Source: Arthrobacter globiformis
Lineage (GTDB): Bacteria; Actinomycetota; Actinomycetes; Actinomycetales; Micrococcaceae
Assembly: GCF_003261175.1 (NCBI RefSeq)
Contig: NZ_QLNP01000067.1
Location: 152,078-216,077, forward strand
Direction of reading: 5' to 3'
Length of the DNA: 64,000 bases
The notes below the pieces were generated by a model. That model searched no databases and was not told the DNA's origin. It saw only the letters and a list, made by a program, of their open reading frames with translations. Positions 1 to 64,000 of this stretch are shown in pieces (within the stretch, counting starts at the first letter, position 1; each line of letters opens with the position of its first letter). The position numbers were made by a program, and so were the translations under genes.

Positions 1-1
1 C

Positions 2-562
2 CTGCGTGAGCTGTCCTCGGGACTGGCGCTGGAGCTCACCGAAGACCAGATCGAGGCGAGGTTCAAGAAATTGAGCGAGTTCATGGCCCGCATCCGCATC
101 CCGGAGGGCCACACCAAATCCTCGACGTCCCAGCGCGATCGCTACCTCGATGTGCGCCAGCACGTCGTCATCACCGCGGCCTGCCTCGACAAGGACACCC
201 GCCGTGAGATCGCCACCTACGACTACCTGGGTGATAAGTCCGGCGGCGAAACCCAGGAACTGGTGGCCTTCGTCGTCGGGTCGGCACTGCGCTATCAGCT
301 GGGGGACGAGACCCGCTCCCGGCCCACGTTCGCACCGGTGTTTCTCGACGAGGGGTTCGTATTATCGGACAGCGAGTTCGCGGGCCGGTCCGTCCGGGCC
401 TGGCAGAACCTGGGGTTCCAACTCATTATCGGCGCCCCGCTGGACAAGGTGACGTCGCTTGAGCCGCACATGGACCTGCTCCTGACCGTCACCAAAAACG
501 CGCGGGGCTACTCCTACGTCAGCGACCTCCCCGACGAGCAGGACACCCGGGACAGCGCATGA
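2..562 (+). CDS. jetC: Wadjet SMC-like ATPase JetC, C-terminal part (5'-truncated by window)
   Basis: The frame is open from base 2 and ends at 562, so only about 186 C-terminal residues are visible. The stretch with LGDKSGGETQ followed by FLDEGF is an SMC/RecF-type ABC signature and Walker B/D-loop, as in the C-terminal lobe of SMC-like ATPases; the later LGFQLIIGAPLDKV fits the H-loop region. The stop overlaps the ATG of the next gene (ATGA), and that next gene is a JetD nuclease, which fixes the identity as the JetC subunit of a Wadjet plasmid-defence system (JetABCD). In that family JetA, B and C form a DNA-loop-extruding SMC complex and JetD cuts. jetA, jetB and most of jetC must lie left of the window. 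A generic SbcC-like ATPase is the less likely alternative. Confidence 0.85.
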   Translation: MRELSSGLALELTEDQIEARFKKLSEFMARIRIPEGHTKSSTSQRDRYLDVRQHVVITAACLDKDTRREIATYDYLGDKSGGETQELVAFVVGSALRYQLGDETRSRPTFAPVFLDEGFVLSDSEFAGRSVRAWQNLGFQLIIGAPLDKVTSLEPHMDLLLTVTKNARGYSYVSDLPDEQDTRDSA

Positions 563-1746
563 AAACACCGCCGGCCGTCACCGAAGACATCCGCCGTCGA
601 CTGAGCGGCAGGTGGCATGCCCACCTGACCGGGGAGGAGAGGGCGTTTCCGCACGCCTTCGCCCTGGGCCGCCCGGCAACATCTGAGCTCCGGGCCGACT
701 ACTCCGCTGTGCACGCGCAGACCGTGCAGTGGCAGGACTGGGCGAGGGCGCACGAGGTAGTCCTCGACTACGAGAACCGCGCGGCAAAGGGCAGGACCAC
801 GCAGCCAGTTCCTACTCACGCGCGGGTGGCATCCATCGACCATGCCGCATCTATCGCCGGCGGAGTCTGGCCCGACAGGCTTGCCCGGGCACGCCAGCGG
901 CTCGACGTCTTGCGCGATAGGCATCCGCACCTGGTCGAGGTCGGGAAGACTCTCCGTACCCTCGACGCGTACCGGGACGTTGACTTCGGGCTGCTCCTCT
1001 CCGTCGCCGACTGGTACCGGGAGGACCCGGCCCGCGCCAACCTTGGGGTCACTCCACGCCAGGTCCCGATCCCGGGGGTGCACGCGAAGTGGCTGCAATC
1101 CCACCGCCGCGGGGTTCAGGCGCTCACCGGGCTCGACGACCTCGGCCTGCTGCCAGGCCACCCGCCCCGGATCCACTTCACGTATCTCGACCCCGGCCAC
1201 CTCGCCGCCGGCGGCCGCGTCCACGACTCGGCGACAGCCGGCGACAGATTCACACCGGCCTACGTGCCGGAGACCGTCGTCATCTCTGAGAACAAGGACA
1301 CCGCAATCCACTTTCCGCCCCTGGCTGGCGGCATCTCTGTCGAGGGGGTTGGCAAGGGCGGAAAGACGCCCGCATCATTCCCGTGGATCAGGGATTCCCC
1401 GGTGTTGGTCTACTGGGGCGACATGGACCGCGACGGCTACGAGATCCTGGACGGATACCGGGCCGACTTCGACCGCGACATCGACTCGATTCTCATGGGC
1501 CCGGAGGACTACGAGACCTACGAGGCCTTCGGCACCGAACTGGACCAGACAGGCAGAGTGCTCCTGCCCGGCGTCCCGAGGCCGGTGGACAGGCTCCGCG
1601 CGGAAGAGCGTGCGGTCTACCTGCGTCTCCTTGATGCGCGGCACACCGGCCACCGGCGCGTCGAGCAGGAACGGATTCCTCTTGCCAGGGCGCTGGAACA
1701 AGTCGAGTTGGTCCGCCAGAGGGTGGCCGACCGCGACGCTCATTGA
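559..1746 (+). CDS. jetD: Wadjet nuclease subunit JetD (DUF3322/DUF2220, Toprim fold)
   Basis: This 395-residue protein has the two parts expected of JetD: an N-terminal DUF3322-like half (1-190) and a C-terminal DUF2220/Toprim half. The Toprim motifs are visible as ISENKD near residues 242-247 (catalytic Glu244) and YWGDMDRDG at 285-293 (Asp288, Asp290), resembling the topoisomerase VI A subunit. In Wadjet, JetD cleaves circular DNA that has been reeled in by the SMC complex. The start ATG overlaps the jetC stop by 4 bp, implying translational coupling. All metal-binding acidic residues I can recognise are present, so the nuclease looks intact. Confidence 0.88.
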   Translation: MKTPPAVTEDIRRRLSGRWHAHLTGEERAFPHAFALGRPATSELRADYSAVHAQTVQWQDWARAHEVVLDYENRAAKGRTTQPVPTHARVASIDHAASIAGGVWPDRLARARQRLDVLRDRHPHLVEVGKTLRTLDAYRDVDFGLLLSVADWYREDPARANLGVTPRQVPIPGVHAKWLQSHRRGVQALTGLDDLGLLPGHPPRIHFTYLDPGHLAAGGRVHDSATAGDRFTPAYVPETVVISENKDTAIHFPPLAGGISVEGVGKGGKTPASFPWIRDSPVLVYWGDMDRDGYEILDGYRADFDRDIDSILMGPEDYETYEAFGTELDQTGRVLLPGVPRPVDRLRAEERAVYLRLLDARHTGHRRVEQERIPLARALEQVELVRQRVADRDAH

Positions 1747-1839
1747 GCTCTGCGGTGTATTACGGTGCCCGACGAGCCATGATAGATCGCGGCACCGCGG
1801 GCAAAGCGAAAATTTGTTCGAATGTGGAGGGGTCTGTGG

Positions 1840-1879
1840 AGAACGTATGTTCGATAAACCCCAGAATTCGTCCTAAAAT
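1840..1879 (+). promoter_or_regulatory. LexA/SOS-like box plus leaderless promoter
   Basis: GAACGTATGTTC at 1841-1852 (extended AGAACGTATGTTCG) matches the actinobacterial SOS box CGAACRNRYGTTYG at all but one outer position. It overlaps the expected -35 position of a promoter whose -10 hexamer TAAAAT is at 1874-1879. The GTG start of the next gene is only 6 nt beyond the -10, so its transcript would be leaderless. A further half-site, GTTCGAA, lies near 1816-1822. Confidence 0.65.
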
Positions 1880-1885
1880 TGGGGC

Positions 1886-2170
1886 GTGATCAAGGCAGGC
1901 TCTCAAGAGGACGTGGACCGGATGATGGCGCGCCTGGACGCCGACAAGAGCCGTCCGATGGATGACACTTCGCCGATCCGGGACTTCCCTAAGTACGGCC
2001 GTCCCCTGGTGCAGGTCGGCAGCATCTACGGCAAGGCCGTCGCCTGGTCACGCCGCTACGGCCTGATCGAGTGGCTGGATGTCTCCGGTGCATACCACCT
2101 GGGATGGGCGCAGTCATCCAGCATTAAACGCGTGACGGCGGAGGAGTGGAAGGGCAGCAGCGGGTTATAG
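1886..2170 (+). CDS. small hypothetical protein, probably SOS-regulated
   Basis: This 94-residue protein starts at GTG 1886, immediately after the promoter and LexA-like box. It has no signal peptide or membrane segment. The centre (about residues 33-72), with GKAVAWSRRYGLIEWLD, looks like a small beta-rich domain; I do not recognise a named family. Leaderless architecture explains the missing ribosome-binding site. Its position right behind jetD and facing mcrC suggests it belongs to the defence island or is a separate DNA-damage gene. Function is unknown. Confidence 0.7.
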   Translation: MIKAGSQEDVDRMMARLDADKSRPMDDTSPIRDFPKYGRPLVQVGSIYGKAVAWSRRYGLIEWLDVSGAYHLGWAQSSSIKRVTAEEWKGSSGL

Positions 2171-2353
2171 GGGGTGCTGGCGACGGGCCGCAGACATGTC
2201 AGAGAGTCAGCTCCCACTGAGGCGTCGAAGGCAGGTGCTAATCGACGCAGCCAGTACTAGCGTGCCGCGAAGGACTGCACCGGGATGCGATCGGAACTCC
2301 GCCGTACACCTTCGCGAATCCCGGCCAATAGAAACTCTGGCGAGTGGCCGAAG

Positions 2354-3406
2354 TCAGTCCTCAAGCCATCTGGCTGTGTCTTCGAGCTGGGCTCTGAGAT
2401 CGGCCCACGGCCGGTCGAGGTCGAGCGTCCGAGCGCCGATCCGGTTGCCCTGGATCGTTACATCCAGGTCTGGCTGTAAAGGAGCGTCTGTGCGTGCGTA
2501 TAGCAGCAGGCCGCTGACCGATCCGTCGCGGTCCACGTCGGCGTTCTTCACATAGGTCAGCACCTGGTAGAGGTTCGCAGAGTGTATGGTCGCCTTCCCC
2601 CACATGCCGACCTGCATCGATCGGCTGTAGTACTTTGCATCGATGATCAGCGTCCGCCGCCCACGCCGGAGCGTGACATCGGTGCGCATTGCCGGGAGCT
2701 GTTCGGCTCCGAGCGCCCTCGTCTCATCGAAGTCCCAGGAAACGGTGGACGCGGCGGGGGAGAACTCGGGGTGGTGGGTGGCGTAGTAGCCGCGCAGGAA
2801 GCGCTCGTACAGACTGCTCATCGCGTCGTCCGATACCCATGAAGCGAGCTTTGCTGCACCGGCGGCCTGGGTGGGCAGGAGCCCGCGCACGATCAGTTCG
2901 CAGACACCGAGCAGCAGCCGGTACGCGGAGTTCGCACGGTGGTAGGTGAGCCCGTCCCAGCGGATCGAAGTCGGTGGGATCAGCGTCACCGCGTCCAGGT
3001 ATGGCAGGAGCCGACGTAGCGCGTCTCTGCGCTGCGTGGAGACTTCCCCGTGGCGGATGAGGAGGACCATGACCGACTTCAGTGCCTGGTTGTAGGGCGT
3101 GTCGGGTTCGTACTCGTCGAACTCGCACACCAGCCTGCCCCGGACCTTGGAGCGGGTGGCCACGGTCCGGGCAACGTCGATGCGGCCGCGCACGGTGGCT
3201 AAGTCGTCGCTGCGCCGCAGGTAGTCGCGGTGGAGGCCGCGTTTGACCTGTGCACCGACGCCGTGCACGAGAATCTCCGCGAGTAAGTCGTGGAGGTGGT
3301 CGAAGGTCTCGGCCGCGATCCGGTCGCTGCCGTCGCTTCGGATCGTCCGGAAGGCGTAAGCCATCATCACGTACACATTGCGGATGGCGATCGAGCGGTC
3401 GGTCAT
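2354..3406 (-). CDS. mcrC: McrC-like nuclease subunit of a McrBC type IV restriction system
   Basis: This 350-residue protein starts at the ATG (3406) that overlaps the mcrB stop as ATGA; upstream in-frame starts lie inside mcrB. The C-terminal half carries the PD-(D/E)xK nuclease motif: Asp243 in the RTDVTL strand and D256-A-K258 in the IIDAKYY strand. GRIDVART (74-81) and LYERFLRGYY (199-208) are typical of the McrBC 5-methylcytosine system subunit family. McrC is the endonuclease that associates with the McrB GTPase ring and cuts DNA bearing modified cytosine. The catalytic residues look intact. Confidence 0.9.
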   Translation of the reverse strand: MTDRSIAIRNVYVMMAYAFRTIRSDGSDRIAAETFDHLHDLLAEILVHGVGAQVKRGLHRDYLRRSDDLATVRGRIDVARTVATRSKVRGRLVCEFDEYEPDTPYNQALKSVMVLLIRHGEVSTQRRDALRRLLPYLDAVTLIPPTSIRWDGLTYHRANSAYRLLLGVCELIVRGLLPTQAAGAAKLASWVSDDAMSSLYERFLRGYYATHHPEFSPAASTVSWDFDETRALGAEQLPAMRTDVTLRRGRRTLIIDAKYYSRSMQVGMWGKATIHSANLYQVLTYVKNADVDRDGSVSGLLLYARTDAPLQPDLDVTIQGNRIGARTLDLDRPWADLRAQLEDTARWLED

Positions 3407-5646
3407 ATGAGCGCGGCCCGGAGCCTGACTGCCCATTCCTCGGCCGTGGCCGGTTCGTCGAACCAGTACTCGTCGAGGAGGGGGATGAGTTCGTCCTCGA
3501 CGACCGAGTGGAGCCAGGTCTCCTCGCTGTCGCCGGCCGGGGGTCTGGAGAGGTAGCTGTGCCCGATCGCGAAGCCCTGGCCGAGTGCGGGGTCGGCGGC
3601 GATCGCCTTGTTGAGGTCGACGACCGCCGCGACGACGCTGTCGAGCGAAGGGCTGCCCGCGTCCTGCTGCCAGCGGGTGAACCCCTCCGAGTCGAAGCCC
3701 GGCCCCATCTCAAAAAAGCCGAAGCGACGGCGCAGCGCGTAGTCAAGTACGGCGAGGCTGCGGTCGGCGGTGTTCATCATGCCGATGATGTGCACGTTGG
3801 AGGGCACGGAGAATGTTTCGTTCTTGTACAGGAGGCGGAGGTCGTGCCCGCGCTTGTCGGCTTCGATGAGCATAAGCAGCTCGCCGAAGATCTTGGAGAT
3901 GTTGCCGCGATTTATCTCGTCGACGATGAAGAAGTACGGCCGGTCGGCGTCGTCGGCGCGGGCTTCTTCGCAGAACCGGTAGAACGGTCCTTCGGCGAGG
4001 ACGAAGCCGCCCGTCTCCGTGGGGCGGTACCCCATCATAAAGTCCTCGTACGAGTAGCTTTGGTGGAACTGGACCATCTGGACGCGGCTCGGGTCCTTCT
4101 CGCCCATGATGGAATACGCCAGTCTCTTGGCGGCGAAGGTCTTCCCGACGCCCGGCGGGCCCGCGAGGATGACGTTCTTCTTGCGCGCCAGCAGGGAGCG
4201 GAGACGCTCGTACCGTTCCTCGGGCAGGTAGACCTCCCGTAGGAATGCGGCCCGGTCGTATTGTGGCAGCGGCACCGTCGTGGCGGGCAGGGCGGGCTCG
4301 TCCTCGCCGGTGACGAGCGCTTCGAGCTGCTCGACATAGTCCTGATAAGGAGTGATGTCGGTGAGCGTCTTGAGGGCGGCGTTTCCGGGGTGCTCCCAGG
4401 ACCCCGTGTGCGTCCACTCCACAGAACGGACATGAATGTACGAGCCACGGTCGGGCTCGAATCGGGCGGCGGAGGTGACCTCGCCGCGCCCCAGGATCTC
4501 CTTTCGTCCGCGCTTTGCGAAGACGATGTCGCCCTCGGCGATATCATGCTGGAACTGCCACACCGCGAGGACGTCGTTCCTCAGCGACCCGCCGGTCCCC
4601 TCGGGGTCGAGCGCTTGGCGGATCGCTTCACGGCTCGGGTAGGTGTTGAGGTCGTCGAGCTCGTCCCAGCCGATCGCCATGATGCCTTCGGATGAGAACC
4701 TCTCCCATTCCGATGCCTGCGCGCCGGGGGAGTAGAGCCAGTAGTGCCGTGGACGGGGATCGCCCAGGTCAGCAGTCCCGGTATCTGTCGAGGTGGGTTC
4801 AGCCCGGGATGGGTCCCAGAGCTGCGCCACCGCCGGCGTCCAGAAGTGGAACGGCCCCTCAACCTCGACGGTGAGGGACGAGCGGATCGCGAGGAGGTCG
4901 CGATCGATCGAGGCCGGGTCGTTCCCCGTCGCCCCGCCAATCCGATCGGCCAGGCCATCGCGGATCCTCGACTTCATCGGGGCCGATGAGATCGGTTCGA
5001 ATGTGTCCGGGCGGGCGAGAAACTGCAGCGCGTTGCGAATGTCGGGCCGGTCGCTGCCGGAAGCGAGCATGACGCGCTGCAGCTCCCACGGATCGGCGCG
5101 TGCAGCCTCGCGCTCCGTCTCCGCCAGCCCGTTCCAGTGGCGCACGAAGGTGGCGGCCCAGATGATGTGCCGCCACAGCGCCCCGTTGTACCCCATACCC
5201 CCTTCGAACCCTGCAGTCCCGGCGGGGCGGGCCAGCCAAGCCGACATCGGCTCCGGGATCGTCACGGGGGAGCGGAGGTGGGCGAGCACTCCCTCGACGT
5301 GGGCGCGCCGGGTCTGGGGCCGGGCCGAGGATAGCGGGTGCTCGCGCAGGAACACGAGCTCGGCTGCGAGGAGCACCACCTCTTGGGAGGCGCCCTCAAG
5401 CTGCTGGTCGAACTTGTCCCACTGGCGTTGATCGGCCCCGAGGATCGGGTTGTCCCCGATCCTCGAGCGCAGGTCCTCGGCCGCCTCGGCCGTCCAGATT
5501 GTAGCCGTCGGGTCGATTACAGACCGTCCGTCGCCGAGCATGTGCCCGATCACCTCACCGGCCTCGCTAGCGATCGCCATGTCAGGTGCCGGCCGTGATG
5601 TCGTGACCCGAGGCTCTGCGTCGGTGTCGAAGTGATTTTCGGGCAT
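3403..5646 (-). CDS. mcrB: McrB-like AAA+ GTPase with EVE/PUA-like reader domain
   Basis: This 747-residue protein is the motor and specificity subunit. Residues about 300-410 (YWLYSPG, GIMAIGW, GDIVFAKRG, ILGRGEV) look like an EVE/PUA-type modified-base reader. The AAA+ module follows with Walker A GPPGVGKT (496-503), Walker B FIVDEINRGN (573-582) and the McrB signature MNTADRS (624-630). Residues 1-290 form an uncharacterised N-terminal region rather than the short E. coli McrB DNA-binding domain, so target specificity probably differs. The gene is followed by mcrC with a 4-bp overlap. The start is uncertain: an internal Met (MAIASEAG, residue 23) is an alternative. Confidence 0.92.
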   Translation of the reverse strand: MPENHFDTDAEPRVTTSRPAPDMAIASEAGEVIGHMLGDGRSVIDPTATIWTAEAAEDLRSRIGDNPILGADQRQWDKFDQQLEGASQEVVLLAAELVFLREHPLSSARPQTRRAHVEGVLAHLRSPVTIPEPMSAWLARPAGTAGFEGGMGYNGALWRHIIWAATFVRHWNGLAETEREAARADPWELQRVMLASGSDRPDIRNALQFLARPDTFEPISSAPMKSRIRDGLADRIGGATGNDPASIDRDLLAIRSSLTVEVEGPFHFWTPAVAQLWDPSRAEPTSTDTGTADLGDPRPRHYWLYSPGAQASEWERFSSEGIMAIGWDELDDLNTYPSREAIRQALDPEGTGGSLRNDVLAVWQFQHDIAEGDIVFAKRGRKEILGRGEVTSAARFEPDRGSYIHVRSVEWTHTGSWEHPGNAALKTLTDITPYQDYVEQLEALVTGEDEPALPATTVPLPQYDRAAFLREVYLPEERYERLRSLLARKKNVILAGPPGVGKTFAAKRLAYSIMGEKDPSRVQMVQFHQSYSYEDFMMGYRPTETGGFVLAEGPFYRFCEEARADDADRPYFFIVDEINRGNISKIFGELLMLIEADKRGHDLRLLYKNETFSVPSNVHIIGMMNTADRSLAVLDYALRRRFGFFEMGPGFDSEGFTRWQQDAGSPSLDSVVAAVVDLNKAIAADPALGQGFAIGHSYLSRPPAGDSEETWLHSVVEDELIPLLDEYWFDEPATAEEWAVRLRAALI

Positions 5647-5704
5647 ACCTGCATTCTGCCGGATTGGTGCCCGTCCCGCGTGCAGGCCCGGCGGCTAGCG
5701 CTCG

Positions 5705-6037
5705 TCAATTGTCCCTTCGGGCCAACTTCCGTACCGATGCGGGGAGCTCTCCGCCGGCCTTCTTGATGGCCGCTTCGTAGACTTTCGCGGAGGCATGCGC
5801 CCACAGGCCGAGGGTGTGTCCCCCCCGCTCAGAATCGCACTTCTTGTGTCGGGGCCAATCGTTGCCTTGTTCGCGGAAGTCCACGAGCTGGGCCAGCCGT
5901 CGGTGCCATTGGGCTTCCTCGGCCGCTTTTCTGGGGTTCCAGTCCCATCCGGGGACTTGGGACAGGACCTCGCCGTAGGCTGGGTGAAGCGTGCCTTGCG
6001 CTGCCTCGCGCCGGCGGGCTGAGAACCACCGGGCCAT
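5705..6037 (-). CDS. small helicase-associated (HA) domain protein
   Basis: I chose the ATG at 6037 because AAGGAGG lies 8 nt upstream; a longer upstream frame has no such site. The 110-residue product contains GWDWNP and a Trp-rich stretch ending in LGLWAHASA, matching the helicase-associated (HA) repeat found in tandem behind some actinobacterial helicases. Here there is only one repeat and no helicase. It lies 58 bp upstream of mcrB on the same strand. It may be a remnant of a larger helicase gene or a stand-alone nucleic-acid-binding protein. Confidence 0.6.
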   Translation of the reverse strand: MARWFSARRREAAQGTLHPAYGEVLSQVPGWDWNPRKAAEEAQWHRRLAQLVDFREQGNDWPRHKKCDSERGGHTLGLWAHASAKVYEAAIKKAGGELPASVRKLARRDN

Positions 6038-6828
6038 CGACCGTTCCTCCTTGTCGTCCGAGCGTTCGCGGGGGAGTCTGCCTCCGCCTCGCTTCAAGAT
6101 TCTGGAGATGCCTTGAATGAGCCCTATGCAGACCAAAGGAGCAAGAGTCGGACCGGACGGCTGTGGGCGCGAGCCCACGGGCTGGTCCACGGGAGCCCCT
6201 CGCGTGGATCTACCAGCTTGCTTGGCCCGAGACGGGTTCAGCAAGCGAATAATTCAACAACATAATGACAGTTATGTTGTCGGCGGCGGTGAAGGCAAAG
6301 GTAGGTCGGCGGACGACTAGTCGGTCGTGATCACTATTGGCCGCCAGCGGCGTCCGTGAATGCGGCGATGACTGCGGCGGGTTCATCCAGGTGGTCGACG
6401 GGGCGGCAATGGTCCGCGAACAACGACGTCGGGATGTCATCCAAAAGACCATGTTCTGGTCGAGCTGGAGTGCTCTATGGGAGAGGACCCGAAGGCCTCG
6501 CACTACATCGGCTCTCTCGTTCTGGCGAGCAGTCCTGATTTTGGCGCCGTCGGCGTCAACAAGTTCTTCGTCGTCGATAGCGCCTGACGACGCCGACGCT
6601 CCTTCTGGCCGTACTCCGCGACCATCTGGTCGAAGCGGGGCATCCCGAACGCGCTAACGGAATCGACGCGCAGTACCTAGACCGGTGGCCGAACGTGCGG
6701 TGGAACTCGATGGTACGAGATTCAGTGGTCAAGAGTCCCCTTTTAATGAAAGTGTTTGATTCTTTCTCGATGCCCTGTTTTGCGCATGACAAAGCAAACT
6801 CCAATAGTGTTCGATAAACGCACCGAGC
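6038..6828. other. gene-poor stretch with decayed coding remnants
   Basis: No intact gene is supported. Protein-like fragments on the plus strand appear in two frames: 6459-6586, ending in a stop after NKFFVVDSA, and about 6583-6720, which reads LLAVLRDHLVEAGHPERANG. They look like pieces of one broken gene of unknown family. GC content falls sharply after about 6730. Confidence 0.4.
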
Positions 6829-6857
6829 TTGTTTTGCGATGCAATTTCTGGTATAAT
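6829..6857 (+). promoter_or_regulatory. near-consensus sigma-70 promoter
   Basis: TTGTTT at 6829-6834 and TATAAT at 6852-6857 are separated by exactly 17 bp in a locally AT-rich patch. The promoter points at the ATG at 6896, with purine-rich AAAGAAAGAAG in between as the ribosome-binding region. Such a strong consensus is unusual among the other promoters visible here. Confidence 0.7.
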
Positions 6858-6895
6858 ATGAGGGTAGAAATAAAACCCCTTAAAGAAAGAAGATA

Positions 6896-7096
6896 ATGGT
6901 TCAATTCGCAGCAGCAAATAAGATTGAAGAAGCCTGGATCGCCGCTGGCAGCCCTTGGTGCGAGCACCCCCAGGTCGACAAGGAATACCATCTGAGCATG
7001 GACTCGGGGGACAGGCGTTGCCTGTCCTGTGGCGATACGTTCACCCGTCCGGAGTGGAAGGCCGGCAACCTTGAACCCCGAGGCAATAAGCCATAG
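6896..7096 (+). CDS. small zinc-ribbon-like protein
   Basis: A 66-residue protein preceded by AGAAAGAAG and by a near-consensus promoter. It contains C-E-H (22-24), a His at 32 and CLSCGDTF around residues 42-49, so a single Cys/His zinc site is plausible. An N-terminal helix (residues 5-18) precedes the ribbon. The gene is followed by the tRNA-like sequence on the opposite strand. I do not recognise the family; short zinc-ribbon proteins of this type occur on actinobacterial plasmids and phages. Confidence 0.65.
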   Translation: MVQFAAANKIEEAWIAAGSPWCEHPQVDKEYHLSMDSGDRRCLSCGDTFTRPEWKAGNLEPRGNKP

Positions 7097-7162
7097 GCCA
7101 ATCCCGACTCGCCGCCGCAGATGCCTTTCTCTGCAGGCGGCGATTTGTGTTTAACGACTTGC

Positions 7163-7235
7163 ACAGTGGACAGGATTCGAACAGGCGGCCTGCGGGTTTG
7201 GAATCCGCCGCTCTGCCCATCTGAGCTACTACCGC
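7163..7235 (-). tRNA. tRNA-Trp(CCA)-like gene, degenerate
   Basis: The minus strand folds as a tRNA: acceptor GCGGTAG, D-arm GCTC...GAGC, anticodon loop TTCCAAA (anticodon CCA, Trp) and T-loop TTCGAAT. The anticodon stem has four good pairs and one A-C mismatch, the T-stem pairs badly (GCCTG against CCTGT), and the acceptor has one mismatch and two G-U pairs. It may be a decayed or mobile-element-borne tRNA rather than the chromosomal tRNA-Trp. Confidence 0.6.
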
Positions 7236-7482
7236 ATGGGCCTGTGGCCGTTTGCACGCATTTCATATTGTGCTGCACCCTGCAGCACTGACTCCCGGTG
7301 TGCAGACTTTGACTAGGAATGTTTGCACAGTTCGGAGCTCCCGTTCGGCGACGGTTGCACCCTGCGAAGGCGCAGCCAGACAGCCCCTACAGGCATAACG
7401 AAACACACCACGCGCAGATGGCCCGGCCGCTTCCAGGCAAGGAATCGACCGGGCCATCAGTTGCTGTTAATACGTGCTCCGC

Positions 7483-9252
7483 CTACGGGTGGCGTGCCAG
7501 ATATGGGGTAGTTCCGACGCTTTCATGTGCCTCCCACGCCGAGCGGCGGACGAAGCCCCGGGCCTTACGCTTCGTTGTCATCCAACGAGTGATGCCTCCG
7601 GCGCTGTTGCAGGCGTACTCGTCCCAGTTCCAGTTGGCCACTCCGGGCACGTAGTCGAACTCGGCGAGCACGGGTTCGGGGCCAATGATCCACTGGTTAA
7701 TGCTGAGTTCCTTGTCCTTGCCGTTGCCGCCAAGGGGTACGATCCACTCGTCGGAATTCACATGCTTCTTCAGGCGCCCGGTGAAGACCTTCATCGCTTC
7801 GACCGAACCTCTCGGGTTCACGCGCGCTTCGTGTGCACTGCAGAGCTGGTAGAGCATGTCGAAGGGGAGAAAATCCCGTTCGAAGTTGCTGCCGTGCTCT
7901 TCCCAGAATGCAAAAGATTTGTCCGAGTCAGCACGAAACTCTGCCTTTGCCTTCGCGACACTCTCGGGCTCGCTGAGCTTGTTGTATGCCGGCAGCTCCA
8001 TGAGCGCCATGTATGCGAACCACTCGCGCACTTCGGCGCGCTTGACGTAGTCGTTTTTGACGGCCGGGTTTTTCTTCGCGTCCGCGAACCGCTCGGGGAA
8101 CTCAATAAACACCTGGCGGTCGTACATGGCCTCCGTCTTGTCCTTGTGCTTCGGCCAATCGTTCAGACTTACCAGGGTGCTCATGATCAATTGCACAGAA
8201 ATCGGATCCTTGTGTTTGCGATCGAGCAGTATGGGGTCTCTCGAGATCACCTGTTTGAGTACCGCAGCGTTTTCGATGAACTTGCCCACGTCATCTTCAT
8301 CCACCAAGTTGAGCCGCTTGCTGACCGCTGCACTGAGGGCGAACTGTTCGGCGAACCGACTCGGCGGGATACTGGTCACCAGGTGCACGCCGACGATCGC
8401 CCGGATCAGCTCAATGACCGTGCCCTTTCCGTTCAAGCCTTCTCCGATGAAGTAAACGAGCACACGCCAGTCAACTGCAGGGCGGAGGCACATCCCGATG
8501 ACCTGTATGACCAAAATGCGTGTGTCCTTATCCGGGATGACCTCACAAAACCAGTGCCAGGCGTTCCAGACGGTGCCGTCTTCGTTCACGAACTGGGGGA
8601 CGGGCGGCGCTGTAAGGGGCAGACGTGTTGCAAACTTCGACAGCGTCACGTGCTCAGGACTGAAGGGGGTCCGCACGCCGCTGCGGTAGTTGTACGAGCA
8701 GTCATTCATCGGCAGCTCATCCGGGTCTACCAGTTCAGGTTCCTTTGGCACTCGGCGACACAATGCCAGTTCGACTTCCTTGTGCCAATTACGATCACCG
8801 GTCGGGCGCAGTTTGCCCGCCAGCTGGTCAAGGAGACCTAAATCGGAGCGTCGGTAAGCGCCAGCGTAATCACCTTCGTCCTGATAGAACGAGAGCAGGC
8901 CCAGACCATCATCCGATGCTGTACCGCCAGGAACCACATTGCGGATCGAGAAAGCGGCTTCGAGCAAGATAGCGGCCTGTACTGGCTGCAGAGTCTGGAA
9001 GGACCGCAGCGCTTTCATCCCGGCCACCTTGCGGGCAGCATTTTGCCTATTCAGCAATTCCTCGGTTTTCTGGACGCATAGTGAGCCCAGTTTGTCTAAC
9101 GCGATCTTGCCGACACTTTGGCACGTCGAAATGGCACTTTCGACGAAAATCTCGTCAAATGTGAGTAGCAAGCTGTTAATATGGTGGTCAGCGCCGCCAA
9201 ACGCTATTTGAGCCGCCTCGTCACTGACGGGGCGGTTTTCCTTTGCCGTCAT
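7483..9252 (-). CDS. P4/D5-type SF3 helicase-primase of a mobile element
   Basis: The 589-residue protein carries a superfamily 3 helicase domain: Walker A GEGLNGKGT (270-278), Walker B-like LNLVDEDDV (315-322) and motif C/sensor IMSTLVSLNDWPK (356-368), followed by RQVFIEFPERF. This is the D5/P4 alpha arrangement used by phage satellites and some plasmids to unwind their own origin. The N-terminal 230 residues show no clear archaeo-eukaryotic primase motifs, so primase activity is uncertain. The start ATG lies 2 bp after the stop of the AlpA-like gene, so the two form an operon. Direct repeats and an iteron-like array upstream are candidate origin sequences. Confidence 0.85.
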   Translation of the reverse strand: MTAKENRPVSDEAAQIAFGGADHHINSLLLTFDEIFVESAISTCQSVGKIALDKLGSLCVQKTEELLNRQNAARKVAGMKALRSFQTLQPVQAAILLEAAFSIRNVVPGGTASDDGLGLLSFYQDEGDYAGAYRRSDLGLLDQLAGKLRPTGDRNWHKEVELALCRRVPKEPELVDPDELPMNDCSYNYRSGVRTPFSPEHVTLSKFATRLPLTAPPVPQFVNEDGTVWNAWHWFCEVIPDKDTRILVIQVIGMCLRPAVDWRVLVYFIGEGLNGKGTVIELIRAIVGVHLVTSIPPSRFAEQFALSAAVSKRLNLVDEDDVGKFIENAAVLKQVISRDPILLDRKHKDPISVQLIMSTLVSLNDWPKHKDKTEAMYDRQVFIEFPERFADAKKNPAVKNDYVKRAEVREWFAYMALMELPAYNKLSEPESVAKAKAEFRADSDKSFAFWEEHGSNFERDFLPFDMLYQLCSAHEARVNPRGSVEAMKVFTGRLKKHVNSDEWIVPLGGNGKDKELSINQWIIGPEPVLAEFDYVPGVANWNWDEYACNSAGGITRWMTTKRKARGFVRRSAWEAHESVGTTPYLARHP

Positions 9253-9254
9253 GT

Positions 9255-9548
9255 CTACGCACGACCGAGGGCTGAGGTGAATGTCGAGACAATGAGGTCC
9301 CGCTGCTCAGGCCTAAACGGCGGGGCAGCGGCGGCCATACGGCGCGCCCAGCTCTTCAGATCGCCGTCGGATGCTACGACGGGAACGGGTCTGACGGCGG
9401 CTTCAAGATCCGCCTGGGTGACATAGATCTTGCGTCCATCTTTGACGGCGGGGAGACGACCGGTCCTAATGTAACGGCGGAGGGTGATGACGCTGCGGCC
9501 GCTGAATTCAGCGCCGGCGTCCAGATCGAGTCGGGTAGTGGCAGGCAT
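9255..9548 (-). CDS. AlpA/excisionase-like helix-turn-helix protein
   Basis: I chose the ATG at 9548 because AGGAG precedes it by 7 nt. The 97-residue protein has an HTH of the excisionase/AlpA kind near residues 14-45 (EFSGRSVITLRRYIRTGRLPAV, then KIYVTQADLEAAV). Such proteins choose between excision and maintenance or activate the operon of P4-like elements. It is the first gene of an operon with the SF3 helicase, and the repeats at 9609-9818 sit directly upstream as likely binding or origin sites. Confidence 0.75.
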   Translation of the reverse strand: MPATTRLDLDAGAEFSGRSVITLRRYIRTGRLPAVKDGRKIYVTQADLEAAVRPVPVVASDGDLKSWARRMAAAAPPFRPEQRDLIVSTFTSALGRA

Positions 9549-9608
9549 ATCGATGCTCCTGGATGAAGATAGGGAGCACAACGCGAAGCTATCTGCACGG
9601 GATTCTCG

Positions 9609-9818
9609 GTGCACGCGCCTGCCGGCGTCTGCCCGGGCCACGGGGGCCTGCATGATCTTTCCGTCACGATACCTGCCAGCGATCGTAACGTGACGTCCAC
9701 TCGAAAGGGAACGTCTGCACTGTTGTTAAAGTGCACGCACCTGCCGGCGCCTGCACGTGGCCACGAGGGCCTGGATGATCGTCCCGTCACGATGCCTGCC
9801 AGCGATTGTGACGTGATG
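9609..9818. repeat. two imperfect 87-88-bp direct repeats upstream of the AlpA-SF3 operon
   Basis: Copies at 9609-9695 and 9731-9818 begin with GTGCACGCRCCTGCCGGCG and end near GTRACGTGAYG. They are about 87% identical by eye, with one 1-bp indel, and offset by 122 bp. Shorter partial copies of the CGCCTGCCGGCG core recur at about 9858-9875 and 9924-9935; one of them forms the inverted repeat GCGCC-TGCC-GGCGC. Confidence 0.8.
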
Positions 9819-10116
9819 CTCGTCTATGAAACGGCCATCTGCACTATGATCTTCAGCCAACGCGCCTGCCGGCGCGGTTAGCCTAGCCCTCAAGGGGCCT
9901 GCACTTTTTCTCAGCCACGCCGCCTGCCGACGAGCGTGACCTGATGTTCAGTTGCGCATCTGGGAATTCCAGATATCCGCACCATATCACGCTGTCGATC
10001 ATGGTTGATAAGTTCAGCGCCCACAAGGCCCTAATTCGGAAGGTTCAGGGGCTGCATCCAATAGTGTTGGCACCGGGACCCGCACAAGCGCTGTCAGGGG
10101 AGTGGGGGCATGGCCC

Positions 10117-10377
10117 TGTCGCACAATTCAGCCAAGGTGTGTGCGACGCAGTGTGCACTGGTAAATCAATGAATATCCTTTCGTGTCGCACTGTCGCACA
10201 CCTCTTGAACTTTCTTTCTTCTGCGATGTGACGAATAAAGGTTCCCCAAGAAGTAAGTCTGATTTCAGTGCTACTGTGCGACACTTTGATTGAAAATGCT
10301 CCTATATCAGCGATTTTCCTGTCGCACTTGGTGTCGCACATACCGTTGCACACGACTTCGAGCCTTGGGTGTGCGAC
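10117..10377. repeat. iteron-like array of GTGCGAC / GTCGCAC
   Basis: At least eight copies of the heptamer occur in about 260 bp: TGTCGCAC at 10117, 10184, 10192 (the last two abut in tandem), 10320 and 10332, and GTGCGAC in the opposite sense at 10141, 10276 and 10371. Several are extended by a further A or CA. Density far exceeds chance. The array is AT-richer than its flanks around 10200-10320, as expected for a melting region of a replication origin. Confidence 0.75.
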
Positions 10378-11026
10378 GAGCCGCCCCCGGACGAGTTGCC
10401 TCTCTCCGGCCGCGCGGCGGAAGTCTCCATCCCCAGCTCCGTCGGTTCTTGAAGAGAAGTCCACACCAAACCGCAGCTCACCTTCGGGTTTGTTTTGCTT
10501 CCAGCGCACTTCCGCCATGAAGTGGCGGCCTTTCCCCTCGCCGCGGATGGGCGTCCAGCTCTGGATCAGGGGAAGGGAAAGGCCGGTGGTCACGCCCGCC
10601 TCTGCAATCTGTTGGCGGTCCTTCAGCTCAACTGCGATCCGCCGCGTCACTACGAGCGCCAGAATCTTCAAATTCAAGTCTGACAAAGGGCATTCTGCTC
10701 TTGTCGGCCTGGGCAGCGAATACGGAACAGATCAGCCGGTCCCATCCGTTCTCTGGCTCGGACTGGGGCTGGTTACAGGTCTATGCCTGGGCACGATCCC
10801 ATGGCGTGATTTGGGTACCGGTCCCTTATGGCAGATATGGCTGACCCTGGTCATTGCCATGGAATACCCGCAACAGCTTCAGCGCCACAGGCAGTCCAGG
10901 CCATAGCCATTCCAACGGCACACAGTGAACCCTGTCAGGAACGCCGGAGAGAGCTTCGCTCTGAATGTGGCGCTCGACGGATGCAGCGATGCTGTTCTTC
11001 CTGTCCGTCACCCACATAATCGTTTC
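10378..11026. other. stretch between iteron array and HNH-like gene
   Basis: I see no confident gene. A minus-strand open frame runs through here into the iteron array but has no ribosome-binding site, and half of it consists of repeat sequence. An in-frame upstream start at 10925 for the next gene is possible. Confidence 0.4.
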
Positions 11027-12148
11027 ATGCCTAATTCGTGTGCCTTCTGCGGCTCAACGCAGCCACTGACCCGTGAGCACCTCTTCGGAAAGTGGGTCAG
11101 CAAGATCGGTCTTGACCTGAGCCCGGCGTCCCATCACTCGAGTGCCTTGAATGGGTTGCCGCGGGACCTGGGGGTGCAGCCACCCTACCGGCTGCAGGTA
11201 AAGAACTTCTGCGCCGCCTGCAATAACGGGTGGATGAGCAAGATGGAGAAAGCTGCCCAGCGTGTACTTACTCCTTTGATCCTTGGCAACCCGGGAAAGA
11301 TTGCCCTCGAGGACCAGGGCATCCTTGCCATGTGGGCGCAGAAGACCGCCCTGACGGCCATGCTCGTCTCCAGTGACGAGCAGCGCGAGGGGGGATACGG
11401 CCTGGCCCGCTCCGAGTACAAAGCTTTCTACCTACATCGGGAACGAATGCAACCGCTTGATTGCAGCCGGTTTTGGATTGGCGAGTACGCGGAGGACGAC
11501 GGCTTCTCAGCCGTACGCGTGACCCCCCTGGTCCTGCATTCACCCCGCAACCCGGAACCGGATGTGCCCTGCGGATATGCGCTCACGATCGTGCTGGGGC
11601 GGGTCGTCGTTCAGGGGATTCGGTTCACCTCGGCGGACGCTGAGGTAGACGTGAAATCGACGATGGATATGCCGCAGCTTTGGCCAGGCCAAGGAACGCT
11701 TCAATGGCCCGGCGGCACACCGTGCACACGTGAGTCCTTTCTAGGCTTCGCAGACGGAAAGAGGCTCAGGGGCGTGGACGGGCAAGTGGCGCTACAGCCC
11801 TGGCGGCAAGCGGCTCACATGCCTGAAAGCGTTCATGCGGGGGACCAGGTGGCGGTGCCGGCGATGTGCCGAAAGCATGTCGTTTCTTACCCGGCAACCT
11901 TGCTTATGGAGGCCATGAGAGGCCGGTTCTACGCGTTCCTACGAACCTGCGGGTGCCAGGTCACATATCTGCTGCACACTGACTCGGACCGTTCGCGTTT
12001 CAGGGCGCACGGTGATGACGCGGTCAGGATCTATAAACGTCTTCCCGGTGAAGAACAGCGGCTCGTGGATGGCACAGAGCCCTTCCTGTGCAAAAGGCTT
12101 CCCGCCGATGCTGACGCTGCGATCATGAAGGCCGCGTCTCAACTGTAG
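11027..12148 (+). CDS. HNH-like zinc-binding hypothetical protein
   Basis: The product is 373 residues from the ATG at 11027; a GTG at 10925 would add 34 poorly conserved residues. The N-terminus holds CAFCGSTQPLTREHLFGKW and then FCAACNNGWMSKME, a Cys-x2-Cys...His...Cys-x2-Cys arrangement seen in actinobacterial HNH-endonuclease-like proteins of mobile regions. The remaining 280 residues have no domain I recognise. It sits alone on the plus strand between the replicon-like module and the PIN gene pair. No Shine-Dalgarno is visible for either start. Nuclease activity is only a guess from the motif. Confidence 0.75.
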   Translation: MPNSCAFCGSTQPLTREHLFGKWVSKIGLDLSPASHHSSALNGLPRDLGVQPPYRLQVKNFCAACNNGWMSKMEKAAQRVLTPLILGNPGKIALEDQGILAMWAQKTALTAMLVSSDEQREGGYGLARSEYKAFYLHRERMQPLDCSRFWIGEYAEDDGFSAVRVTPLVLHSPRNPEPDVPCGYALTIVLGRVVVQGIRFTSADAEVDVKSTMDMPQLWPGQGTLQWPGGTPCTRESFLGFADGKRLRGVDGQVALQPWRQAAHMPESVHAGDQVAVPAMCRKHVVSYPATLLMEAMRGRFYAFLRTCGCQVTYLLHTDSDRSRFRAHGDDAVRIYKRLPGEEQRLVDGTEPFLCKRLPADADAAIMKAASQL

Positions 12149-12224
12149 CCAGATTCTACCTGGCCGGGTCCTGCACTTCGAAGAACTGCGAGCAGTTCCG
12201 TATCCTGCTGTGAAACAGAACCCG

Positions 12225-12689
12225 TCAGCAAGGCCTTTGCTGGCTTTCGCCTTCCAATACGGAAAGGAACTCGGGGTTGGTCATCGCGTCCAGCCCAAAC
12301 TCCCGGGCCTTGTTCTGTACGGCCTCGTCGCCTGAAACGACGGTCCACGTCGGTCCGAACAAGGCTCCGTCATTGCTGCAGTGATGACCGTCCAAGGCAG
12401 TGGCAACAACCAGCGGGTCGGCATTGCCTTGGTTGTGGTACAGATTCACCAGAGCTGTGTCGTTTACGGGGACCGTATCCATGACCGCCGTGAGCCACGC
12501 AAGCACCCCTGCCGTGACGGGGTATTCGAGTTGTCTCAAGTCATCAATATCGGGGAAGCCATCAGCCTCATGGAGGACTTCATTGGGTATCCGGCAGTAC
12601 TGCTTGAAGAAGTTGCTGGCCCTGTGTTCCCGTTTGATGAATACCAGCGCATTATTGTCAATGACGTAAATTCGCCCATATGCATTCAC
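12225..12689 (-). CDS. PIN-like (DUF4411-type) protein, probable toxin-like partner
   Basis: The start GTG (12689) overlaps the TGA of the upstream gene as GTGA, with GGGAGG just before it. The 154-residue product has a PIN-like pattern: YVIDNNALVF near residue 8-17 (first Asp), NEVLHEA (Glu), GNADPLVVATAL (third acidic group), and VVSGDEAVQNKA near the end. DUF4411-type PIN proteins commonly follow an ImmA/IrrE-domain gene in two-gene toxin/antitoxin-like operons, which is the layout here. Ribonuclease activity is inferred from the fold only. Confidence 0.7.
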   Translation of the reverse strand: MNAYGRIYVIDNNALVFIKREHRASNFFKQYCRIPNEVLHEADGFPDIDDLRQLEYPVTAGVLAWLTAVMDTVPVNDTALVNLYHNQGNADPLVVATALDGHHCSNDGALFGPTWTVVSGDEAVQNKAREFGLDAMTNPEFLSVLEGESQQRPC

Positions 12690-13861
12690 CCCACTGCCTC
12701 CCGGAAGTCGACGAGCTGCTGGGGTCGGATGTGGCGCAGACATACCACGCGGCAGAATTCGCCCGTAGATATGCCTCCGTTGTCGAGAACGCCGAGCATG
12801 CGCCGTGAAAACTCCCGCCCGTTGTACTTGCGCACCGCGTTTACTGCTTTGGGCTGTTGCATCGGCTTCTTCTCGCGCTGCGCATACTCGCTCCTAAGCT
12901 GGCTCAGGTGGGATACGGCCGCGTTCTGCCCGATCATGCCGAGCCTCATCGCCCGGACAGCCACGGCACTGGGCGTCACCTTGAACATATCGGCCGCAGA
13001 CTTCAGGTCATCCAGTGACGTGAGCGACAGGCTGCCAAGCTCGCGCTTAGGCATCAACATGGAGCCAACAATGTCGTACTCCCGCTTCACGTCCGAGCCC
13101 GTGCTCGACCCGTCGTACGTTACTGGCGCGAAAATCTTCCGCGCGACCAGGACGCTCATCAGCGCGAGAGTAAACACCATCCGCCCGACGGGCTCCTGAT
13201 AGTCACCGTGGTCCCCGCCCGCGAGGAAGATATACGGTACCTTCGTGTCCTTAATCGCCAGGCCGCTGAACTTCACACCCGTGAGTCGCTGGGGCATGAA
13301 GTTGTTTACACTGCGGGAGACGAGGACCTGATTCTCTTCAAGTCGCGAGATCATCAGTTCGAGCGCGTCCTCTTTCCTGCGCACAGACGATATCGAACTG
13401 TGGGAGAGCTTGAGGGCATCCATCAACTTGGCAGCGTCGTCTTCCGTTGAATGGCCCGGTTTTCCCAGCAGGCCAACGATGGGGTTCTTCTTTAACGTGC
13501 TGTCGTTTTTCTTGAGCAGCTCCTGTTTCCGCAGAAGATCCTTCACGATCAATTCGATATCCCGGAGGTGCACCTTGTCCCGGGAATTCAGGGAAAAGGT
13601 GTCCTTTGTTAGACCGCTCAGAAGTTTATCGGTCTTGGCCTTGATCTGCGCCTCCACATAAGGCAACGGCGCGAAAAAGAGCGAGTACGGCAGTTCTCCT
13701 TTTCTCGCGAGAAAAACGAGGTCGGTGAAACTGATGGAGCCGGATTCCATTGCGTGGTCGTATGCCTTATAGGTACTGGCCACTGAGTTGTCCAGAAGAG
13801 CAGTGAACACTGCCTCATCTATGGGAGTGCGCGTCCCGTTCAAGAGAACATCAATCCACAT
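12686..13861 (-). CDS. ImmA/IrrE-like protein lacking the HEXXH motif
   Basis: This 391-residue protein has the layout of ImmA/IrrE proteins that precede DUF4411/PIN genes. Near residues 215-235, where a family member would read R-x2-FTLAHELGH, it reads RMVFTLALMSVLVARK, so both zinc-ligand His and the catalytic Glu are absent. The later EYDIVGSMLMP matches the usual EANRFAAELLMP segment, and residues about 285-320 resemble the HTH-like tail. The protein is therefore probably a non-catalytic relative acting as a partner or antitoxin of the coupled PIN gene. The assignment rests on motif layout only. Confidence 0.6.
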   Translation of the reverse strand: MWIDVLLNGTRTPIDEAVFTALLDNSVASTYKAYDHAMESGSISFTDLVFLARKGELPYSLFFAPLPYVEAQIKAKTDKLLSGLTKDTFSLNSRDKVHLRDIELIVKDLLRKQELLKKNDSTLKKNPIVGLLGKPGHSTEDDAAKLMDALKLSHSSISSVRRKEDALELMISRLEENQVLVSRSVNNFMPQRLTGVKFSGLAIKDTKVPYIFLAGGDHGDYQEPVGRMVFTLALMSVLVARKIFAPVTYDGSSTGSDVKREYDIVGSMLMPKRELGSLSLTSLDDLKSAADMFKVTPSAVAVRAMRLGMIGQNAAVSHLSQLRSEYAQREKKPMQQPKAVNAVRKYNGREFSRRMLGVLDNGGISTGEFCRVVCLRHIRPQQLVDFREAVG

Positions 13862-15259
13862 TCCCGCCGCCCCCTGCCACCGATCGTGTCAACCGCCTTG
13901 ACCATGTATCTCTGAACAGTTGCTGGAACGCACGGTCTCCAAGCGGTAATCGAAGACAGGGCCCGTGCAATCGGCAGTAGTGGTGAATCCGCATTAGCAG
14001 GACCGCGTATTTGATGACAATACAGAACCCGGCTTGAAGCCTGCGCCCGCATGCATCAGACCGGTTTTCAAAGTCACTGTACTTGCCTGTCCCAGACACA
14101 TACATAGTCGGTCTGCCCCCCTCAGCCCCTTGAAGCGAAAATTTCGCTCCCTACTAAACGACGTACAGCTGATATTCAAACACCGGTACGAACTGCCGCT
14201 GGGGAGCGCCACGATGTATCGCATAAGCAACCGGTGAGGAAAGTGCCTATTCATGAGCGTCTGTCACAGAACCACGATCTTGGAAATTATTCCAGGCGCG
14301 CAGCAGTGCTGACTGCATCCGCATCTGGAGAGCTCCAGCCGCCTTGCGGGGTCACTTGCCGCGACTCTTGGTTATCGCGCCTGTTGCTGGGCGCGGGCTG
14401 CTGCACGGTCCCCGATGACCGGGCTCGTCGCAATACTAACGGTCACTACACGTCCCTCTCCGCAAAACTTATGGATCTCGGAGCCGCACCTCAACGACAC
14501 GAGTCAGCAGACTTTCGCTCGCGGCGAGCAATGCCCTGAATGCGGGACAAAATGGGCAGGAGCCATCACCGTTCTGACCACAACCGTCCGCTGTAAGAGA
14601 GGATTTTTCGGACGCCCAAAACAGCATGAGACGAGTCCTGATTATTTCTTTCATCAGACGACCGGGGGCAAGCCCGCATCGACATCGTCAGAGTCGAGTC
14701 CGAGCCTTCCGGTAACCCTAGCCCGCCATATGAAAGCATGACACCACAGCATTGCGCCCAAAACCACGGACGCCCTTGAACAAGAATTTGAGGAGTTCGG
14801 TTGGGGCCGTAGAGCCTATGCGTCCGATGGGCGCAATTATGCCTATCGGACTCGGAGCAGCCGTCACCAACGCCGCTCCGAAGGACCTGTTAGTCAATAG
14901 CTGATCACCACCCACCCCCTTCGGCACATTTGTCGGGGGCCAACTGCAGTCTGGTCCTTGGCGAGCTGCTTATGGCGGCGCGTTCACTTGTGCTGGGCAG
15001 GATCTCAGCCTCAGCTACGCCCTTGCAGGCCTTGGCCTGTTCGTTCCCTTAGTGGGACCAGACGCAAGCATGCACAAGGCCTGGATGCTGATGAGTGCGG
15101 TGACCGTCGCCTCCTTTGCCCGGCGGGGCTTGAGCCTCCTCAGTCTCAACTTGACCGCCCTGCTGCTCGGGCCCGAACTGGGTGTGAGTTTCGGGTTCCT
15201 GCTCTCAGTCCGGGCGACACTGCGGTTCATTGTGCTGGGACGCAGCCGAAGAATCCACG
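13862..15259. other. 1.4-kb stretch without a confident gene
   Basis: Short open frames here lack ribosome-binding sites. One plus-strand frame at 14415-14741 contains QCPECGTKW. Another, about 14905-15339, has no start codon until 15052 and reads as hydrophobic segments (SYALAGLGLFVPLV, LLSLNLTALLLG), possibly a remnant of a small membrane protein. Both are too weak to call genes. Confidence 0.4.
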
Positions 15260-16288
15260 TCAGGCACTCAAGCCTGGATTCCGGTACGCCGTGCCCTTGT
15301 CCATGTTCCAGCCGGCAACCACTCCGGACCCGATCATGATGTCGCTGACCTTGGCCAAGTGGTAAGCGGGGTCAGCCTCGAGGGCGAGCTGCAGGAACTG
15401 GTGCGCCTTGCTGCCCCTGCCTTCCCACCAATTGATGAAGCCCACTGCGGTGAGGATAGGAGCCGAGTGCTTGGTGCTGCTGTCCGTGTAGGCGTGGAGG
15501 AGCAGCTGCTGTGCCCATTCGACTCGAGACCACTGCGGTTTGTCGTGGGTCTGGGCGAGGAGGATCCGGTCCATACGTTCGTCAATGCCTGGGATGTCAG
15601 CCATCAGCCTGTCCCGGATGACGGGGAATTGTAGATCCGCAATCAGGTTCACGATTTCTTCCCGATCCGGGTAGCTGTGGGCGTCGAGCATGTCCATCCA
15701 GCGTGCCCTGGCCTGCTCGAGTGCTTCCCCAACCTTGAGGCCTCCGAGCGCCTTTACACGATCGCGGACAGCATCCGTGGTTTCGGTTTCCTTGGTTGAA
15801 GCCGGCAGAGTGATCCGGTTTGTCGGTTCGATGGTGCTGCCCCGGTAGATGAATTCAGCGTTGATTTGGCTGGACTGTGTCGCAGTCAACGGGATTGACC
15901 GACCTTCCCCCGGGCTTCCATCGTATTGGGAGACCCTTTCGTTCCCGACCAGGAGCCCATCACGGATGGAGAGGCCCCGTTCGGCGAGAGCACCAGTCAA
16001 CGCGGCGATGGTTGTCGCCTGGGGTTTGACCGGCCCGGCCTGCTCGTCTTGGGAGGTATACACGGCAAAGAGCACACTTTCGGCATTGGTGTCATGGGCC
16101 AGGTAACCCGCGACCGTCTGCGCGTAGCTGATTTCGGTGCCTGGCTTCGGCAGATCAACGCGTAGGGTCGCGCCAACGTGCTTGTCCGACAAAGTGATAC
16201 AGACCAGGCTTTCGCGAGGCCAAAACCCCAAGGTGTGGCCAACGAAACTGAGAACGTCGGCTGGGGTGCGGATGGTGAGCTCTTCCAT
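15260..16288 (-). CDS. DUF4192 domain protein
   Basis: The 342-residue product begins MEELTIRTPADVLSFVGHTLGF and contains GFWPRESLVCITL, the hallmark start of actinobacterial DUF4192 proteins. The C-terminal part (LLLHAYTDSS, AHQFLQLALEADPAYHLAK) also fits the family. A good ribosome-binding site (AAGGAGAAGG) precedes the ATG at 16288. Function is unknown; the family is widespread in actinobacteria. An IS21-family element begins only 33 bp upstream, so the native promoter has probably been displaced. Confidence 0.88.
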   Translation of the reverse strand: MEELTIRTPADVLSFVGHTLGFWPRESLVCITLSDKHVGATLRVDLPKPGTEISYAQTVAGYLAHDTNAESVLFAVYTSQDEQAGPVKPQATTIAALTGALAERGLSIRDGLLVGNERVSQYDGSPGEGRSIPLTATQSSQINAEFIYRGSTIEPTNRITLPASTKETETTDAVRDRVKALGGLKVGEALEQARARWMDMLDAHSYPDREEIVNLIADLQFPVIRDRLMADIPGIDERMDRILLAQTHDKPQWSRVEWAQQLLLHAYTDSSTKHSAPILTAVGFINWWEGRGSKAHQFLQLALEADPAYHLAKVSDIMIGSGVVAGWNMDKGTAYRNPGLSA

Positions 16289-16315
16289 GATCCTTCTCCT
16301 TCATCGGCCGGCGGA

Positions 16316-16321
16316 CTGCGG
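16316..16321 (+). repeat. target-site duplication CTGCGG, left copy
   Basis: CTGCGG flanks the element directly at 16316-16321 and again at 18464-18469; a 6-bp duplication is within the IS21-family range. Confidence 0.85.
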
Positions 16322-16394
16322 TGTCGGTGACGGTCGAAAAGTGAGCCATTGTGACGGTTGAAAACTGAGCCACCCGTTCCAAACGATTGGGTGG

Positions 16395-17612
16395 GTGATC
16401 ACAGTGGAGGATTGGGCGCTTATTCGGCGGTTGCACCTTGCCGAGGGTGAGTCGATGAGGTCGATAGCGGCGCGGCTGGGGATCTCCCGGAACACGGTCG
16501 CGAAAGCGGTCAGTGCTGAGGGGCCGCCGACCTATGTGCGTGCGCCGCAGGACTCCGGGATCAAGGCCGTCGAGCCTGCGATTCGTGCGCTGTTGAGGGA
16601 GAACCCGCGGATGCCGGCGACGGTGCTGGCGGAGCGTGTGGGCTGGTCCGGGTCACCGGCCTGGTTCCGGGAGAACGTGGCCAGGATCCGGCCGGAGTAT
16701 GCCCCTGCCGATCCCGCGGACCGGATCAGTTACGAACCCGGGGATCAGGCGCAGTGTGACCTGTGGTTTCCCGAGGTGCGGATACCGGTCGGTGGCGGGA
16801 AGCCGAGGGTTTTGCCGGTGTTGGTGATGGTGTCCTCACATTCGAGGTTCATCATGGCCAGGATGATCCCGTCCCGGATGACCGGGGACCTGCTGGCCGG
16901 GATGTGGGAGCTGCTCGGGTCCCTGGGTGCGGTGCCGCGGCGGCTGATCTGGGACAACGAATCCGGCATCGGGCGGCGGAACAGTTATGCCGCCGGGGTG
17001 GCGGCGTTCGCCGGGGTCCTCGCGACGAGGATCGTGCAGGTCAAGCCCTACGATCCGGAGAGCAAGGGCGTGGTGGAGCGGGCGAACCAGTTCCTGGAGA
17101 CCTCGTTCCTGCCCGGTAGGACCTTCACCTCTCCGGAGGATTTCAATGCCCAGCTCGGTCAGTGGCTGCCCCGGGCCAATGCGCGGCTGGTCCGGCGGAC
17201 CGGGGCCAGGCCTTCGGAGCTGATCCGCCAGGACAAGGCGGCGATGCTGGGGTTGCCGCCGGTTCCGCCCGTGACCGGGTTCGCGGCCAGGGTTCGGCTC
17301 CCGCGGGACTACTACGTGCGGATGGGATCCAACGACTACTCCGTGTATCCGCAGGCGATCGGCCGGTTCGTTGACGTCACCGCAGACCTGGAAACCGTCA
17401 CGATCAGCCTGGACGGCCGATGCGTCGGAAATCACAAGAGGTCTTGGGGCGCCGGTCTGACGATTACCGACCCGGACCACGTCGAGGCCGCCCGAACGAT
17501 GCGGAAAGCCTTCCAAAACCCGGCACCTGTAGCGAACACGGCGGGGTTGCGGGACCTCGCGGACTACGACCGGGCTTTCGGTGTCGTGCTTGATGATGGG
17601 CAGGTCGCCTGA
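16395..17612 (+). CDS. istA: IS21-family transposase IstA
   Basis: The 405-residue DDE transposase starts at GTG 16395. An N-terminal HTH (SMRSIAARLGISRNTVAKAV, residues 21-40) is followed by the rve integrase core with catalytic Asp in QAQCDLWFP, Asp in LIWDNESG and Glu in SKGVVERANQ. The C-terminal part has the DYYVRMGSNDYSVYP segment typical of IstA. The stop overlaps the istB start by one base (TGATG), a coupling usual for this family. IstA cuts and joins the element ends, using the multiple binding motifs in the terminal repeats. Confidence 0.97.
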   Translation: MITVEDWALIRRLHLAEGESMRSIAARLGISRNTVAKAVSAEGPPTYVRAPQDSGIKAVEPAIRALLRENPRMPATVLAERVGWSGSPAWFRENVARIRPEYAPADPADRISYEPGDQAQCDLWFPEVRIPVGGGKPRVLPVLVMVSSHSRFIMARMIPSRMTGDLLAGMWELLGSLGAVPRRLIWDNESGIGRRNSYAAGVAAFAGVLATRIVQVKPYDPESKGVVERANQFLETSFLPGRTFTSPEDFNAQLGQWLPRANARLVRRTGARPSELIRQDKAAMLGLPPVPPVTGFAARVRLPRDYYVRMGSNDYSVYPQAIGRFVDVTADLETVTISLDGRCVGNHKRSWGAGLTITDPDHVEAARTMRKAFQNPAPVANTAGLRDLADYDRAFGVVLDDGQVA

Positions 17613-18400
17613 TGACCGAGGCCAAGGAAACCGCCGGCCAGATCGAGTACTACTCCCGGGCGATGAAGGCACCCCGGATCCGGAAAGCCGCGGCCAGGCT
17701 CGCGGACCAGGCCCGTGAGGCTGGCTGGACCCATGAGGAATACCTCGCTGCGGTCCTGTCCCGGGAAGTGGCCGCCCGCGAAGCTTCCGGCGCTGAGATG
17801 CGGGCCCGGGCTGCCGGGTTTCCTGCCCGCAAGTCGCTGGAGGAGTTCAGTTTCGACCACCAGCCCGGGCTCAGGCGCGACACCATCGCGCATCTGGCCA
17901 CCGGCGCGTTCCTCACCGAAGCGTCCAACATCGTACTGCTCGGGCCGCCCGGAACCGGTAAAACCCACCTCGCAACCGGACTGGGCTTACGGGCCACCCA
18001 GCTGGGCCACCGGGTCCTGTTCGCGACCGCGATCGATTGGGTCGCCCGCCTCCAGGCTGCGCACCAGGGCGGGCGGTTGCCGCAGGACCTGGTTCGGCTG
18101 CGCCGCTACGGGCTGATCATCGTCGATGAGGTCGGCTACATCCCGTTCGAGCAGGACGCCGCGAACCTGTTCTTCCAGCTCGTCTCCTCACGCTACGAGC
18201 ATGCCTCGCTGATCCTGACCTCGAACCTGCCGTTCGCCCGCTGGGGCGATGTGTTCGGAGACCAGGTCGTCGCCTCGGCGATGATCGACCGCATCGTCCA
18301 CCACGCCGAAGTCGTCACTCTCAAGGGCTCCAGCTACCGGCTCAAACACACCCAGGTCGGCTCGCTGCCCTCGACAAGACCGGAAAATACGGCAGAATAA
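17612..18400 (+). CDS. istB: IS21-family helper ATPase IstB
   Basis: This 262-residue AAA+ protein is a DnaC-like helper that selects the target and stimulates IstA. Walker A is GPPGTGKTH (about residues 110-118), Walker B IIVDEVGYIPF (about 169-179), and the arginine-containing sensor region TSNLPFARWGDVF follows. It ends 11 bp before the right terminal repeat. All motifs are intact, so the element may still be mobile. Confidence 0.97.
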   Translation: MTEAKETAGQIEYYSRAMKAPRIRKAAARLADQAREAGWTHEEYLAAVLSREVAAREASGAEMRARAAGFPARKSLEEFSFDHQPGLRRDTIAHLATGAFLTEASNIVLLGPPGTGKTHLATGLGLRATQLGHRVLFATAIDWVARLQAAHQGGRLPQDLVRLRRYGLIIVDEVGYIPFEQDAANLFFQLVSSRYEHASLILTSNLPFARWGDVFGDQVVASAMIDRIVHHAEVVTLKGSSYRLKHTQVGSLPSTRPENTAE

Positions 18401-18463
18401 CCAACGTCAACGTGGCTCACTTTTCAACCCACGAAATGGCTCACTTTTCGACCAGCGCTGACA

Positions 18464-18469
18464 CTGCGG
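18464..18469 (+). repeat. target-site duplication CTGCGG, right copy
   Basis: Direct duplication matching 16316-16321, immediately outside the right end of the IS21-family element. Confidence 0.85.
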
Positions 18470-18720
18470 ATGCGCCCGTCAGATTTCGGCGTCATTCTGA
18501 TAGGAGAGCCATTGCTGGGCTTTTGATTCCGGACGAAGCGACGGAGGAGTATCGAACGAACTCTTGGTTCGTGAACGGCACGCTGCCCCCAGTTGTACGA
18601 AGGACCTGCCCAGCGATGATCGGGATCAGAATGACAAACAGCGAAGTTGCTTTTGCTCATTCATGTGTAGGTGCAGGCACCGCGGCATGACGTTAAAGGC
18701 CGCAGTTCCGTTGGCGAGGA

Positions 18721-19725
18721 TTAGTGGGTCAGCTGCGCGCCTGATCGCGTTTCGAGCGCATGTTCGGCGCGTTCGACGACGGACCGATCGTGGGCGCCCA
18801 GGCGCCCCGAAGTTTCGGGGTTTGCCATTTCACAGTCACGTATTTCTACGAGACGCCGGTGAAGCTGGTTTTCGGCGTGCCGGCAGAAGAAGGACAGTCG
18901 GCTGGCGCGTCTGTCCTGCAGGACTAACTCGTACTGGCCAAAGGCTATGCGGTTCCATATCGGAGTGGTCTCCCAGAGCAACAACCTAGCGCGGAGCCCG
19001 AAGGTGCCATGCTTGAAATGGCCTGCCAGCCGGGGGAGAAGTAGCCCGAGACTGACGAGGAGAACGGCGCACGTTTCACCCGCCCAGTAGAAGCTGGTAA
19101 GGACAGCAGCCGTCGGGCTGGCAGTGCCTTCAACCTTGATGACCGCCCCGTAGAGCAGCCGGTCGAGCAGGACCAGAGCGAACAAGACACAACCGACGGC
19201 GATGAGGGTGAACGCCGATCGAAACGCCGGGGTATGCATGTGCGGAACGTTGCTCCTGCATACCCGGGCTATGTCGACGCAGATCCACATAATGAAGGAA
19301 GAGCCGGTCCAGAGGAAGACTGCCATCCCGGGCTGATCACCGTATGTCAGTGGCAGGTTGGGATCGGTGACATCTACGCGGCTGGTGAGAAATCCTGCTG
19401 TAACTGCCGCACAGGTGGCCCCCACAGCCCATCGTCCCAAGGTGAGTTGCCGCCGTCGTACTTCTTTATCCGCGACCGCAGCCAGCAGGATGGCAGTTCG
19501 GAACTGCCAAAACCCAAGAAGTAGAGACAGGAGAGTGGCAAGCCCTACGCGGTTCTGGCCACCGAGCAGCGAATCGATGCCGTAGTAGACGGCGGGGACA
19601 TACAGCGTGCAGGCAATTGCGGCCAGGATAGTCGCGCGAAATACGCTGCCGCGGTCAGGATCTTGGGCGATGGGCAGCCGAAGGACAGTAAGCACCCACA
19701 GCGCAGCTGCGGGCACGGCTTCCAT
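18721..19725 (-). CDS. MAB_1171c-type membrane protein
   Basis: The 334-residue protein has about seven hydrophobic segments in the first 240 residues (for example ATILAAIACTLYVPAVYYGI, LATLLSLLLGFWQF, AVLLVSLGLLLPRLA), then a cytoplasmic tail with HAENQLHRRLVEIRDCEM. This matches the MAB_1171c family of putative actinobacterial transporters. It is encoded directly behind an ImmA/IrrE-type gene, the usual neighbour of this family, and the start overlaps that gene's stop (TGATG). Substrate and role are unknown; the pairing suggests a membrane sensor or effector controlled by proteolysis. Confidence 0.8.
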   Translation of the reverse strand: MEAVPAAALWVLTVLRLPIAQDPDRGSVFRATILAAIACTLYVPAVYYGIDSLLGGQNRVGLATLLSLLLGFWQFRTAILLAAVADKEVRRRQLTLGRWAVGATCAAVTAGFLTSRVDVTDPNLPLTYGDQPGMAVFLWTGSSFIMWICVDIARVCRSNVPHMHTPAFRSAFTLIAVGCVLFALVLLDRLLYGAVIKVEGTASPTAAVLTSFYWAGETCAVLLVSLGLLLPRLAGHFKHGTFGLRARLLLWETTPIWNRIAFGQYELVLQDRRASRLSFFCRHAENQLHRRLVEIRDCEMANPETSGRLGAHDRSVVERAEHALETRSGAQLTH

Positions 19726-20207
19726 CAGCCAAACACCCGGCGAAAGGCCAGAGGCTCGGGCAGGCTGGAGACCTCGCTGTTGATGATCCGCATGGCAAGT
19801 TGGTCGGCGAGGGCCTCGGCTGTGAATTCGGCGTCGTCTGTGTAGCTTCTGCGGCCGAGAGCCCGGAGGACCTCGACGCCGAGGTCCGGAAGGAATGCGG
19901 TGACCAAGTCTTCGCTCGGTTCCGCGAGGTCATGCTGAAGGATCATGTGGCTGAACTCGTGCAGGATGATCTGTTGCCGGTGCCAGCTGGATTTCACCGT
20001 TGCATGCAGGACTATGTCGCGGTCGGCACAGATGAGCCAGACGCCGCACAATTCGGATCCGCACATGCCAGGGAGTTCGTCAACGATGATGGGCCGGCCG
20101 CGTTGCACTTCCAGTTTGTTTTGGATGTACAGAAGAGTCGCGTCGTCGGGCAGACCGAAGCCGTGCTCCGCTCGCCGGGCTATCTTTCGGGCGTCACGAT
20201 AGTTCAT
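19725..20207 (-). CDS. ImmA/IrrE-type metallopeptidase
   Basis: The product is 160 residues from the ATG at 20207; a Met 10 codons upstream is possible. The zinc-peptidase motif HEFSHMILQHD is present, with QQIIL before it, so unlike the 12.7-kb paralogue this protein should be catalytic. The C-terminal half has the usual ADQLAMRII helix. ImmA cleaves repressor-type regulators in mobile elements; here no XRE gene is adjacent and the partner is the membrane protein that follows. It overlaps the upstream DUF2236 gene by 14 bp. Confidence 0.82.
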   Translation of the reverse strand: MNYRDARKIARRAEHGFGLPDDATLLYIQNKLEVQRGRPIIVDELPGMCGSELCGVWLICADRDIVLHATVKSSWHRQQIILHEFSHMILQHDLAEPSEDLVTAFLPDLGVEVLRALGRRSYTDDAEFTAEALADQLAMRIINSEVSSLPEPLAFRRVFG

Positions 20208-21087
20208 TGCTTCGGGCCGCCGGGGAGTGGGGAACATTGACGGGACCGATTTGGTCCAGAGAATACCCGTTCGGGTAGAGGGACGAACCGGCTTTGCCGG
20301 GCGTGAAATGGGGCTGCTCCTTTAGCGGCCGACGACGGCATATCGCGTTGCGAATTATCAGTCCAGTTTTGAGGGCGGCTCGGGAAGTCCGGCTCGAGTT
20401 GGGGAGGCCGAGCGCCGCGGTGAGGCGGTCGTCGTCGAGCATTGTGCTGATGATGTGTTTGGCCAAAGGGCGCAGCGGAGCGGGCAGCCGACTTTGGAAG
20501 ACCTGGACCGTGGCGTCCATGAGATGCTGGCCTTCGGGGGATGGCGCGACATGCGCGGCCTCGTAGGCGTCAAAGAAGGCTTCGGCTTCAGCGTAGGTAG
20601 CAGGCATGCCGTCGATGTTCATCCGGGAGCCTAGTTCGGTGAAGAAGCGTGCGGCGGCCGCGAGCTCCGCAGCTGTGGGCTCGCGCCAGGAGTGCTTCTG
20701 GGTCCAGCGGATCGGAACCAAGAGCAGCGTGAGGAGTACGTAGAGGAAATCGTCTTTGTTGCCTGGGACATTGCGGTGAACCCTGTTGAGTAGGGCAACC
20801 ATGTCGCGGCCGCGGTCGCTGTCCAGTCCGCTGGCGATGAGCTCGTAGATGACGATGGCGGTGTCGTAGGAGCGCTTCATGGGGCGCTGCTGGATCTCAG
20901 CGTTGCTGTGCAGTGTTGACGCGATGGTCGGGATGGCGAAATTGCGGTAGTAGGAGAGGAAGAAGCCGAGTTCCATGTCCGCGGCGAGATCGAAGAGAGC
21001 CATGTTGCGGAAGGTGGCTTCCCAGTCCTGCGGCTGGGCATCTTCCTGACGGCGTAGGCTCGCGGCGGGCGACTCATGAAGATTCAT
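20194..21087 (-). CDS. DUF2236 / MpaB-type oxygenase family protein
   Basis: The 297-residue product has the DUF2236 hallmarks: an N-terminal helix region with LGFFLSYYRNFAIPTIAS, and RVHRNVPGNKDDFLYVLLTLLLVP near residues 105-128. This family includes heme-containing latex-clearing oxygenases and MpaB-like proteins. GGAAAGGGG precedes the ATG at 21087. The reaction is unknown. It heads a tight group with the ImmA-like peptidase and the MAB_1171c-type membrane protein, an association also seen in other actinobacteria. Confidence 0.8.
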   Translation of the reverse strand: MNLHESPAASLRRQEDAQPQDWEATFRNMALFDLAADMELGFFLSYYRNFAIPTIASTLHSNAEIQQRPMKRSYDTAIVIYELIASGLDSDRGRDMVALLNRVHRNVPGNKDDFLYVLLTLLLVPIRWTQKHSWREPTAAELAAAARFFTELGSRMNIDGMPATYAEAEAFFDAYEAAHVAPSPEGQHLMDATVQVFQSRLPAPLRPLAKHIISTMLDDDRLTAALGLPNSSRTSRAALKTGLIIRNAICRRRPLKEQPHFTPGKAGSSLYPNGYSLDQIGPVNVPHSPAARSNELS

Positions 21088-21198
21088 CGTGCCCCTTTCC
21101 CGTGCCTGACAGTCCGCGCTCGAAGGAGGGGCCTCAGCTCCCCAGCTCGGCTGACCACCTCCATGGTAGGACTGTTGAATCCGCGTGGCTAGTCGATT

Positions 21199-21212
21199 GT
21201 AGACGGGTCTAC
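21199..21212. promoter_or_regulatory. palindrome GTAGAC-GG-GTCTAC, candidate operator
   Basis: Perfect 6-bp arms with a 2-bp centre lie about 112 bp upstream of the DUF2236 start and overlap the last base of the SRPBCC stop codon. The spacing is like a TetR-family operator. No regulator gene is adjacent. Confidence 0.4.
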
Positions 21213-21721
21213 TATGCGTTCGCTGTTGCCTGCTTTGCCAGCGTCTTGACCAAGCCCTTTTCTCCCTGACGCATCATCAGCGCATGGGCGGTCGTGAAGG
21301 CAGGGGCGGCGATCGGTGTCAGGAGATTCATCCAGCGTTGAGTGGGGCGGACGCGCCATTCGATGTCCATACGCGTCGCTTCACCTTGCTTTTCGGGGGT
21401 GAGCACTACTCGCCCGGTGCCACTCAAATGTCCGCCGGCGTCGAAGTCTATCTCCCGAGGCGCAACGACATCTGTGGGGTGAATGCTGATGGTGAGCGTG
21501 TAACCTAACGATGCCTTGAAGTTGAGGTGGGCGGTGGTCGCCTTGAGGATGTCTTCCTGGGAATTGCTCATGGGCTTAGTGCGAACCAGCGGCCCGGCGA
21601 AGCTGCAGTGTGGCCACCAACTGGGCCAGCTCATGTTGATGTCGGCAATGATGGCCCACACCTTCTCCGGCGGCATGGGGAGGTGCCAGGTGGAACTGAG
21701 GTCGAAGAGGCGCGCGGGCAT
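21212..21721 (-). CDS. SRPBCC (START/polyketide-cyclase-like) family protein
   Basis: I chose the ATG at 21721 (MPARLFDLSSTW), because homology to the fold starts there; an 80-codon upstream extension looks non-coding. The 169-residue product has the SRPBCC opening strand (STWHLPMPPEKVWAIIADI) and the long C-terminal helix (LTPIAAPAFTTAHALMMRQGEKGLVKTL). Proteins of this fold bind hydrophobic ligands. It precedes the DUF2236 gene on the same strand with 124 bp between, so it may be co-regulated with that group. Confidence 0.8.
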   Translation of the reverse strand: MPARLFDLSSTWHLPMPPEKVWAIIADINMSWPSWWPHCSFAGPLVRTKPMSNSQEDILKATTAHLNFKASLGYTLTISIHPTDVVAPREIDFDAGGHLSGTGRVVLTPEKQGEATRMDIEWRVRPTQRWMNLLTPIAAPAFTTAHALMMRQGEKGLVKTLAKQATANA

Positions 21722-22113
21722 GTAGATATTTTGGCACGAGGTGTATGCGGGCAGGCTGCACCGTGGTCTTCCATGTGCCGAGGATTGCAGGACGCTGACC
21801 CGAGACAAGGCGCCACCTCCCTGGCATCGGAAGAAGCATCGCGTTCCAATATCAGCAGCTTGTGCACAGTCTCTGTGCTCGCATGGTCGTTCGAGAGATT
21901 CCCTGTCGGTGGGTGTGCTGACCTCAATTCGCTGGAGAGGCAAAAAGGAACCAGATGCCACACTGCTGCCCCTGCTGCCAGGGACCGAGCCGGTGGTGTC
22001 AGGTTCTGGTCTGAGAGTTTGCCCGACCCACTGTCAGAAAAGACGAATCGGAGCCTATCCTCACAGACGTTCGGCAATGTAACTGACGTCAGGTTGGGGT
22101 GTGCTTCAACTTA
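21722..22113. other. intergenic stretch upstream of the SRPBCC gene
   Basis: No supported gene. Open frames here are upstream extensions of the SRPBCC frame or antisense noise. Confidence 0.4.
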
Positions 22114-22150
22114 ACAGCCGGTACCCCTAGCGTTCCGGGGCACCGGCTGT
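22114..22150 (-). terminator. hairpin terminator after the gabD-downstream small genes
   Basis: ACAGCCGGTACCCC pairs with GGGGCACCGGCTGT around an 8-nt loop (one A-C mismatch). It lies 47 bp beyond the 3' end of the small HTH gene and is followed on that strand by TTAAGTT. Confidence 0.65.
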
Positions 22151-22197
22151 CGTCGTCTTCATCGCAACAGCATGCGTCTGAGCTGGAGAAGTTACCG

Positions 22198-22371
22198 CTA
22201 GGGGCGCTGCTGCAGTTCGCGAAGGCAGAGGCGAGCTAGGCTCTTGCTCATTCCCGTTCGTTGAGCGAGATGCAGCGGGTCGGTCTTGCCCTCGCCGCCC
22301 CTGCTTTGGTCATCCAGATAGGCGGACACCCGCTGCAGGGCCCACTTGGGCAGCTTTGGCGCGTTAGTCAT
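22198..22371 (-). CDS. small HTH-like protein downstream of gabD
   Basis: A 57-residue product read from the ATG at 22371, which overlaps the TAA of the preceding frame (ATGACTAA). It is basic; HLAQRTGMSKSLARLCLRELQQ at the C-terminus looks like a helix-turn-helix. No family is recognised. It is last in the gabD transcription unit, before a hairpin terminator. No strong ribosome-binding site is present, so expression probably depends on coupling with the upstream frame, which carries an internal stop. Confidence 0.5.
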   Translation of the reverse strand: MTNAPKLPKWALQRVSAYLDDQSRGGEGKTDPLHLAQRTGMSKSLARLCLRELQQRP

Positions 22372-22570
22372 GGCGGCCCAGGATCGTGATGACGTAGCCG
22401 TCAGCATGCATGAAAAGCTGCCTGCCATGCGAAGCGTCTGGTTCAAGTCACATCATCGACGAATCATCAGAGGCTATGTCGACCTTTCCCTGCCGAACCA
22501 CGCGTCCTTGTTGCCGCAGCTCGACAGTTTGCCCGACCAGTGTGTTCCAATCGGAAGCATTTTTAGCCAT
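22364..22570 (-). pseudogene. small gene interrupted by an in-frame TGA
   Basis: The ATG at 22570 has an excellent site (AAGGAGA, 5 nt away). Translation gives 40 residues (MAKNASDWNTLVGQTVELRQ...), then TGA at 22448-22450. The same frame stays open for 27 more codons (LEPDASHGRQ...YVITILGRHD) and ends in TAA overlapping the ATG of the next gene. The uninterrupted design would be 68 residues, with the TGA probably replacing a Trp TGG. Alternatively a functional 40-residue peptide is made. It follows gabD by 46 bp. Confidence 0.6.
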
Positions 22571-22616
22571 GGAACTCTCCTTGTACATCCCAACGCACCG
22601 GCTCCGACCGGTGCGG

Positions 22617-24122
22617 CTAACTGGCGTAGGGGTCGTTGATGCCGATGTATTGGGTGGTGGTGTATTCGGCGATGCCTTCGGTGCCGCCTTCGCGGCCGAG
22701 GCCGGATTGTTTGACGCCGCCGAAGGGTGCTGCGGCGTTGGAGATGATGCCGGCGTTGAGGCCGACCATGCCGAATTCGATTTGTTCGGCCACGCGCAGG
22801 AGGCGGTTGAAGTCGCGGCTGTAGAGGTAGGAGGCGAGGCCGTATTCGGTGGCGTTGGCCTGCCGGATGGCGTCTTCCTCGGTGCTGAACGTGGTGACCG
22901 GGGCGACGGGGCCGAAGATTTCCTGGCGGAGGATCTCGGCGTCGTTGGGGACGTCGCCCAGCACGGTGGGCTGGTAGAAGTAGCCAGGTCCGTCCACGGG
23001 GGAGCCGCCGGTGATGGCGGTGGCTCCGGCGCCGACGGCGGCACTCACCAGGGCGTGCACGTCATCCCGGGCGCCGGCATCGATGAGGGGGCCGACCTGG
23101 GTTTCGGGTTCGGTTCCGCGGCCGGTGGCCAGGGCGCCCATGGCGGCGGCGAACTTGGCTGTGAACTCGGCGGCGACGGTTTCGTGGACGAGGAAGCGGT
23201 TGGCGGCGGTGCAGGCTTCGCCCATGTTCCGCATCTTGGCGGCCATGGCCCCTTCGACCGCCTTGTCCAGGTCGGCGTCTTCGAACACGATGAAGGGTGC
23301 GTTGCCGCCGAGTTCCATGGAGGTGCGCAGGACGTTCTGGGCGGCGTCGGCCATGAGGCGCTTGCCCACGGGGGTGGAGCCGGTGAACGAGACTTTCCGG
23401 AGCCGCGGGTCGGCCAGCAGCGGCCCGGAGATCCCCGAAGCGCTGGAGGAAGAGACGACGTTCAGGACGCCGGCGGGCAGGCCGGCGTCGAGCATGGTCT
23501 GCGCGAAGTACTGGGCGGTGAGCGGGGTGAGTTTGGCGGGTTTGAGGACCATGGTGCAGCCAGCCGCCACAGCTGGTGCGACCTTGCGGGTGGCCATGGC
23601 GAGCGGGAAGTTCCAGGGGGTGATGAGCAGGCAGGGGCCGACGGGCTTGTGCTGGACGAGGATCTTGTTCTTGCCCTCGGGGGTGGTGAGGTAGCGGCCG
23701 TAGTCGCGGACGGTTTCTTCGGAGAACCAGCGCAGGAATTCGGCCCCGTAGGTGACTTCGCCGCGGGCCTCGGCGAGCGGCTTGCCCATCTCCAGGGTCA
23801 TCAGCAGCGCGAAGTCCTCGGCGCGTTCGGTGACCAGGTCAAAGGCGCGGCGCAGAATCTCGGCGCGTTCCCTGGGTGCGGTCCGGGCCCAGGAGGCCTG
23901 AACCGCATCGGCCGCGTCGAGCGCGGCGACGGCGTCCTCGCTGGTGGCCGAGGCGAGGGTGGCGAGTACCTCCCCGGTGGCGGGATCGTGCACGTCAAAC
24001 GTGCCGCCGTCGGACGCATCCCGCCACTGGCCGTTGATGAGCAGGCCGGTCGGCACCGATGCCAGCAGGGATGACTCACGCTCGGGGGTAATGGCAGGGG
24101 AAAGGGCAAGGGTCAGAGACAT
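22617..24122 (-). CDS. gabD: NAD(P)-dependent succinate-semialdehyde dehydrogenase
   Basis: The 501-residue protein belongs to the aldehyde dehydrogenase superfamily and has GabD-type features: NFPLAMATRKVAPAVAAGCT (171-190), FTGSTPVGKRL (246-256), catalytic Glu270 in MELGGNAPF and catalytic Cys304 in GEACTAANRF. It oxidises succinic semialdehyde to succinate. GGAGC lies 5 nt before the ATG. It faces the same way as the BCCT gene upstream but a long hairpin separates them. In this island it would consume succinic semialdehyde released by heterocycle ring cleavage; GABA catabolism is the generic alternative. Confidence 0.9.
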   Translation of the reverse strand: MSLTLALSPAITPERESSLLASVPTGLLINGQWRDASDGGTFDVHDPATGEVLATLASATSEDAVAALDAADAVQASWARTAPRERAEILRRAFDLVTERAEDFALLMTLEMGKPLAEARGEVTYGAEFLRWFSEETVRDYGRYLTTPEGKNKILVQHKPVGPCLLITPWNFPLAMATRKVAPAVAAGCTMVLKPAKLTPLTAQYFAQTMLDAGLPAGVLNVVSSSSASGISGPLLADPRLRKVSFTGSTPVGKRLMADAAQNVLRTSMELGGNAPFIVFEDADLDKAVEGAMAAKMRNMGEACTAANRFLVHETVAAEFTAKFAAAMGALATGRGTEPETQVGPLIDAGARDDVHALVSAAVGAGATAITGGSPVDGPGYFYQPTVLGDVPNDAEILRQEIFGPVAPVTTFSTEEDAIRQANATEYGLASYLYSRDFNRLLRVAEQIEFGMVGLNAGIISNAAAPFGGVKQSGLGREGGTEGIAEYTTTQYIGINDPYAS

Positions 24123-24150
24123 GGTGCTCCATTGGGAATGGTCGTGAACA

Positions 24151-24191
24151 GGTGGTTGAGCCTGCCGAATGACTTCGGAGGCTCAACCACC
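24151..24191 (-). terminator. long hairpin between the BCCT gene and gabD
   Basis: GGTGGTTGAGCCT and AGGCTCAACCACC are perfect 13-bp arms, and the loop contains a second stem (CCGAA/TTCGG). It lies 18 bp past the BCCT stop codon and 28 bp before the gabD start, so it should end or attenuate the BCCT transcript. Confidence 0.8.
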
Positions 24192-24208
24192 CGCTGGGGA
24201 ATGAGGTG

Positions 24209-25888
24209 TTATGGCTGGGGTGTGAGGATCCGGTTGAGGTCGCCTTGGGTGACGGACTTAGTCCGGTCGAACCGGGGGTCGTTCCTGAGTTCCTTGACCA
24301 GGCCCACGCCTAGGAGGGCGACGATCACGGTGAACGGCAGGGCCGAGAGCATGGCGGCCTGCTGGAGGGCGCCCAGACCGCCGACGATGAGGAGCACCAC
24401 GGCGCACAGGCCGGTCAAGAGCCCCCAGATAGTCAGGACAGGCTTGGTGGGGTTTAGTGTTCCGCGGGAGGACATCATGCTCAGGACGAAGGTGTTCGCG
24501 TCCGCGCCGGAGACGAAGTACATCACTACCAGGATGATGGCGACGATGGAGGTGAGGCCGGACAGGGGAAGTTCGGCGAGCGTGGCGAAGAAGGCGGAGT
24601 TGACGTCGTCGAGGGCGGCGGCGCCGATCTTCCCGCCGTTTTCCATGTCGAACTTGATGGCCGTGCCGCCAAAGATGGTGAACCAGACGAAGAAGACGAC
24701 GCTGGGGACGATCATGACGCCTGCGACGAATTCGCGGATGGTTCGTCCCTTGGAGATCTTGGCGAGGAATACGCCGACGAAGGCGCCCCAGCTCAGCCAC
24801 CAGGCCATCATGAAGTAAGTCCACCACTGCATCCACTGGACATCCTCGGGTGTGCCTGGGGTGAGCAGGCTGACGGCGAAGAAGTCGCTGAGGTATGTGC
24901 CGAGGGAGCGGAAGAAGAGGTTGGAGATGAAGTTGGTGGGTCCGGTGAATAGCACATAGAGTCCGAGCCCGACGGACAGAACCATGGTGCCCTGGCTGAG
25001 GTACTTGACGCCGCGGTTGACGCCGGACAGGGCTGACAGTGTGAAGATCACGGTGATGACGGCGATGATGAGGATCTGTCCCAGCAGGCTGGAGGGAATG
25101 CCGAATACACGGTTTACTCCTTCGCCGATCTGCGAGGCGCCGAGTCCCAGGGACGTGGTGGTTCCGAACAGCGTGGCGATGATGGCGAAGACGTCGATCA
25201 TCTTGCCGAACCAGCCATCGACCAGCTTGCCGAAAATCGGGCGGAGCATGGGGGACACCAGGCCGGGGTTGTTGCGGCAGTGTGTGGAGTAAGCGATTGC
25301 GAGGCCGAAGACCCCGAAGACTGCCCAGGCGTGCGGGCCCCAGTCGAAGTAGGAGAACTGCATGGCGCGGATCGCGGCGTCCATGGTGCCGGCTTGGGCG
25401 AGGCCGTGCGGCGGGGAAGCGAAGTGGGAGATGGGTTCGGCGACGCCGTAGCTGATGAGTCCGATTCCCATGACTGCTGAGAGGATCATTGCCAGCCATG
25501 CCCAGGTGCTGAACTCGGGCTTGGCGTCCTGGGCGCCGAGGCGGAGGCGTCCGAACCGGCTGACGGCGACGTAGATGAGCAGTCCGATGCAGCCGAGGGT
25601 AACCACCAGGTAGCTCCAGCCGACGCTCTGAGCTACCCAGTCCATGGCTGCGGTCATCACGCCATTGAGGCTTGTGGAGGAGAGGGATGCCCAGGCCGTG
25701 AAGGCGCCGATGAGTCCGACTGACGTCCAAAAGACGGCCCCGGGCCTGTTTCGAAGGCGGTCCGCCTCGGCCAGGGATGTTTCGGTTATTGGTCGGGTGC
25801 CGTTGGGGGAGGCAAGGATGGTTGGGCTTTCGTCCGTGCCTGGGCTTTTCGTTTCCATCAGGTCCTCGGCATTTTGTGTGTGGGTCAT
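24209..25888 (-). CDS. BCCT-family betaine/quaternary-amine transporter
   Basis: The start ATG at 25888 has GGAG 6 nt upstream; a TTG six codons earlier lacks one. The 559-residue protein has about twelve membrane segments and BCCT family motifs, including YFDWGPHAWAVFG, MAWWLSWGAFVGVFLAKIS, GRTIREFVAGV and the FFVWFTIFGGTA segment. BCCT carriers take up substrates with an N+(CH3)n group such as glycine betaine, choline, carnitine or ectoine. Placement between a flavin-reductase gene and gabD suggests it imports the N-methylated substrate of this island; osmoprotection is the alternative. Confidence 0.92.
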   Translation of the reverse strand: MTHTQNAEDLMETKSPGTDESPTILASPNGTRPITETSLAEADRLRNRPGAVFWTSVGLIGAFTAWASLSSTSLNGVMTAAMDWVAQSVGWSYLVVTLGCIGLLIYVAVSRFGRLRLGAQDAKPEFSTWAWLAMILSAVMGIGLISYGVAEPISHFASPPHGLAQAGTMDAAIRAMQFSYFDWGPHAWAVFGVFGLAIAYSTHCRNNPGLVSPMLRPIFGKLVDGWFGKMIDVFAIIATLFGTTTSLGLGASQIGEGVNRVFGIPSSLLGQILIIAVITVIFTLSALSGVNRGVKYLSQGTMVLSVGLGLYVLFTGPTNFISNLFFRSLGTYLSDFFAVSLLTPGTPEDVQWMQWWTYFMMAWWLSWGAFVGVFLAKISKGRTIREFVAGVMIVPSVVFFVWFTIFGGTAIKFDMENGGKIGAAALDDVNSAFFATLAELPLSGLTSIVAIILVVMYFVSGADANTFVLSMMSSRGTLNPTKPVLTIWGLLTGLCAVVLLIVGGLGALQQAAMLSALPFTVIVALLGVGLVKELRNDPRFDRTKSVTQGDLNRILTPQP

Positions 25889-26006
25889 GGCGTACTCCAG
25901 ATGCAAGGTTGCATGGGGTTGAAGTTGGTGATTCCCGGGCGGGGGGGACCCGGGTGTCTGGCCCGCCGGCTGCTGGCCGGGTCAGGACGATGATGGCACC
26001 TGAGGG

Positions 26007-26957
26007 TCAGAGTTCCTCGAGCTGCGCACCGTCGAAGAAGAGGCCTGCCTTGTAGATCATGGGGTCCACGTCGGCGACTTCGGCGTGCCGGACCCGGCCG
26101 ACGAAGATCGTGTGGGTTTTGGCCTGGAAGCGCTCCTTTATTTCCGCCTCCAGCGATGCTGCAGACCCGTCGATGAGCGGTACGCCGTTGGGGCCGGCAT
26201 GCCATTCCAGATCGGCGAACTTGTCCTGGGTCTTCGAAGCGAAGGTCTTGACCGTCCCAAGCTGGTTGTTGCTGAGGATGTTGATTCCAAAGTGCGAGGA
26301 CTGGAACAGCGCGGGGTACGTCGACGACGTCTTCTGGACGCAGACGAGAACCAGCGGCGGGTCCAGGGAAATGGACGCGTAGGAGTTGGCGGCAAGACCC
26401 TTGGGGGTGCCCTCCTCGTCAACGGTGGTCACGACAGTGACGCCGGTGATGAACTGCCGGTTGAATCCCTTCATGATGTCCTGCGGAAGGTTGCCGGACA
26501 GGTTGTCAACGATGACATCCGGGGTTTCATCCTCGAAGGCGGAGCCGAGGGACGGGATGCCCACGTGGGCGAGAAGTTCGACGGCGTCCCAGGTCACCTG
26601 TTCGTAGGCGATGCGCCCGTCCCGGAGAGTCAGCGCATTGGAGCCGCGGGTTTCCACGACGCGGCCTGTGGGCGGGACACCCCGAAGGGGGTGGGTGAAG
26701 GTTCCAGTCGACTTCCAGAAGATGGCCATGTCATCACCGCTGGCGATGACTTTCTCGATGCGGGTGGTCAGGTCGGGAAAAGCGGCCCGGACATCGAGGA
26801 TTTCCTGCTGCAGTTCCTTCAGTCCGCACACCTTCTTCGTGCCGGTGCTCTCACGCTGGTAGTCGGCGGTCACGATCGCGTCGAACGCGGTGACATCACC
26901 CTCGTCCCAAGCTGCGGTCCAAGCGGCGGTTACGGCGTCGTTGAGTGTCTCTTGCAT
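26007..26957 (-). CDS. fusion: SnoaL-like domain + flavin reductase (FMN-binding split barrel)
   Basis: The product is 316 residues from the ATG at 26957. Residues 1-140 are a SnoaL/ester-cyclase-like domain (VTAAWTAAWDEGDVTAFDAIV, GRIAYEQVTWDAVELLAHVG). Residues about 165-316 are an HpaC-type flavin reductase domain (MKGFNRQFITGVTVVTT, GLAANSYASISLDPPLVLVCVQ, HFGINILS). The reductase half supplies reduced flavin to a two-component monooxygenase, and the matching luciferase-like oxygenase ends the divergent operon. The SnoaL half may act on the product. The gene diverges from the GntR regulator with 118 bp between, so shared control is likely. Confidence 0.87.
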   Translation of the reverse strand: MQETLNDAVTAAWTAAWDEGDVTAFDAIVTADYQRESTGTKKVCGLKELQQEILDVRAAFPDLTTRIEKVIASGDDMAIFWKSTGTFTHPLRGVPPTGRVVETRGSNALTLRDGRIAYEQVTWDAVELLAHVGIPSLGSAFEDETPDVIVDNLSGNLPQDIMKGFNRQFITGVTVVTTVDEEGTPKGLAANSYASISLDPPLVLVCVQKTSSTYPALFQSSHFGINILSNNQLGTVKTFASKTQDKFADLEWHAGPNGVPLIDGSAASLEAEIKERFQAKTHTIFVGRVRHAEVADVDPMIYKAGLFFDGAQLEEL

Positions 26958-27039
26958 GCCACAACGGTAAGGCCGGGTGTGATCTACGTCAATAGCTACA
27001 CCCGAAAACGCCACTAGACCCCTAAAAGACAGCAGTCTC

Positions 27040-27069
27040 TTGACGGCCGTGTTGTATGCAACGTAGGTT
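27040..27069 (+). promoter_or_regulatory. leaderless gntR promoter with palindromic operator
   Basis: TTGACG (27040-27045) and TAGGTT (27064-27069) are 18 bp apart, and the gntR ATG at 27076 is 6 nt beyond, so the message would be leaderless. GTTG-TATG-CAAC at 27051-27062 lies in the spacer; with the GntR gene adjacent it is a natural autoregulatory operator that could also control the divergent reductase gene. Confidence 0.6.
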
Positions 27070-27075
27070 TGATGC

Positions 27076-27783
27076 ATGCAAGAAGTCATTCAGTTGCGAA
27101 AGGGCGTTCCGGCGTCCGCGAACCAGGCCAGCATTTTGGACAAGCTCCGGAAGCTGGTCCTCAGCGGCGAGTATCCTCCGGGAGCGCCTCTGCCGGAGCT
27201 CTTCCTTGCCGACCAGTTCGAGGTGAGCCGGACACCGGTGCGTGAAGCCTTGAAGCAGCTGGAAAACGAGGGCCTGGTGGAGATCAGGCCCAAGGTAGGG
27301 ACCTTCGTCCGAATCCCGACCCGGCGCGAGATCGTTGAGCTCTTCCAGCTCAAGGAGAGCCTCGAAGGTCTGGCCGCCAGCCTCCTCGCCCGGCGCGGTA
27401 CGGTGCCGGAGCTTGACATCCTCAAGCGCAACATCGAGGAATCAGAGCGTGCTGAGCGACGTGCTGACGCCGCGACATACGCCGAACTCGTCCACGAGTT
27501 CCACTGGACGATTGTCAAGGGTTCGGATAACTCCAAGCTCGCCGAGCACTACGGGCGCCTCATGAACCAGCTTGCCTACCACCGGATTGTCCTCGAAACC
27601 GTTGAGCGTCCGGCCCGGATGCGCGCTTCCATCCGCGAACACCAGTCTGTGGTCGATGCCCTCATGGAAAAAGACCCTGTTGGCGCCGAGCTCGCCATGC
27701 GGGGCCACGTCAGCGCCTCCAGCTTGGCCGCGGCACGGGGCGCAGACACCGGCAACGCCGCCGGCGAAAAAACACAAGCTTAG
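27076..27783 (+). CDS. GntR-family (FadR subfamily) regulator
   Basis: This 235-residue regulator has a winged HTH in residues 17-80 (GAPLPELFLADQFEVSRTPVREALKQL, then EGLVEIRPKVGTFVRIPT) and a FadR/FCD-type helical ligand domain with an AELVHEFHW segment and a later His (IREHQSVVDAL), which in this family coordinate a metal used for carboxylate ligands. It is divergent from the SnoaL-reductase gene and 53 bp upstream of the catabolic operon. It most likely represses both units until the substrate or a ring-opened acid appears. Confidence 0.92.
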   Translation: MQEVIQLRKGVPASANQASILDKLRKLVLSGEYPPGAPLPELFLADQFEVSRTPVREALKQLENEGLVEIRPKVGTFVRIPTRREIVELFQLKESLEGLAASLLARRGTVPELDILKRNIEESERAERRADAATYAELVHEFHWTIVKGSDNSKLAEHYGRLMNQLAYHRIVLETVERPARMRASIREHQSVVDALMEKDPVGAELAMRGHVSASSLAAARGADTGNAAGEKTQA

Positions 27784-27800
27784 TCACCGAAGGGAACCCC

Positions 27801-27833
27801 ATGACTGCCACTAGCTCCCCAAAGAAGGGTTGA
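27801..27833 (+). CDS. possible 10-codon leader ORF before the AA_synth operon
   Basis: ATG at 27801 with GAAGGG 8 nt upstream encodes a 10-residue peptide (MTATSSPKKG) whose stop lies 3 bp before the next gene's GTG and whose end includes that gene's ribosome-binding site (AAGAAGGG). It may serve translational coupling only. Confidence 0.3.
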   Translation: MTATSSPKKG

Positions 27834-27836
27834 ACC

Positions 27837-28505
27837 GTGTCCGAGACAACAATCATCCCCGTGGCCGAAGGAACCAACCTCGCGTCGGCGATTGAAGAAC
27901 TCGCCCGGGAAGTCGGGGTCCGCAAGGTCACCGTGCTGACGGAGGAAATCCTCCGTGACGGGTCGGGAGCCCTGGCCACCAGCGTGACCAGGGCTGCCGC
28001 CGCCGCCGTCATCCGCAACCCATGGAGCGGCTCGGCTGTCTCCACTGACCTGGCACCCGAAACCGAACGCATAGCTCCCGTTCTCGCCAAAGTTCTCACC
28101 GACCGCCTCACAGCAGCCCTCGGAGGCGCCGGCGAGATCGAGGCGTTCGGCAAATCCGCCGTTGTCGGGCTGAAGGGCGAAGTTGAACACGCCGCAGCGC
28201 TCATCCACACGCCCTACTTCGGAAACCTGGTCCGTGAGTTCCTCGAAGGCACATCAATCCTCTCCTTCTCGGACGAACGGGCAGAGCCCGGAACCACGAT
28301 CGCCGTGCCGATGTGGCACAAGGAAGCCGCCTCCACACGAAGCCACTACCAGACCCTGACGCTGAACCTGAGCGATGCACCCCACCCCGACGAGATAGTT
28401 GTCATCGCCGCCGCCTCAACCGGTTCGCGCCCGCATCCCCGCATCGGTGACCGAACCACCGACCGACCCGTAACCGCTGAAATCCTGGAGGGAATCCTGC
28501 CGTGA
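27837..28505 (+). CDS. AA_synth (PF06684) family protein, long paralogue
   Basis: The 222-residue product starts at GTG 27837 behind AAGAAGGG. It belongs to the PF06684 'amino acid synthesis' family, recognised from the order VRKVTVLTEEIL, AAAAVIRNPWSG, AFGKSAVVGLKGEVEHAAALIHTP and DAPHPDEIVVIAAA. Its stop overlaps the start of a shorter paralogue (28502). The family name reflects genomic association; no reaction is established that I can rely on. An N-terminal extension of about 25 residues distinguishes it from its partner, so the two may form a heteromer. Confidence 0.82.
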   Translation: MSETTIIPVAEGTNLASAIEELAREVGVRKVTVLTEEILRDGSGALATSVTRAAAAAVIRNPWSGSAVSTDLAPETERIAPVLAKVLTDRLTAALGGAGEIEAFGKSAVVGLKGEVEHAAALIHTPYFGNLVREFLEGTSILSFSDERAEPGTTIAVPMWHKEAASTRSHYQTLTLNLSDAPHPDEIVVIAAASTGSRPHPRIGDRTTDRPVTAEILEGILP

Positions 28506-29053
28506 AAATCCGCAAAATCGTTACCCTGTCCGAAGAAATCCTGACCGAGGGCGGTCGCCCCGTAACCCCCGGAGCCCGGGTCGCGATCGCCGTTGCAGTC
28601 GTGGAAAACCCGTGGGCCGGCCAGGGCTTTGTAGAGGACCTGACCGAAGGCATCGATGCCATCGCCTCGGACCTCGGCGCGCTCCTCGCCCCCAAAGTCA
28701 TCGAGGTGCTCGGCGCTCCCGTAGAGGCTTACGGCAAGGCCGCCATCGTCGGCATCGAAGGCGAGATCGAGCACGGCTCGGCGCTGATCCACACGCTGAA
28801 GTTCGGTGACCACTACCGCAAGGCCGCTTCCGCCACCACGCTGCTGCCCGCCGTCGAAAAGCGCGCACCCGCCGGCACGGTCTTCGACATCCCCATGAAG
28901 CACATCACCGACGCAACCATCCGCTCGCACCACCAAAGCGTGGAGGTCCGGGTGGCCGACGCACCCCACCCCGGCGAGATCCTCATCGCCCTGGCCGCGT
29001 CCGCGCAGGGACGGCCGCAGGAGCGCCTGGCGCCCCTGTCCACGGAGCAATGA
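28502..29053 (+). CDS. AA_synth (PF06684) family protein, short paralogue
   Basis: The 183-residue product shares the same motif order as the preceding gene (IRKIVTLSEEIL, VAVVENPWAGQGF, AYGKAAIVGIEGEIEHGSALIHTL, DAPHPGEILIALAA). ATG overlaps the upstream stop (ATGA-type overlap) and its own stop overlaps the alpha/beta-hydrolase start, giving tight coupling. PF06684 proteins have repeatedly been found next to flavin monooxygenases in catabolic operons. A hydrolytic or amide-forming role is only a guess. Confidence 0.82.
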   Translation: MKIRKIVTLSEEILTEGGRPVTPGARVAIAVAVVENPWAGQGFVEDLTEGIDAIASDLGALLAPKVIEVLGAPVEAYGKAAIVGIEGEIEHGSALIHTLKFGDHYRKAASATTLLPAVEKRAPAGTVFDIPMKHITDATIRSHHQSVEVRVADAPHPGEILIALAASAQGRPQERLAPLSTEQ

Positions 29054-29790
29054 CCCAAGTGTCTGAAACGCCCATTGCCCTTCTGCACGGCGTCGGCCTT
29101 GACGCCAGCATGTGGGCCCCGGTTAGGGATGCCCTCAAGCGTGACTCAGTGGCCATCGACCTGCCGGGCCACGGACGGCAGCCAGCCCTGGCGGAACCAA
29201 CCACCCTGGCCGAACTTGCCGAAGACGTGCTGGGCCGCCTCCCGGAGCGAAGCCACCTGGTGGGCTTTTCGCTCGGAGCACTGATCGCGCAGTACATCGC
29301 CAGGTTCCACCCCGACCGGATCGCGACTATGACCTGCGTGAACTCCGTCTGCCAGCGCACCGAGGACGAATCAAAGGCCGTCCTCAAGAGGCTGGAGGCG
29401 GCAGAGTCGGATTTCCCGGCCACCGTCGAAGCCTCCATCGACCGCTGGTACACCGGCACGTCCGTGCCTGAAAGCGTTGTGGAAGCAACGCGCCGCACCC
29501 TGGAAGCGAACGACGTCGAATCCTTTGTGCACGCCTACCGCGTGTTCGCGGTCGGTGACGCGGTCATCGGTCCGGAGCTTGGCAGCGTCCAGGTGCCCAC
29601 CCTCGCTGTCACCGGTGAGCTGGACCCCGGATCAACGCCGGAGATGACCCGGCGCCTGGCAGCAGCGATCCCGGGTGCCAAGAGCCTCGTGGTTCCTGGC
29701 GCACGGCACATGCTGCCGGTCCAGAACGCTGACGTTTTGGCCGGGGCAATTAATGACTTCATCCAAGAATCGGAAGGAGAACGGGCATGA
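29050..29790 (+). CDS. alpha/beta hydrolase, candidate ring-opened-amide hydrolase
   Basis: This 246-residue protein has the alpha/beta-hydrolase layout: oxyanion-hole LLHGVGLDASMW (11-22), nucleophile elbow GFSLG with Ser74, acid TGELDPGS and base GARHML. It resembles enol-lactone hydrolases and the hydrolases that cleave (N-acyl)aminomethylene-succinates in pyridine-type catabolism (TgnD of trigonelline, the equivalent step of vitamin B6 degradation). Its position between the AA_synth pair and an aldehyde dehydrogenase fits that step, releasing amine, formate, CO2 and succinic semialdehyde. Substrate remains inferred. Confidence 0.88.
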   Translation: MTQVSETPIALLHGVGLDASMWAPVRDALKRDSVAIDLPGHGRQPALAEPTTLAELAEDVLGRLPERSHLVGFSLGALIAQYIARFHPDRIATMTCVNSVCQRTEDESKAVLKRLEAAESDFPATVEASIDRWYTGTSVPESVVEATRRTLEANDVESFVHAYRVFAVGDAVIGPELGSVQVPTLAVTGELDPGSTPEMTRRLAAAIPGAKSLVVPGARHMLPVQNADVLAGAINDFIQESEGERA

Positions 29791-31268
29791 CGCTCCGACT
29801 CGACCACTTCATCGGGGGTACCTGGTCTGCTCCCGCCGGCGGGGAATACTTCCCCAGTACCAACCCGGCAACGCTCGAGCTGCTGTATGAAGCGGCACGG
29901 GGAACCGAAGAGGACGTCCGCCGCGCCGTGGCAGCAGCCAAGGAAGCGTTCGAATCCCCGCTGTGGCGCGACCTCACGGCCACCAAGCGAGGCCACCTCC
30001 TCCGACGCCTCGGCGACCTGATCGGCGAGCACGCAGACGAGCTCGCGGAGCTGGAAACCCTGGACAACGGCAAGCTGCTGCGCGAGATGCGCGGCCAGCT
30101 CGCCTCTCTGCCCGAGTACCTCTACTACTACGCCGGGCTGGCGGACAAGGTCCAGGGCAGCCAGATCCCCACCAACTCGATCACCATGCTGAACTACACC
30201 CAGCGCGAACCCCTCGGCGTCGTCGGGGCCATCACCCCCTGGAACTCGCCCCTGACACTGACCACGTCCAAGCTGGCCCCGGCCCTGGCCGCCGGCAACA
30301 CCGTGGTCATCAAGCCCAGCGAGTACACCTCGCGGACCATCCTGCGGGTCGCCGAGCTGGCATCCCAAGCAGGGTTCCCCGACGGCGTCGTGAACGTCGT
30401 CACCGGCTTCGGGCAGGAAGCCGGCGCCGCGCTGGTAAGCCACCGCGACCTGGCAAAGATCTCCTTCACCGGATCTACGGCGACCGGTGCCCGCATTGCC
30501 GCGGAAACGGCGTCGCGCTTTATCGGTTCAACCCTTGAGCTCGGCGGCAAGAGCCCCAACATCGTGTTCGAGGACGCCGACGTGTCCAACGCGGCGATGG
30601 GCGTCATCGCCGGGATCTTCGCAGCAGCGGGCCAGACCTGCATCGCCGGCAGCCGCGTCTTCGCCCACCGCAGCGTCTACGACGAACTCGTCGAACGCGT
30701 CGCCGAACGCGCGGCGTCTATCATCATCGGTGACCCGCGGCTGGCCACCACCGAACTCGGACCCCTCGCCTTCGGCGCCCAGCTGGACAAAGTGAGCTCC
30801 TACGTGGACATCGGCGTCAGCGAGGGCGCGACAGTCCGGACCGGAGGCAAGCGCCCAGACATCGAACTCCCGGGTTACTTCTTCGCACCCACCGTCCTGA
30901 CCGACGTCGACAACTCCATGCGCGTCGTACGGGAAGAGATTTTTGGACCGGTCGCCGCAATCATGCCCTTCGACTCCGAGGACGAGGTTGTCGGCCTCGC
31001 CAACGACACCGAGTACGGGCTCGCTGCCGGCATATGGACGCAGAACCTGGCCCGGGCCCACAGGATGGCCCGCCGGCTGGAAGCAGGCACGGTGTGGGTC
31101 AACACTTACCGCGCCATGTCCCCGATGTCGCCGCGGCAGGGGTTCAAGAACTCCGGTGTTGGCATCGAGCACGGACTCGAGTCCATGCACGACTACACCC
31201 GGCTCAAGAGCGTCTGGATCAACACCGACGAAGGTCCCGTCTCCGACCCGTTCGTCCTGCGCAGCTAA
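29787..31268 (+). CDS. NAD-dependent aldehyde dehydrogenase
   Basis: A 493-residue aldehyde dehydrogenase with cofactor motifs PWNSPLTLTTSKLAPALAAG (151-170) and FTGSTATGARI (227-237), general base Glu251 in LELGGKSPNIV and nucleophile Cys285 in GQTCIAGSR. It overlaps the hydrolase by 4 bp. In the trigonelline-type model it would be the TgnC equivalent, oxidising the ring-opened semialdehyde to the dicarboxylate that the hydrolase cleaves. It is clearly distinct from gabD at 22.6-24.1 kb. Confidence 0.92.
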   Translation: MTLRLDHFIGGTWSAPAGGEYFPSTNPATLELLYEAARGTEEDVRRAVAAAKEAFESPLWRDLTATKRGHLLRRLGDLIGEHADELAELETLDNGKLLREMRGQLASLPEYLYYYAGLADKVQGSQIPTNSITMLNYTQREPLGVVGAITPWNSPLTLTTSKLAPALAAGNTVVIKPSEYTSRTILRVAELASQAGFPDGVVNVVTGFGQEAGAALVSHRDLAKISFTGSTATGARIAAETASRFIGSTLELGGKSPNIVFEDADVSNAAMGVIAGIFAAAGQTCIAGSRVFAHRSVYDELVERVAERAASIIIGDPRLATTELGPLAFGAQLDKVSSYVDIGVSEGATVRTGGKRPDIELPGYFFAPTVLTDVDNSMRVVREEIFGPVAAIMPFDSEDEVVGLANDTEYGLAAGIWTQNLARAHRMARRLEAGTVWVNTYRAMSPMSPRQGFKNSGVGIEHGLESMHDYTRLKSVWINTDEGPVSDPFVLRS

Positions 31269-31279
31269 AGGAACCCGAA

Positions 31280-31480
31280 ATGCCTCTCATCGAAGTGTCC
31301 ATCGCCCGGGGCCGGACCCCCGAGCAGCTCCGCTCGCTCATCAACGAGCTGCACCTGGCCGCAGAAAAAGCTGTCGGGGCGGTCCCTGAAAACACCACCG
31401 TCATCGTCCGCGAAATCGAACACGAGCACTGGTCCCGCGGCAACCAAACCATCGCCGAACGCAACGCGGCTGCCACCTAG
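31280..31480 (+). CDS. 4-oxalocrotonate tautomerase family protein
   Basis: The 66-residue product keeps the catalytic N-terminal Pro after Met (MPLIEVSIARG) and is read from the ATG at 31280, 11 bp after the aldehyde dehydrogenase, with AAAGGA upstream. Arg10 and the later VIVREIEHEHW segment fit small 4-OT-like tautomerases. It would interconvert enol and keto or dienol forms of an acyclic intermediate in this operon. It has no counterpart in the described trigonelline route. Confidence 0.82.
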   Translation: MPLIEVSIARGRTPEQLRSLINELHLAAEKAVGAVPENTTVIVREIEHEHWSRGNQTIAERNAAAT

Positions 31481-31540
31481 GCAGGCTGCAGCCACCAATT
31501 TACGCGCAGGCGAAAATCGCCGCAGAACGAAGGAGTAACA

Positions 31541-32608
31541 ATGCGCTTTTCCCTCTTCGTCCACATGGAACGATGGGACGATTCCGTCTCCTACCAGGAA
31601 TGCTTCGAGAACCTGACGGAACTCAGCCTCATCGCGGAGGCCGGCGGCTTCAGTACCGTCTGGATCGGCGAGCACCACTCCATGGAATACACCATCTCAC
31701 CGAGCCCCATGCCCCAGCTCGCCTACCTGGCGGCGCGGACCTCGAAAATCCGTCTGGGCGCCGGGACCATCATCGCGCCGTTCTGGAACCCGCTCCGGGT
31801 AGCGGGCGAGTGCGCGCTCCTGGACGTCATCAGCAACGGCCGGATGGAAGTGGGCCTGGCCCGCGGCGCCTACCAGTTCGAATTTGACCGGATGCTGGGC
31901 GGCATGTCAGCGGTCGACGGCGGCAAGCACCTCCGCGAGCTCGTCCCGGCAGTCCGCGCCCTCTGGGAAGGCGACTACGCTCACGACGGCGAGGTCTGGC
32001 AGTTCCCCACCTCCACCAGCATCCCCAAGCCCGTCCAAAAGCCGACCCCGCCCATGTGGATCGCAGCCCGCGACATCTCCTCCCACGAGTTCGCCGTCGC
32101 TAACGGGTGCAACGTCATGGTCACGCCCCTGATGAAGGGCGACGAGGAAGTCGAAGACCTGGCACGCAAGTTCGACACCGCCGTGGAGAACAACCCCGGC
32201 GTCCCCCGCCCCGACCTCATGGTCCTCCGGCACACCCACGTCCACTCCGCCGACGAGCCCGAAGGCTGGCGCCGCCCCGCCGAAGGCATCAACAAGTTCT
32301 ACCGCACCTTCGACGCCTGGTTCGGCAACAAGACCACCCCCGTCAACGGCTTCCTCGAGCCCAGCCCCGAAGAAAAGTTCGCCGAGCGTCCGGAATTCAG
32401 TCCCGAATCCCTCCACAAGACCGCCATGATCGGGACGCCCGACGAAGTCATCGAACGCCTCCGTCGCTACGAGGCACTTGGCGTCACTGAATTCAGCGTC
32501 TGGTCTGACAACAGCCTCACCCACGAAGAAAAGAAGCGCTCACTCGAGCTCTTCATCGAACATGTGGTACCGGCCTTCCAGGAACAACCCGCCGCCGTTT
32601 CCATCTGA
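31541..32608 (+). CDS. luciferase-like (LLM class) flavin-dependent monooxygenase
   Basis: The 355-residue TIM-barrel protein has the LLM pattern: MRFSLFVHME, AEAGGFSTVWIGEHH (33-47), LGAGTIIAPFWNPLRVAGE, GRMEVGLARG and the C-terminal MIGTPDEVIERLRRYEALGVTEF. AAGGAGTAACA precedes the ATG. Enzymes of this class need reduced FMN from a reductase, here probably the SnoaL-reductase fusion. Heterocycle-opening relatives include TgnA (trigonelline) and pyridine monooxygenase. It closes the operon; nothing downstream is on this strand until 40.4 kb. Confidence 0.9.
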   Translation: MRFSLFVHMERWDDSVSYQECFENLTELSLIAEAGGFSTVWIGEHHSMEYTISPSPMPQLAYLAARTSKIRLGAGTIIAPFWNPLRVAGECALLDVISNGRMEVGLARGAYQFEFDRMLGGMSAVDGGKHLRELVPAVRALWEGDYAHDGEVWQFPTSTSIPKPVQKPTPPMWIAARDISSHEFAVANGCNVMVTPLMKGDEEVEDLARKFDTAVENNPGVPRPDLMVLRHTHVHSADEPEGWRRPAEGINKFYRTFDAWFGNKTTPVNGFLEPSPEEKFAERPEFSPESLHKTAMIGTPDEVIERLRRYEALGVTEFSVWSDNSLTHEEKKRSLELFIEHVVPAFQEQPAAVSI

Positions 32609-32971
32609 CACTACGTACACAGCCGTAAGGAGCTAATTCCTTCGCCCCCCAGGCTGCGGAGAGTCGGTACAACCTTCATGCTGAACCAACCGAGTCATTA
32701 GTAACACCGTCATTACTAACACCCCGGTCTTTGGACCGTGTGATACTTTTACTCCCTCTCTCGGCTGGTGGTACCGGCGGAAATGAGGATCTCGTTTCCG
32801 CCGGAATCGTAACCAGACGCCTCTGTCCAAGCTGGCGATTTGTCTAAAAGCGATGCACCAAGCGATCGAAAACCCGAACTGCGCCCGACTCCGATCTGTG
32901 GCGTGAGCAGCATCAATTGCTGGGCACCTAAGGCCTGGACTTCGGCGGCATCCCCTATCATCAGATATCAA
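32609..32971. other. convergent intergenic region
   Basis: No gene is seen between the plus-strand catabolic operon and the minus-strand amt-glnK operon. A near-direct repeat TTAGTAACACC / TTACTAACACC lies at about 32698-32722. Confidence 0.4.
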
Positions 32972-33022
32972 GCAAAAGGATCCCCGCCTGTTGATAATTC
33001 CACCAGGCAGGGATCCTTTTGC
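32972..33022 (-). terminator. strong bidirectional hairpin after glnK
   Basis: GCAAAAGGATCCCCGCCTG pairs with CAGGCAGGGATCCTTTTGC (18 of 19 positions) around a 13-nt loop. It lies 17 bp beyond the glnK stop and ends in T-rich sequence on both strands, so it can stop both converging operons. Confidence 0.85.
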
Positions 33023-33039
33023 CGTGCGGATCGGAGATG

Positions 33040-33378
33040 TCAGATCGCCTCGACACCGCGTTCTCCCGTGCGGACACGAATGACGTTGGAGATGTCCTGT
33101 GTCCAGATTTTCCCGTCCCCAAGGCTTCCAGTTCGTGCTGCCATCACAATGGTTTGAATGACTCCTTCTGCGTCTTCGTCCGTGACGATTAGGTCGATAC
33201 GAACCTTGGGGCGGAAGTCCACCTGAAACTCCGTGCCTCTGTACATTTCTGTGTGCCCCTTTTGCACTCCGTAGCCTTTTACGTCACTGACCGTGAGGCC
33301 CGTGTGCAGGGTGTCGGCCAGAGCGTTCTTGACTTGCTCTAACCTGTAGGGCTGGATGACTGCTGTGACGATCTTCAT
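33040..33378 (-). CDS. glnK: P-II family nitrogen regulator with Phe at position 51
   Basis: The 112-residue protein matches P-II over its whole length (MKIVTAVIQPYRLEQVKNAL, VKGYGVQKGHTEMYRGTEF, TGSLGDGKIW, VIRVRTGERGVEAI). The T-loop residue 51, which is Tyr in E. coli GlnB/GlnK and in typical actinobacterial GlnK and is the site of uridylylation or adenylylation, is Phe (codon TTT); Tyr46 is kept. ATP and 2-oxoglutarate binding segments look normal. It lies 41 bp downstream of amt, so it most likely gates this Amt channel without covalent control by GlnD. Confidence 0.93.
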   Translation of the reverse strand: MKIVTAVIQPYRLEQVKNALADTLHTGLTVSDVKGYGVQKGHTEMYRGTEFQVDFRPKVRIDLIVTDEDAEGVIQTIVMAARTGSLGDGKIWTQDISNVIRVRTGERGVEAI

Positions 33379-33419
33379 GGTGCTCCTCGGATGATCCTCA
33401 GGGTTTTGAACTGCAGGGG

Positions 33420-34664
33420 CTATTCCACCTCGGCGTAAGCCGATTCAGCATGTAGTGTCAGATCCAGGCCGCGGTGTTCGGTTTCTTCATCGACCCGGAT
33501 GTTCATAACTTTGTTTAAAGTCCAGGCGATCGCGTACGTGGCGATGAACGCATAAAGACACGTTGCTGCAATAGCGATCAGTTCTCTCCACAGAATGCTC
33601 CAGTCCCCTCCGAAAACGAGACCTGTCACGCCTGCGGGTGCTGACTTTGCTCCAATCAGCACTACGCACAGTGTCCCTACGATGCCGCCGATGCCGTGGA
33701 CTGCGAAGGCGTCGAGGGTGTCATCGACTCCCCACTTCTGCTTCCATGTAATGGCCCAGCAGACAACTGCCCCGGATGCGGCACCAACAGCGAGTGCGCC
33801 GAGAGGATTTACGGCATCGGCGGATGGAGTGATGCCGACCAAGCCGGCAATGGCGCCGGTTGCGAGTCCGAGAGCAGACGGGCGTCCATCCCGCACCCGC
33901 TCGATTGCGAGGTATCCGATTATGCCGGCGCAGCCTGCCAGGAGTGTGGTCATCACGACGTATTGGGACAAGAAGTTGGCTCCTGCAGCCGACCCGCCAT
34001 TGAATCCGAACCACCCAAACCACAGGATTCCTGCTCCCAGGATGGCGAAGGGAAGGTTATGAGGCTTCGCTTGGGGGGCCTTGCTTTTTCCTAGGACGAG
34101 GGCAAGTGCGAGGGCGCCTACACCTGCCGTCATGTGCACCGCAGTGCCGCCAGCGAAGTCGTGGAGGTGAACGACGTTGCGCAGCCACCCGCCGACGTAA
34201 CCGGTCTCTTCGTCCGTGTAGGTGAACACCCAGTGGGCGATGGGAAAGTAGACGACCGTCAGCCAAATGGCGCTGAAAATTATCCACGCGCCGAATCTCA
34301 TCCGCCCTGCGGCTCCGCTGGCAACGATGGCTACGGTTATCGCGGCAAACAGGACGAAGAAGGCGGCCCAGTATATCGACTGTGGACCGCCGCTTCCGTC
34401 GTCACTCTCAAAGCCGATCATCCCGAAAAATTCGAATGGGTTGCCGACAATGCCCAGGCCGGCAACGGAGTTTCCCGAAACCATGCCGTATCCGTACAGA
34501 ACGTAGAGGATGGCAGTGACAGCGAGGGTGCTCAGCACCATCATGAACATGTTGAGAATGTTGTTTTTCCCGAGCAGCCCGCCGTAATAGAAGGCAAGCC
34601 CGGGGAACATGAGCGCTACAAGGGCGAAGGCGGCCAGAAGCCACGCGAGGTCTGCCTGTGGCAT
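33420..34664 (-). CDS. amt: ammonium transporter Amt
   Basis: A 414-residue Amt/Mep/Rh channel with eleven predicted membrane helices, the family motif DFAGGTAVHMTAG (first pore Asp and conserved His region) and AVHGIGGIVGTLCV carrying the second pore His. It ends with a short charged C-tail (HAESAYAEVE) usual for P-II interaction. It sits behind the first N-demethylase set with 77 bp between and is followed by glnK. Location in an amine-catabolic operon suggests recapture of ammonium, or possibly uptake of methylammonium. Confidence 0.95.
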   Translation of the reverse strand: MPQADLAWLLAAFALVALMFPGLAFYYGGLLGKNNILNMFMMVLSTLAVTAILYVLYGYGMVSGNSVAGLGIVGNPFEFFGMIGFESDDGSGGPQSIYWAAFFVLFAAITVAIVASGAAGRMRFGAWIIFSAIWLTVVYFPIAHWVFTYTDEETGYVGGWLRNVVHLHDFAGGTAVHMTAGVGALALALVLGKSKAPQAKPHNLPFAILGAGILWFGWFGFNGGSAAGANFLSQYVVMTTLLAGCAGIIGYLAIERVRDGRPSALGLATGAIAGLVGITPSADAVNPLGALAVGAASGAVVCWAITWKQKWGVDDTLDAFAVHGIGGIVGTLCVVLIGAKSAPAGVTGLVFGGDWSILWRELIAIAATCLYAFIATYAIAWTLNKVMNIRVDEETEHRGLDLTLHAESAYAEVE

Positions 34665-34741
34665 GGAGTACTCCGATCAGAAAGTTGAAGTGTTGGGACA
34701 GGGCCCTTGGTGTTGTCCAAATCCCGGGCACGGAGGCCTGG

Positions 34742-35731
34742 TCAGTTGAGCAACCAGGCGGCAGCGGCGGCCCGGTAGTCGCTTACTCCCTTGTAGGCTG
34801 CAATGTCTTCCGGAGTGGACATCAGTATTTGGGCCAGCTGGTCCCGCCATGCGGGAATGGCCTTGATCTCCTCAAGTGAAGCCATGTAGGTGCGGATGCT
34901 GAACGTCACCGCTCCTGACATCGGAAGACGAATGAAGTGCTCCAATTCGATGCGGAGCTGCAAGTTCCCGAAGTTGCGTTCCGCGACGAGCCGCGGGATG
35001 TCCTGGCCCCATTCCGGCAGCTCTTCGAGACTGATGTCCAGCTTGCGGGAGCCTGAGGCGGAGAGCGTCCAGTTGACTCTGCGGAACACCTGGTCTGCCG
35101 GTAGCCGCATGAGGAACTGTTCCGCCCTCGAGGTGATGCCCTCGCGGGTGAGTCTTGGCACCGGTTGGTGGATTTCGGTGAAACTCATGCCGGCGTCGAA
35201 GGTGACCGACCAGGCGGCAGCAAAGGTGACAAGACCTGCGTCGAAGTGCATTTGCCCGCCGCGCTCCTTGACCAGGAGCAGATCGTCCGGAATCTCCCTT
35301 CCCAGGAAGGTCATCGGGTCGTGCTGCAGCGACGATTCATCGCCTACGACGAAGGTTTGGTCCGTGCCGAGGAGGTGGTTTTGCCACCGGACGAGGTCGC
35401 CGTCCTCGTGCAGTTGCATGTGCTCCGGATGGGTGATGGCCAGGTCTCTGAGGTAGTACATCAGCAGGTCCCAGCAGGCCGGCATCATGCCGGGCAGGAT
35501 TTGGACCCTGTCGGGGTCGGCGGCAAGGATGCGGCGGCGTTCCTTCATGATGTGCGCGTAGTCATCTCCGCCAAGGTCGACGATGTTGGCACCCCATTCG
35601 CCTCCAGCGGTCTTTTTGCGCATGCGCGCAGGCTCGACGTTGACGCTGTACTGGAAGTCCTGCTGGTCTTCGGCGAAGGGCCACGGCAAAGTCGTGGTGT
35701 ATTTCGTGCCTTCGGAAATGTTGGTGCTCAT
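34742..35731 (-). CDS. heme-dependent oxidative N-demethylase, DUF3445 subunit (set 1)
   Basis: The 329-residue protein belongs to the DUF3445 family, the heme-binding oxygenase subunit of dimethylamine monooxygenase-type N-demethylases. Family stretches are PWPFAEDQQDFQYSVNVEP near the N-terminus, QILPGMMPACWDLLMYYL, DAGLVTFAAAWSVTFDAGMSF and RAEQFLMRLPADQVFRRVNWT. The ATG overlaps the reductase stop as ATGA. It is about the same length as the second copy (37354-38355) but clearly diverged in sequence, so the two sets may have different substrates. It oxidises an N-methyl group, releasing formaldehyde. Confidence 0.88.
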   Translation of the reverse strand: MSTNISEGTKYTTTLPWPFAEDQQDFQYSVNVEPARMRKKTAGGEWGANIVDLGGDDYAHIMKERRRILAADPDRVQILPGMMPACWDLLMYYLRDLAITHPEHMQLHEDGDLVRWQNHLLGTDQTFVVGDESSLQHDPMTFLGREIPDDLLLVKERGGQMHFDAGLVTFAAAWSVTFDAGMSFTEIHQPVPRLTREGITSRAEQFLMRLPADQVFRRVNWTLSASGSRKLDISLEELPEWGQDIPRLVAERNFGNLQLRIELEHFIRLPMSGAVTFSIRTYMASLEEIKAIPAWRDQLAQILMSTPEDIAAYKGVSDYRAAAAAWLLN

Positions 35732-36726
35732 ATGTCGACCTCAATTTCTTCGCCCCGCGAAACGCAGCAGAGCATGGTGGTGTTGGTGCTCTTTTCTTCT
35801 TCGCTCAGGACCAGGTCACGATGTTCGATCGTTCCGGATCGGACGGCTATCCTGCACTCGCCGCACACGCCTTGGCGGCAGAGGTTGGCCACGTTGTGCC
35901 CTGCGTCAAGGAGCTTTTGCAGCAGGCTCACCCCCGGCCCCACCGAGAGGAATTCTCCGGTGGAAGCGATTTTGACCCGGAACGCGCTGCCTGCGTCCTG
36001 TTTCGGTGCCTCAAATCGCTCCACGTGCAGGCGGTTTGAGGGCCATCCTGCACGCAGGCCTTCCGCGCCATAGGTCTCGAGCATGTCCACGGGACCGCAG
36101 GCGTAGGCGTGGGTCCCCAGGGGTTGCAGGTGCAGTCGCTGGCGGAGCAGCTCTATGCCCGCCTGTTTCCCCACCGCTTCATGAAGGTCCAAGTGGCCTT
36201 CGGCAGCCAGAATCCTGAGATCGTCCAAATGGGCCGCTGCCCCGGATCGATAAATGTATATCGCCTCTGCGGCCCGCCCCCACCTTGCGGCGGCGCGCGC
36301 GTGGGAAAGCACGGGCGTGACCCCGATGCCTGCAGCAACGAGCAGCACTTTCCTGGCTGCTGGATCCGGTGAAAACAGGGACCGGGGCCCTTCAACCAGG
36401 ACGGTACTGCCGACGCCAAGGTTGGCGTGCAGCCACTGCGACCCTCCACCTGTGCCGTGCCGGAGGACCGAGATCCCATAATGGCGGGGATTGACGCCGT
36501 CTCCAACGAGCGAGTACGCGTTTCGCTTCCCGCCAGCTTGGATGATGAGGTGGCTTCCCGGCTCATAACTGGTGAGAACACGCCCGGCGGGATCGCCAAA
36601 AACGAAATGGGTTATATCCGCGGTAAGGGTTTCAACAGCCAGGACGACCAGTTGCCGGGGGTGCGTTTGGTAGGAGTGGTGCAGGTGCCCCGACGCCCGG
36701 CTTGAGGTATCGACCACCGTACTCAT
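35728..36726 (-). CDS. PDR/VanB-type oxidoreductase of N-demethylase (set 1)
   Basis: This 332-residue electron-transfer protein has an FMN-binding barrel with GSHLIIQAGGKRNAYSLVG, an NAD domain with LLVAAGIGVTPVLSHARAA, and a C-terminal plant-type [2Fe-2S] ferredoxin (NLCRQGVCGEC, then MLCCVSRG). It would pass electrons from NAD(P)H to the DUF3445 heme subunit. ATGA overlaps join it to both neighbours. The domain order FMN-NAD-2Fe2S is that of phthalate dioxygenase reductase. Confidence 0.92.
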   Translation of the reverse strand: MSTVVDTSSRASGHLHHSYQTHPRQLVVLAVETLTADITHFVFGDPAGRVLTSYEPGSHLIIQAGGKRNAYSLVGDGVNPRHYGISVLRHGTGGGSQWLHANLGVGSTVLVEGPRSLFSPDPAARKVLLVAAGIGVTPVLSHARAAARWGRAAEAIYIYRSGAAAHLDDLRILAAEGHLDLHEAVGKQAGIELLRQRLHLQPLGTHAYACGPVDMLETYGAEGLRAGWPSNRLHVERFEAPKQDAGSAFRVKIASTGEFLSVGPGVSLLQKLLDAGHNVANLCRQGVCGECRIAVRSGTIEHRDLVLSEEEKSTNTTMLCCVSRGEEIEVDI

Positions 36727-37310
36727 GGCAGTTCCCGTGCCAGGGCATCTGAGGCGAGGTAGCTTCCCCGCACGCCGGACAGGTGGGCATGGATTTCGAC
36801 GGTCCTGTCGCAGGCCGGACAGGTCACCACATCACCCACGCCACCGACGACACTGCTCGTCGCGCGGCAGTGTGCGCAGTAGATGGGAAGGTCGACAGCG
36901 TTGGTGACAAGACTGAGGACCTCCTTTTCCAGCGCTCCAGCGGCGCGGGCAAGGGCGACGGTTTGCAGCACATCGAATTGCCGGCCCACAATCATGATGC
37001 GTACGCCGTTCAGGCTGGAAGCCAGGGCCTGGCGAAGCTGGCGTCGGGTTTCTGCGTTGATTTCGCTGAAGGTTAACCATTGAACCTGCCCTAGTTCTGC
37101 AGCCTCGGCAATCCACGCTCTGGCAAGGGCTGCATTCTCGCCGGAGCCAAAAGAAACGATGAGAAATGAATTGCCGCTCCGGTCGACAGCTGTGTCCGGG
37201 CGGCCCGTGCGGGTGTTCAGGTTCTGCACAGCTGTTTCAGCTTGCCGGAGGGCCGGGGATGGGGCGCTGGCAATCCTGGTCCGAATGTCCACCTTCATGA
37301 TGGTTTTCAT
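36723..37310 (-). CDS. dmmA: DmmA-like subunit of N-demethylase (set 1)
   Basis: The start ATG at 37310 has GGAAGAG 6 nt upstream; a long upstream frame overlaps the previous gene and was discarded. The 195-residue product has a Rossmann-like first half (SFLIVSFGSGENAALARAWI, VRIMIVGRQFDVLQTVALARAAG) and a C-terminal zinc ribbon (YCAHCRATSS...VTCPACDRTVEIHAHLSG), as in dimethylamine monooxygenase subunit DmmA family proteins. It is the first gene of set 1 and overlaps the reductase by 4 bp. Confidence 0.85.
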   Translation of the reverse strand: MKTIMKVDIRTRIASAPSPALRQAETAVQNLNTRTGRPDTAVDRSGNSFLIVSFGSGENAALARAWIAEAAELGQVQWLTFSEINAETRRQLRQALASSLNGVRIMIVGRQFDVLQTVALARAAGALEKEVLSLVTNAVDLPIYCAHCRATSSVVGGVGDVVTCPACDRTVEIHAHLSGVRGSYLASDALARELP

Positions 37311-37353
37311 TGGGCTCTTCCTGTTCCGGGTTGGCTTGATGGGAAGGCGGTTG

Positions 37354-38355
37354 TCATCCGGCGAGCAGCCAGTCCGATGCGGCCCTGCGGTAGCGGTTGA
37401 TGCCTTTGTAGTCGGCCATGTCCTCGGGGAGTTCTGCCAGGACACGGCCAAGGCGTTCCCGCCAGGCCGGGACCTGGGCAATGTCCGACAGGGGCAGGAG
37501 GTGGGTGCGGACCAGGAACAGAACCGCGCCCGAGTGGGGGAGGCGAATGAGGTGCTGGACTTCCACACGAAGGTGCAGCCGCTCCGGCAGGCTGGGGTCT
37601 GCTGAAACGGTGCTGCGGTCGCTGGCCCACTCAGCGTAGGTCTCGGTGGAGGTGTCCAGGCGCCGGTCTACGGTCATGGTCCAGTTGGTTCTGCGGTACT
37701 TTTCCCCCGGCTGGAGGCGCATGAGGAACTGCTGGGCACGCGCCATGATCTGCTCTTCATGAACGCGGGGGACGGGGCCATGGACTTCGAGGAATTTCAT
37801 TCCCACGTCAAACCCCAAGGACCAGTCTGCGGCGAATGTGACCAGGCCGGCGTCAAGCCAGAGAGCGTCCTCTCGCTGGTCAAGGAGCGCGATGTCGTCC
37901 TGTATTTGGCTGCCCAGGAACCGTAAGGGGCCTTCAGGCAGGGTTGCGTCATCTCCATAGGTGAATTCCAGTTCAAGGTCCTGCACAGTGTTCCGCCAGG
38001 TGCAGGCGTTTCCATTCCTTGTGAAGGAGAAACTTTCCGGATGTTCCTCGGCCAAGAGGGGGAGCAGGGTGGCAATGGCGTCCCAGACAGCGAACCGCAT
38101 ATGGGGCAGCACTTGCGCGCGGGATGGATCCAAGTTCAGTACCTTTTCGCGCTCCTGCAATTCCTCCAGGTAATGTTCATCGATGTCCAGGATGCAGGTG
38201 CCCCAGGTACCGGCCTCTGTCTGCACAGGGTTCGGGGCAGGCTCCACATTGGTGCTGTACCGGTAGCTGTCAGCGGGAAAAGGAAAAGGGAACCGGGCGA
38301 TTCGCGCGGGGAGGACGGCGGAGCCGGGTTGGTCGTGCATGATGTCGGTGCTCAA
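37354..38355 (-). CDS. heme-dependent oxidative N-demethylase, DUF3445 subunit (set 2)
   Basis: I place the start at TTG 38355, which overlaps the reductase stop as TTGA in the same way ATGA does in set 1; the encoded MSTDIM mirrors MSTNIS there. The 333-residue product repeats the DUF3445 pattern (RFPFPFPADSYRYSTNVEP, QVLPHMRFAVWDAIATLLPL, DAGLVTFAADWSLGFDVGMKF, RAQQFLMRLQPGEKYRRTNWT). It precedes set 1 with 43 bp between. The tandem arrangement looks like an old duplication with divergence. Confidence 0.87.
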   Translation of the reverse strand: MSTDIMHDQPGSAVLPARIARFPFPFPADSYRYSTNVEPAPNPVQTEAGTWGTCILDIDEHYLEELQEREKVLNLDPSRAQVLPHMRFAVWDAIATLLPLLAEEHPESFSFTRNGNACTWRNTVQDLELEFTYGDDATLPEGPLRFLGSQIQDDIALLDQREDALWLDAGLVTFAADWSLGFDVGMKFLEVHGPVPRVHEEQIMARAQQFLMRLQPGEKYRRTNWTMTVDRRLDTSTETYAEWASDRSTVSADPSLPERLHLRVEVQHLIRLPHSGAVLFLVRTHLLPLSDIAQVPAWRERLGRVLAELPEDMADYKGINRYRRAASDWLLAG

Positions 38356-39329
38356 AGATCCAGCTCCAATTCCTGGTCCAGGCTGCGCGAGACGCAGCAC
38401 ATGATGGTGGTGTTTGCGGCTGTCTCCGCGTCGGTCAGGTAGAGATCCCGGTGCTCTGGTGCCCCCCTCAAAACCGAAAGGGAGCACTCGCCACATACGC
38501 CCTTGCGGCACATGTTGCGGATGCCTATTCCTGTTTTTTCAAGGGCTTCCAGCAGCGAAACTCCTTCCGGGACGTCCACGGTGGTGCCGCTGCGCGCCAG
38601 GCGCGCCGTGAAGGGTTTGCCCGGGTCCAGCTCGGTGGCGCCGAAGGGTTCCGAGTGCAGGCGGCTCTTTGGCCAACCTTGCTCCGCGGCCGCGTCCAGG
38701 ACGGTGTCCATAAAGGCGGCCGGGCCGCACACGTAAAGGTGTGTACCGATCTGCTGGCTGCTGAGCTTTTCCCGTAATTCCTCATGGAAGGAATAGCGGT
38801 CGGTGCATTCCGTCAGAGCAGGTCCAAGCAGCTCGCGGGCCTCCCCAACGTGTGCTCCCGCTCCTGGGCGGTAGACATAGAGCAGCGACACCGCTTCCCC
38901 TTTTTCGGCAGCCGCCCGTGCATGCGAAAGCATGGGTGTGATGCCGATCCCTGCTGCAATGAGCAGATGATGGGTGGCGGTCGCTACTGGCGAAAAGGCG
39001 CTGCGCGGCCGGGATGTCCGGACACGGTCACCGATCCGGAGGCGGTGCATCGCCAAAGAGCCGCCTGCACCGTCCTCAACCCGGAGTACAGATATCGTGT
39101 ATTCAGAGGGCACGCTGCCTGAACCGGTCAGGGAGTACGCGTTTGCACCGTCCCCGTACTGGACCACCAAGTGGCTTCCAGGAACGTAACGGGGCAGCGG
39201 GGCCCCGGTCGGATCGCTGAACGTGATGCCGGTGACCGACGCCGTTTGAATGCAGACATCGGTGACTTCGAGGTGGAGGCCCTGCTGGACTGCCGGGTGG
39301 ACTCCCGCTTCGAGTGCCGTTGTGGTCAT
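38352..39329 (-). CDS. PDR/VanB-type oxidoreductase of N-demethylase (set 2)
   Basis: The start ATG at 39329 overlaps the DmmA stop (ATGA) and has GAGGAGG just before it. The 325-residue protein has the FMN segment GSHLVVQYGDGANAYSLTG, the NAD segment LLIAAGIGITPMLSHARAA and the C-terminal [2Fe-2S] ligands (MCRKGVCGEC, IMCCVSRS). It is the set 2 counterpart of the 35.7-kb gene and should reduce its own DUF3445 partner encoded next. Confidence 0.92.
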   Translation of the reverse strand: MTTTALEAGVHPAVQQGLHLEVTDVCIQTASVTGITFSDPTGAPLPRYVPGSHLVVQYGDGANAYSLTGSGSVPSEYTISVLRVEDGAGGSLAMHRLRIGDRVRTSRPRSAFSPVATATHHLLIAAGIGITPMLSHARAAAEKGEAVSLLYVYRPGAGAHVGEARELLGPALTECTDRYSFHEELREKLSSQQIGTHLYVCGPAAFMDTVLDAAAEQGWPKSRLHSEPFGATELDPGKPFTARLARSGTTVDVPEGVSLLEALEKTGIGIRNMCRKGVCGECSLSVLRGAPEHRDLYLTDAETAANTTIMCCVSRSLDQELELDL

Positions 39330-39811
39330 GCTGCCTCCTCGGCGTGGGCTGCGAATCCAAGGTAGGCGGCTTGTCGTCGGGAGAAGTGGCCGGTGATTGC
39401 CAGGGTGGTGGCGCAGCCCTGGCAATCAACTTCCGATCCCGGCCCCCGAGCGGATGAAGTCGTTGCGTGGCAATGTCCGCAAAACACCCTCCATGTTCCG
39501 GCTCCTTCGCTCAGCAGCCTGATCTCCTCCTGGACAAGCCCGCATTGTGCAGCGGCCGCGGCCGCTGCACAAATGTCGGATTGCGGCCCGGCGAGCACGA
39601 GGCGAACCCCCACGAACGTTGATGCAAGCACCGACTTCAGCTGCCTGAGGCTTTCGTGATCAGCTGACTCGAAGTGAAGGTTTTGCCGCGGTCGCCCGTC
39701 CGTGCTTTCAGCCGCAAGGGATTCTGCATGTCCGAAGGACACCAAGACAACCCCCCGGTAGCCCGTGGCGCGGCCGGCCGCTGCTGAAGGATCTACGGAT
39801 GCGGGTTTCAT
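39326..39811 (-). CDS. dmmA: DmmA-like subunit of N-demethylase (set 2)
   Basis: The 161-residue product from ATG 39811 has the same two-part design as the set 1 protein: YRGVVLVSFGHAESLA and VRLVLAGPQSDICAAAAAAAQ, then a zinc ribbon FCGHCHATTS...VDCQGCATTLAITGHFS. It is shorter at the N-terminus than its paralogue. It begins 7 bp after the cupin gene, so cupin, set 2, set 1, amt and glnK read as one operon. Confidence 0.82.
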   Translation of the reverse strand: MKPASVDPSAAAGRATGYRGVVLVSFGHAESLAAESTDGRPRQNLHFESADHESLRQLKSVLASTFVGVRLVLAGPQSDICAAAAAAAQCGLVQEEIRLLSEGAGTWRVFCGHCHATTSSARGPGSEVDCQGCATTLAITGHFSRRQAAYLGFAAHAEEAA

Positions 39812-39818
39812 CAAGGTC

Positions 39819-40196
39819 CTACGGTGCAAAGGAGCGGTGACCGGTGTAGAACCCCAGGGCGTAGTCGGGCGTCTCGAACTTCACTGTGGTGCCCTTAGGA
39901 AAGAACAGCACGTCGCGTTCCTTGGCCCGCACAACGTCGCCGGTTCCCTGGTCAGTCAGGATGAACTCTCCCTGCACTACGACCTTCATTTCGTCGTAGG
40001 TGTACTCGTAAACCAGGGGCTCGGAGGCCCTGAGTTCGAAGAAGCCAGCGCTGATCGCCGAGCCACCGGGGTTGGAGAACGAATCACCAATTGCGGCGTC
40101 CACGCCCGGCTCATTCATCGAGGGAAGGCCCGTATAACCGCCTTCCACTTTCTGGATCGATCCAGCCTTGGTTACGGTTCCTGTCAGTGCTTCCAC
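39819..40196 (-). CDS. small cupin (EutQ-like) protein
   Basis: The start is GTG 40196, directly behind CAGGAGG; an ATG 13 codons upstream lacks such a site. The 125-residue single cupin barrel has YEYTYDEMKVVVQGEFILTD followed by AKERDVLFFPKGTTVKFETPDYALGFY, like EutQ-type cupins. It heads the N-demethylase operon. Similar cupins accompany choline and amine catabolic genes; it may sequester formaldehyde-derived or metal species, or act as a sensor, but the role is unknown. Confidence 0.82.
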   Translation of the reverse strand: MEALTGTVTKAGSIQKVEGGYTGLPSMNEPGVDAAIGDSFSNPGGSAISAGFFELRASEPLVYEYTYDEMKVVVQGEFILTDQGTGDVVRAKERDVLFFPKGTTVKFETPDYALGFYTGHRSFAP

Positions 40197-40349
40197 GGTT
40201 CCTCCTGTTGGTAGTGGCGTGAAACCATGATTCATGAGAGTGAACCAGGGTGGGTTACCGTCGCGTTAAGTTGCTGTTGCCATCTTTCGGCACTGCCGTC
40301 ACCCAGATTTAACAATCCAAGCGAAGATCCGAAACACAGTTTTGACTAC

Positions 40350-40374
40350 TGTGGTTCAACAAAGTTTCACCACA
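40350..40374. promoter_or_regulatory. divergent control region with inverted repeat TGTGGT...ACCACA
   Basis: The 207-bp gap between the divergent cupin and gmaS genes contains TGTGGT (40350-40355) and ACCACA (40369-40374), 13 bp apart, just downstream of TTGACT at 40342-40347. It is a candidate operator for the XRE-cupin regulator at 47.3 kb or another factor. Confidence 0.4.
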
Positions 40375-40403
40375 AGCAACAGCAAGCGAACAGGACAGCT
40401 CCG

Positions 40404-41777
40404 ATGACAAGTGTCGCGACACCTGAAGTACCAACAGATGCACGTGCGGCGGCGAGCGCCGATCGTATTTCCCTTGCAGACATCGCCAAGGCGCACAATG
40501 TCCGTTTCCTGCTGGCCACCTTCGTGGACATGACCGGCAAGCCGTGCGCCAAGCTGGTGCCGGTCGAAGCCGCCGACGAACTCGAGGCCGGGGCCATGGG
40601 ATTTGCCGGCTACGCGGCCGGCCTCATCGGCCAGAAGCCGCAGGATTCAGACCTCATTGCCGTTCCCGACCTCGCCTCCTTCACCCCCGTGCCGTTCATC
40701 AAAGAGGGCCTGGCGCTGATCCACTGCGATCCCCACGTCGACGGCAAGCCCTGGCCCTACGCGCCGCGCGTCATCCTCAAAAACACCCTCGCCCGCCTGG
40801 CTGAGCAGGGGATGCAGGCCAAGATCGGCGCCGAGGTGGAATACTTCCTCGTCAACAAGAACGACGACGGCACCCTCAGCACCGCCGACACCCGCGACGA
40901 CTCGACCCGTCCCTGCTATGACGCGCGCGGCGTCACCCGCATGTATGAGCACCTCACCGCGATCTCCACGGCCATGAACAGCCTGGGCTGGGGCAACTAC
41001 GCCAGCGACCACGAGGACGCCGCCGGCCAGTTCGAGCAAAACTTCAACTACGCCGACGCGCTGACCACGGCCGATCGCGTGGTCTCCCTGCGCTACATCC
41101 TGAACATCCTCGCCGAGCAGCGCGGCATGACGGCAACCTTCATGCCCAAGCCCTTCACCGACCGCACCGGCACGGGCCTGCACTTCCACCTGTCCCTGTG
41201 GTCAGGCTCGGAGGCCCTTTTCCCCGGGGACGACGGCGACCGCGGCCTTGGGCTGTCAGAGCTCGCCTACTCCTTTATCGGCGGCCTCCTCCAACACGCC
41301 CCGGCGCTCCAGGCCTTCCTGGCGCCGACGGTTAACTCCTACAAGCGCAGCGGTGCCACCACAAGTTCCTCCGGGGCAACGTGGTCACCCCGGAAGGCCT
41401 CCTTCGGAGGAAATGACCGCACCCACATGGTCCGCGTGCCGGACGAAAAGCGGATCGAGCTGCGGTCCGGGGACGGCTCAGCCAACCCCTACCTCGCCAT
41501 CGCCACCGCCATCGAGGCCGGGCTGGACGGCATCAGCAAGGGAACAGACCCGGGAGCCCCGTCCGGGCCGGGCGAGGCGCGGCCCGACGCCCACCTGCTG
41601 CCGGCAACGCTCCTTCACGCCGTCGAAGCCCTGCGCCGGGACCCGGTCATCCTCTCCAGCCTCAGCGGCGACGAGTCGATCGGCCACTACTACGCCGACG
41701 CCAAGGAAGAGGAGTTCCTGACCTGGCACAACCAGGTGAGTGACTGGGAAATCCGTACCTACCTGACCTCGGTCTGA
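40404..41777 (+). CDS. gmaS: type III glutamine-synthetase-like gamma-glutamylmethylamide synthetase
   Basis: The product is 457 residues from the ATG at 40404 (upstream frame discarded; GGAC is the ribosome-binding site). It has glutamine-synthetase core motifs: IGAEVEYFLV, SDHEDAAGQFEQNF, TFMPKPFTDRTGTGLHFHLSL, and NSYKRSG with RTHMVRVPDEKRIELRSGDGSANPYLA. Absence of the usual GlnA adenylylation context and the immediate mgsABC neighbours mark it as the methylamine enzyme that forms gamma-glutamylmethylamide from glutamate, methylamine and ATP. Confidence 0.9.
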   Translation: MTSVATPEVPTDARAAASADRISLADIAKAHNVRFLLATFVDMTGKPCAKLVPVEAADELEAGAMGFAGYAAGLIGQKPQDSDLIAVPDLASFTPVPFIKEGLALIHCDPHVDGKPWPYAPRVILKNTLARLAEQGMQAKIGAEVEYFLVNKNDDGTLSTADTRDDSTRPCYDARGVTRMYEHLTAISTAMNSLGWGNYASDHEDAAGQFEQNFNYADALTTADRVVSLRYILNILAEQRGMTATFMPKPFTDRTGTGLHFHLSLWSGSEALFPGDDGDRGLGLSELAYSFIGGLLQHAPALQAFLAPTVNSYKRSGATTSSSGATWSPRKASFGGNDRTHMVRVPDEKRIELRSGDGSANPYLAIATAIEAGLDGISKGTDPGAPSGPGEARPDAHLLPATLLHAVEALRRDPVILSSLSGDESIGHYYADAKEEEFLTWHNQVSDWEIRTYLTSV

Positions 41778-41836
41778 ACCGGCTCCCATCAGGAACCGGC
41801 CCCAACCAACCAGCCCACCTAGCAAAGGACCCTGAA

Positions 41837-42745
41837 ATGTGCGGAATCGCCGCGCTGCAGCTGCGCAACCCCCTGCTGCATTCCCAAATGGGCAGCCTCC
41901 TGTCCTCGATGATGTGCCAGATCGTGGACCGCGGCCCGGACTCGGCCGGCCTCGCCGTCTACGACACCCCGGGCCTCGTTTCCGGCAACACCTCCACGCT
42001 CAGCCTGCTCGGCAAAGATCAGGGCCTGCCGACGGCGGGAATCGCCGCCGCGCTGGAAAGCCTGCTGCCGGCCTTCGCCGGGACGGCAGTGAAGGTGGTG
42101 GGCGATACCACCTTCGTCAGTTCCGCCGTCGATACCGGGCTGCTCGCCAAAGCGGTCCGAGAGACCCTCCCGGACTCCACCATCATCGGCCGCGGGGAAC
42201 ACGTGGCCGTGATGAAGAGCGTGGGCCATCCGATGGACATCGCCGCCGAGCACGGGCTGGAGGCCATGTCCGGCAGCCAGGGCCTGGCCCACACCAGGAT
42301 GGCCACCGAGTCGGCCGTCACCGCCGGCGGATCCCACCCGTTCTCCGTTGCCGACGACCTGTGCCTGGTCCACAACGGCTCGTTCTCCAACCACGCCACC
42401 ATCCGGCGGGACCTGCTGCGCGAAGGCGTGGTGTTCGACTCCGACAACGACACCGAGGTAGGCGCCCGCTACATCGCCTCCCGCCTGAAGCAGGGCGACA
42501 CCCTGGAGGAAGCCCTGACCAATCTGGGCAAGGTCTTCGACGGCTTCTACACGCTCGTCGTCACCACGGCCGACAGCATGGCCGTGGTCCGCGATCCCAT
42601 CGCCTGCAAGCCGGCCATCATCGCCGAAACCGACGACTACGTGGCCATGGCCTCGGAATACCGCGCCCTGGCATCCCTGCCCGGCATCGAAACAGCCCGC
42701 ATCTTTGAACCGGAACCCGGAAAGGTCTACACATGGTCACTCTGA
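41837..42745 (+). CDS. mgsA: N-methylglutamate synthase subunit A (class II amidotransferase domain)
   Basis: This 302-residue Ntn-type glutamine amidotransferase begins MCGIAALQL, with Cys2 as the nucleophile exposed after Met removal. RGPDSAGLAVY, GLAHTRMATESAV and DLCLVHNGSFSNHATIRR are the usual substrate-binding motifs. As a free-standing subunit upstream of GXGXG and FMN synthase genes it fits MgsA, which releases methylamine from gamma-glutamylmethylamide for the synthase. It overlaps mgsB by 13 bp. Confidence 0.9.
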   Translation: MCGIAALQLRNPLLHSQMGSLLSSMMCQIVDRGPDSAGLAVYDTPGLVSGNTSTLSLLGKDQGLPTAGIAAALESLLPAFAGTAVKVVGDTTFVSSAVDTGLLAKAVRETLPDSTIIGRGEHVAVMKSVGHPMDIAAEHGLEAMSGSQGLAHTRMATESAVTAGGSHPFSVADDLCLVHNGSFSNHATIRRDLLREGVVFDSDNDTEVGARYIASRLKQGDTLEEALTNLGKVFDGFYTLVVTTADSMAVVRDPIACKPAIIAETDDYVAMASEYRALASLPGIETARIFEPEPGKVYTWSL

Positions 42746-43458
42746 TCCAATCCCAAACGCAGGACTACCCCACGGCCGCCGATGAGGCCACCGTGGACCT
42801 TGCCGACAGCCCGGTCCGCAACCTCAACCAGGCTCTGCACGGAGCAGCGCACGGCCAGTTCTGGACCGTCGAGAACCCGGGCGGAAAGCACAACCTCGCG
42901 GTCGGCATCGATGCCGAGGTGTCCGTCACCATCAACGGCCATGCCGGCTACTACGCTGCCGGGATGCACCAAAAAGGCGAGGTGACCATCTACGGCAATG
43001 CCGGCGTCGGACTCGCCGAGAACATCATGTCCGGAAAGGTCCATGTGAAGGGGGATGCCTCCCAGTCGGCCGCGGCCACCGGCCACGGCGGCCTCGTGGT
43101 GATCGACGGGAACGCCGGAGCCCGCTGCGGGATCTCTATGAAAGGCGTGGACATCGTGGTGGGCGGCAACATCGGCCACATGTCCGCATTCATGGCCCAG
43201 GCCGGCCGGCTCGTGGTCTGCGGCGACGCCGGGGACGCGCTCGGAGACTCCATCTACGAAGCCCGCATCTACGTGAAGGGAACCGTTGCTTCCCTGGGCG
43301 CGGACTGCATCGAGAAGCCAATGAGCATCGAGCACCTGGACGAACTCGCCGAACTGCTGGCCGCCGCCGGCCGCACCGACAACCCTGCGGACTTCAAGCG
43401 CTACGGCTCGGCACGGAACCTCTACCACTTCAGCGTCCACAACTCGACGTCTTACTAG
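42733..43458 (+). CDS. mgsB: N-methylglutamate synthase subunit B (GXGXG domain)
   Basis: A 241-residue right-handed beta-helix of the glutamate-synthase GXGXG type: repeated turns such as INGHAGYYAAG, IYGNAGVGLAENIMSG, VIDGNAGARCGISM and VCGDAGDALGDSIY. In N-methylglutamate synthase it is a structural subunit that joins the amidotransferase and the FMN subunit. The gene overlaps mgsA and lies 12 bp before mgsC. Confidence 0.9.
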   Translation: MVTLIQSQTQDYPTAADEATVDLADSPVRNLNQALHGAAHGQFWTVENPGGKHNLAVGIDAEVSVTINGHAGYYAAGMHQKGEVTIYGNAGVGLAENIMSGKVHVKGDASQSAAATGHGGLVVIDGNAGARCGISMKGVDIVVGGNIGHMSAFMAQAGRLVVCGDAGDALGDSIYEARIYVKGTVASLGADCIEKPMSIEHLDELAELLAAAGRTDNPADFKRYGSARNLYHFSVHNSTSY

Positions 43459-43470
43459 AAGGACAACGCC

Positions 43471-44832
43471 ATGACCATCACCTCCCTGGGCGCCCCGTCA
43501 ACCCTCCCCGCACGGCAGGTCGAAGAACTGGGCCTGCGCGAATCGGCCACGTTCGACCGCGCCACCATCGCCGACATCCAGCGGGCCGCCGCGACCGGCG
43601 TCTACGACATCCGCGGCTGGGGAGCGAAGCGCAAGGTCCCGCACTTCGATGACCTGCTGTTCCTCGGCGCCTCCATGTCCCGCTACCCGCTGGAGGGCTA
43701 CCGCGAAAAGTGCGATACCGACGTCGTCCTCGGTGACCGCTACGCCTCGCGGCCGCTGCACCTGCAGACTCCGGTGACCATCGCCGGCATGAGCTTCGGT
43801 GCATTGTCCGCCAACGCCAAGGAGGCACTGGGCCGCGGCGCCAGCGAGGTGGGGACCTCCACCACCACTGGTGACGGCGGCATGACCCCCGAGGAGCGGG
43901 GACAGTCCAAGCACCTCGTGTACCAGTACCTGCCGTCGCGCTACGGAATGAACCCGGACGACCTCCGCAAGGCAGACGCGATCGAAGTGGTCCTCGGCCA
44001 GGGCGCCAAGCCCGGAGGCGGCGGCATGCTCCTCGGCCAGAAGATCACGGAGCGCGTAGCCCGCATGCGCACCCTGCCGGTGGGAATCGACCAGCGTTCG
44101 GCCAGCCGGCACCCCGACTGGACCGGGCCGGACGACCTGGAGATCAAAATCGGCGAACTCCGTGAAATCACCGACTGGAAAACGCCCATTTACGTCAAGA
44201 TCGGCGCCTCCCGGCCCTACTACGACACCGCCCTGGCCGTGAAGGCCGGCGCCGACGTCGTCGTCGTCGATGGCATGCAGGGCGGCACCGCGGCCACGCA
44301 GCAGGTCTTCATCGAAAACGTCGGGATCCCCACGCTAGCCGCCATCCCGCAGGCCGTCCAGGCACTGCAGGAACTCGGTCTGCACCGCAAGGTCCAGCTC
44401 ATCGTCTCCGGCGGCATCCGCACCGGGGCCGACGTCGCCAAGGCCATGGCCCTCGGCGCCGACGCTGTAGCCATCGGCACGGCAGCGCTGATCGCACTGG
44501 GCGATAACGACCCCCGGTACGCCGCCGAATACGCTGCAATGGGATCGGCCGCGGGCTTCTACGACGACTTCCAGGACGGCCGGGATCCCGCCGGCATCAC
44601 CACCCAGGATCCTGAGCTCTCCTCGCGGCTTGACCCCATCGCGGGCGGCCGACGCCTGGCCAACTACCTGCGCGTTCTGACCATGGAAGCGCAGACCATC
44701 GCCCGGGCCTGCGGAAAGTCGCACCTGCGCAACCTCGAGCCGGAAGACCTGGTGGCCCTCACCATCGAGGCGTCGGCCATGGCCCGCGTTCCGCTCGCCG
44801 GCACCAGCTGGATCCCCGGAGCGAAGCAATGA
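43471..44832 (+). CDS. mgsC: N-methylglutamate synthase subunit C (FMN-binding glutamate-synthase domain)
   Basis: The 453-residue protein is the FMN/Fe-S catalytic domain of the glutamate synthase family: TPVTIAGMSFGALSANAKEAL, STTTGDGGMTPEERGQSK, GQGAKPGGGGMLLGQK, DVVVVDGMQGGTAATQQVF and VSGGIRTGADVAKAMALGADAV. It condenses methylamine with 2-oxoglutarate-derived imine to give N-methylglutamate. The stop overlaps the following oxidase start by 4 bp, so oxidation of the product is likely coupled. Confidence 0.92.
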   Translation: MTITSLGAPSTLPARQVEELGLRESATFDRATIADIQRAAATGVYDIRGWGAKRKVPHFDDLLFLGASMSRYPLEGYREKCDTDVVLGDRYASRPLHLQTPVTIAGMSFGALSANAKEALGRGASEVGTSTTTGDGGMTPEERGQSKHLVYQYLPSRYGMNPDDLRKADAIEVVLGQGAKPGGGGMLLGQKITERVARMRTLPVGIDQRSASRHPDWTGPDDLEIKIGELREITDWKTPIYVKIGASRPYYDTALAVKAGADVVVVDGMQGGTAATQQVFIENVGIPTLAAIPQAVQALQELGLHRKVQLIVSGGIRTGADVAKAMALGADAVAIGTAALIALGDNDPRYAAEYAAMGSAAGFYDDFQDGRDPAGITTQDPELSSRLDPIAGGRRLANYLRVLTMEAQTIARACGKSHLRNLEPEDLVALTIEASAMARVPLAGTSWIPGAKQ

Positions 44833-45983
44833 CGGAATCCTCCGAGTATGTGGTGGTGGGCGCCGGCCTGGCCGGCGCCGCCACCGCTTGGCACCTCGCA
44901 TCCCGCGGCCACGAGGTAACCCTGGTGGAGCGCAACGTTCCGGCCAGCCACGACGGCAGCTCCCACGGCTCGGCGCGGATCTTCCGCTACGCCTATCCCG
45001 ATGCGTTTTATACGCGGGCAGTCCTCGAGTCCAAGACGCTGTGGGATGAGCTGGACCGCGCCAGCGACCTGAGCCTGATCACGCCGTTCGGCGCCGTGGA
45101 CTACGGGTCCCGACGGCAGCCGGAGCAGCTGGCCGGAGTCCTCGCCGGTGCCGGGGTTGAACACGAACTCCTTACCGCGGCCGGGGCCCGGGCGCGGTGG
45201 CCGCACATCGCCTTCGACACCCCCGTGCTCTGGCACCCCGGTGCCGGGGTGATCGACGCCGAGACCTCGGTTCGCGCCATGGTCGACCTAGCCGTGGGGC
45301 AGGGGGCCGTGTTGAAGACCGGCTGGAACGTCACGGGCGTGGAGGAGGAGGGCGCCGGCTACCGTGTGCTGTCCGACGGCGGCGAGTCGGTACTCGCCGG
45401 GAATGTCGTGGTCACCGCCGGCGGCTGGCTTCCGCATCTGCTGGGACGCCTTTCGCTGCCGGCCGGGTTCCTCGCGGGGATGCCGGAGATCACCGTCCGG
45501 CAGGAGCAGGCCTTCCACTTCCGGTACCGCGACGACAGTCCCTGGCCGACGTTCATACACAAGGGCCCGGAAATCCAGACATACGGACTGCCCGGAGGTC
45601 GGGACGCGGGCTTCGCCGGCCAGAAAGTGGCCGAGTACAACGGTGGCGGCCTCATTCCCTCCGCCGCCCGGCAGACCGGCGTCGTGGAGCCGGCCAATCG
45701 CCGGCGGGTGGTGGAGTACGTGCGGAAGTACCTCCCGGGACTGGACCCTGAGCCTTACGCCGAAACCACGTGCCTCTTCACCAACACGCCCAACGAGGAT
45801 TTCATCATTGACAGGGCGGGGGGCGTCACAGTGGTCTCGCCGTGCTCAGGCCACGGCGCCAAATTTGCGCCGCTGATCGGGCAGTGGGCGGCGGATCTTG
45901 CCACCCGTGCGGCAGACCTGCCCGGCCGGTTCCGCCCGGCGGGGAGCGGCGTCAAAGCCGGCGCCAGCGCAGGCACCCGCTGA
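44829..45983 (+). CDS. monomeric sarcosine-oxidase-like FAD amine oxidase
   Basis: This 384-residue flavoprotein has an N-terminal Rossmann motif (YVVVGAGLAGAATAWHLASRG, here residues 7-27) and the C-terminal pattern CLFTNTPNEDFIID with SGHGAKF. Cys315 aligns with the cysteine that binds FAD covalently in monomeric sarcosine oxidase. Directly coupled to mgsC, it may oxidise N-methylglutamate back to glutamate plus formaldehyde, a job done in most bacteria by the four-subunit MgdABCD, which is absent here. Sarcosine or N-methyltryptophan are alternatives. Confidence 0.88.
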   Translation: MTESSEYVVVGAGLAGAATAWHLASRGHEVTLVERNVPASHDGSSHGSARIFRYAYPDAFYTRAVLESKTLWDELDRASDLSLITPFGAVDYGSRRQPEQLAGVLAGAGVEHELLTAAGARARWPHIAFDTPVLWHPGAGVIDAETSVRAMVDLAVGQGAVLKTGWNVTGVEEEGAGYRVLSDGGESVLAGNVVVTAGGWLPHLLGRLSLPAGFLAGMPEITVRQEQAFHFRYRDDSPWPTFIHKGPEIQTYGLPGGRDAGFAGQKVAEYNGGGLIPSAARQTGVVEPANRRRVVEYVRKYLPGLDPEPYAETTCLFTNTPNEDFIIDRAGGVTVVSPCSGHGAKFAPLIGQWAADLATRAADLPGRFRPAGSGVKAGASAGTR

Positions 45984-46025
45984 TTCCTGACATCCACGAA
46001 CACTCCAAGAGAAACGGACCAGCCA

Positions 46026-47312
46026 GTGACCTCCTGGGCGACCAAACCCGCAACTGACACCGTAACCGGCCTCATGCGGGACATCTCCGGCATCGGAACC
46101 GACGCCCACCGTGGCGGCTACTCCAGGCCGGTCTTCTCCACAGCCGAAACCGAGCTTCGGGCGTGGTTCACGGAGCAGGCCGAACGGCGTGGGCTGGATG
46201 TCAATACCGATGAGAACGGCATCATCTGGGCTTGGTGGGACACGGCCACCGGCACCCGCCGGGACGCCGTCGTCACTGGCAGCCACCTGGACTCGGTGCC
46301 CGGCGGCGGCGAGTATGACGGGCCGCTGGGGGTGGCCTCAGCGCTTGTCGCCGTGGACCTCCTGAAAAACCGCGGGTTCCGTCCCCGGCGGCCCCTGGCC
46401 ATTGCTGTCTTCCCGGAGGAGGAAGGCTCCCGCTTCGGCGTCGCCTGTCTGGGGTCGCGGCTGCTCACCGGCGCGCTGGACCCGAACAAGGCCCGCAACC
46501 TGAAGGACGTGGACGGCAACACATACGCCGACGTGGCTGCAGCCAACGGCCAGGACCCGCGGTTCATCGGCGCCGACCACAAAGCGCTTAGCCAGCTGGG
46601 CCTGTTCGTCGAACTGCACGTCGAGCAGGGGAGGGGGCTGGCCGATCTCGGCCAGCCGGTGGCCATCGGCTCCTCGATCCTGGGCCACGGCAGGTGGAAA
46701 CTGTCGGTCCACGGCCAGGGTAACCACGCCGGAACCACGCTCATGAAGGACCGCAGGGATCCCATGATTGCCGCCGCCAAGATCATGGTGGGCATCCGGG
46801 ACACCGCCGCGAAGTACCGGGACGCACGGGCCACCGTGGGCAGGCTCCGGCCAGTCCCCGGCGGCACCAACGTCATTGCCTCCCGGGTTGATATGTGGAT
46901 CGACGTCCGGCACCCGCGTGATGAGGTCACCGCTGCCCTGGTGGAATCCATCCACCTCAACGCCCAGGTGATGGCGGCGGAGGAAAGCTGCACGGTGACG
47001 TTCGGCGTCGAATCCCTCAGCCCCACGGTGCATTTCGACGCCGGACTACGGGACCAGCTCGAGATGCTGCTCCCGGAGGCGCCGGTCCTGGACACCGGGG
47101 CGGGCCACGACGCGGGCGTACTCGCCAGTCACATTCCCACGGCCATGCTGTTCGTCCGGAACCCGACCGGGATCTCGCATTCGCCCGAGGAACTGGTGGA
47201 GGACACTGATGCCGAGGCGGGCGCGGCGGCGCTGGCGGATACCCTCGCGGGCCTGCTGAGAGCAGCCAGGGTGCTCGGATCCGATCTGCAGGCTCCGCCT
47301 ATGATGGCTTGA
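46026..47312 (+). CDS. M20-family Zn amidohydrolase (allantoate amidohydrolase / N-carbamoylase-like)
   Basis: The product is 428 residues from GTG 46026. Metal ligands are visible in TGSHLDSVPGGGEYDGPLG (His, Asp), FPEEEGSRFG (Glu-Glu), FVELHVEQG (His, Glu) and the C-terminal GISHSPEE His; HGQGNHAGTT is the dimer/substrate loop. Family members hydrolyse allantoate, N-carbamoyl or N-formyl/formimino amino acids. It follows the FAD oxidase and is coupled to the regulator gene. In related genomes a close homologue sits in hut clusters, so a formyl- or formimino-glutamate substrate is possible. Confidence 0.88.
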   Translation: MTSWATKPATDTVTGLMRDISGIGTDAHRGGYSRPVFSTAETELRAWFTEQAERRGLDVNTDENGIIWAWWDTATGTRRDAVVTGSHLDSVPGGGEYDGPLGVASALVAVDLLKNRGFRPRRPLAIAVFPEEEGSRFGVACLGSRLLTGALDPNKARNLKDVDGNTYADVAAANGQDPRFIGADHKALSQLGLFVELHVEQGRGLADLGQPVAIGSSILGHGRWKLSVHGQGNHAGTTLMKDRRDPMIAAAKIMVGIRDTAAKYRDARATVGRLRPVPGGTNVIASRVDMWIDVRHPRDEVTAALVESIHLNAQVMAAEESCTVTFGVESLSPTVHFDAGLRDQLEMLLPEAPVLDTGAGHDAGVLASHIPTAMLFVRNPTGISHSPEELVEDTDAEAGAAALADTLAGLLRAARVLGSDLQAPPMMA

Positions 47313-47932
47313 TGACGGATCAGGCTGGTGAAGTGAGGGACATGGCCGCTGAGGACACCGACGACGGCGTGGCCGGCAAGCTGGAGCGGATCATTGCCGG
47401 CCAGGTCCGGCACTACCGGACCGCGAACGGGCTCTCCGCGTCGGAGCTGGCCTCCCGGACCGGCATGTCCAAGGCGATGATCTCCAAGATTGAAACCGCC
47501 AGCACATCGTGTTCCCTCACCACGCTCCAGCGCCTGGCGGACGGGCTCAAGATTCCGGTCACCGCGCTGTTCCGCGGCGCGGACACAGACCGGGACGCCA
47601 CCTTCACCAAGAACGGCCAGGGCAGCCTGACGGTTCGCAGCGGAACGCAGCACGGGCACGAATACCGGGTGCTCGGGACGCTCAAGGGCCGGACCGACGC
47701 CTTGGAGCCGACGCTGGTGACACTGACCGACGCGTCCGACGTCTTCCCGCTGTTCCAGCACCCCGGCACGGAATTCATCTACATGCTCGCCGGCAAAATG
47801 ACCTACGGCCACGGCGCGTACGAATACTCGATGGAACCCGGCGACTCCCTGCTCCTGGACGGGGAAGGGCCGCACGGTCCCCTCGAACTGCTGGAGCTGC
47901 CCATCCGGTTCCTGGCTGTGGCAGCAAAGTAA
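47312..47932 (+). CDS. XRE-cupin transcriptional regulator
   Basis: I chose ATG 47312, whose A is the last base of the preceding stop (TGATG); a TTG at 47309 is equally open. The product (206 residues) has an XRE HTH (LSASELASRTGMSKAMISKIETAST) and a C-terminal cupin (FQHPGTEFIYMLAGKMTYGHG, MEPGDSLLLDGEGPHGP). Regulators of this class usually respond to a small amine or amino acid and control the adjacent catabolic operon, here probably gmaS-mgs and possibly the divergent N-demethylase operon. Confidence 0.92.
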   Translation: MTDQAGEVRDMAAEDTDDGVAGKLERIIAGQVRHYRTANGLSASELASRTGMSKAMISKIETASTSCSLTTLQRLADGLKIPVTALFRGADTDRDATFTKNGQGSLTVRSGTQHGHEYRVLGTLKGRTDALEPTLVTLTDASDVFPLFQHPGTEFIYMLAGKMTYGHGAYEYSMEPGDSLLLDGEGPHGPLELLELPIRFLAVAAK

Positions 47933-48623
47933 TTGAATCTCCCTTGCGCGACACCGCTTGTCGGCACGAACCTGGCGGGACGCCTTCAGAGTGCCGGTAA
48001 GGCGCTGGTGAGTGCAGCGGGCCAGTTGGGGGGCCGCGGAGACAAAAACGGGACCGACGCCGCAGCTCCTGCCCCTCCTCACGGACCCGTTCTGAACGCC
48101 TGTGAGGATTGTCGTGGCTGGTCCGGGACTGGCTGGATGTTCTGTGCTCGGTGGAGCGAAGTCTTGGTCATGCTCTCTTCCACTGTCTGCACCATGTGAT
48201 GGTCGAAGGGAGGCCGCAACGCTATGAGGTTCAATGAATCCGAGTCCTCGGCTTGGTCCGCACATCACTGCTCGGCGCATTTCGTGAGTTGGGTTGAGCC
48301 CGGGAACGTCCTCTCGTCGCAGCTGGCCTGCGCGGCTGCTGGTGGTGGAGAGGGATCCCCAGTGCCGCAAAAGGATCGTCACGATTGTATGGGTTGGGGC
48401 GCAAAGTGCTCACAAAAGAGGGTGTGGACTGGGCCGGATTGGGGATGTTTTTGGGGGAGGGGCGGATTTTCAGGGGGAGCGGCTGGTTCGAGTCCCCTTA
48501 GCTCCACAAATTGCAGGGCATTCTGTATTAGTCGATCCCCTGAATAAACACTTTTGTAACACTTTGCCTATGAAGCGGCCCTGATTGAAGTAATCATGGG
48601 TCCGATTGTAGTGAGACCTGCAA
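47933..48623. other. gene-free stretch after the methylamine operon
   Basis: No gene is supported. Short frames have no ribosome-binding site and codon use unlike the neighbours. The catabolic island appears to end here, and decayed sequence begins. Confidence 0.45.
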
Positions 48624-49262
48624 GTGGTGAAGAGTCGGCGACCGCCCCAGGGACACAGGGTTTTCCGCAAATTGCCCGGGCGGGCGGCTGGCATCGCCAT
48701 CGCCCAGTTCCTGATCGCCTGCCTGGCCGTCATGCAGATCGGGTCCGAATACGGCATCCGCATGATCTCCACGACCCTCACTGTCGTGCCTCGCCGGATC
48801 ACCGCCATCCTGGCCAAGACCCTCGTCATCGCCGGGACATCCTTCATTGTCGGCGTCGTCGCGGCTCTCATCTTGTACGTGGCCGTCCAGCCGATGCTGG
48901 AGCCCAAGGACCTCGACTACGCGATCACGGCCGACGGCGTCATCCCAAGCATCCTCAGAACCGGCGCCTTCCTGACCATGATCGCCATCCTTGGCCTGGG
49001 CATCGGAGCCATGCTCCGCAACAGCCCCGGCGCCATCATGACGACCCTCGGGCTGCTGCTCGTCGTCCCGATAGTGCTCGCGATCCTGTCCGGCCACAAC
49101 GAACTGTTCATGGACATCAGCCGCTACCTGCCATCCAACGCCGGCATGGACTTCGTCGCCATCGAGACCCTGCCTGAGCACCCCAATCAGGGCCAGGCCG
49201 GCCTGGTAATGCCTGGATGGCCGACATTAGACTTGATCGGGCAGCCTGAGGACGGCTGCTGA
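48624..49262 (+). pseudogene. ABC-2 type permease fragment (5'-truncated)
   Basis: The frame encodes about 190 residues of a permease with at least four membrane segments (AGIAIAQFLIACLAVMQIG, TLVIAGTSFIVGVVAALILYV, AFLTMIAILGLGIGAML, TTLGLLLVVPIVLAIL) and the IRMISTTLTVVPRR loop typical of ABC-2 permeases. The expected first membrane segment and start are missing, and the N-terminal 20 residues look foreign. No ATPase gene is adjacent. It is probably a non-functional remnant. Confidence 0.65.
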
Positions 49263-49283
49263 CTGGATTTCATGGGGGGACAC

Positions 49284-49682
49284 ATGCCAAGCACTGACGA
49301 TCAGGTCCGCGGCGCGCACGAGGAGGCGCTGGCGCGGGGAGAGAAGCGTGTGTTGAGCCGCGCCGTGGACGGCAGGCTTCACAGCTACGCCAAGGACGAG
49401 ATCGGTATCGTCACCGCCAGCTCCCAGCCCCAAGTGCGCTCGGCTGTCGGCTTCACCGTGATGGCTGTCTTCTTTGTGGCCTTCGCGGTGGGCTCGGTCC
49501 TGCTGGTGTTTGCCCCGACGGGCCGCGGCCAAGACCCGCTTTGGGGCGCCCTTTTTCTGACAGCAGCATCGGCCGGAGGCGTGGCCTACAGCGCACGAAT
49601 GGCCAGCACAGCAGCCAAGGCGAGGCGCTTGCGCAAGGAGCGCGGCGTGCCTGAGCCGACCGCCAAGCAGTTCGACTGGTAA
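49284..49682 (+). CDS. small two-helix membrane protein
   Basis: The ATG at 49284 is preferred because GGGGGGA lies 4 nt upstream; an ATG four codons earlier is possible. The 132-residue product has two membrane segments (VGFTVMAVFFVAFAVGSVLLVF and WGALFLTAASAGGVAYSA) between a charged N-terminus and a basic C-tail (ARRLRKERGVPEP). No family is recognised. It lies 21 bp after the broken permease frame. Confidence 0.6.
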   Translation: MPSTDDQVRGAHEEALARGEKRVLSRAVDGRLHSYAKDEIGIVTASSQPQVRSAVGFTVMAVFFVAFAVGSVLLVFAPTGRGQDPLWGALFLTAASAGGVAYSARMASTAAKARRLRKERGVPEPTAKQFDW

Positions 49683-49732
49683 GTTCCCCGGTCGAGCTCC
49701 AAGACGGCTGACCAGCCGCACACAAAGCAGGT

Positions 49733-50157
49733 GTGGAGACACACGCTTTACGCCAGCCCAAAGGGGTTAGGGTCGGCGGTCAGTTCAGTGCCAGTGCGCG
49801 TTCTGAACCGACTGCGACCCTGACGCCTGTCGTTGACACCCGCCCAAGCGCCCGGACGCCCCAGATAGGCAAGCGGGAGCTGCTCGGACCCGGGACACTG
49901 GCAGATCGGAGCCCCGCCTGGACACCGGCGGCTATCAGGAAGTTCCTCGGGGAGCCGGACAAGCTGATTCGCAACCCGATGTACCGGAACGGTCCGCAGA
50001 TGCGCATGTTCCTCACCGAACGCGTCGAGAACGTCGTGGCATCCGCGGACTGGAAAGCCTGGGAGGAGGCCAGCCGCCGCCGCAGTGCCGCCAAGGGCCG
50101 CAAGAAGCCCGAAGCCGAGAAGGCAGCCCCGAAGGTTGAGGTCGGCCAGGGTTGCCA
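49733..50157 (+). pseudogene. hypothetical gene truncated at its 3' end
   Basis: From GTG 49733 the frame encodes QPKGVRVGGQFSASARSEP, an N-terminal motif common to actinobacterial plasmid and accessory proteins (PKGxxxGGQF), then a helical segment (IRKFLGEPDKLIRNPMYRN). After about residue 138 the sequence becomes the antisense of another gene start on the minus strand, so the natural C-terminus has been lost at a junction near 50.15 kb. The open frame runs on to 50380 only by chance. Confidence 0.5.
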
Positions 50158-50286
50158 ACTACCTTCGCCGCGGTGCTGTTCGGGGCTGACCAGGACCGGG
50201 TCGGGCAGTCGGAAGCGCACGTCTCTGTCGTGGTCCGACGTCTGCCGCCCACACATCGCGCACTCATGTGCTTTCAACGAGTCCAT
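50150..50286 (-). pseudogene. 5' fragment of a zinc-finger-start hypothetical gene (DUF2199-like)
   Basis: The ATG at 50286 has GGGGGA 4 nt upstream and encodes MDSLKAHECAMCGRQTSDHD followed by VRFRLPDPVLVSPEQH, an authentic-looking start of a DUF2199-like protein. After about 45 residues the frame enters antisense of the plus-strand pseudogene, so the gene is cut at the same junction. Confidence 0.5.
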
Positions 50287-50618
50287 GTTTCCCCCAATAG
50301 TCGCCTGCTGTGAGTCTACGCGTGCCCCGTTTGACGGGGGCATGCACCTGCTGGCGGTGGTCCGGCTGCGGGGCAGATGACCTGCCGCCGCTGGAGTTCA
50401 CCAGCGGCCGCTAGCTTGAGGTTCGCGTGTACTCCGCTGCTCCCCAGCCCCAGAAGGCCATGGAGGCAATCTCATCCTGGCTGGACGGGCTAGAATCCGC
50501 TCAGAGATAGGCGCCCGGCGTCTCCGGAACCGTGAAGTGGGAGTTCTCCCCACCACTTTCTGCGTCCCCGTCTTGTATATTCGGTCAAGGAACACCGGGC
50601 TGAAAATTGGGGAAGCGA
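50287..50618. other. intergenic stretch before the lipoprotein gene
   Basis: No gene is seen. It should contain the promoter of the lipoprotein gene, but no clear hexamers stand out. Confidence 0.4.
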
Positions 50619-51137
50619 GTGTCCGTGAACAGTAGGTCCAGACCCGCGCCGGCGTGGCGTCTGGCCGGACCAGCAGCACTTCTGGCGATGGTGGTTTCCT
50701 GCAGCCAGCCTGGAACCGGACAGAATACGGACGTCAGCCTCGAATCAGCTAAGTCCAAAGTCATGTCCTTGGAGCAGGAAATCCTGGGGCTGCTGCCTGA
50801 GAATGCGGTCTTGTCCACGTTCGCCCGCGATACTTCCAGCCTGATGCCCTGCGCTGGCGGGGACCGGCGCAAGTGGACCGGGAACGCTGTAGCCGAAGTC
50901 GGGGCAGGCGTGGACCGCGATGCCATCCTCGATGAGGTCGTGGAGCTGATGGAGGCCAGGGACGGCTGGAAGGTGGAAGACGGAACGACCCCGAACGGGG
51001 CGCGGCGCATCGACCTCCTGCACAGCGACGGCACGCACCTGTTCGTGTCCTTTCGGGATGGCCCGGAAGAGCTGCGGGTCGCGGGCTACAGTGCCTGCTT
51101 CGACTTCCCGGAGTACGAATACGGCGAGGAGTACTAA
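50619..51137 (+). CDS. putative lipoprotein
   Basis: I favour GTG 50619, with GGGGAAG immediately upstream; TTG 50607 and GTG 50625 are alternatives. The 172-residue product has a signal peptide with basic N-terminus, hydrophobic core LAGPAALLAMVV and lipobox VVSC (Cys about residue 28). The mature part has a regular alpha/beta pattern (VDRDAILDEVVELMEARDGW, IDLLHSDGTHLFVSFRDG) and an acidic tail. It resembles small actinobacterial lipoproteins of unknown function. Confidence 0.8.
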   Translation: MSVNSRSRPAPAWRLAGPAALLAMVVSCSQPGTGQNTDVSLESAKSKVMSLEQEILGLLPENAVLSTFARDTSSLMPCAGGDRRKWTGNAVAEVGAGVDRDAILDEVVELMEARDGWKVEDGTTPNGARRIDLLHSDGTHLFVSFRDGPEELRVAGYSACFDFPEYEYGEEY

Positions 51138-51314
51138 CCGACGCGTCCCGGGGGCACGGCACTGGGCGGGACCATGTCATCCACGCCATTCCGCCGACCT
51201 GAATCCGAAAAGGGAACCCCAGCGGCGGCTGGCACTGAAGCCCTATGCTCGGGCCGTGGCCCAGGTCCTCCGCGTTCCGGCACCCGGTGTAGATGAACGA
51301 AACGAAGGCAGGAC

Positions 51315-51404
51315 ATGGACAGCGGCAACTCGGGCGAACTGAGCCTCGGAGATCTCTTTCAGGCTTCTGGGCAGGCCCCAGAGGACGTACAGGGTCGCCT
51401 GCCG
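51315..51404 (+). pseudogene. 5' fragment of a small gene interrupted by an IS remnant
   Basis: ATG 51315 with GGCAGGA upstream encodes about 30 plausible residues (MDSGNSGELSLGDLFQASGQ...), after which sequence similar to istB begins in another frame. The rest of the gene has been lost. Confidence 0.35.
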
Positions 51405-51409
51405 CTGAC

Positions 51410-51912
51410 CGGAACCTCGTCGCTCATCTGGGCACTGGGGTCTTTCTGGAAGAAGCAAAGAACGTAGTCCTACTCGGCCCGCCCTGCACCGGAAAACCCA
51501 TCTGGCTGTCGGGATCGGAATCCGGGCCGCACGCGCCGGGCATCGCGTCCTGTTCGATACAGCGACCGGGTGGGTATCGAGACTGGCCGAAGCCCACGAC
51601 CGCGGACGGATACCCCAGGAACTGGCCAAGTTGCGCCGTTTTAAGCTGCTCATCGTTGACGAAGTCGGTTACATCCCTTTCGACCAGGACTCGGCCAACC
51701 TGTTCTTCCAGCTGGTCTCATCCCGCTATGAACACGCATCCCTGGTGCTTACCAGCAACCTCGCCTTCAGTAGGTGGGGTGAGGTCTTCAGTGACGCGAC
51801 AGTGGCCTTGGCGATGATCGACCGGATCGTTCACCACGCAGAAGTCCTGAACCTCACCGGCAGCAGCTACCGGCTCCGGAACAAGACAAGAACCCAGCTC
51901 AAGGCACAATAG
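51410..51912 (+). pseudogene. frameshifted IS21-family istB remnant
   Basis: From about 51410 the first frame reads NLVAHLGTGVFLEEAKNVVLLGPP like IstB. A 1-base loss near 51490, inside the Walker A motif, moves the frame to THLAVGIGIRAARAGHRVLF and VDEVGYIPFDQDSANLFFQL, which ends at 51912. The N-terminal third of istB and all of istA are missing. It is a different IS21-type element from the intact one at 16.3 kb. Confidence 0.85.
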
Positions 51913-51925
51913 AACAGCAACCCGT

Positions 51926-51976
51926 GGCCCTGTTTTCAGTTGGCAAAACTGGCCCTATTTTCGGTTGGCGTTAACA
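51926..51976. repeat. right-end repeats of the IS21 remnant
   Basis: Two copies of GGCCCTRTTTTCRGTTGGC follow the istB remnant and the sequence ends TTAACA, the layout of an IS21-family right terminus. The left end is not found. Confidence 0.55.
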
Positions 51977-52400
51977 GCCTCAGACGTTCACCGTTATTAA
52001 GGCCTCCTTGGCAACCTCCAGCGACACCCCTTCGCCGACCAGTCGTTGCACCAAGGCTCAGAACTTCTCAAGGTTCTGTGCCAGCCGGTCTATGGTCCGC
52101 AGCACGGATTGACTTTCCAACTGATGTTCCTAGCGGGGGTGGGAGCATTTCCTCGATTTCGCGATTGTGAAGGCGATGATTGACACAACGCGACCATCTG
52201 CGGATCCTCGTCTCTAGAAACTACTCTCAGCCTCGACGTAGCGGCTGCATTGGGGGAATCCATGGGTGAAAATGAAAGCCGCCAAATATCAGTTATGGCT
52301 TTTCTCCTCGTGGAATCTCAGTTGCGGGGATGAGGTCCTGCAGGTTTCGTCTCGTGAGCAAAGGGTCATCGCGGCCCTGTCCGGGTCTTCGGTTATCCGA
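51977..52400. other. gene-free stretch
   Basis: I see no gene or strong structure between the IS remnant and the LysM-SLT gene. Confidence 0.4.
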
Positions 52401-53279
52401 TTAGCGGAATCTCCTCTCGTGGTTTAGCACGGAGGCGACGTAGGCGCGGGTGTCCCGGTACATGCCACGGGTCATGACGGATCGCTGTCCCTGGTAATAG
52501 GAAGCGATCGCGATCCGCAGGTTTGGGCTGGTCCAAATCAATGCCCGGATGATGGCGACCCCGGCGGTGATGTTGTCCTGGGCGTTGCGAAGGTTCAGCG
52601 GCCGGCCGACGAGCCGGGACGCCCAGACACCCGAGCTTGGCATGACCTGCATGGTGCCGATCGCGCCTGCCCAGGAGGTGACGTTTTGCCGGAAGCTGGA
52701 CTCCTGCAGGGCGATTGCCAGGACCAGGGACGGCCTGACACCCATCCGGCGGGCCGTGTTGGCAACCATTGACTTCAGCTGCGCAACACTCGGGTTCGTT
52801 GCCGGGGCCCATGCCTGGCCCGACCGGTTAATAATGATCCGCTGACCCGGATAGATGATCGTGCGAATGTTCATCCGGTTGACGGCAAGAATCGTCCTGA
52901 GGCTGATCCCATACCGCGCCGCGATTCCGCTGAGGGTATCCCCACGCCTCACAACATGCACTGCGACACGCGTGCCGGTGCCGATCCGGATCCTCTGGCC
53001 CGGATAGATGATGGTGCGCATGTGCATTCGGTTGAGGGCCAGGATGGTCCTCAGGCTGACGCCGTGGCGGGCGGCGATTCCGCTGAGGGTGTCACCTCTT
53101 CTGATGACGTATACGCCGGATGCCGGGACCCTTACCGGAGCCTGGACTTGTGCCGGTGCCGGGATTTGCGAGGGGGTGGCTGTTTGCGCGGCTGGGCCGC
53201 TGAGCAGGGTGGAAAGGATGGCTGCGGATATTGCTCCCGCGGTCAGAGTGGCGCTGGTGCGCCGTCTAGCTATGGTCAT
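52401..53279 (-). CDS. secreted LysM - lytic transglycosylase (SLT) protein
   Basis: The product is 292 residues from ATG 53279 (GAGAAG upstream). A signal peptide (TSATLTAGAISAAILSTLLSG) precedes two LysM modules (YVIRRGDTLSGIAARHGVSL and VHVVRRGDTLSGIAARYGISL), then an SLT domain with catalytic-type Glu in IALQESSFRQNVTSWAGAIG and TMQVMPSSG. It should bind and cleave peptidoglycan outside the cell. The two LysM modules are nearly identical, suggesting recent internal duplication. The upstream leader has hairpin potential. Confidence 0.9.
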   Translation of the reverse strand: MTIARRRTSATLTAGAISAAILSTLLSGPAAQTATPSQIPAPAQVQAPVRVPASGVYVIRRGDTLSGIAARHGVSLRTILALNRMHMRTIIYPGQRIRIGTGTRVAVHVVRRGDTLSGIAARYGISLRTILAVNRMNIRTIIYPGQRIIINRSGQAWAPATNPSVAQLKSMVANTARRMGVRPSLVLAIALQESSFRQNVTSWAGAIGTMQVMPSSGVWASRLVGRPLNLRNAQDNITAGVAIIRALIWTSPNLRIAIASYYQGQRSVMTRGMYRDTRAYVASVLNHERRFR

Positions 53280-54027
53280 GATTTTCTTCTCACAGTGGTG
53301 GCTGCCGCCCGCCAGGCATTGGCTTTTGGGCGCGGCAAAGCCAGGCCGCAGCGCAGGGCTACGGAACCGTCGACTTTGACTTCGGTCCTCGGGACCGGAC
53401 ACTCACCCTGAGAACAACCGCTCCACCGCGTGCTGGCTTCTAAGTGGACGCAGCCCGATAGGTGCATATGCCGTCTGCATGGATGAGATCGGAGCCCCTC
53501 TTCCGGAAGGGCGCAGCCGGCACGGATCACTTGGAATCATGCAGTTGTACGCACACCAAAGGGCACGGAAAGTCCACTGCAGGGAGCGGCCAGACAGAAA
53601 CGCCAGCGGTGCTGTCAGATTGCCACCGTATGGGTCGATAATCGCCATCAGCGGCAGGGTGAGGATCAGAGGCCGGACCGATTGCGTTTCCATCCCGGCC
53701 TAAGACCGATCTTATCGCCACCTGCCGGGTCTGCACCGGGCCGATCCCGGCCAATCGCTTAAGCTGGGCCCGCGTTTTCCTTGTCCTGGGCACCCAGCGG
53801 CGACGGGTCCGCGTGGGCGGGTCAGAAGGCGTGTCGGTTGCTGCCTCTGACCTCGACAAGGTCGGGCGCCGCATACTGGAAGCAGTCCCTTCCGAGTTTG
53901 CCGGGGAGGGAGGTGCGTAGCGTGAAATCCCTGATGGGAATCGTTTGGACTAAGGGCAGCCCGTAAATGAACGCTGAGACAGTGTGCGAGATCGGTCTGG
54001 GTTTCGGCGCAGCAGCCCTACGATGAC
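53280..54027. other. leader of the LysM-SLT gene and a coding remnant
   Basis: The 130 bp upstream of the LysM-SLT gene can form GC-rich hairpins on the minus strand, but I could not match a known riboswitch class. On the plus strand, a start-less open frame ends at about 53921 (ATCRVCTGPIPANRLSW...VAASDLDKVGRRILEAVPS) and looks like a degraded coding sequence. Confidence 0.35.
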
Positions 54028-54870
54028 ATGCTCGATCTGTTGAGGGATGATGATCAAAAACGCGTTGGAGGGAACCGGGAGCAGATTGTGGAACACCCCT
54101 TAGACACGTTGGCTGAGAACGGCAACATCTCCTCAGCCGAGGAATCGGCCGCGGTCAACCAGCGGCAGTTGGTTCCCGGCTACTTTTATCCCGCGTGGAG
54201 CAGTTCCCTGAATTACTGGGTCCAAGTGCTCGCCATGAAAAAAGGGTCAATAGCCATCATGAACCCGGGCAGCGGACCTGGAACGTCAGGAAATCCTGAC
54301 TATGCCAGGGCCATTTCTGAATGCCATGCCCGGCATCACAAGGTTATCGGCTACGTCTCGACCCGTTACGGCGAACGTCCCTTGGCTGCCGTCAAGACGG
54401 ACGTTGCCTCCTATCGCAGCTGGTATCCCGCCCTGGATGGAATCTTCTTCGACGAAATGCCGAATGACCCAGCCATGGCTGCCGCCGGGGGTTTGACGGC
54501 GTTGGCCTACTACAAGCAGCTCTACGCTGCTGTAAGAAACACTGATGATGACAGGAGGGGAATTGTGGCGGGCAATCCCGGAAACGCCGCCGCTACTGCC
54601 TGGCAGGTCGACGCTCCGGTAGCCGATGTGCTGGTCATCTTCGAAGGCTCGGCCGCCACCTACGAAACATGGAGGCAGCCGCCCTGGGTCGCCAAGCACC
54701 CGGCACATCGGTTCGGGCACCTGGTCTACGGCTGTGATGCCGCTGCCACGGCGCATGTGGTCTCGCTGGCCAGATCCCGTAACGCCGGATGGGTCTATGT
54801 CACTGACCAGAGCGAGAGTGACGGCGTGTTGTGGACCCGGCTACCGGTGCCCTGGCCGAACCCAATCTGA
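54028..54870 (+). CDS. spherulation-specific family 4 (spherulin-4-like) protein
   Basis: The frame encodes 280 residues. From about residue 50 it matches spherulin 4: VPGYFYPAWSSSLNYW, IAIMNPGSGPGTSGNPDYARAI, HHKVIGYVSTRYG, YPALDGIFFDEMPND and IVAGNPGN. The fold is a TIM-barrel-like glycosidase relative. The N-terminal 50 residues are not conserved and lack a signal peptide, so the true start may be later. No clear neighbours. Substrate is unknown; related proteins act on polysaccharide such as poly-galactosamine. Confidence 0.82.
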   Translation: MLDLLRDDDQKRVGGNREQIVEHPLDTLAENGNISSAEESAAVNQRQLVPGYFYPAWSSSLNYWVQVLAMKKGSIAIMNPGSGPGTSGNPDYARAISECHARHHKVIGYVSTRYGERPLAAVKTDVASYRSWYPALDGIFFDEMPNDPAMAAAGGLTALAYYKQLYAAVRNTDDDRRGIVAGNPGNAAATAWQVDAPVADVLVIFEGSAATYETWRQPPWVAKHPAHRFGHLVYGCDAAATAHVVSLARSRNAGWVYVTDQSESDGVLWTRLPVPWPNPI

Positions 54871-55633
54871 CAGCAACGAGGAGTCTTGTGAGCCGGTGAG
54901 CATCTGGAGGACAACTAGGGCGGCGCAATAATTTGCGGTTATTGTCTGCATTAACCCCCCGCCCGGACCCGGACCATCCATGGTGCGAAGCCAGACCATC
55001 GCAGCTGCCGCTCCGTTCGAGCAAAGACGACCGATATCTTAGTCCCGTTGCTGTAGATGGCGACCTCCCCTAATCCGGCCCCGACCTTACCGGGCTTGTA
55101 TTCCTCCATGTGCTAGAGGGAACGCCTAAACCGGGGTCGCCTCGGGCGACTTCGTCGTGTAGAACCAACAAGCCTAGGAAGCCCCTCTCAGCTGCGCCGT
55201 TCACCCGATGGTTTAGCGCGGCGACCTCGGGATCCCGCTTCTCGCCTCGCCTGTCCGCACCCTTATCGCCGCTTCTGCGTTCCCGACGGCCATCTCCCGG
55301 GCGCAGGAGCACGTGGGGCGGGCGGCGCTGCCGGGACGGGGAATCGGAGGGCAAGGACCACCGTTGTTCGTTCTACCTTCGCCGATGACGGAGCCGGACT
55401 TGCCGTACCCTTGCCCACCGGCAACGGCCGTTACCGGCGGTAACGGCCGTGTGGAGAAAGGGCTACGAACGTCTTTCGACGGCCCCGAAACGCACAACGG
55501 AATCACGGTCCCGTGACCGGATTCCTGGCCGCTTAACGGTTGCACCAAGAACCGGAAACACCCCTCGTTTCGGGCTTGTGGCGCTCCTACTCTGGAGTCA
55601 TCCCATCACACACACCCGAAAGGTGTACCCCAT
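54871..55633. other. gene-free stretch with inverted repeats
   Basis: No supported gene. It contains a perfect inverted repeat at 55426-55448 and other GC-rich hairpin potential, and must hold the promoter of the secreted protein gene at 55634. Confidence 0.4.
55426..55448. promoter_or_regulatory. perfect inverted repeat GGCCGTTACC-GGC-GGTAACGGCC
   Basis: 10-bp arms with a 3-bp centre, 186 bp upstream of the secreted AMIN-like gene. It could be an operator or an RNA hairpin. Confidence 0.5.
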
Positions 55634-56185
55634 ATGAAAAAACTAAGCGCCTGGCTGACGGTCATCATTGTGGCTCTCGTGCTGGGCCTGCTGGCTCCCG
55701 GCCCCGCCTCCGCAACCCCTTCCTACTGCGGACTGGTCTGGAGCTCCCTGTCCAAGTCCAACCAGTCCATGAGCGGCGCATCAGTAACCAACATACGCTC
55801 AGGACGACACACCTGCTTTGACCGGTTGGTCATCGACATCAAGGGAAAGGCAGCCGGCTACAACGTCCGCTACGTCTCCAAGGTCGTGCAGGACGGATCC
55901 GGACAGCCCATCAAACTGAGGGGCGGCGCCTTCCTGCAGGTCACCGCCAACTCAGCCAGCTACGACAACGCTACCGGCAGGGCCACCTTCGCTCCGGCTA
56001 ACCGCTCCGAGGTGACCAACGTTTCGAAGTACCAGACATTCCGGCAGGTCGCCTGGGCCGGCAGCTACGAGGGTTACACTACCCTAGGCCTCGGCGTCCG
56101 CGCCCGGCTGCCCTTCAACGTCCACACCATTCCCGGCCCTGGCAACGGATCCAAGCTCGTGATCGACGTCGCCCACCATTGGTGA
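55634..56185 (+). CDS. secreted AMIN-like domain protein
   Basis: The 183-residue product has a classical signal peptide (MKKLSAWLTVIIVALVLGLL, then APGPASA) and a beta-rich mature domain with HTCFDRLVIDIKGKAAGYNVRYV and LGLGVRARLPFNVHTIPGPGNGSKLVIDVAHHW, as in actinobacterial AMIN-like secreted proteins. CCCGAAAGG lies upstream of the ATG. Two Cys in the mature part may form a disulphide. It is followed by a hairpin terminator and stands alone. A cell-wall or polysaccharide-binding role is likely but unproved. Confidence 0.85.
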   Translation: MKKLSAWLTVIIVALVLGLLAPGPASATPSYCGLVWSSLSKSNQSMSGASVTNIRSGRHTCFDRLVIDIKGKAAGYNVRYVSKVVQDGSGQPIKLRGGAFLQVTANSASYDNATGRATFAPANRSEVTNVSKYQTFRQVAWAGSYEGYTTLGLGVRARLPFNVHTIPGPGNGSKLVIDVAHHW

Positions 56186-56233
56186 CACCAGATGTGAATG
56201 CCGACAAAACCCGGCCTCGAAAATTCAGGCATG

Positions 56234-56270
56234 GCGGTGCCCGCTCCCACCGGAGGCGGGGCACCGCTTT
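56234..56270 (+). terminator. hairpin terminator after the AMIN-like gene
   Basis: GCGGTGCCCGC pairs with GCGGGGCACCGC across an 11-nt loop, with one bulged G, followed by TTT, 49 bp past the stop codon. Confidence 0.75.
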
Positions 56271-57155
56271 GCGCGCACCGTGCGTTTTTCCAAAGTCTAT
56301 GACCGACGCTCGCACCTGTCCCGGAGAGGGTGGGGTCGGAAGCGTCCGCCACTCCAGGGCCCCTGCCCTCCGCACTCCAGCGCTGAGCCGAGGCGAACCC
56401 CAGAACGACCTGTACGTCGTCCCACCGGAACCTTCGGTGAACGCCACGGAACAGGCCAGCCTCCTGCATTTTCTGGTCCAGCCTTAAGCCGATAACCTGC
56501 CTTCCGTAAACCTGGGGAGTCCATATCGGATTGGGGTGTCGCAGAGGCTGGCCCACCAGCCAGTTTCGGCCGCGAGCGAGCGACCTCCCGAGCCTGGTCA
56601 CTGCCAGTGGCAGAGACTTCGCGCTAGGTTTCGCCGCGGTTGAAGTCTGCCCACCTTGATCAACTCGTGAATATCTGCTGCCGGGGGCGCGTTCGACCGA
56701 CGATTCATCACCATCCATGAAGTCAAGTTAATTGACCGGGACGGGGATCAAGAAAAGCGCCATTATCTCCGAACCCTGCAGGGCTCGCCTACTGGCCCCG
56801 CGCCCCCGCGCCCTGGCCGCAGGCGCAGGGGAGACGGAACCTCTAGTGGATGCTCAGCGTACTTCCACTCGGACGACCAATTTATTGAAGTTTGAGTTGG
56901 TGCCGATGTCGTTACAGCGATAGCCGCGGCTACCGTACCAATCCACTATCATTCCCGATGCGGACGCCTGGGATTCGAACCGGCCGAGGTTTCTGTGTGA
57001 TTGGCCCTCGGTAGTGGTGGAACGGGTCAGCGGCATCAGGCTCCCATGGCCAGAGTTCCTCCAGATTAGTAATGTTGGAGAACCCTCCGCGGTTTAATTC
57101 GAGCCGCTTTGGCGTTTGGCTTTAGGAAGGGTTTGCCGGCGGATGTCGGCGTTGT
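56271..57155. other. 0.9-kb stretch without a confident gene
   Basis: Open frames on both strands here lack start signals and recognisable domains. A segment GGATTCGAACCGG near 56970 resembles a tRNA T-arm but no tRNA folds around it. Confidence 0.4.
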
Positions 57156-57722
57156 TCAGGGCCGGTGGCTGTCCATGAGCAGGGTGGCCATGTCCTTGGC
57201 GCGGGCAGCGGCGCGGGGGTCGCCTTCCGCCGCGGCAACGATTGCTCCCTTGATCAGGATGTGGATGGACCAGGAGAAATCGCACGGGTTATCGAGGCTG
57301 GCGGATCTTGCGAGATCGGCGATCTGCTCCCGCGTCTTTTCCAAGTACTGGATGCTCGCCTTCCCGAGAGGGTGGTCCGGGCCCATTTCCATCATCACGT
57401 GCAGGAAGGAACTGACCTGGACGGCGCCTTGGCGGAACCAGTCGTCAAAGACATCGAAGATGGTCAGCATGGCCGCCTCGCCGCGGGTCCCGTTCCGGGC
57501 TATGGCGTCCTCGATCGCTGCCGTGCGTTCCTGGTACCACTGCTCGAGGAAGGCCAAGACGACGTCGTCCTTGGAGTGAAAGTGCCGGTAGAACGTCGCC
57601 TTAGCCACCCCTGACGCACGTATCAGTTCGTCGACTCCGACATCGCGGATCCCCCGCCTGGCGAACAGTTCGTAGGCGACGGCAAGGATCTTCTCCGGGG
57701 GACTGCCCGTTGCAGGTCGCAT
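57156..57722 (-). CDS. TetR-family regulator
   Basis: The product is 188 residues from ATG 57722; an upstream GTG is possible. The N-terminal HTH (ILAVAYELFARRGIRDVGVDELIRASGVAKATFYRHFHSK) is typical TetR; the rest is an all-helical ligand domain with VSSFLHVMMEMGPDHP. No divergent target gene survives next to it, since the DUF2306 frame downstream is broken. A perfect palindrome at 58237-58262 is a candidate operator. Confidence 0.9.
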   Translation of the reverse strand: MRPATGSPPEKILAVAYELFARRGIRDVGVDELIRASGVAKATFYRHFHSKDDVVLAFLEQWYQERTAAIEDAIARNGTRGEAAMLTIFDVFDDWFRQGAVQVSSFLHVMMEMGPDHPLGKASIQYLEKTREQIADLARSASLDNPCDFSWSIHILIKGAIVAAAEGDPRAAARAKDMATLLMDSHRP

Positions 57723-58236
57723 TGGCTGTTCGGTCCCCTCTGAGGTGTCCACAAACCGGATAATACACGAGCACGAGAATGACCGTTCTGTCTGGGCCTG
57801 CCGCGGGCTTGCCATGCCCCACGACTGGTTTGTCGTGGACACACTCTTGGAAACATCCCGGCTAAATCAGAAGACCCACACTGGTGACGCTGCACCGTAG
57901 GCTCCTTTTTTGCCGGGGAAGCAGAGCCCGCCTCTGGTGTTTACAAACCTTTGCGGCTCGAAACGCTAGACTTACGAGGCGTCTCAGCAAGTGACCGATG
58001 GGCCGCCTAAGTGGTCCTGAAGGACGCTGACACAATCACGCGAGTCCTCCTGCAAGTAAGCTCCGTCGAAGCCGAAGGGGAAACATTGAAGCTCACTGAA
58101 CATCCGCTCAGGCCATCGATGGCAGGTTAGACCTGCGGGTCCTCGAAGCGCCAGAGCTTGTAGTTCAGGCCCGAGGGGTCGACGAGATTCCTGATGCCGT
58201 TAAGGGTGCTGCAGCAAGATTGACCGGCCGCCCCAG
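57723..58236. other. upstream region of tetR with a coding remnant
   Basis: No intact gene. On the minus strand, about 58127-58225, a frame without a start ends DPSGLNYKLWRFEDPQV, an authentic-looking C-terminus of an unidentified, otherwise lost gene. Confidence 0.4.
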
Positions 58237-58262
58237 ACCTGACTTCGACATCGAAGTCAGGT
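58237..58262. promoter_or_regulatory. 26-bp near-perfect palindrome
   Basis: ACCTGACTTCGA-CA-TCGAAGTCAGGT has perfect 12-bp arms, located 28 bp upstream of the DUF2306 frame and 514 bp upstream of the TetR start. It could be a TetR-type operator or a hairpin. Confidence 0.5.
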
Positions 58263-58290
58263 ACTGACCTCCGCAGTCTCAAAGGAGCGA

Positions 58291-58923
58291 GTGCCCCTGG
58301 CAGGCCAATTTACAGTGGGCGCATATTTTCGGCTTGCGGGCCCTTGGGGCCGTGCGTCACTTCGAACTCGGCTTTTGGCTGTGTACCTGGTGCTCGGGGC
58401 GTTCCAGTTCGTGCCCTCGCTTCGCCGCGGTAAATGCGGAAGGCTCAGTTGGCACAAAGTCGCCGGACGGATCATCGTCCCCGCCGGACTGCTCGCCGCT
58501 CTCTCCGGTTTATGGACGGCGGTCTTCTACGACCTCCCGCCCCTGGACGGGTTGCTCCTGCTCGTCCTTCGGCTGGTCTTCGGCTCGGCCATGGTTGCCT
58601 TCATTGTCTTGGGATTCATCGCGGTACGGCGCCGGAACTACGTTCGTCACAGTGAATGGATGTTCCGGGCGCACGCCATCGGCATTGCCCAAGGAACCAT
58701 TGTCGTCGTAACCATCCCTTGGATTCTTCTCGTGGGACCGGTTGACGTGCTGACAAGGGAGCTGCTGATCGGGCCATCATGGGTACTTAGCCTGGGTCGT
58801 GGGCGAATACTTCATTTACCGGCGCGGCCAAGCGCCCGCGCGAACCCCGTGCCCTGCCGGCCCGGCCCACAGAAGCACACTGAATCGTCTTCCCACTTCC
58901 AGGAAGGCGTACCGTTGAGTTGA
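58291..58923 (+). pseudogene. DUF2306 membrane protein, broken
   Basis: From about 58380 the frame matches DUF2306 (LGAFQFVPSLRRGKCGRLSWHK, VAGRIIVPAGLLAALSGLW, RRRNYVRHSEWMFRAHAIGI). Its usual N-terminal membrane segment is replaced by unrelated residues. Near 58785 a 1-base shift moves the true C-terminus (AWVVGEYFIYRRGQAP) into another frame, ending at 58923. Both ends are damaged, so the gene is probably dead unless the sequence has errors. Confidence 0.7.
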
Positions 58924-59488
58924 GTTACTGCGAGGTGACTCGCGGACGGTCAGTTGTCCCAGCGTGTCACCAGCAACGCGTGGAATTGGGCCCATGGTGA
59001 AGACCACCCCGACGCGACACAACGAACGTCATGCAGGATGGCGCGCTGATCGCGACCGACCTCCACACACTGCTACAGCGCGGGACGTTCCGGGGCCTCA
59101 TGTACTTGCTGGACATTTATTCGGCGGCTCTACGCAGCAGGCTTCGGCCCTGACGAATTTCACGGTGAGCCGCTGGTCGTCCTGACCGTTGGCACGGGAA
59201 GTCTGCCCGGCGCGTGCTTCGGAGGAAGCCCGTCCCTCCCTGTCCCATCAGCCTGCATCGCGTCATCGACGGGGACACCTACGCGTCATTCATCACCGAT
59301 CAGGAGGACGCGTCCGCGACCGACCGCGGATCCTCGCCGCTGACCATTTGCTTCATAGCGAGCTTCCTGCGGACGCCGCGTCCCGAGGAGCCCAGAAAGG
59401 GTTAGGCAACCGTGACCCTCGGGGCGTTCCTCGGTGGCGCAGCACCCATTACTGTCAATGGACCATCGGGAACGAAGTAAGAGGCACC
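58924..59488. other. stretch with coding scraps only
   Basis: Scraps such as ATDLHTLLQRGTFRGLMYLL (about 59050-59115) and FGPDEFHGEPLVVLTVG (about 59145-59197) sit in different frames and look like pieces of one decayed gene. No intact gene. Confidence 0.35.
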
Positions 59489-59815
59489 ATGACCATCGAC
59501 ATCGGGCTCATCCTCAGTCATGAGGACGAAGCGAACTTTGCAGCCCAGACCGAAGCTGTCACCGCAGCAATGCAACAGGTGCGAGAACTGCACCCGGCAT
59601 ACAGCTGGGTGGGCACCGATGAGATTCGCTGCAGAGGATGCAATGCGGGCCTCGACATACCGCCCCTCGCCAGCACGAACGCCAACGCTGATAAGGCCTT
59701 TCGGGCGCACCAGACGGCCCAGCTCGACGCCATGCTGGCCGCTGACGCGCATCATTCGATACAAGACTATTCGCCGAGTCATGATCCGATGCGGAGCTTG
59801 AACCTGACCGCATGA
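59489..59815 (+). CDS. small hypothetical protein with a Cys pair
   Basis: The ATG at 59489 has AAGAGG 6 nt upstream; the longer upstream frame looks non-coding. The 108-residue product has a helical start (HEDEANFAAQTEAVTAAMQQV), a CRGC motif (about residues 49-52) and a His/Asp-rich tail. The single Cys pair with WVGTDEIRCRGCN resembles a minimal zinc or redox site. No family recognised. Confidence 0.6.
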   Translation: MTIDIGLILSHEDEANFAAQTEAVTAAMQQVRELHPAYSWVGTDEIRCRGCNAGLDIPPLASTNANADKAFRAHQTAQLDAMLAADAHHSIQDYSPSHDPMRSLNLTA

Positions 59816-59994
59816 CCTATGGGCGCCCGGCACGGTGTCCTGCTTTCGACACGAGGCAGAGGTTCCATCGGCACTCCCGTGTGGGGCGGCACTGCCTCAC
59901 GGTCCTGGATATGGGAACAACGACGCATTGGAAGGCGTTGCAGTGTCGTCAGAAAAGAACATCAACGAAAACATCAGAAATGAGAATCACCTAA

Positions 59995-60297
59995 GTGGCA
60001 ACCGATTACGACGAAGTCCGTTCCGACGTCAAGGAATCCCAGGACCGTTCGCTGGAGGCATTGCAGTCTGCGAACGCTCCGGACGCCCGCAGCGTCGTCA
60101 AGGAACTGGACGAAGCCGATGCACTCGATGAAGGACTGACCCCCGGTGGAGAGATCGTCTCCGAGGAGCTCATCGTCCAGGTCATCCCAGAGGCCGCGGA
60201 TGAATTCACCTGCTATTCCTGCTTCCTGGTCCGGCACCGGTCCCAACTCGTGCGCGAGAGCAACGGCCACTCATACTGCATTGAGTGCGAGGGCTAA
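59995..60297 (+). CDS. DUF4193 protein
   Basis: The product is 100 residues from GTG 59995. MATDYDEVR at the start and the C-terminal zinc-ribbon pair CYSCFLVRHRSQL and YCIECEG mark the actinobacterial DUF4193 family, with a long acidic middle (ELDEADALDEGLTPGGEIVSEEL). No ribosome-binding site is visible, so a leaderless or coupled start is possible. Function unknown; the family is widely conserved in actinobacteria. Confidence 0.88.
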   Translation: MATDYDEVRSDVKESQDRSLEALQSANAPDARSVVKELDEADALDEGLTPGGEIVSEELIVQVIPEAADEFTCYSCFLVRHRSQLVRESNGHSYCIECEG

Positions 60298-60797
60298 GGC
60301 CGCTGCCAGCGGCGTGCAGTGAAACTGGCGGAGGCAGTCAATCCTCCGGTGCCGACGCTGGGCGGTCGCGTAAGTTCCCGGCCCGTCTTCTCAGGGAGCT
60401 TCAAGGTGTGCGCTGGCATAACCATAACTGGCTGGGCGTTCTGTGTTGGGCTTGCGCCATCGCGTGCCCGGTGGCTGATGAGTGTCAACCTCCAAAGCCC
60501 TGAGGGTGTCGATGTCCTCTAATTTTCCAAGCCCCGATCCAGACGAGCGTGGACGCATTTGAAATTTTGGTTGGCAAAGCGTCGGCAACGGCTGAGGTTA
60601 TCCCGGCCACGACTCCTGTGAGTCCGGACAGGATGGCCCTTGACCTAGAGTGCACGCCGGCCGAATTCGGGATTGAACATACAGACGCCGTACTCTCCCC
60701 GAGGAGATCCAGACCGATGGTGTAAGCGGTTTCGTTGGCTGTGGATGTGTTCATGGAGATGTCTGCCCCGGGCGCGCCGCGGTGATTTTGGAACCGG
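60298..60797. other. intergenic stretch before the hut locus
   Basis: No supported gene; it includes the 3' flank of the HutH-like gene. I see no strong hairpin. Confidence 0.4.
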
Positions 60798-62267
60798 CTA
60801 CCTCGAGCATCCGAAACCCGGGCGGAGAACCGTCCGGACTGCCCGGTCTACGTCGTCCCGGAGGTCCCGGTCCTGGACATCGGAGGGCAACTCCAGTCCG
60901 GCGTCGAAGGCTGCACGGAGGCGCTCACTGCGGAACCAGGCGGCAGTGCGGCCCTGCAGCCTGAGCGCGCGCGTGGCGCACAGGAACTCGATGCCAATGA
61001 TGGTCGCAAAAGCCTCGACTGTGGATGAAAGTTGGGACGTCCCGACGCTTGCGAAGCTCGCATCCTCTTCGGCACCCAGGGACAGGACCACCGTCTGCAG
61101 GCTTACCGGTTGGGTGTTAGCCCGAATCCGACCCGCCGCCGCCGCTGCCACATACTCCAGCATCATGACCCCGGACTGGCCCGCGTCGTCGGCGGCGAGG
61201 AACCGGTTGAGGCCTGTATGAGACGGATCGCAAAGCAGATCAATCCTGCGAAGGATGGTGGGGCAGGCCGCTCCGAGCGCGAGGTGCAGCGCATCGACCC
61301 GCCTGGCAAGGGTGGTCATCTGGAAAAGGCCATGGTGGGCGACGCCGTTGCTGCCATCGCGGGCAGAGCCGAACACCAACGGGTTCTCATGGCCTGCGAC
61401 GACGAGGCGTTCAAGAAGGGCTTGAAGCGCCTTGACTTCCTCCAGCAAGGAGCCAAGGACCTGGGGGAGGGTGCGCAAACAGTAGGGGTCCTGGATTCGC
61501 GCCGGGCTGTGGTGACCGTCAACGAGTTCATGGAGCACGCGGGCCATGTCGGCCACGGCAGGCGTGTCGGCGGCCCGGCCCACCTCGGGGCCGAACGCCT
61601 CCGGGTTTCCGGCCATTGCATTGAAAGACAGAGCGCTGACGGCTGTGAGGTTCTCCAGCAGTGTCGCCAGCTTTTGCTGGGCTACGACAGCCTGCGCGAT
61701 AGTAAGCGCATTAGAGCTGATGAACGGCAGGGCATCCTCCGTTTCCCAGCTGGCCAGCGGAGCAGGGATCTTCTCTCCGTCCATCGTGGGCCGCTCGCCC
61801 AGCATTGTGAGCGCCGTCCCGGACAGTGCGGGAAGGTCTGCAGTTCCGATGCCCCCGAACTCCCGCACCTCGGGCAGGGCATCGGCGTTTATCAACCCCG
61901 CCAGAGCCTCGGCCACTGCAGGGCTAATTCCTGACGAACCTGCGGCGAGCTGCGAGAGCCTGATGATCAGCATGGCCCGGACGGTTTCCCGATCCAGGGC
62001 TCTGCCGGCATCAACCGCGTGGCTTCGCAGCAGGTTGAGCCCGTGAACGTCGACTCCCGCACCCATCCGGTTCAGGGTCACAGAGCGGTTCGCGCCGACG
62101 CCGGTGGAGCGGCCATAGACCGGCCGGGTCTTTGCGGTGGCCTGAGCGGAGCGCTGTGATTCTGCCATTCGATCAAGGGCCGACGGAGCCAGCCGCACCT
62201 GTGCTGCCGCGGTGGTTGCTGCTGCCAGTGCGGGCAGGTCAAGCTGGCGTCCGTCGATCTCGATCAC
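60798..62267 (-). CDS. aromatic amino acid lyase (HutH-like histidine ammonia-lyase)
   Basis: The product is 489 residues from GTG 62267. Family landmarks are YGRSTGVGAN (51-60, aligning with YGxNTGFG), QDPYCLRTLPQVLG, ENPLVFGSARDG and VAHHGLFQM. The cofactor region reads FGGIGTADLPALSG (137-150) instead of GSVGASGDLAP, so the Ala-Ser-Gly triad that makes the MIO cofactor is missing and the loop is one residue shorter. It follows urocanase by 44 bp, supporting a histidine role, but catalysis by the classical mechanism is doubtful. Confidence 0.85.
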   Translation of the reverse strand: MIEIDGRQLDLPALAAATTAAAQVRLAPSALDRMAESQRSAQATAKTRPVYGRSTGVGANRSVTLNRMGAGVDVHGLNLLRSHAVDAGRALDRETVRAMLIIRLSQLAAGSSGISPAVAEALAGLINADALPEVREFGGIGTADLPALSGTALTMLGERPTMDGEKIPAPLASWETEDALPFISSNALTIAQAVVAQQKLATLLENLTAVSALSFNAMAGNPEAFGPEVGRAADTPAVADMARVLHELVDGHHSPARIQDPYCLRTLPQVLGSLLEEVKALQALLERLVVAGHENPLVFGSARDGSNGVAHHGLFQMTTLARRVDALHLALGAACPTILRRIDLLCDPSHTGLNRFLAADDAGQSGVMMLEYVAAAAAGRIRANTQPVSLQTVVLSLGAEEDASFASVGTSQLSSTVEAFATIIGIEFLCATRALRLQGRTAAWFRSERLRAAFDAGLELPSDVQDRDLRDDVDRAVRTVLRPGFGCSR

Positions 62268-62311
62268 GGAATGATCCCTTCTGGTGTCCTTGGTGGAAAG
62301 CGAGACCGCCG

Positions 62312-64000
62312 TCAGCGGGATTCGTTCATGGGGATGCGGACGCCGCGTTCCTTGGCGACGTCGAGGGCGCGGTCATAGCCGGCGTCGACATGTCGGATCA
62401 CGCCCATGCCGGGGTCGTTGGTGAGGAGCCGCTCGAGCTTCTGCGCGGCGAGATCGGTGCCGTCGGCAACGGAGACCTGGCCGGCGTGGATGGAGCGGCC
62501 GATGCCTACTCCGCCGCCGTGGTGGAGGGAGACCCAGGTGGCGCCGGAGGCGGTGTTGAGGAGGGCGTTGAGCATGGGCCAGTCGGCGATCGCGTCCGAG
62601 CCGTCGGCCATGGCTTCGGTCTCCCGGTACGGTGAGGCAACGGAGCCGGAGTCCAGGTGGTCGCGGCCGATCACGATGGGGGCCTTGACCTTGCCTTCCT
62701 TGACCAGTTGGTTGAAGAGCAGCCCGGCCTTGGCGCGTTCGCCGTAGCCCAGCCAGCAAATGCGGGCCGGCAGGCCTTCGAATTCGACGCGCTCGGCGGC
62801 GGCGTCGATCCAGCGGTGCAGGTGCTGGTTCTGCGGGAAGAGCTCCTTGATGGCTTTGTCGGTGACGGCGATGTCCTCGGGGTCACCGGAGAGGGCGACC
62901 CAGCGGAACGGGCCCAGGCCCTCGCAGAACAGCGGGCGGATGTAGGCCGGGACGAAGCCGGGGAATTCGAAGGCCCGGCTGTACCCGCCCTTGCGGGCCT
63001 CGTCGCGGATGGAGTTTCCGTAGTCGAACACCTCGGCGCCGGCGTCCTGGAACTCGACCATGGCCTGGACGTGGCGGGCCATCGATGCCTGGGCCTTTTT
63101 GGTGAAGCCCTCCGGGTCAGCCTCGGCTTCGCGGTGCCATTCGTCCACGGAGATGCCTTCGGGCAGGTAGGACAGGGGGTCGTGGGCGGAGGTCTGGTCG
63201 GTGACGATGTCGATGGTCAGCTCACCGGCCTTGTGCCGGCGAAGGAGTTCGGGGAAGACCTCGGCGGCGTTGCCCACATAGCCCACGGACCAGCCGCGGC
63301 GCTCCTCCTTGGCCTTGAGGACCTTGGCGATCGCGGCGTCGAGGTCGGTCTCCACCTCGTCCAGGTAGCGCTTGCCGGCCCGGCGGCGCAGGCGGGTCTC
63401 GTCGACGTCGATGATCAGGCAGGCGCCCTCGTTCAGGGTGACGGCGAGGGGCTGGGCGCCGCCCATGCCGCCGCAGCCGCCGGTCAGCGTCAGGGTGCCG
63501 GCGAGCGTGCCGTTGCTGTCCCCGGTGAGCTTCCGGGCGATCGCGGCGAAGGTTTCGAACGTGCCCTGCAGGATGCCCTGCGTGCCGATGTAGATCCAGG
63601 ACCCGGCCGTCATCTGCCCGTACATCATCAGGCCCTCGGCCTCGAGCCGGCGGAACTCGGGCCACGTGGCCCAGTCGCCCACGAGGTTGGAGTTGGCCAA
63701 AAGCACCCGCGGCGCCCACTCGTTGGTGCGGAAAACACCCACCGGCTTGCCGGACTGGACCAGCAGGGTCTCGTCCTTCTCCATGGTTTCCAGGGTGTGG
63801 GTGATGGCATCGAACGCGGCCCACGAGCGCACCGCCCGGCCGGTACCGCCGTAGACCACCAGGTCATCCGGGCGTTCGGCGACCTCGGGATCGAGGTTGT
63901 TCATGAGCATGCGCAGCGGCGCCTCGGTCTGCCAGGACTTGGCGGTGAGCTCGGTGCCGCGGGCTGCTTTGACCGGGCGGGCACCGGTGGTGAAATCGGC
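62312..64000 (-). CDS. hutU: urocanate hydratase, 5' end beyond the window
   Basis: The frame stays open to base 64000, giving 562 visible residues. It begins inside the typical N-terminus ([20 protein letters not shown], then [20 protein letters not shown]). NAD-binding and core motifs include [35 protein letters not shown] and the C-terminal [21 protein letters not shown]. HutU converts urocanate to imidazolone propionate, the second step of histidine breakdown. Only a few N-terminal residues are missing. It is cotranscribed with the HutH-like gene downstream. Confidence 0.97.

Follow-up and report, generated by a model that had tools for sequence, protein, structure and literature searches.

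A tgn-like gene cluster of Arthrobacter globiformis with a probable role in trigonelline degradation

The window analysed here, a 64-kb stretch of DNA from the soil actinobacterium Arthrobacter globiformis, contains at positions 22617-32608 two divergent operons, one on each strand. The minus-strand operon encodes a flavin reductase, a BCCT-family carrier and a succinate-semialdehyde dehydrogenase (SSADH). The reductase (26007..26957), a candidate for the TgnA role, carries an N-terminal SnoaL domain (residues 10-130) ahead of its Flavin_Reduct domain (residues 167-306, 136 bits); its start was placed at ATG 26957 because the listed start at 27089 would overlap the GntR gene. The BCCT carrier (24209..25888; PF02028, 563.8 bits) is the proposed substrate importer and has BetP and choline and trimethylamine carriers as its nearest solved structures; its ATG near 25888 was picked by eye, the listed open reading frame starting with TTG at 25906. 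The SSADH-type, NAD(P) aldehyde dehydrogenase (22617..24122; Aldedh, 550.8 bits) would fill the TgnE role, and its best NCBIfam model was the SSADH model TIGR01780 with 558 bits, under the cut-off of 646.

The plus-strand operon starts with a GntR/FCD-family regulator (27076..27783; GntR 78.3 bits, FCD 84.9 bits), followed by two tandem TgnF-like proteins of the DUF1185/AA_synth family, DUF1185 a (27837..28505; PF06684, 194 bits) and b (28502..29053). Next are an alpha/beta hydrolase proposed for the TgnD role (29050..29790; Abhydrolase_6, 78.5 bits), with one solved relative at 1e-20, the 3-oxoadipate enol-lactonase 2xua, and an aldehyde dehydrogenase proposed for the TgnC role (29787..31268; Aldedh, 572 bits). 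The operon ends with a 4-oxalocrotonate-tautomerase-like protein of 66 residues (31280..31480; PF01361, 48.6 bits) and a luciferase-like monooxygenase (LLM; 31541..32608; PF00296, 195 bits), the putative ring-opening oxygenase in the TgnB role. The genes named in the initial annotation (SSADH, BCCT, reductase, regulator, hydrolase, aldehyde dehydrogenase and LLM) were all found where it had placed them; beyond its list, the locus has the two DUF1185 proteins, the tautomerase and a SnoaL domain as part of the reductase, and methylamine genes follow at 33.4-46 kb.

Two operator-like sites between the operons, neither assigned to a strand, match the motif TKGYATRCMA: TTGCATGCCA at 26952..26961 covers the reductase start codon, and the palindromic TTGTATGCAA at 27052..27061 precedes the start codon of the GntR gene by 14 bp. 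They are the only matches in the 64 kb, where 0.41 are expected. Since two or more matches arose in 9 of 100 shuffles, it is the placement of the sites and not their count that is telling. Of 32 regions taken from upstream of the operon, that of the window among them, 28 had a 7-of-8 or better match, versus 2.4% of random regions. From this conservation, the TTGYATRCAA-like sites that lie as a pair between the divergent operons are proposed as targets of the GntR protein.

The locus was compared with the tgn cluster on plasmid NZ_CP094644 of Acinetobacter sp. PK01, in which tgnA, tgnB and tgnC are annotated and the hydrolase carries no tgnD name. All six catabolic tgn roles are present in the window, and the PK01 plasmid has homologues of each, one DUF1185 protein among them, and also a GntR regulator. 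The LLM is 51% identical to TgnB over 346 residues and the aldehyde dehydrogenase 46% identical to TgnC over 493 residues, both at full length. Identity is 43% over 145 residues between the reductase domain and TgnA, and 44% over 465 residues between the two SSADHs. DUF1185 a and b are 48% and 42% identical to the single PK01 protein, the hydrolases match weakly (29% over 233 residues, E 9e-33), and the regulators share 26% identity. An ammonium transporter lies beside the PK01 cluster, as it does beside the window locus, together with sarcosine-oxidase-like genes, read as N-methylglutamate dehydrogenase. According to one report, TgnF is a DUF1185 protein that boosts TgnE-dependent oxidation of succinic semialdehyde in ADP1, whereas a similar stimulation was sought and not found for HcdD, another DUF1185 protein (PMC7913881).

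The match, role by role, to the route by which an N-methylpyridine ring is opened, noted in the initial annotation, is upheld, and it is stronger than stated there because the TgnF family is represented and genes for methylamine use lie 11 kb away. The same annotation had listed a differing regulator class among the grounds for a possibly new substrate or chemistry. A GntR regulator is also found in the PK01 cluster (the comparison being with PK01 and not ADP1), so that the regulator class provides no argument for a new substrate. Its remark that gene order and extra genes differ holds for the order, for the BCCT carrier in place of the NCS1 carrier of PK01, for the tautomerase and for the SnoaL fusion, PK01 TgnA having its reductase domain at the N-terminus followed by another half. 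It does not hold for the DUF1185 proteins, two in the window and one in PK01, which belong to the known pathway. CMD and DUF1330, present in the PK01 cluster, were not among the called genes of the window locus. The differences in order, BCCT carrier, tautomerase and SnoaL domain mark a tgn variant and are by themselves no evidence of a new substrate.

In a tree constructed by a quick method, the clade of the window LLM is sister to the TgnB clade (SH-aLRT 98 versus 97 for the TgnB clade) and spans Actinobacteria and Pseudomonas. The LLM of Pseudarthrobacter sp. NamE5 is 94% identical to that of the window. The tree comprised 60 of 99 rows and left out 37 of 49 Pseudomonas rows by choice and, inadvertently, the actinobacterial L072 and L073; the long-branched L046 (G500) falls outside both clades. 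At ten conserved positions each of the three LLM clades differs from the others, and eight positions set the window clade apart, clade B consisting of only two sequences. The window clade and TgnB have 27 conserved positions in common against clade B, whereas the other two pairings have 7 and 8, counts that may include shared ancestral states. The gene set is rare: within the order, 10 of 297 genomes have the LLM at E <= 1e-60, and in the phylum 3 of 396 do; the genome of the window and a G005 copy truncated at its 5' end are counted in both figures.

A scan with the LLM named at least 80 loci, of which 31 actinobacterial ones were taken with identity above 65% to DUF1185 b as the selection criterion. 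Among the matches listed, the reductase, DUF1185 a, the hydrolase, the aldehyde dehydrogenase and the LLM were present in all 31 selected loci, which shows that the operon is no chance neighbourhood. Above the threshold, again among the matches listed, GntR was present in 30 of the 31 loci and the tautomerase in 27. Outside the Micrococcaceae, the SnoaL and reductase halves gave two neighbouring but separate matches in 21 of 23 loci, as against 1 of 8 within this family, judged from match pieces and not gene borders. The carrier varies: among the matches listed, 16 loci have BCCT only, 11 NCS1 only, 3 both and 1 neither, the NCS1 calls being tblastn matches at 25-28% identity of which only that of L018 was confirmed by Pfam. 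BCCT and NCS1 replace one another (Fisher p 9e-5); 10 and 11 changes were counted along the tree, and a sign test gave a median p of 0.03 (range 0.03-0.25).

Beyond the LLM, the minus strand encodes an ammonium transporter, Amt (33420..34664; PF00909, 387.5 bits; TIGR00836 above cut-off), and two sets of dimethylamine-monooxygenase-like subunits (34742..39829), with HODM_asu-like, DmmA-like N/Fer2 and DmmA-like C domains each occurring twice. On the plus strand, about 8 to 13 kb downstream of the LLM, lies a putative methylamine-assimilation set. It begins with a type III glutamine-synthetase family protein (40404..41777; TIGR03105, 584.9 bits, cut-off 469.6), which we take from this family match to be the gamma-glutamylmethylamide synthetase GmaS; its start is uncertain between the ATGs at 40227 and 40404. 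Three consecutive genes with GATase_6/7, GXGXG and Glu_synthase domains (41837..44832) are proposed to encode the N-methylglutamate synthase subunits MgsABC; no NCBIfam model matched them at E 1e-40. In this neighbourhood mgsC is followed, in place of MgdABCD, by a single FAD amine oxidoreductase (44829..45983; DAO, 153.6 bits), a candidate N-methylglutamate oxidase or dehydrogenase that scores below the cut-off of both models matched (231 bits against 257 for the N-methyl-tryptophan oxidase model). The association was followed in 38 of the at least 80 named loci, hand-picked for spread, with positions for the 21 genomes that had an mgsC match (E <= 1e-80) and distances read by hand. All 21 contained a single LLM of the window family (E <= 1e-100), and in 9 of them mgsC lay at most 18 kb from it, whereas 0.13 are expected within 20 kb.

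In all eight Pseudomonas genomes searched, the window-type LLM was the only TgnB homologue (E <= 1e-30). The main DUF1185 locus, read in five of the eight, contained in each case a set of DUF1185, hydrolase, aldehyde dehydrogenase, reductase and GntR genes without an LLM, and in four of the five a tgn-type CMD; the two Pseudomonas loci are 8 to 44 kb apart. A second DUF1185 gene, in G685, was the sixth Pseudomonas stretch read and had no tgn-like set around it. The Pseudomonas aldehyde dehydrogenases are 51-53% identical to TgnC and 53-54% to the window enzyme, and the hydrolases 35-38% identical to either the window or the Acinetobacter hydrolase; only the DUF1185, CMD, SSADH and NCS1 genes lean clearly to Acinetobacter. 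As aldehyde dehydrogenase and hydrolase are about equidistant, the label tgn-like for the Pseudomonas sets does not rest on every gene.

Trigonelline (N-methylnicotinate) is an abundant plant betaine that is also present in coffee. The sequence comparisons make it likely that the locus is an actinobacterial variant of the known tgn pathway for this compound. An N-methylated heterocyclic betaine is indicated as substrate because Pseudomonas has the window-type LLM in the place of TgnB, because BCCT (betaine) and NCS1 (N-heterocycle) carriers swap in the operon, and because methylamine-assimilation genes recur near the LLM. The BCCT carrier would import the betaine. By homology to TgnA/TgnB, the SnoaL-fused reductase would supply FMNH2 to the LLM, which would open the N-methylpyridinium ring without prior hydroxylation. 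The further steps are modelled on the Acinetobacter pathway, whose reactions were reportedly detailed by Perchat in 2018. The aldehyde dehydrogenase would oxidise the ring-opened hydroxylactone, the hydrolase would convert N-methylformamidomethylene-succinate to methylamine, formate, CO2 and succinic semialdehyde, and the SSADH, aided by the TgnF-type DUF1185 proteins, would form succinate. At a guess, the tautomerase accelerates an E/Z or keto-enol conversion after ring opening. To judge from adjacency, the freed methylamine probably enters the N-methylglutamate route of gmaS-mgsABC and the FAD oxidase.

Several findings count against trigonelline. LLM and hydrolase are just 51% and 29% identical to their PK01 counterparts. 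SSADH passed the threshold in only 4 of the 31 relatives' flanks, a fifth copy being cut by the locus edge (among the matches listed). No mgsC match at E <= 1e-80 was obtained in 17 of the 38 LLM genomes, and where there was one, it was on a different contig from the LLM in 10 of 21. The two dimethylamine-oxygenase sets suggest that the neighbouring cluster also serves other amines. It is conceivable, if somewhat unlikely, that the actinobacterial branch is a second solution that evolved separately, in which SnoaL, the tautomerase and the two DUF1185 proteins, joined in a complex that may be heteromeric, handle the unstable ring-opened product enzymatically, with another N-methylpyridinium betaine as the main substrate of the oxygenase. 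The LLM would then have spread from Actinobacteria to Pseudomonas and taken the place of the TgnB native to a pathway that is otherwise proteobacterial.

A different N-methylated heterocycle, whether betaine or cation (N-methylisonicotinate, N-methylpyridinium, homarine or N-methylnicotinamide), processed with tgn chemistry, is unlikely to be the natural substrate. The BCCT carrier and the methylamine genes demand only an N-methylated, zwitterionic or cationic ring, and the positions special to the window clade and the extra tautomerase and SnoaL parts would suit such a compound; the 27 positions common with TgnB, which may in part be ancestral, and the replacement of TgnB in Pseudomonas speak for trigonelline instead. 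Against homarine, one report adds an argument from steric hindrance concerning TgnA/TgnB and poorer growth of Ruegeria on homarine than on trigonelline (PMC8269262). Degradation of unsubstituted pyridine, in which the same enzyme classes would open the ring and free ammonia and formate, appears quite improbable. The pyr pathway of Arthrobacter sp. 68b, reportedly described by Casaite in 2020, is said to employ a two-component flavin monooxygenase, an aldehyde dehydrogenase, a hydrolase and an SSADH, that is, the same classes within the same bacterial family, on a substrate that unlike that of tgn lacks an N-methyl group; the likeness is drawn at the level of enzyme classes. Pyridine would also agree with the NCS1-like carrier in 14 of the 31 loci, 11 of them without BCCT (among the matches listed), and with the location of one cluster on an Arthrobacter plasmid. 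However, recurrent methylamine-assimilation genes beside the LLM make little sense for a neutral, methyl-free ring, nor does a betaine-type carrier in 19 of the 31 loci (among the matches listed), and Pseudomonas pairs the window-type LLM with DUF1185, CMD, SSADH and NCS1 genes resembling annotated Acinetobacter tgn. An unrelated oxidation, with the LLM belonging to the alkanesulfonate, alkane or F420-dependent enzymes and lying beside betaine genes by chance, is compatible with the Bac_luciferase Pfam match taken alone; it is contradicted by the full-length identity to TgnB and the conservation of the operon in all 31 selected loci (among the matches listed), and its probability is negligible. 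The SsuD model (cut-off 518) gave 32.8 bits and the nitrilotriacetate-type model (cut-off 280) 30.6 bits, solved alkanesulfonate enzymes matched only at E 1.5e-4, and no solved alkane enzyme was named among the 27 structure matches. A grouping of the LLM with alkanesulfonate or long-chain-alkane enzymes, named in the initial annotation as an outcome that would speak against its proposal, was looked for and not seen.

If the trigonelline assignment is correct, degradation of this betaine extends to Actinobacteria (Arthrobacter, Streptomyces, Mycolicibacterium, Nocardioides and others) and, via a transferred oxygenase, to Pseudomonas. At about 50% identity, similarity to TgnB alone would under-call such gene sets. 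The two DUF1185 proteins in tandem could help to solve the role of TgnF, and from the repeated exchange of NCS1 and BCCT follows a prediction of the substrate that can be tested directly.

Related clusters occur in rhizobia, Leisingera, Pantoea and Burkholderia, with GntR, DUF1185, hydrolase, reductase, LLM and aldehyde dehydrogenase genes as in the window, and in S. meliloti also SSADH. They differ in their TgnB-type LLM, 48-52% identical to that of the window, and in the ABC or NCS1 importers nearby. The clade B clusters of Agrobacterium fabrum (L041) and Mesorhizobium ciceri (L044) likewise contain LLM, reductase, aldehyde dehydrogenase, hydrolase and DUF1185 genes, but the LLM is 43-45% identical, the helix-turn-helix regulator is another one, and glycine-betaine or amino-acid ABC importers are near. 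The S. meliloti cluster is located on pSymA, about 8 kb from noeB.

The locus consists of two divergent operons. The minus strand encodes a flavin reductase (26007-26957) that carries a SnoaL domain at its N-terminus, a BCCT carrier (24209-25888) and a succinate-semialdehyde dehydrogenase (SSADH; 22617-24122). The plus strand encodes a GntR/FCD regulator (27076-27783), the tandem TgnF-family proteins DUF1185a (27837-28505) and DUF1185b (28502-29053), an alpha/beta hydrolase (29050-29790), an aldehyde dehydrogenase (ALDH; 29787-31268), a tautomerase (31280-31480) and a luciferase-like monooxygenase (LLM; 31541-32608). Overlaps of 4 bases join DUF1185a to DUF1185b, the latter to the hydrolase and the hydrolase to ALDH, and all gaps in the plus-strand run are 60 bases or less. 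The gene set named in the initial annotation (LLM, reductase, ALDH, hydrolase, SSADH, regulator and BCCT) is present in full within 22617-32608. The genome, 4.88 Mb in size, has the locus on contig C35 and holds this kind of LLM as a single copy, the second-best match being of partial length and 31% identical; the nearest named LLM among the matches listed is that of Pseudarthrobacter sp. NamE5 (94%).

The only two matches to the motif TKGYATRCMA in the 64 kb, at positions 26952 and 27052, fall within the divergent region. Since two or more occurrences were obtained in 9 of 100 shuffles (expectation 0.41 in 64 kb), it is their placement rather than their count that matters. Of 32 regions upstream of the operon, that of the window among them, 28 contain a site matching in at least 7 of 8 positions, versus 2.4% of 6,400 random regions. 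In L034, one of the loci compared, the interval from the reductase gene to that of DUF1185a holds two exact palindromes even though GntR is encoded elsewhere. An IS21-type istA/istB pair to the left of the locus (16395-18400) and a weak IstB fragment to its right (51293-51817, under the Pfam cut-off) are consistent with a mobile catabolic region. Urocanase and histidine ammonia-lyase-like genes, the latter of the aromatic amino acid lyase family, are located at the window's right end (60798-63910).

The plasmid of Acinetobacter sp. PK01, whose record names tgnA, tgnB and tgnC, served as pathway reference in place of the ADP1 sequence; the reaction steps used as template are reportedly those of a 2018 PNAS study of ADP1. 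PK01 has DUF1330 and GntR on one strand and, on the other, DUF1185, hydrolase, tgnA, tgnB, tgnC, an NCS1 carrier, a hypothetical protein, SSADH and CMD; in the vicinity are an ammonium transporter gene and sarcosine-oxidase-like genes, read as N-methylglutamate dehydrogenase. In protein comparisons the window LLM is 51% identical to TgnB, ALDH 46% to TgnC, SSADH 44%, DUF1185a 48% and DUF1185b 42% to the single DUF1185, the reductase domain 43%, the hydrolase 29% and GntR 26%. The role-by-role match to an N-methylpyridine ring-opening route proposed initially holds, with counterparts at 29-51% for LLM, ALDH, SSADH, reductase domain and hydrolase. Judged from sequence, the locus probably encodes an actinobacterial variant of the already known trigonelline pathway, with putative reactions and a predicted substrate. 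According to PMC8269262, ring opening by TgnA/TgnB is the first step and homarine is unlikely to fit. Among the titles and abstracts listed, from a collection with few subscription papers, none dealt with an actinobacterial tgn cluster, which is weak evidence that no such publication exists.

An alkanesulfonate enzyme, one of the affiliations that would have spoken against the initial annotation, was rejected for the LLM: it scores far under the cut-off of the LLM-type NCBIfam models (best 25 of 28), that for alkanesulfonate monooxygenase included, and in a PDB sequence search the solved alkanesulfonate enzymes reached only E 1.5e-4, the top match being RslO1, a luciferase-like monooxygenase of Streptomyces (E 1e-29). 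A contig scan for the LLM retained at least 80 loci, 31 actinobacterial with the operon and 49 from Pseudomonas. A quick tree with 60 rows, for which the A. fabrum and M. ciceri LLMs (clade B) were chosen as outgroup, places the window, actinobacterial and Pseudomonas LLMs in one clade (51 rows, SH-aLRT 98), adjoined by the TgnB clade (6 rows, SH-aLRT 97); L046 is a long branch outside both. The Pseudomonas LLMs (12 rows, SH-aLRT 99) are nested among actinobacterial rows, although the placing forks have 92; their position suggests transfer from Actinobacteria to Pseudomonas. A same-genus genome (L029, G005:C17, about 11308-12234) has only a 5'-truncated LLM, 91% identical from residue 38. The other cluster genes were not found in the surrounding 20 kb: it is a relic of a lost cluster. 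Arthrobacter crystallopoietes plasmid pLDW-10 (L045, 1-12903) encodes a flavin reductase with a fused SnoaL domain (55% identity to that of the window) near genes for nicotinate phosphoribosyltransferase, ribokinase, two tautomerases, an ALDH and a different LLM; this may be another pyridine-type pathway.

Among the matches listed, an NCS1 carrier at least 50% identical to that of PK01 adjoins the LLM in 44 of the 49 Pseudomonas loci, a small reductase does so in 44, and one locus has a DUF1185 gene in the fetched flank. Whole-genome searches of eight Pseudomonas genomes revealed DUF1185 in all (two in G685) and, in each, exactly one TgnB homologue (E <= 1e-30), which is of the window LLM type. 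DUF1185 and LLM are separated by 8 to 44 kb in seven genomes and by 1.4 Mb in G682. In the five main DUF1185 loci read, DUF1185, hydrolase, ALDH, small reductase and GntR are grouped, with no LLM inside the set; CMD (77-81%) is present in four and SSADH (70%) in one. Their DUF1185 is 56-58% identical to that of PK01 and 45-48% to those of the window, their ALDH 51-53% to TgnC and 53-54% to that of the window, and their hydrolase 35-38% to either. By these identities the window-type LLM would serve where several other genes are of the Acinetobacter tgn type, with ALDH and hydrolase giving no discrimination, and this is the strongest argument for the same substrate.

The carriers bear on the substrate as well. 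The NCS1 family takes up N-heterocycles and the BCCT family betaines. Of the 31 actinobacterial loci among the matches listed, 16 have BCCT only, 11 NCS1 only, three both and one neither (Fisher p 9e-5 for the exchange). The LLM tree holds at least 10 and 11 carrier-state changes. Comparison of six independent pairs, taken on starred branches, showed an average of 5.4 with opposite carrier changes and none in which both changed alike (sign test p: median 0.03, range 0.03-0.25). A compound that both carriers could transport would be a heterocyclic betaine. A Shinella sp. WSC3-e plasmid (L022) carries a tgn-type cluster (7677-12844) beside a second one (16747-21035; DUF1185, helix-turn-helix regulator, flavin reductase and ALDH, cut at the stretch end) that looks like clade B, and this proximity suggests that clade B acts on another substrate. 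The clade B genes of A. fabrum (L041) have a glycine-betaine ABC importer in their neighbourhood.

PMC7913881 describes TgnF, a homologue of a DUF1185-type protein, as stimulating the TgnE-dependent oxidation of succinic semialdehyde; no such stimulation was observed with the authors' protein HcdD. DUF1185 proteins are described in PMC2954203 as hexamers with a chorismate-mutase-like fold, and the predicted DUF1185b model matches those structures. Tandem DUF1185 genes adjoin molybdopterin-hydroxylase and UPF0280 genes on Sulfitobacter and Sagittula plasmids (L038 and L039), the latter also with a gene annotated as 6-hydroxynicotinate reductase; DUF1185 seems linked to N-heterocycle breakdown beyond tgn.

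What was observed directly is which genes are there, their order and conservation, the operator-like sites and the neighbouring genes. In the most likely route, the putative substrate would enter through BCCT and its ring would be opened by the two-component system; the product would be oxidized and then hydrolyzed to methylamine, formate, CO2 and succinic semialdehyde, the last being a substrate for SSADH with DUF1185 helping. Any role given to the SnoaL domain or to the tautomerase is a guess.

Putative genes for methylamine use occupy 33.4-46 kb of the window: Amt, two dimethylamine-monooxygenase-like sets, a type III glutamine-synthetase-family protein scoring above its cut-off, MgsA/B/C-like proteins and an FAD oxidase. 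The two tandem subunit sets (34742-39829) look complete, and the second may act on another methylated amine. Among the matches listed, 12 of 80 loci have at least one such gene above threshold in the fetched flank, L050 by FAD oxidase alone; such genes are found around the clusters of G176 and Azospirillum B510 as well. A search of 38 genomes detected mgsC in 21; in nine of these it is no more than 18 kb from the LLM, in two it is 28 and 71 kb away and in 10 it is on another contig. By chance 0.13 would be expected within 20 kb, and the highest count in a million simulations was 4, related genomes not being independent. The corresponding distance in the window is 10.9 kb.

On pSymA of S. meliloti ml46 (L021), a tgn-like cluster with SSADH (10835-22667) is situated about 8 kb from the nodulation genes noeA/noeB, with IS genes in between; it is a candidate for the trigonelline-catabolism region of pSym that was reportedly described in 1990.
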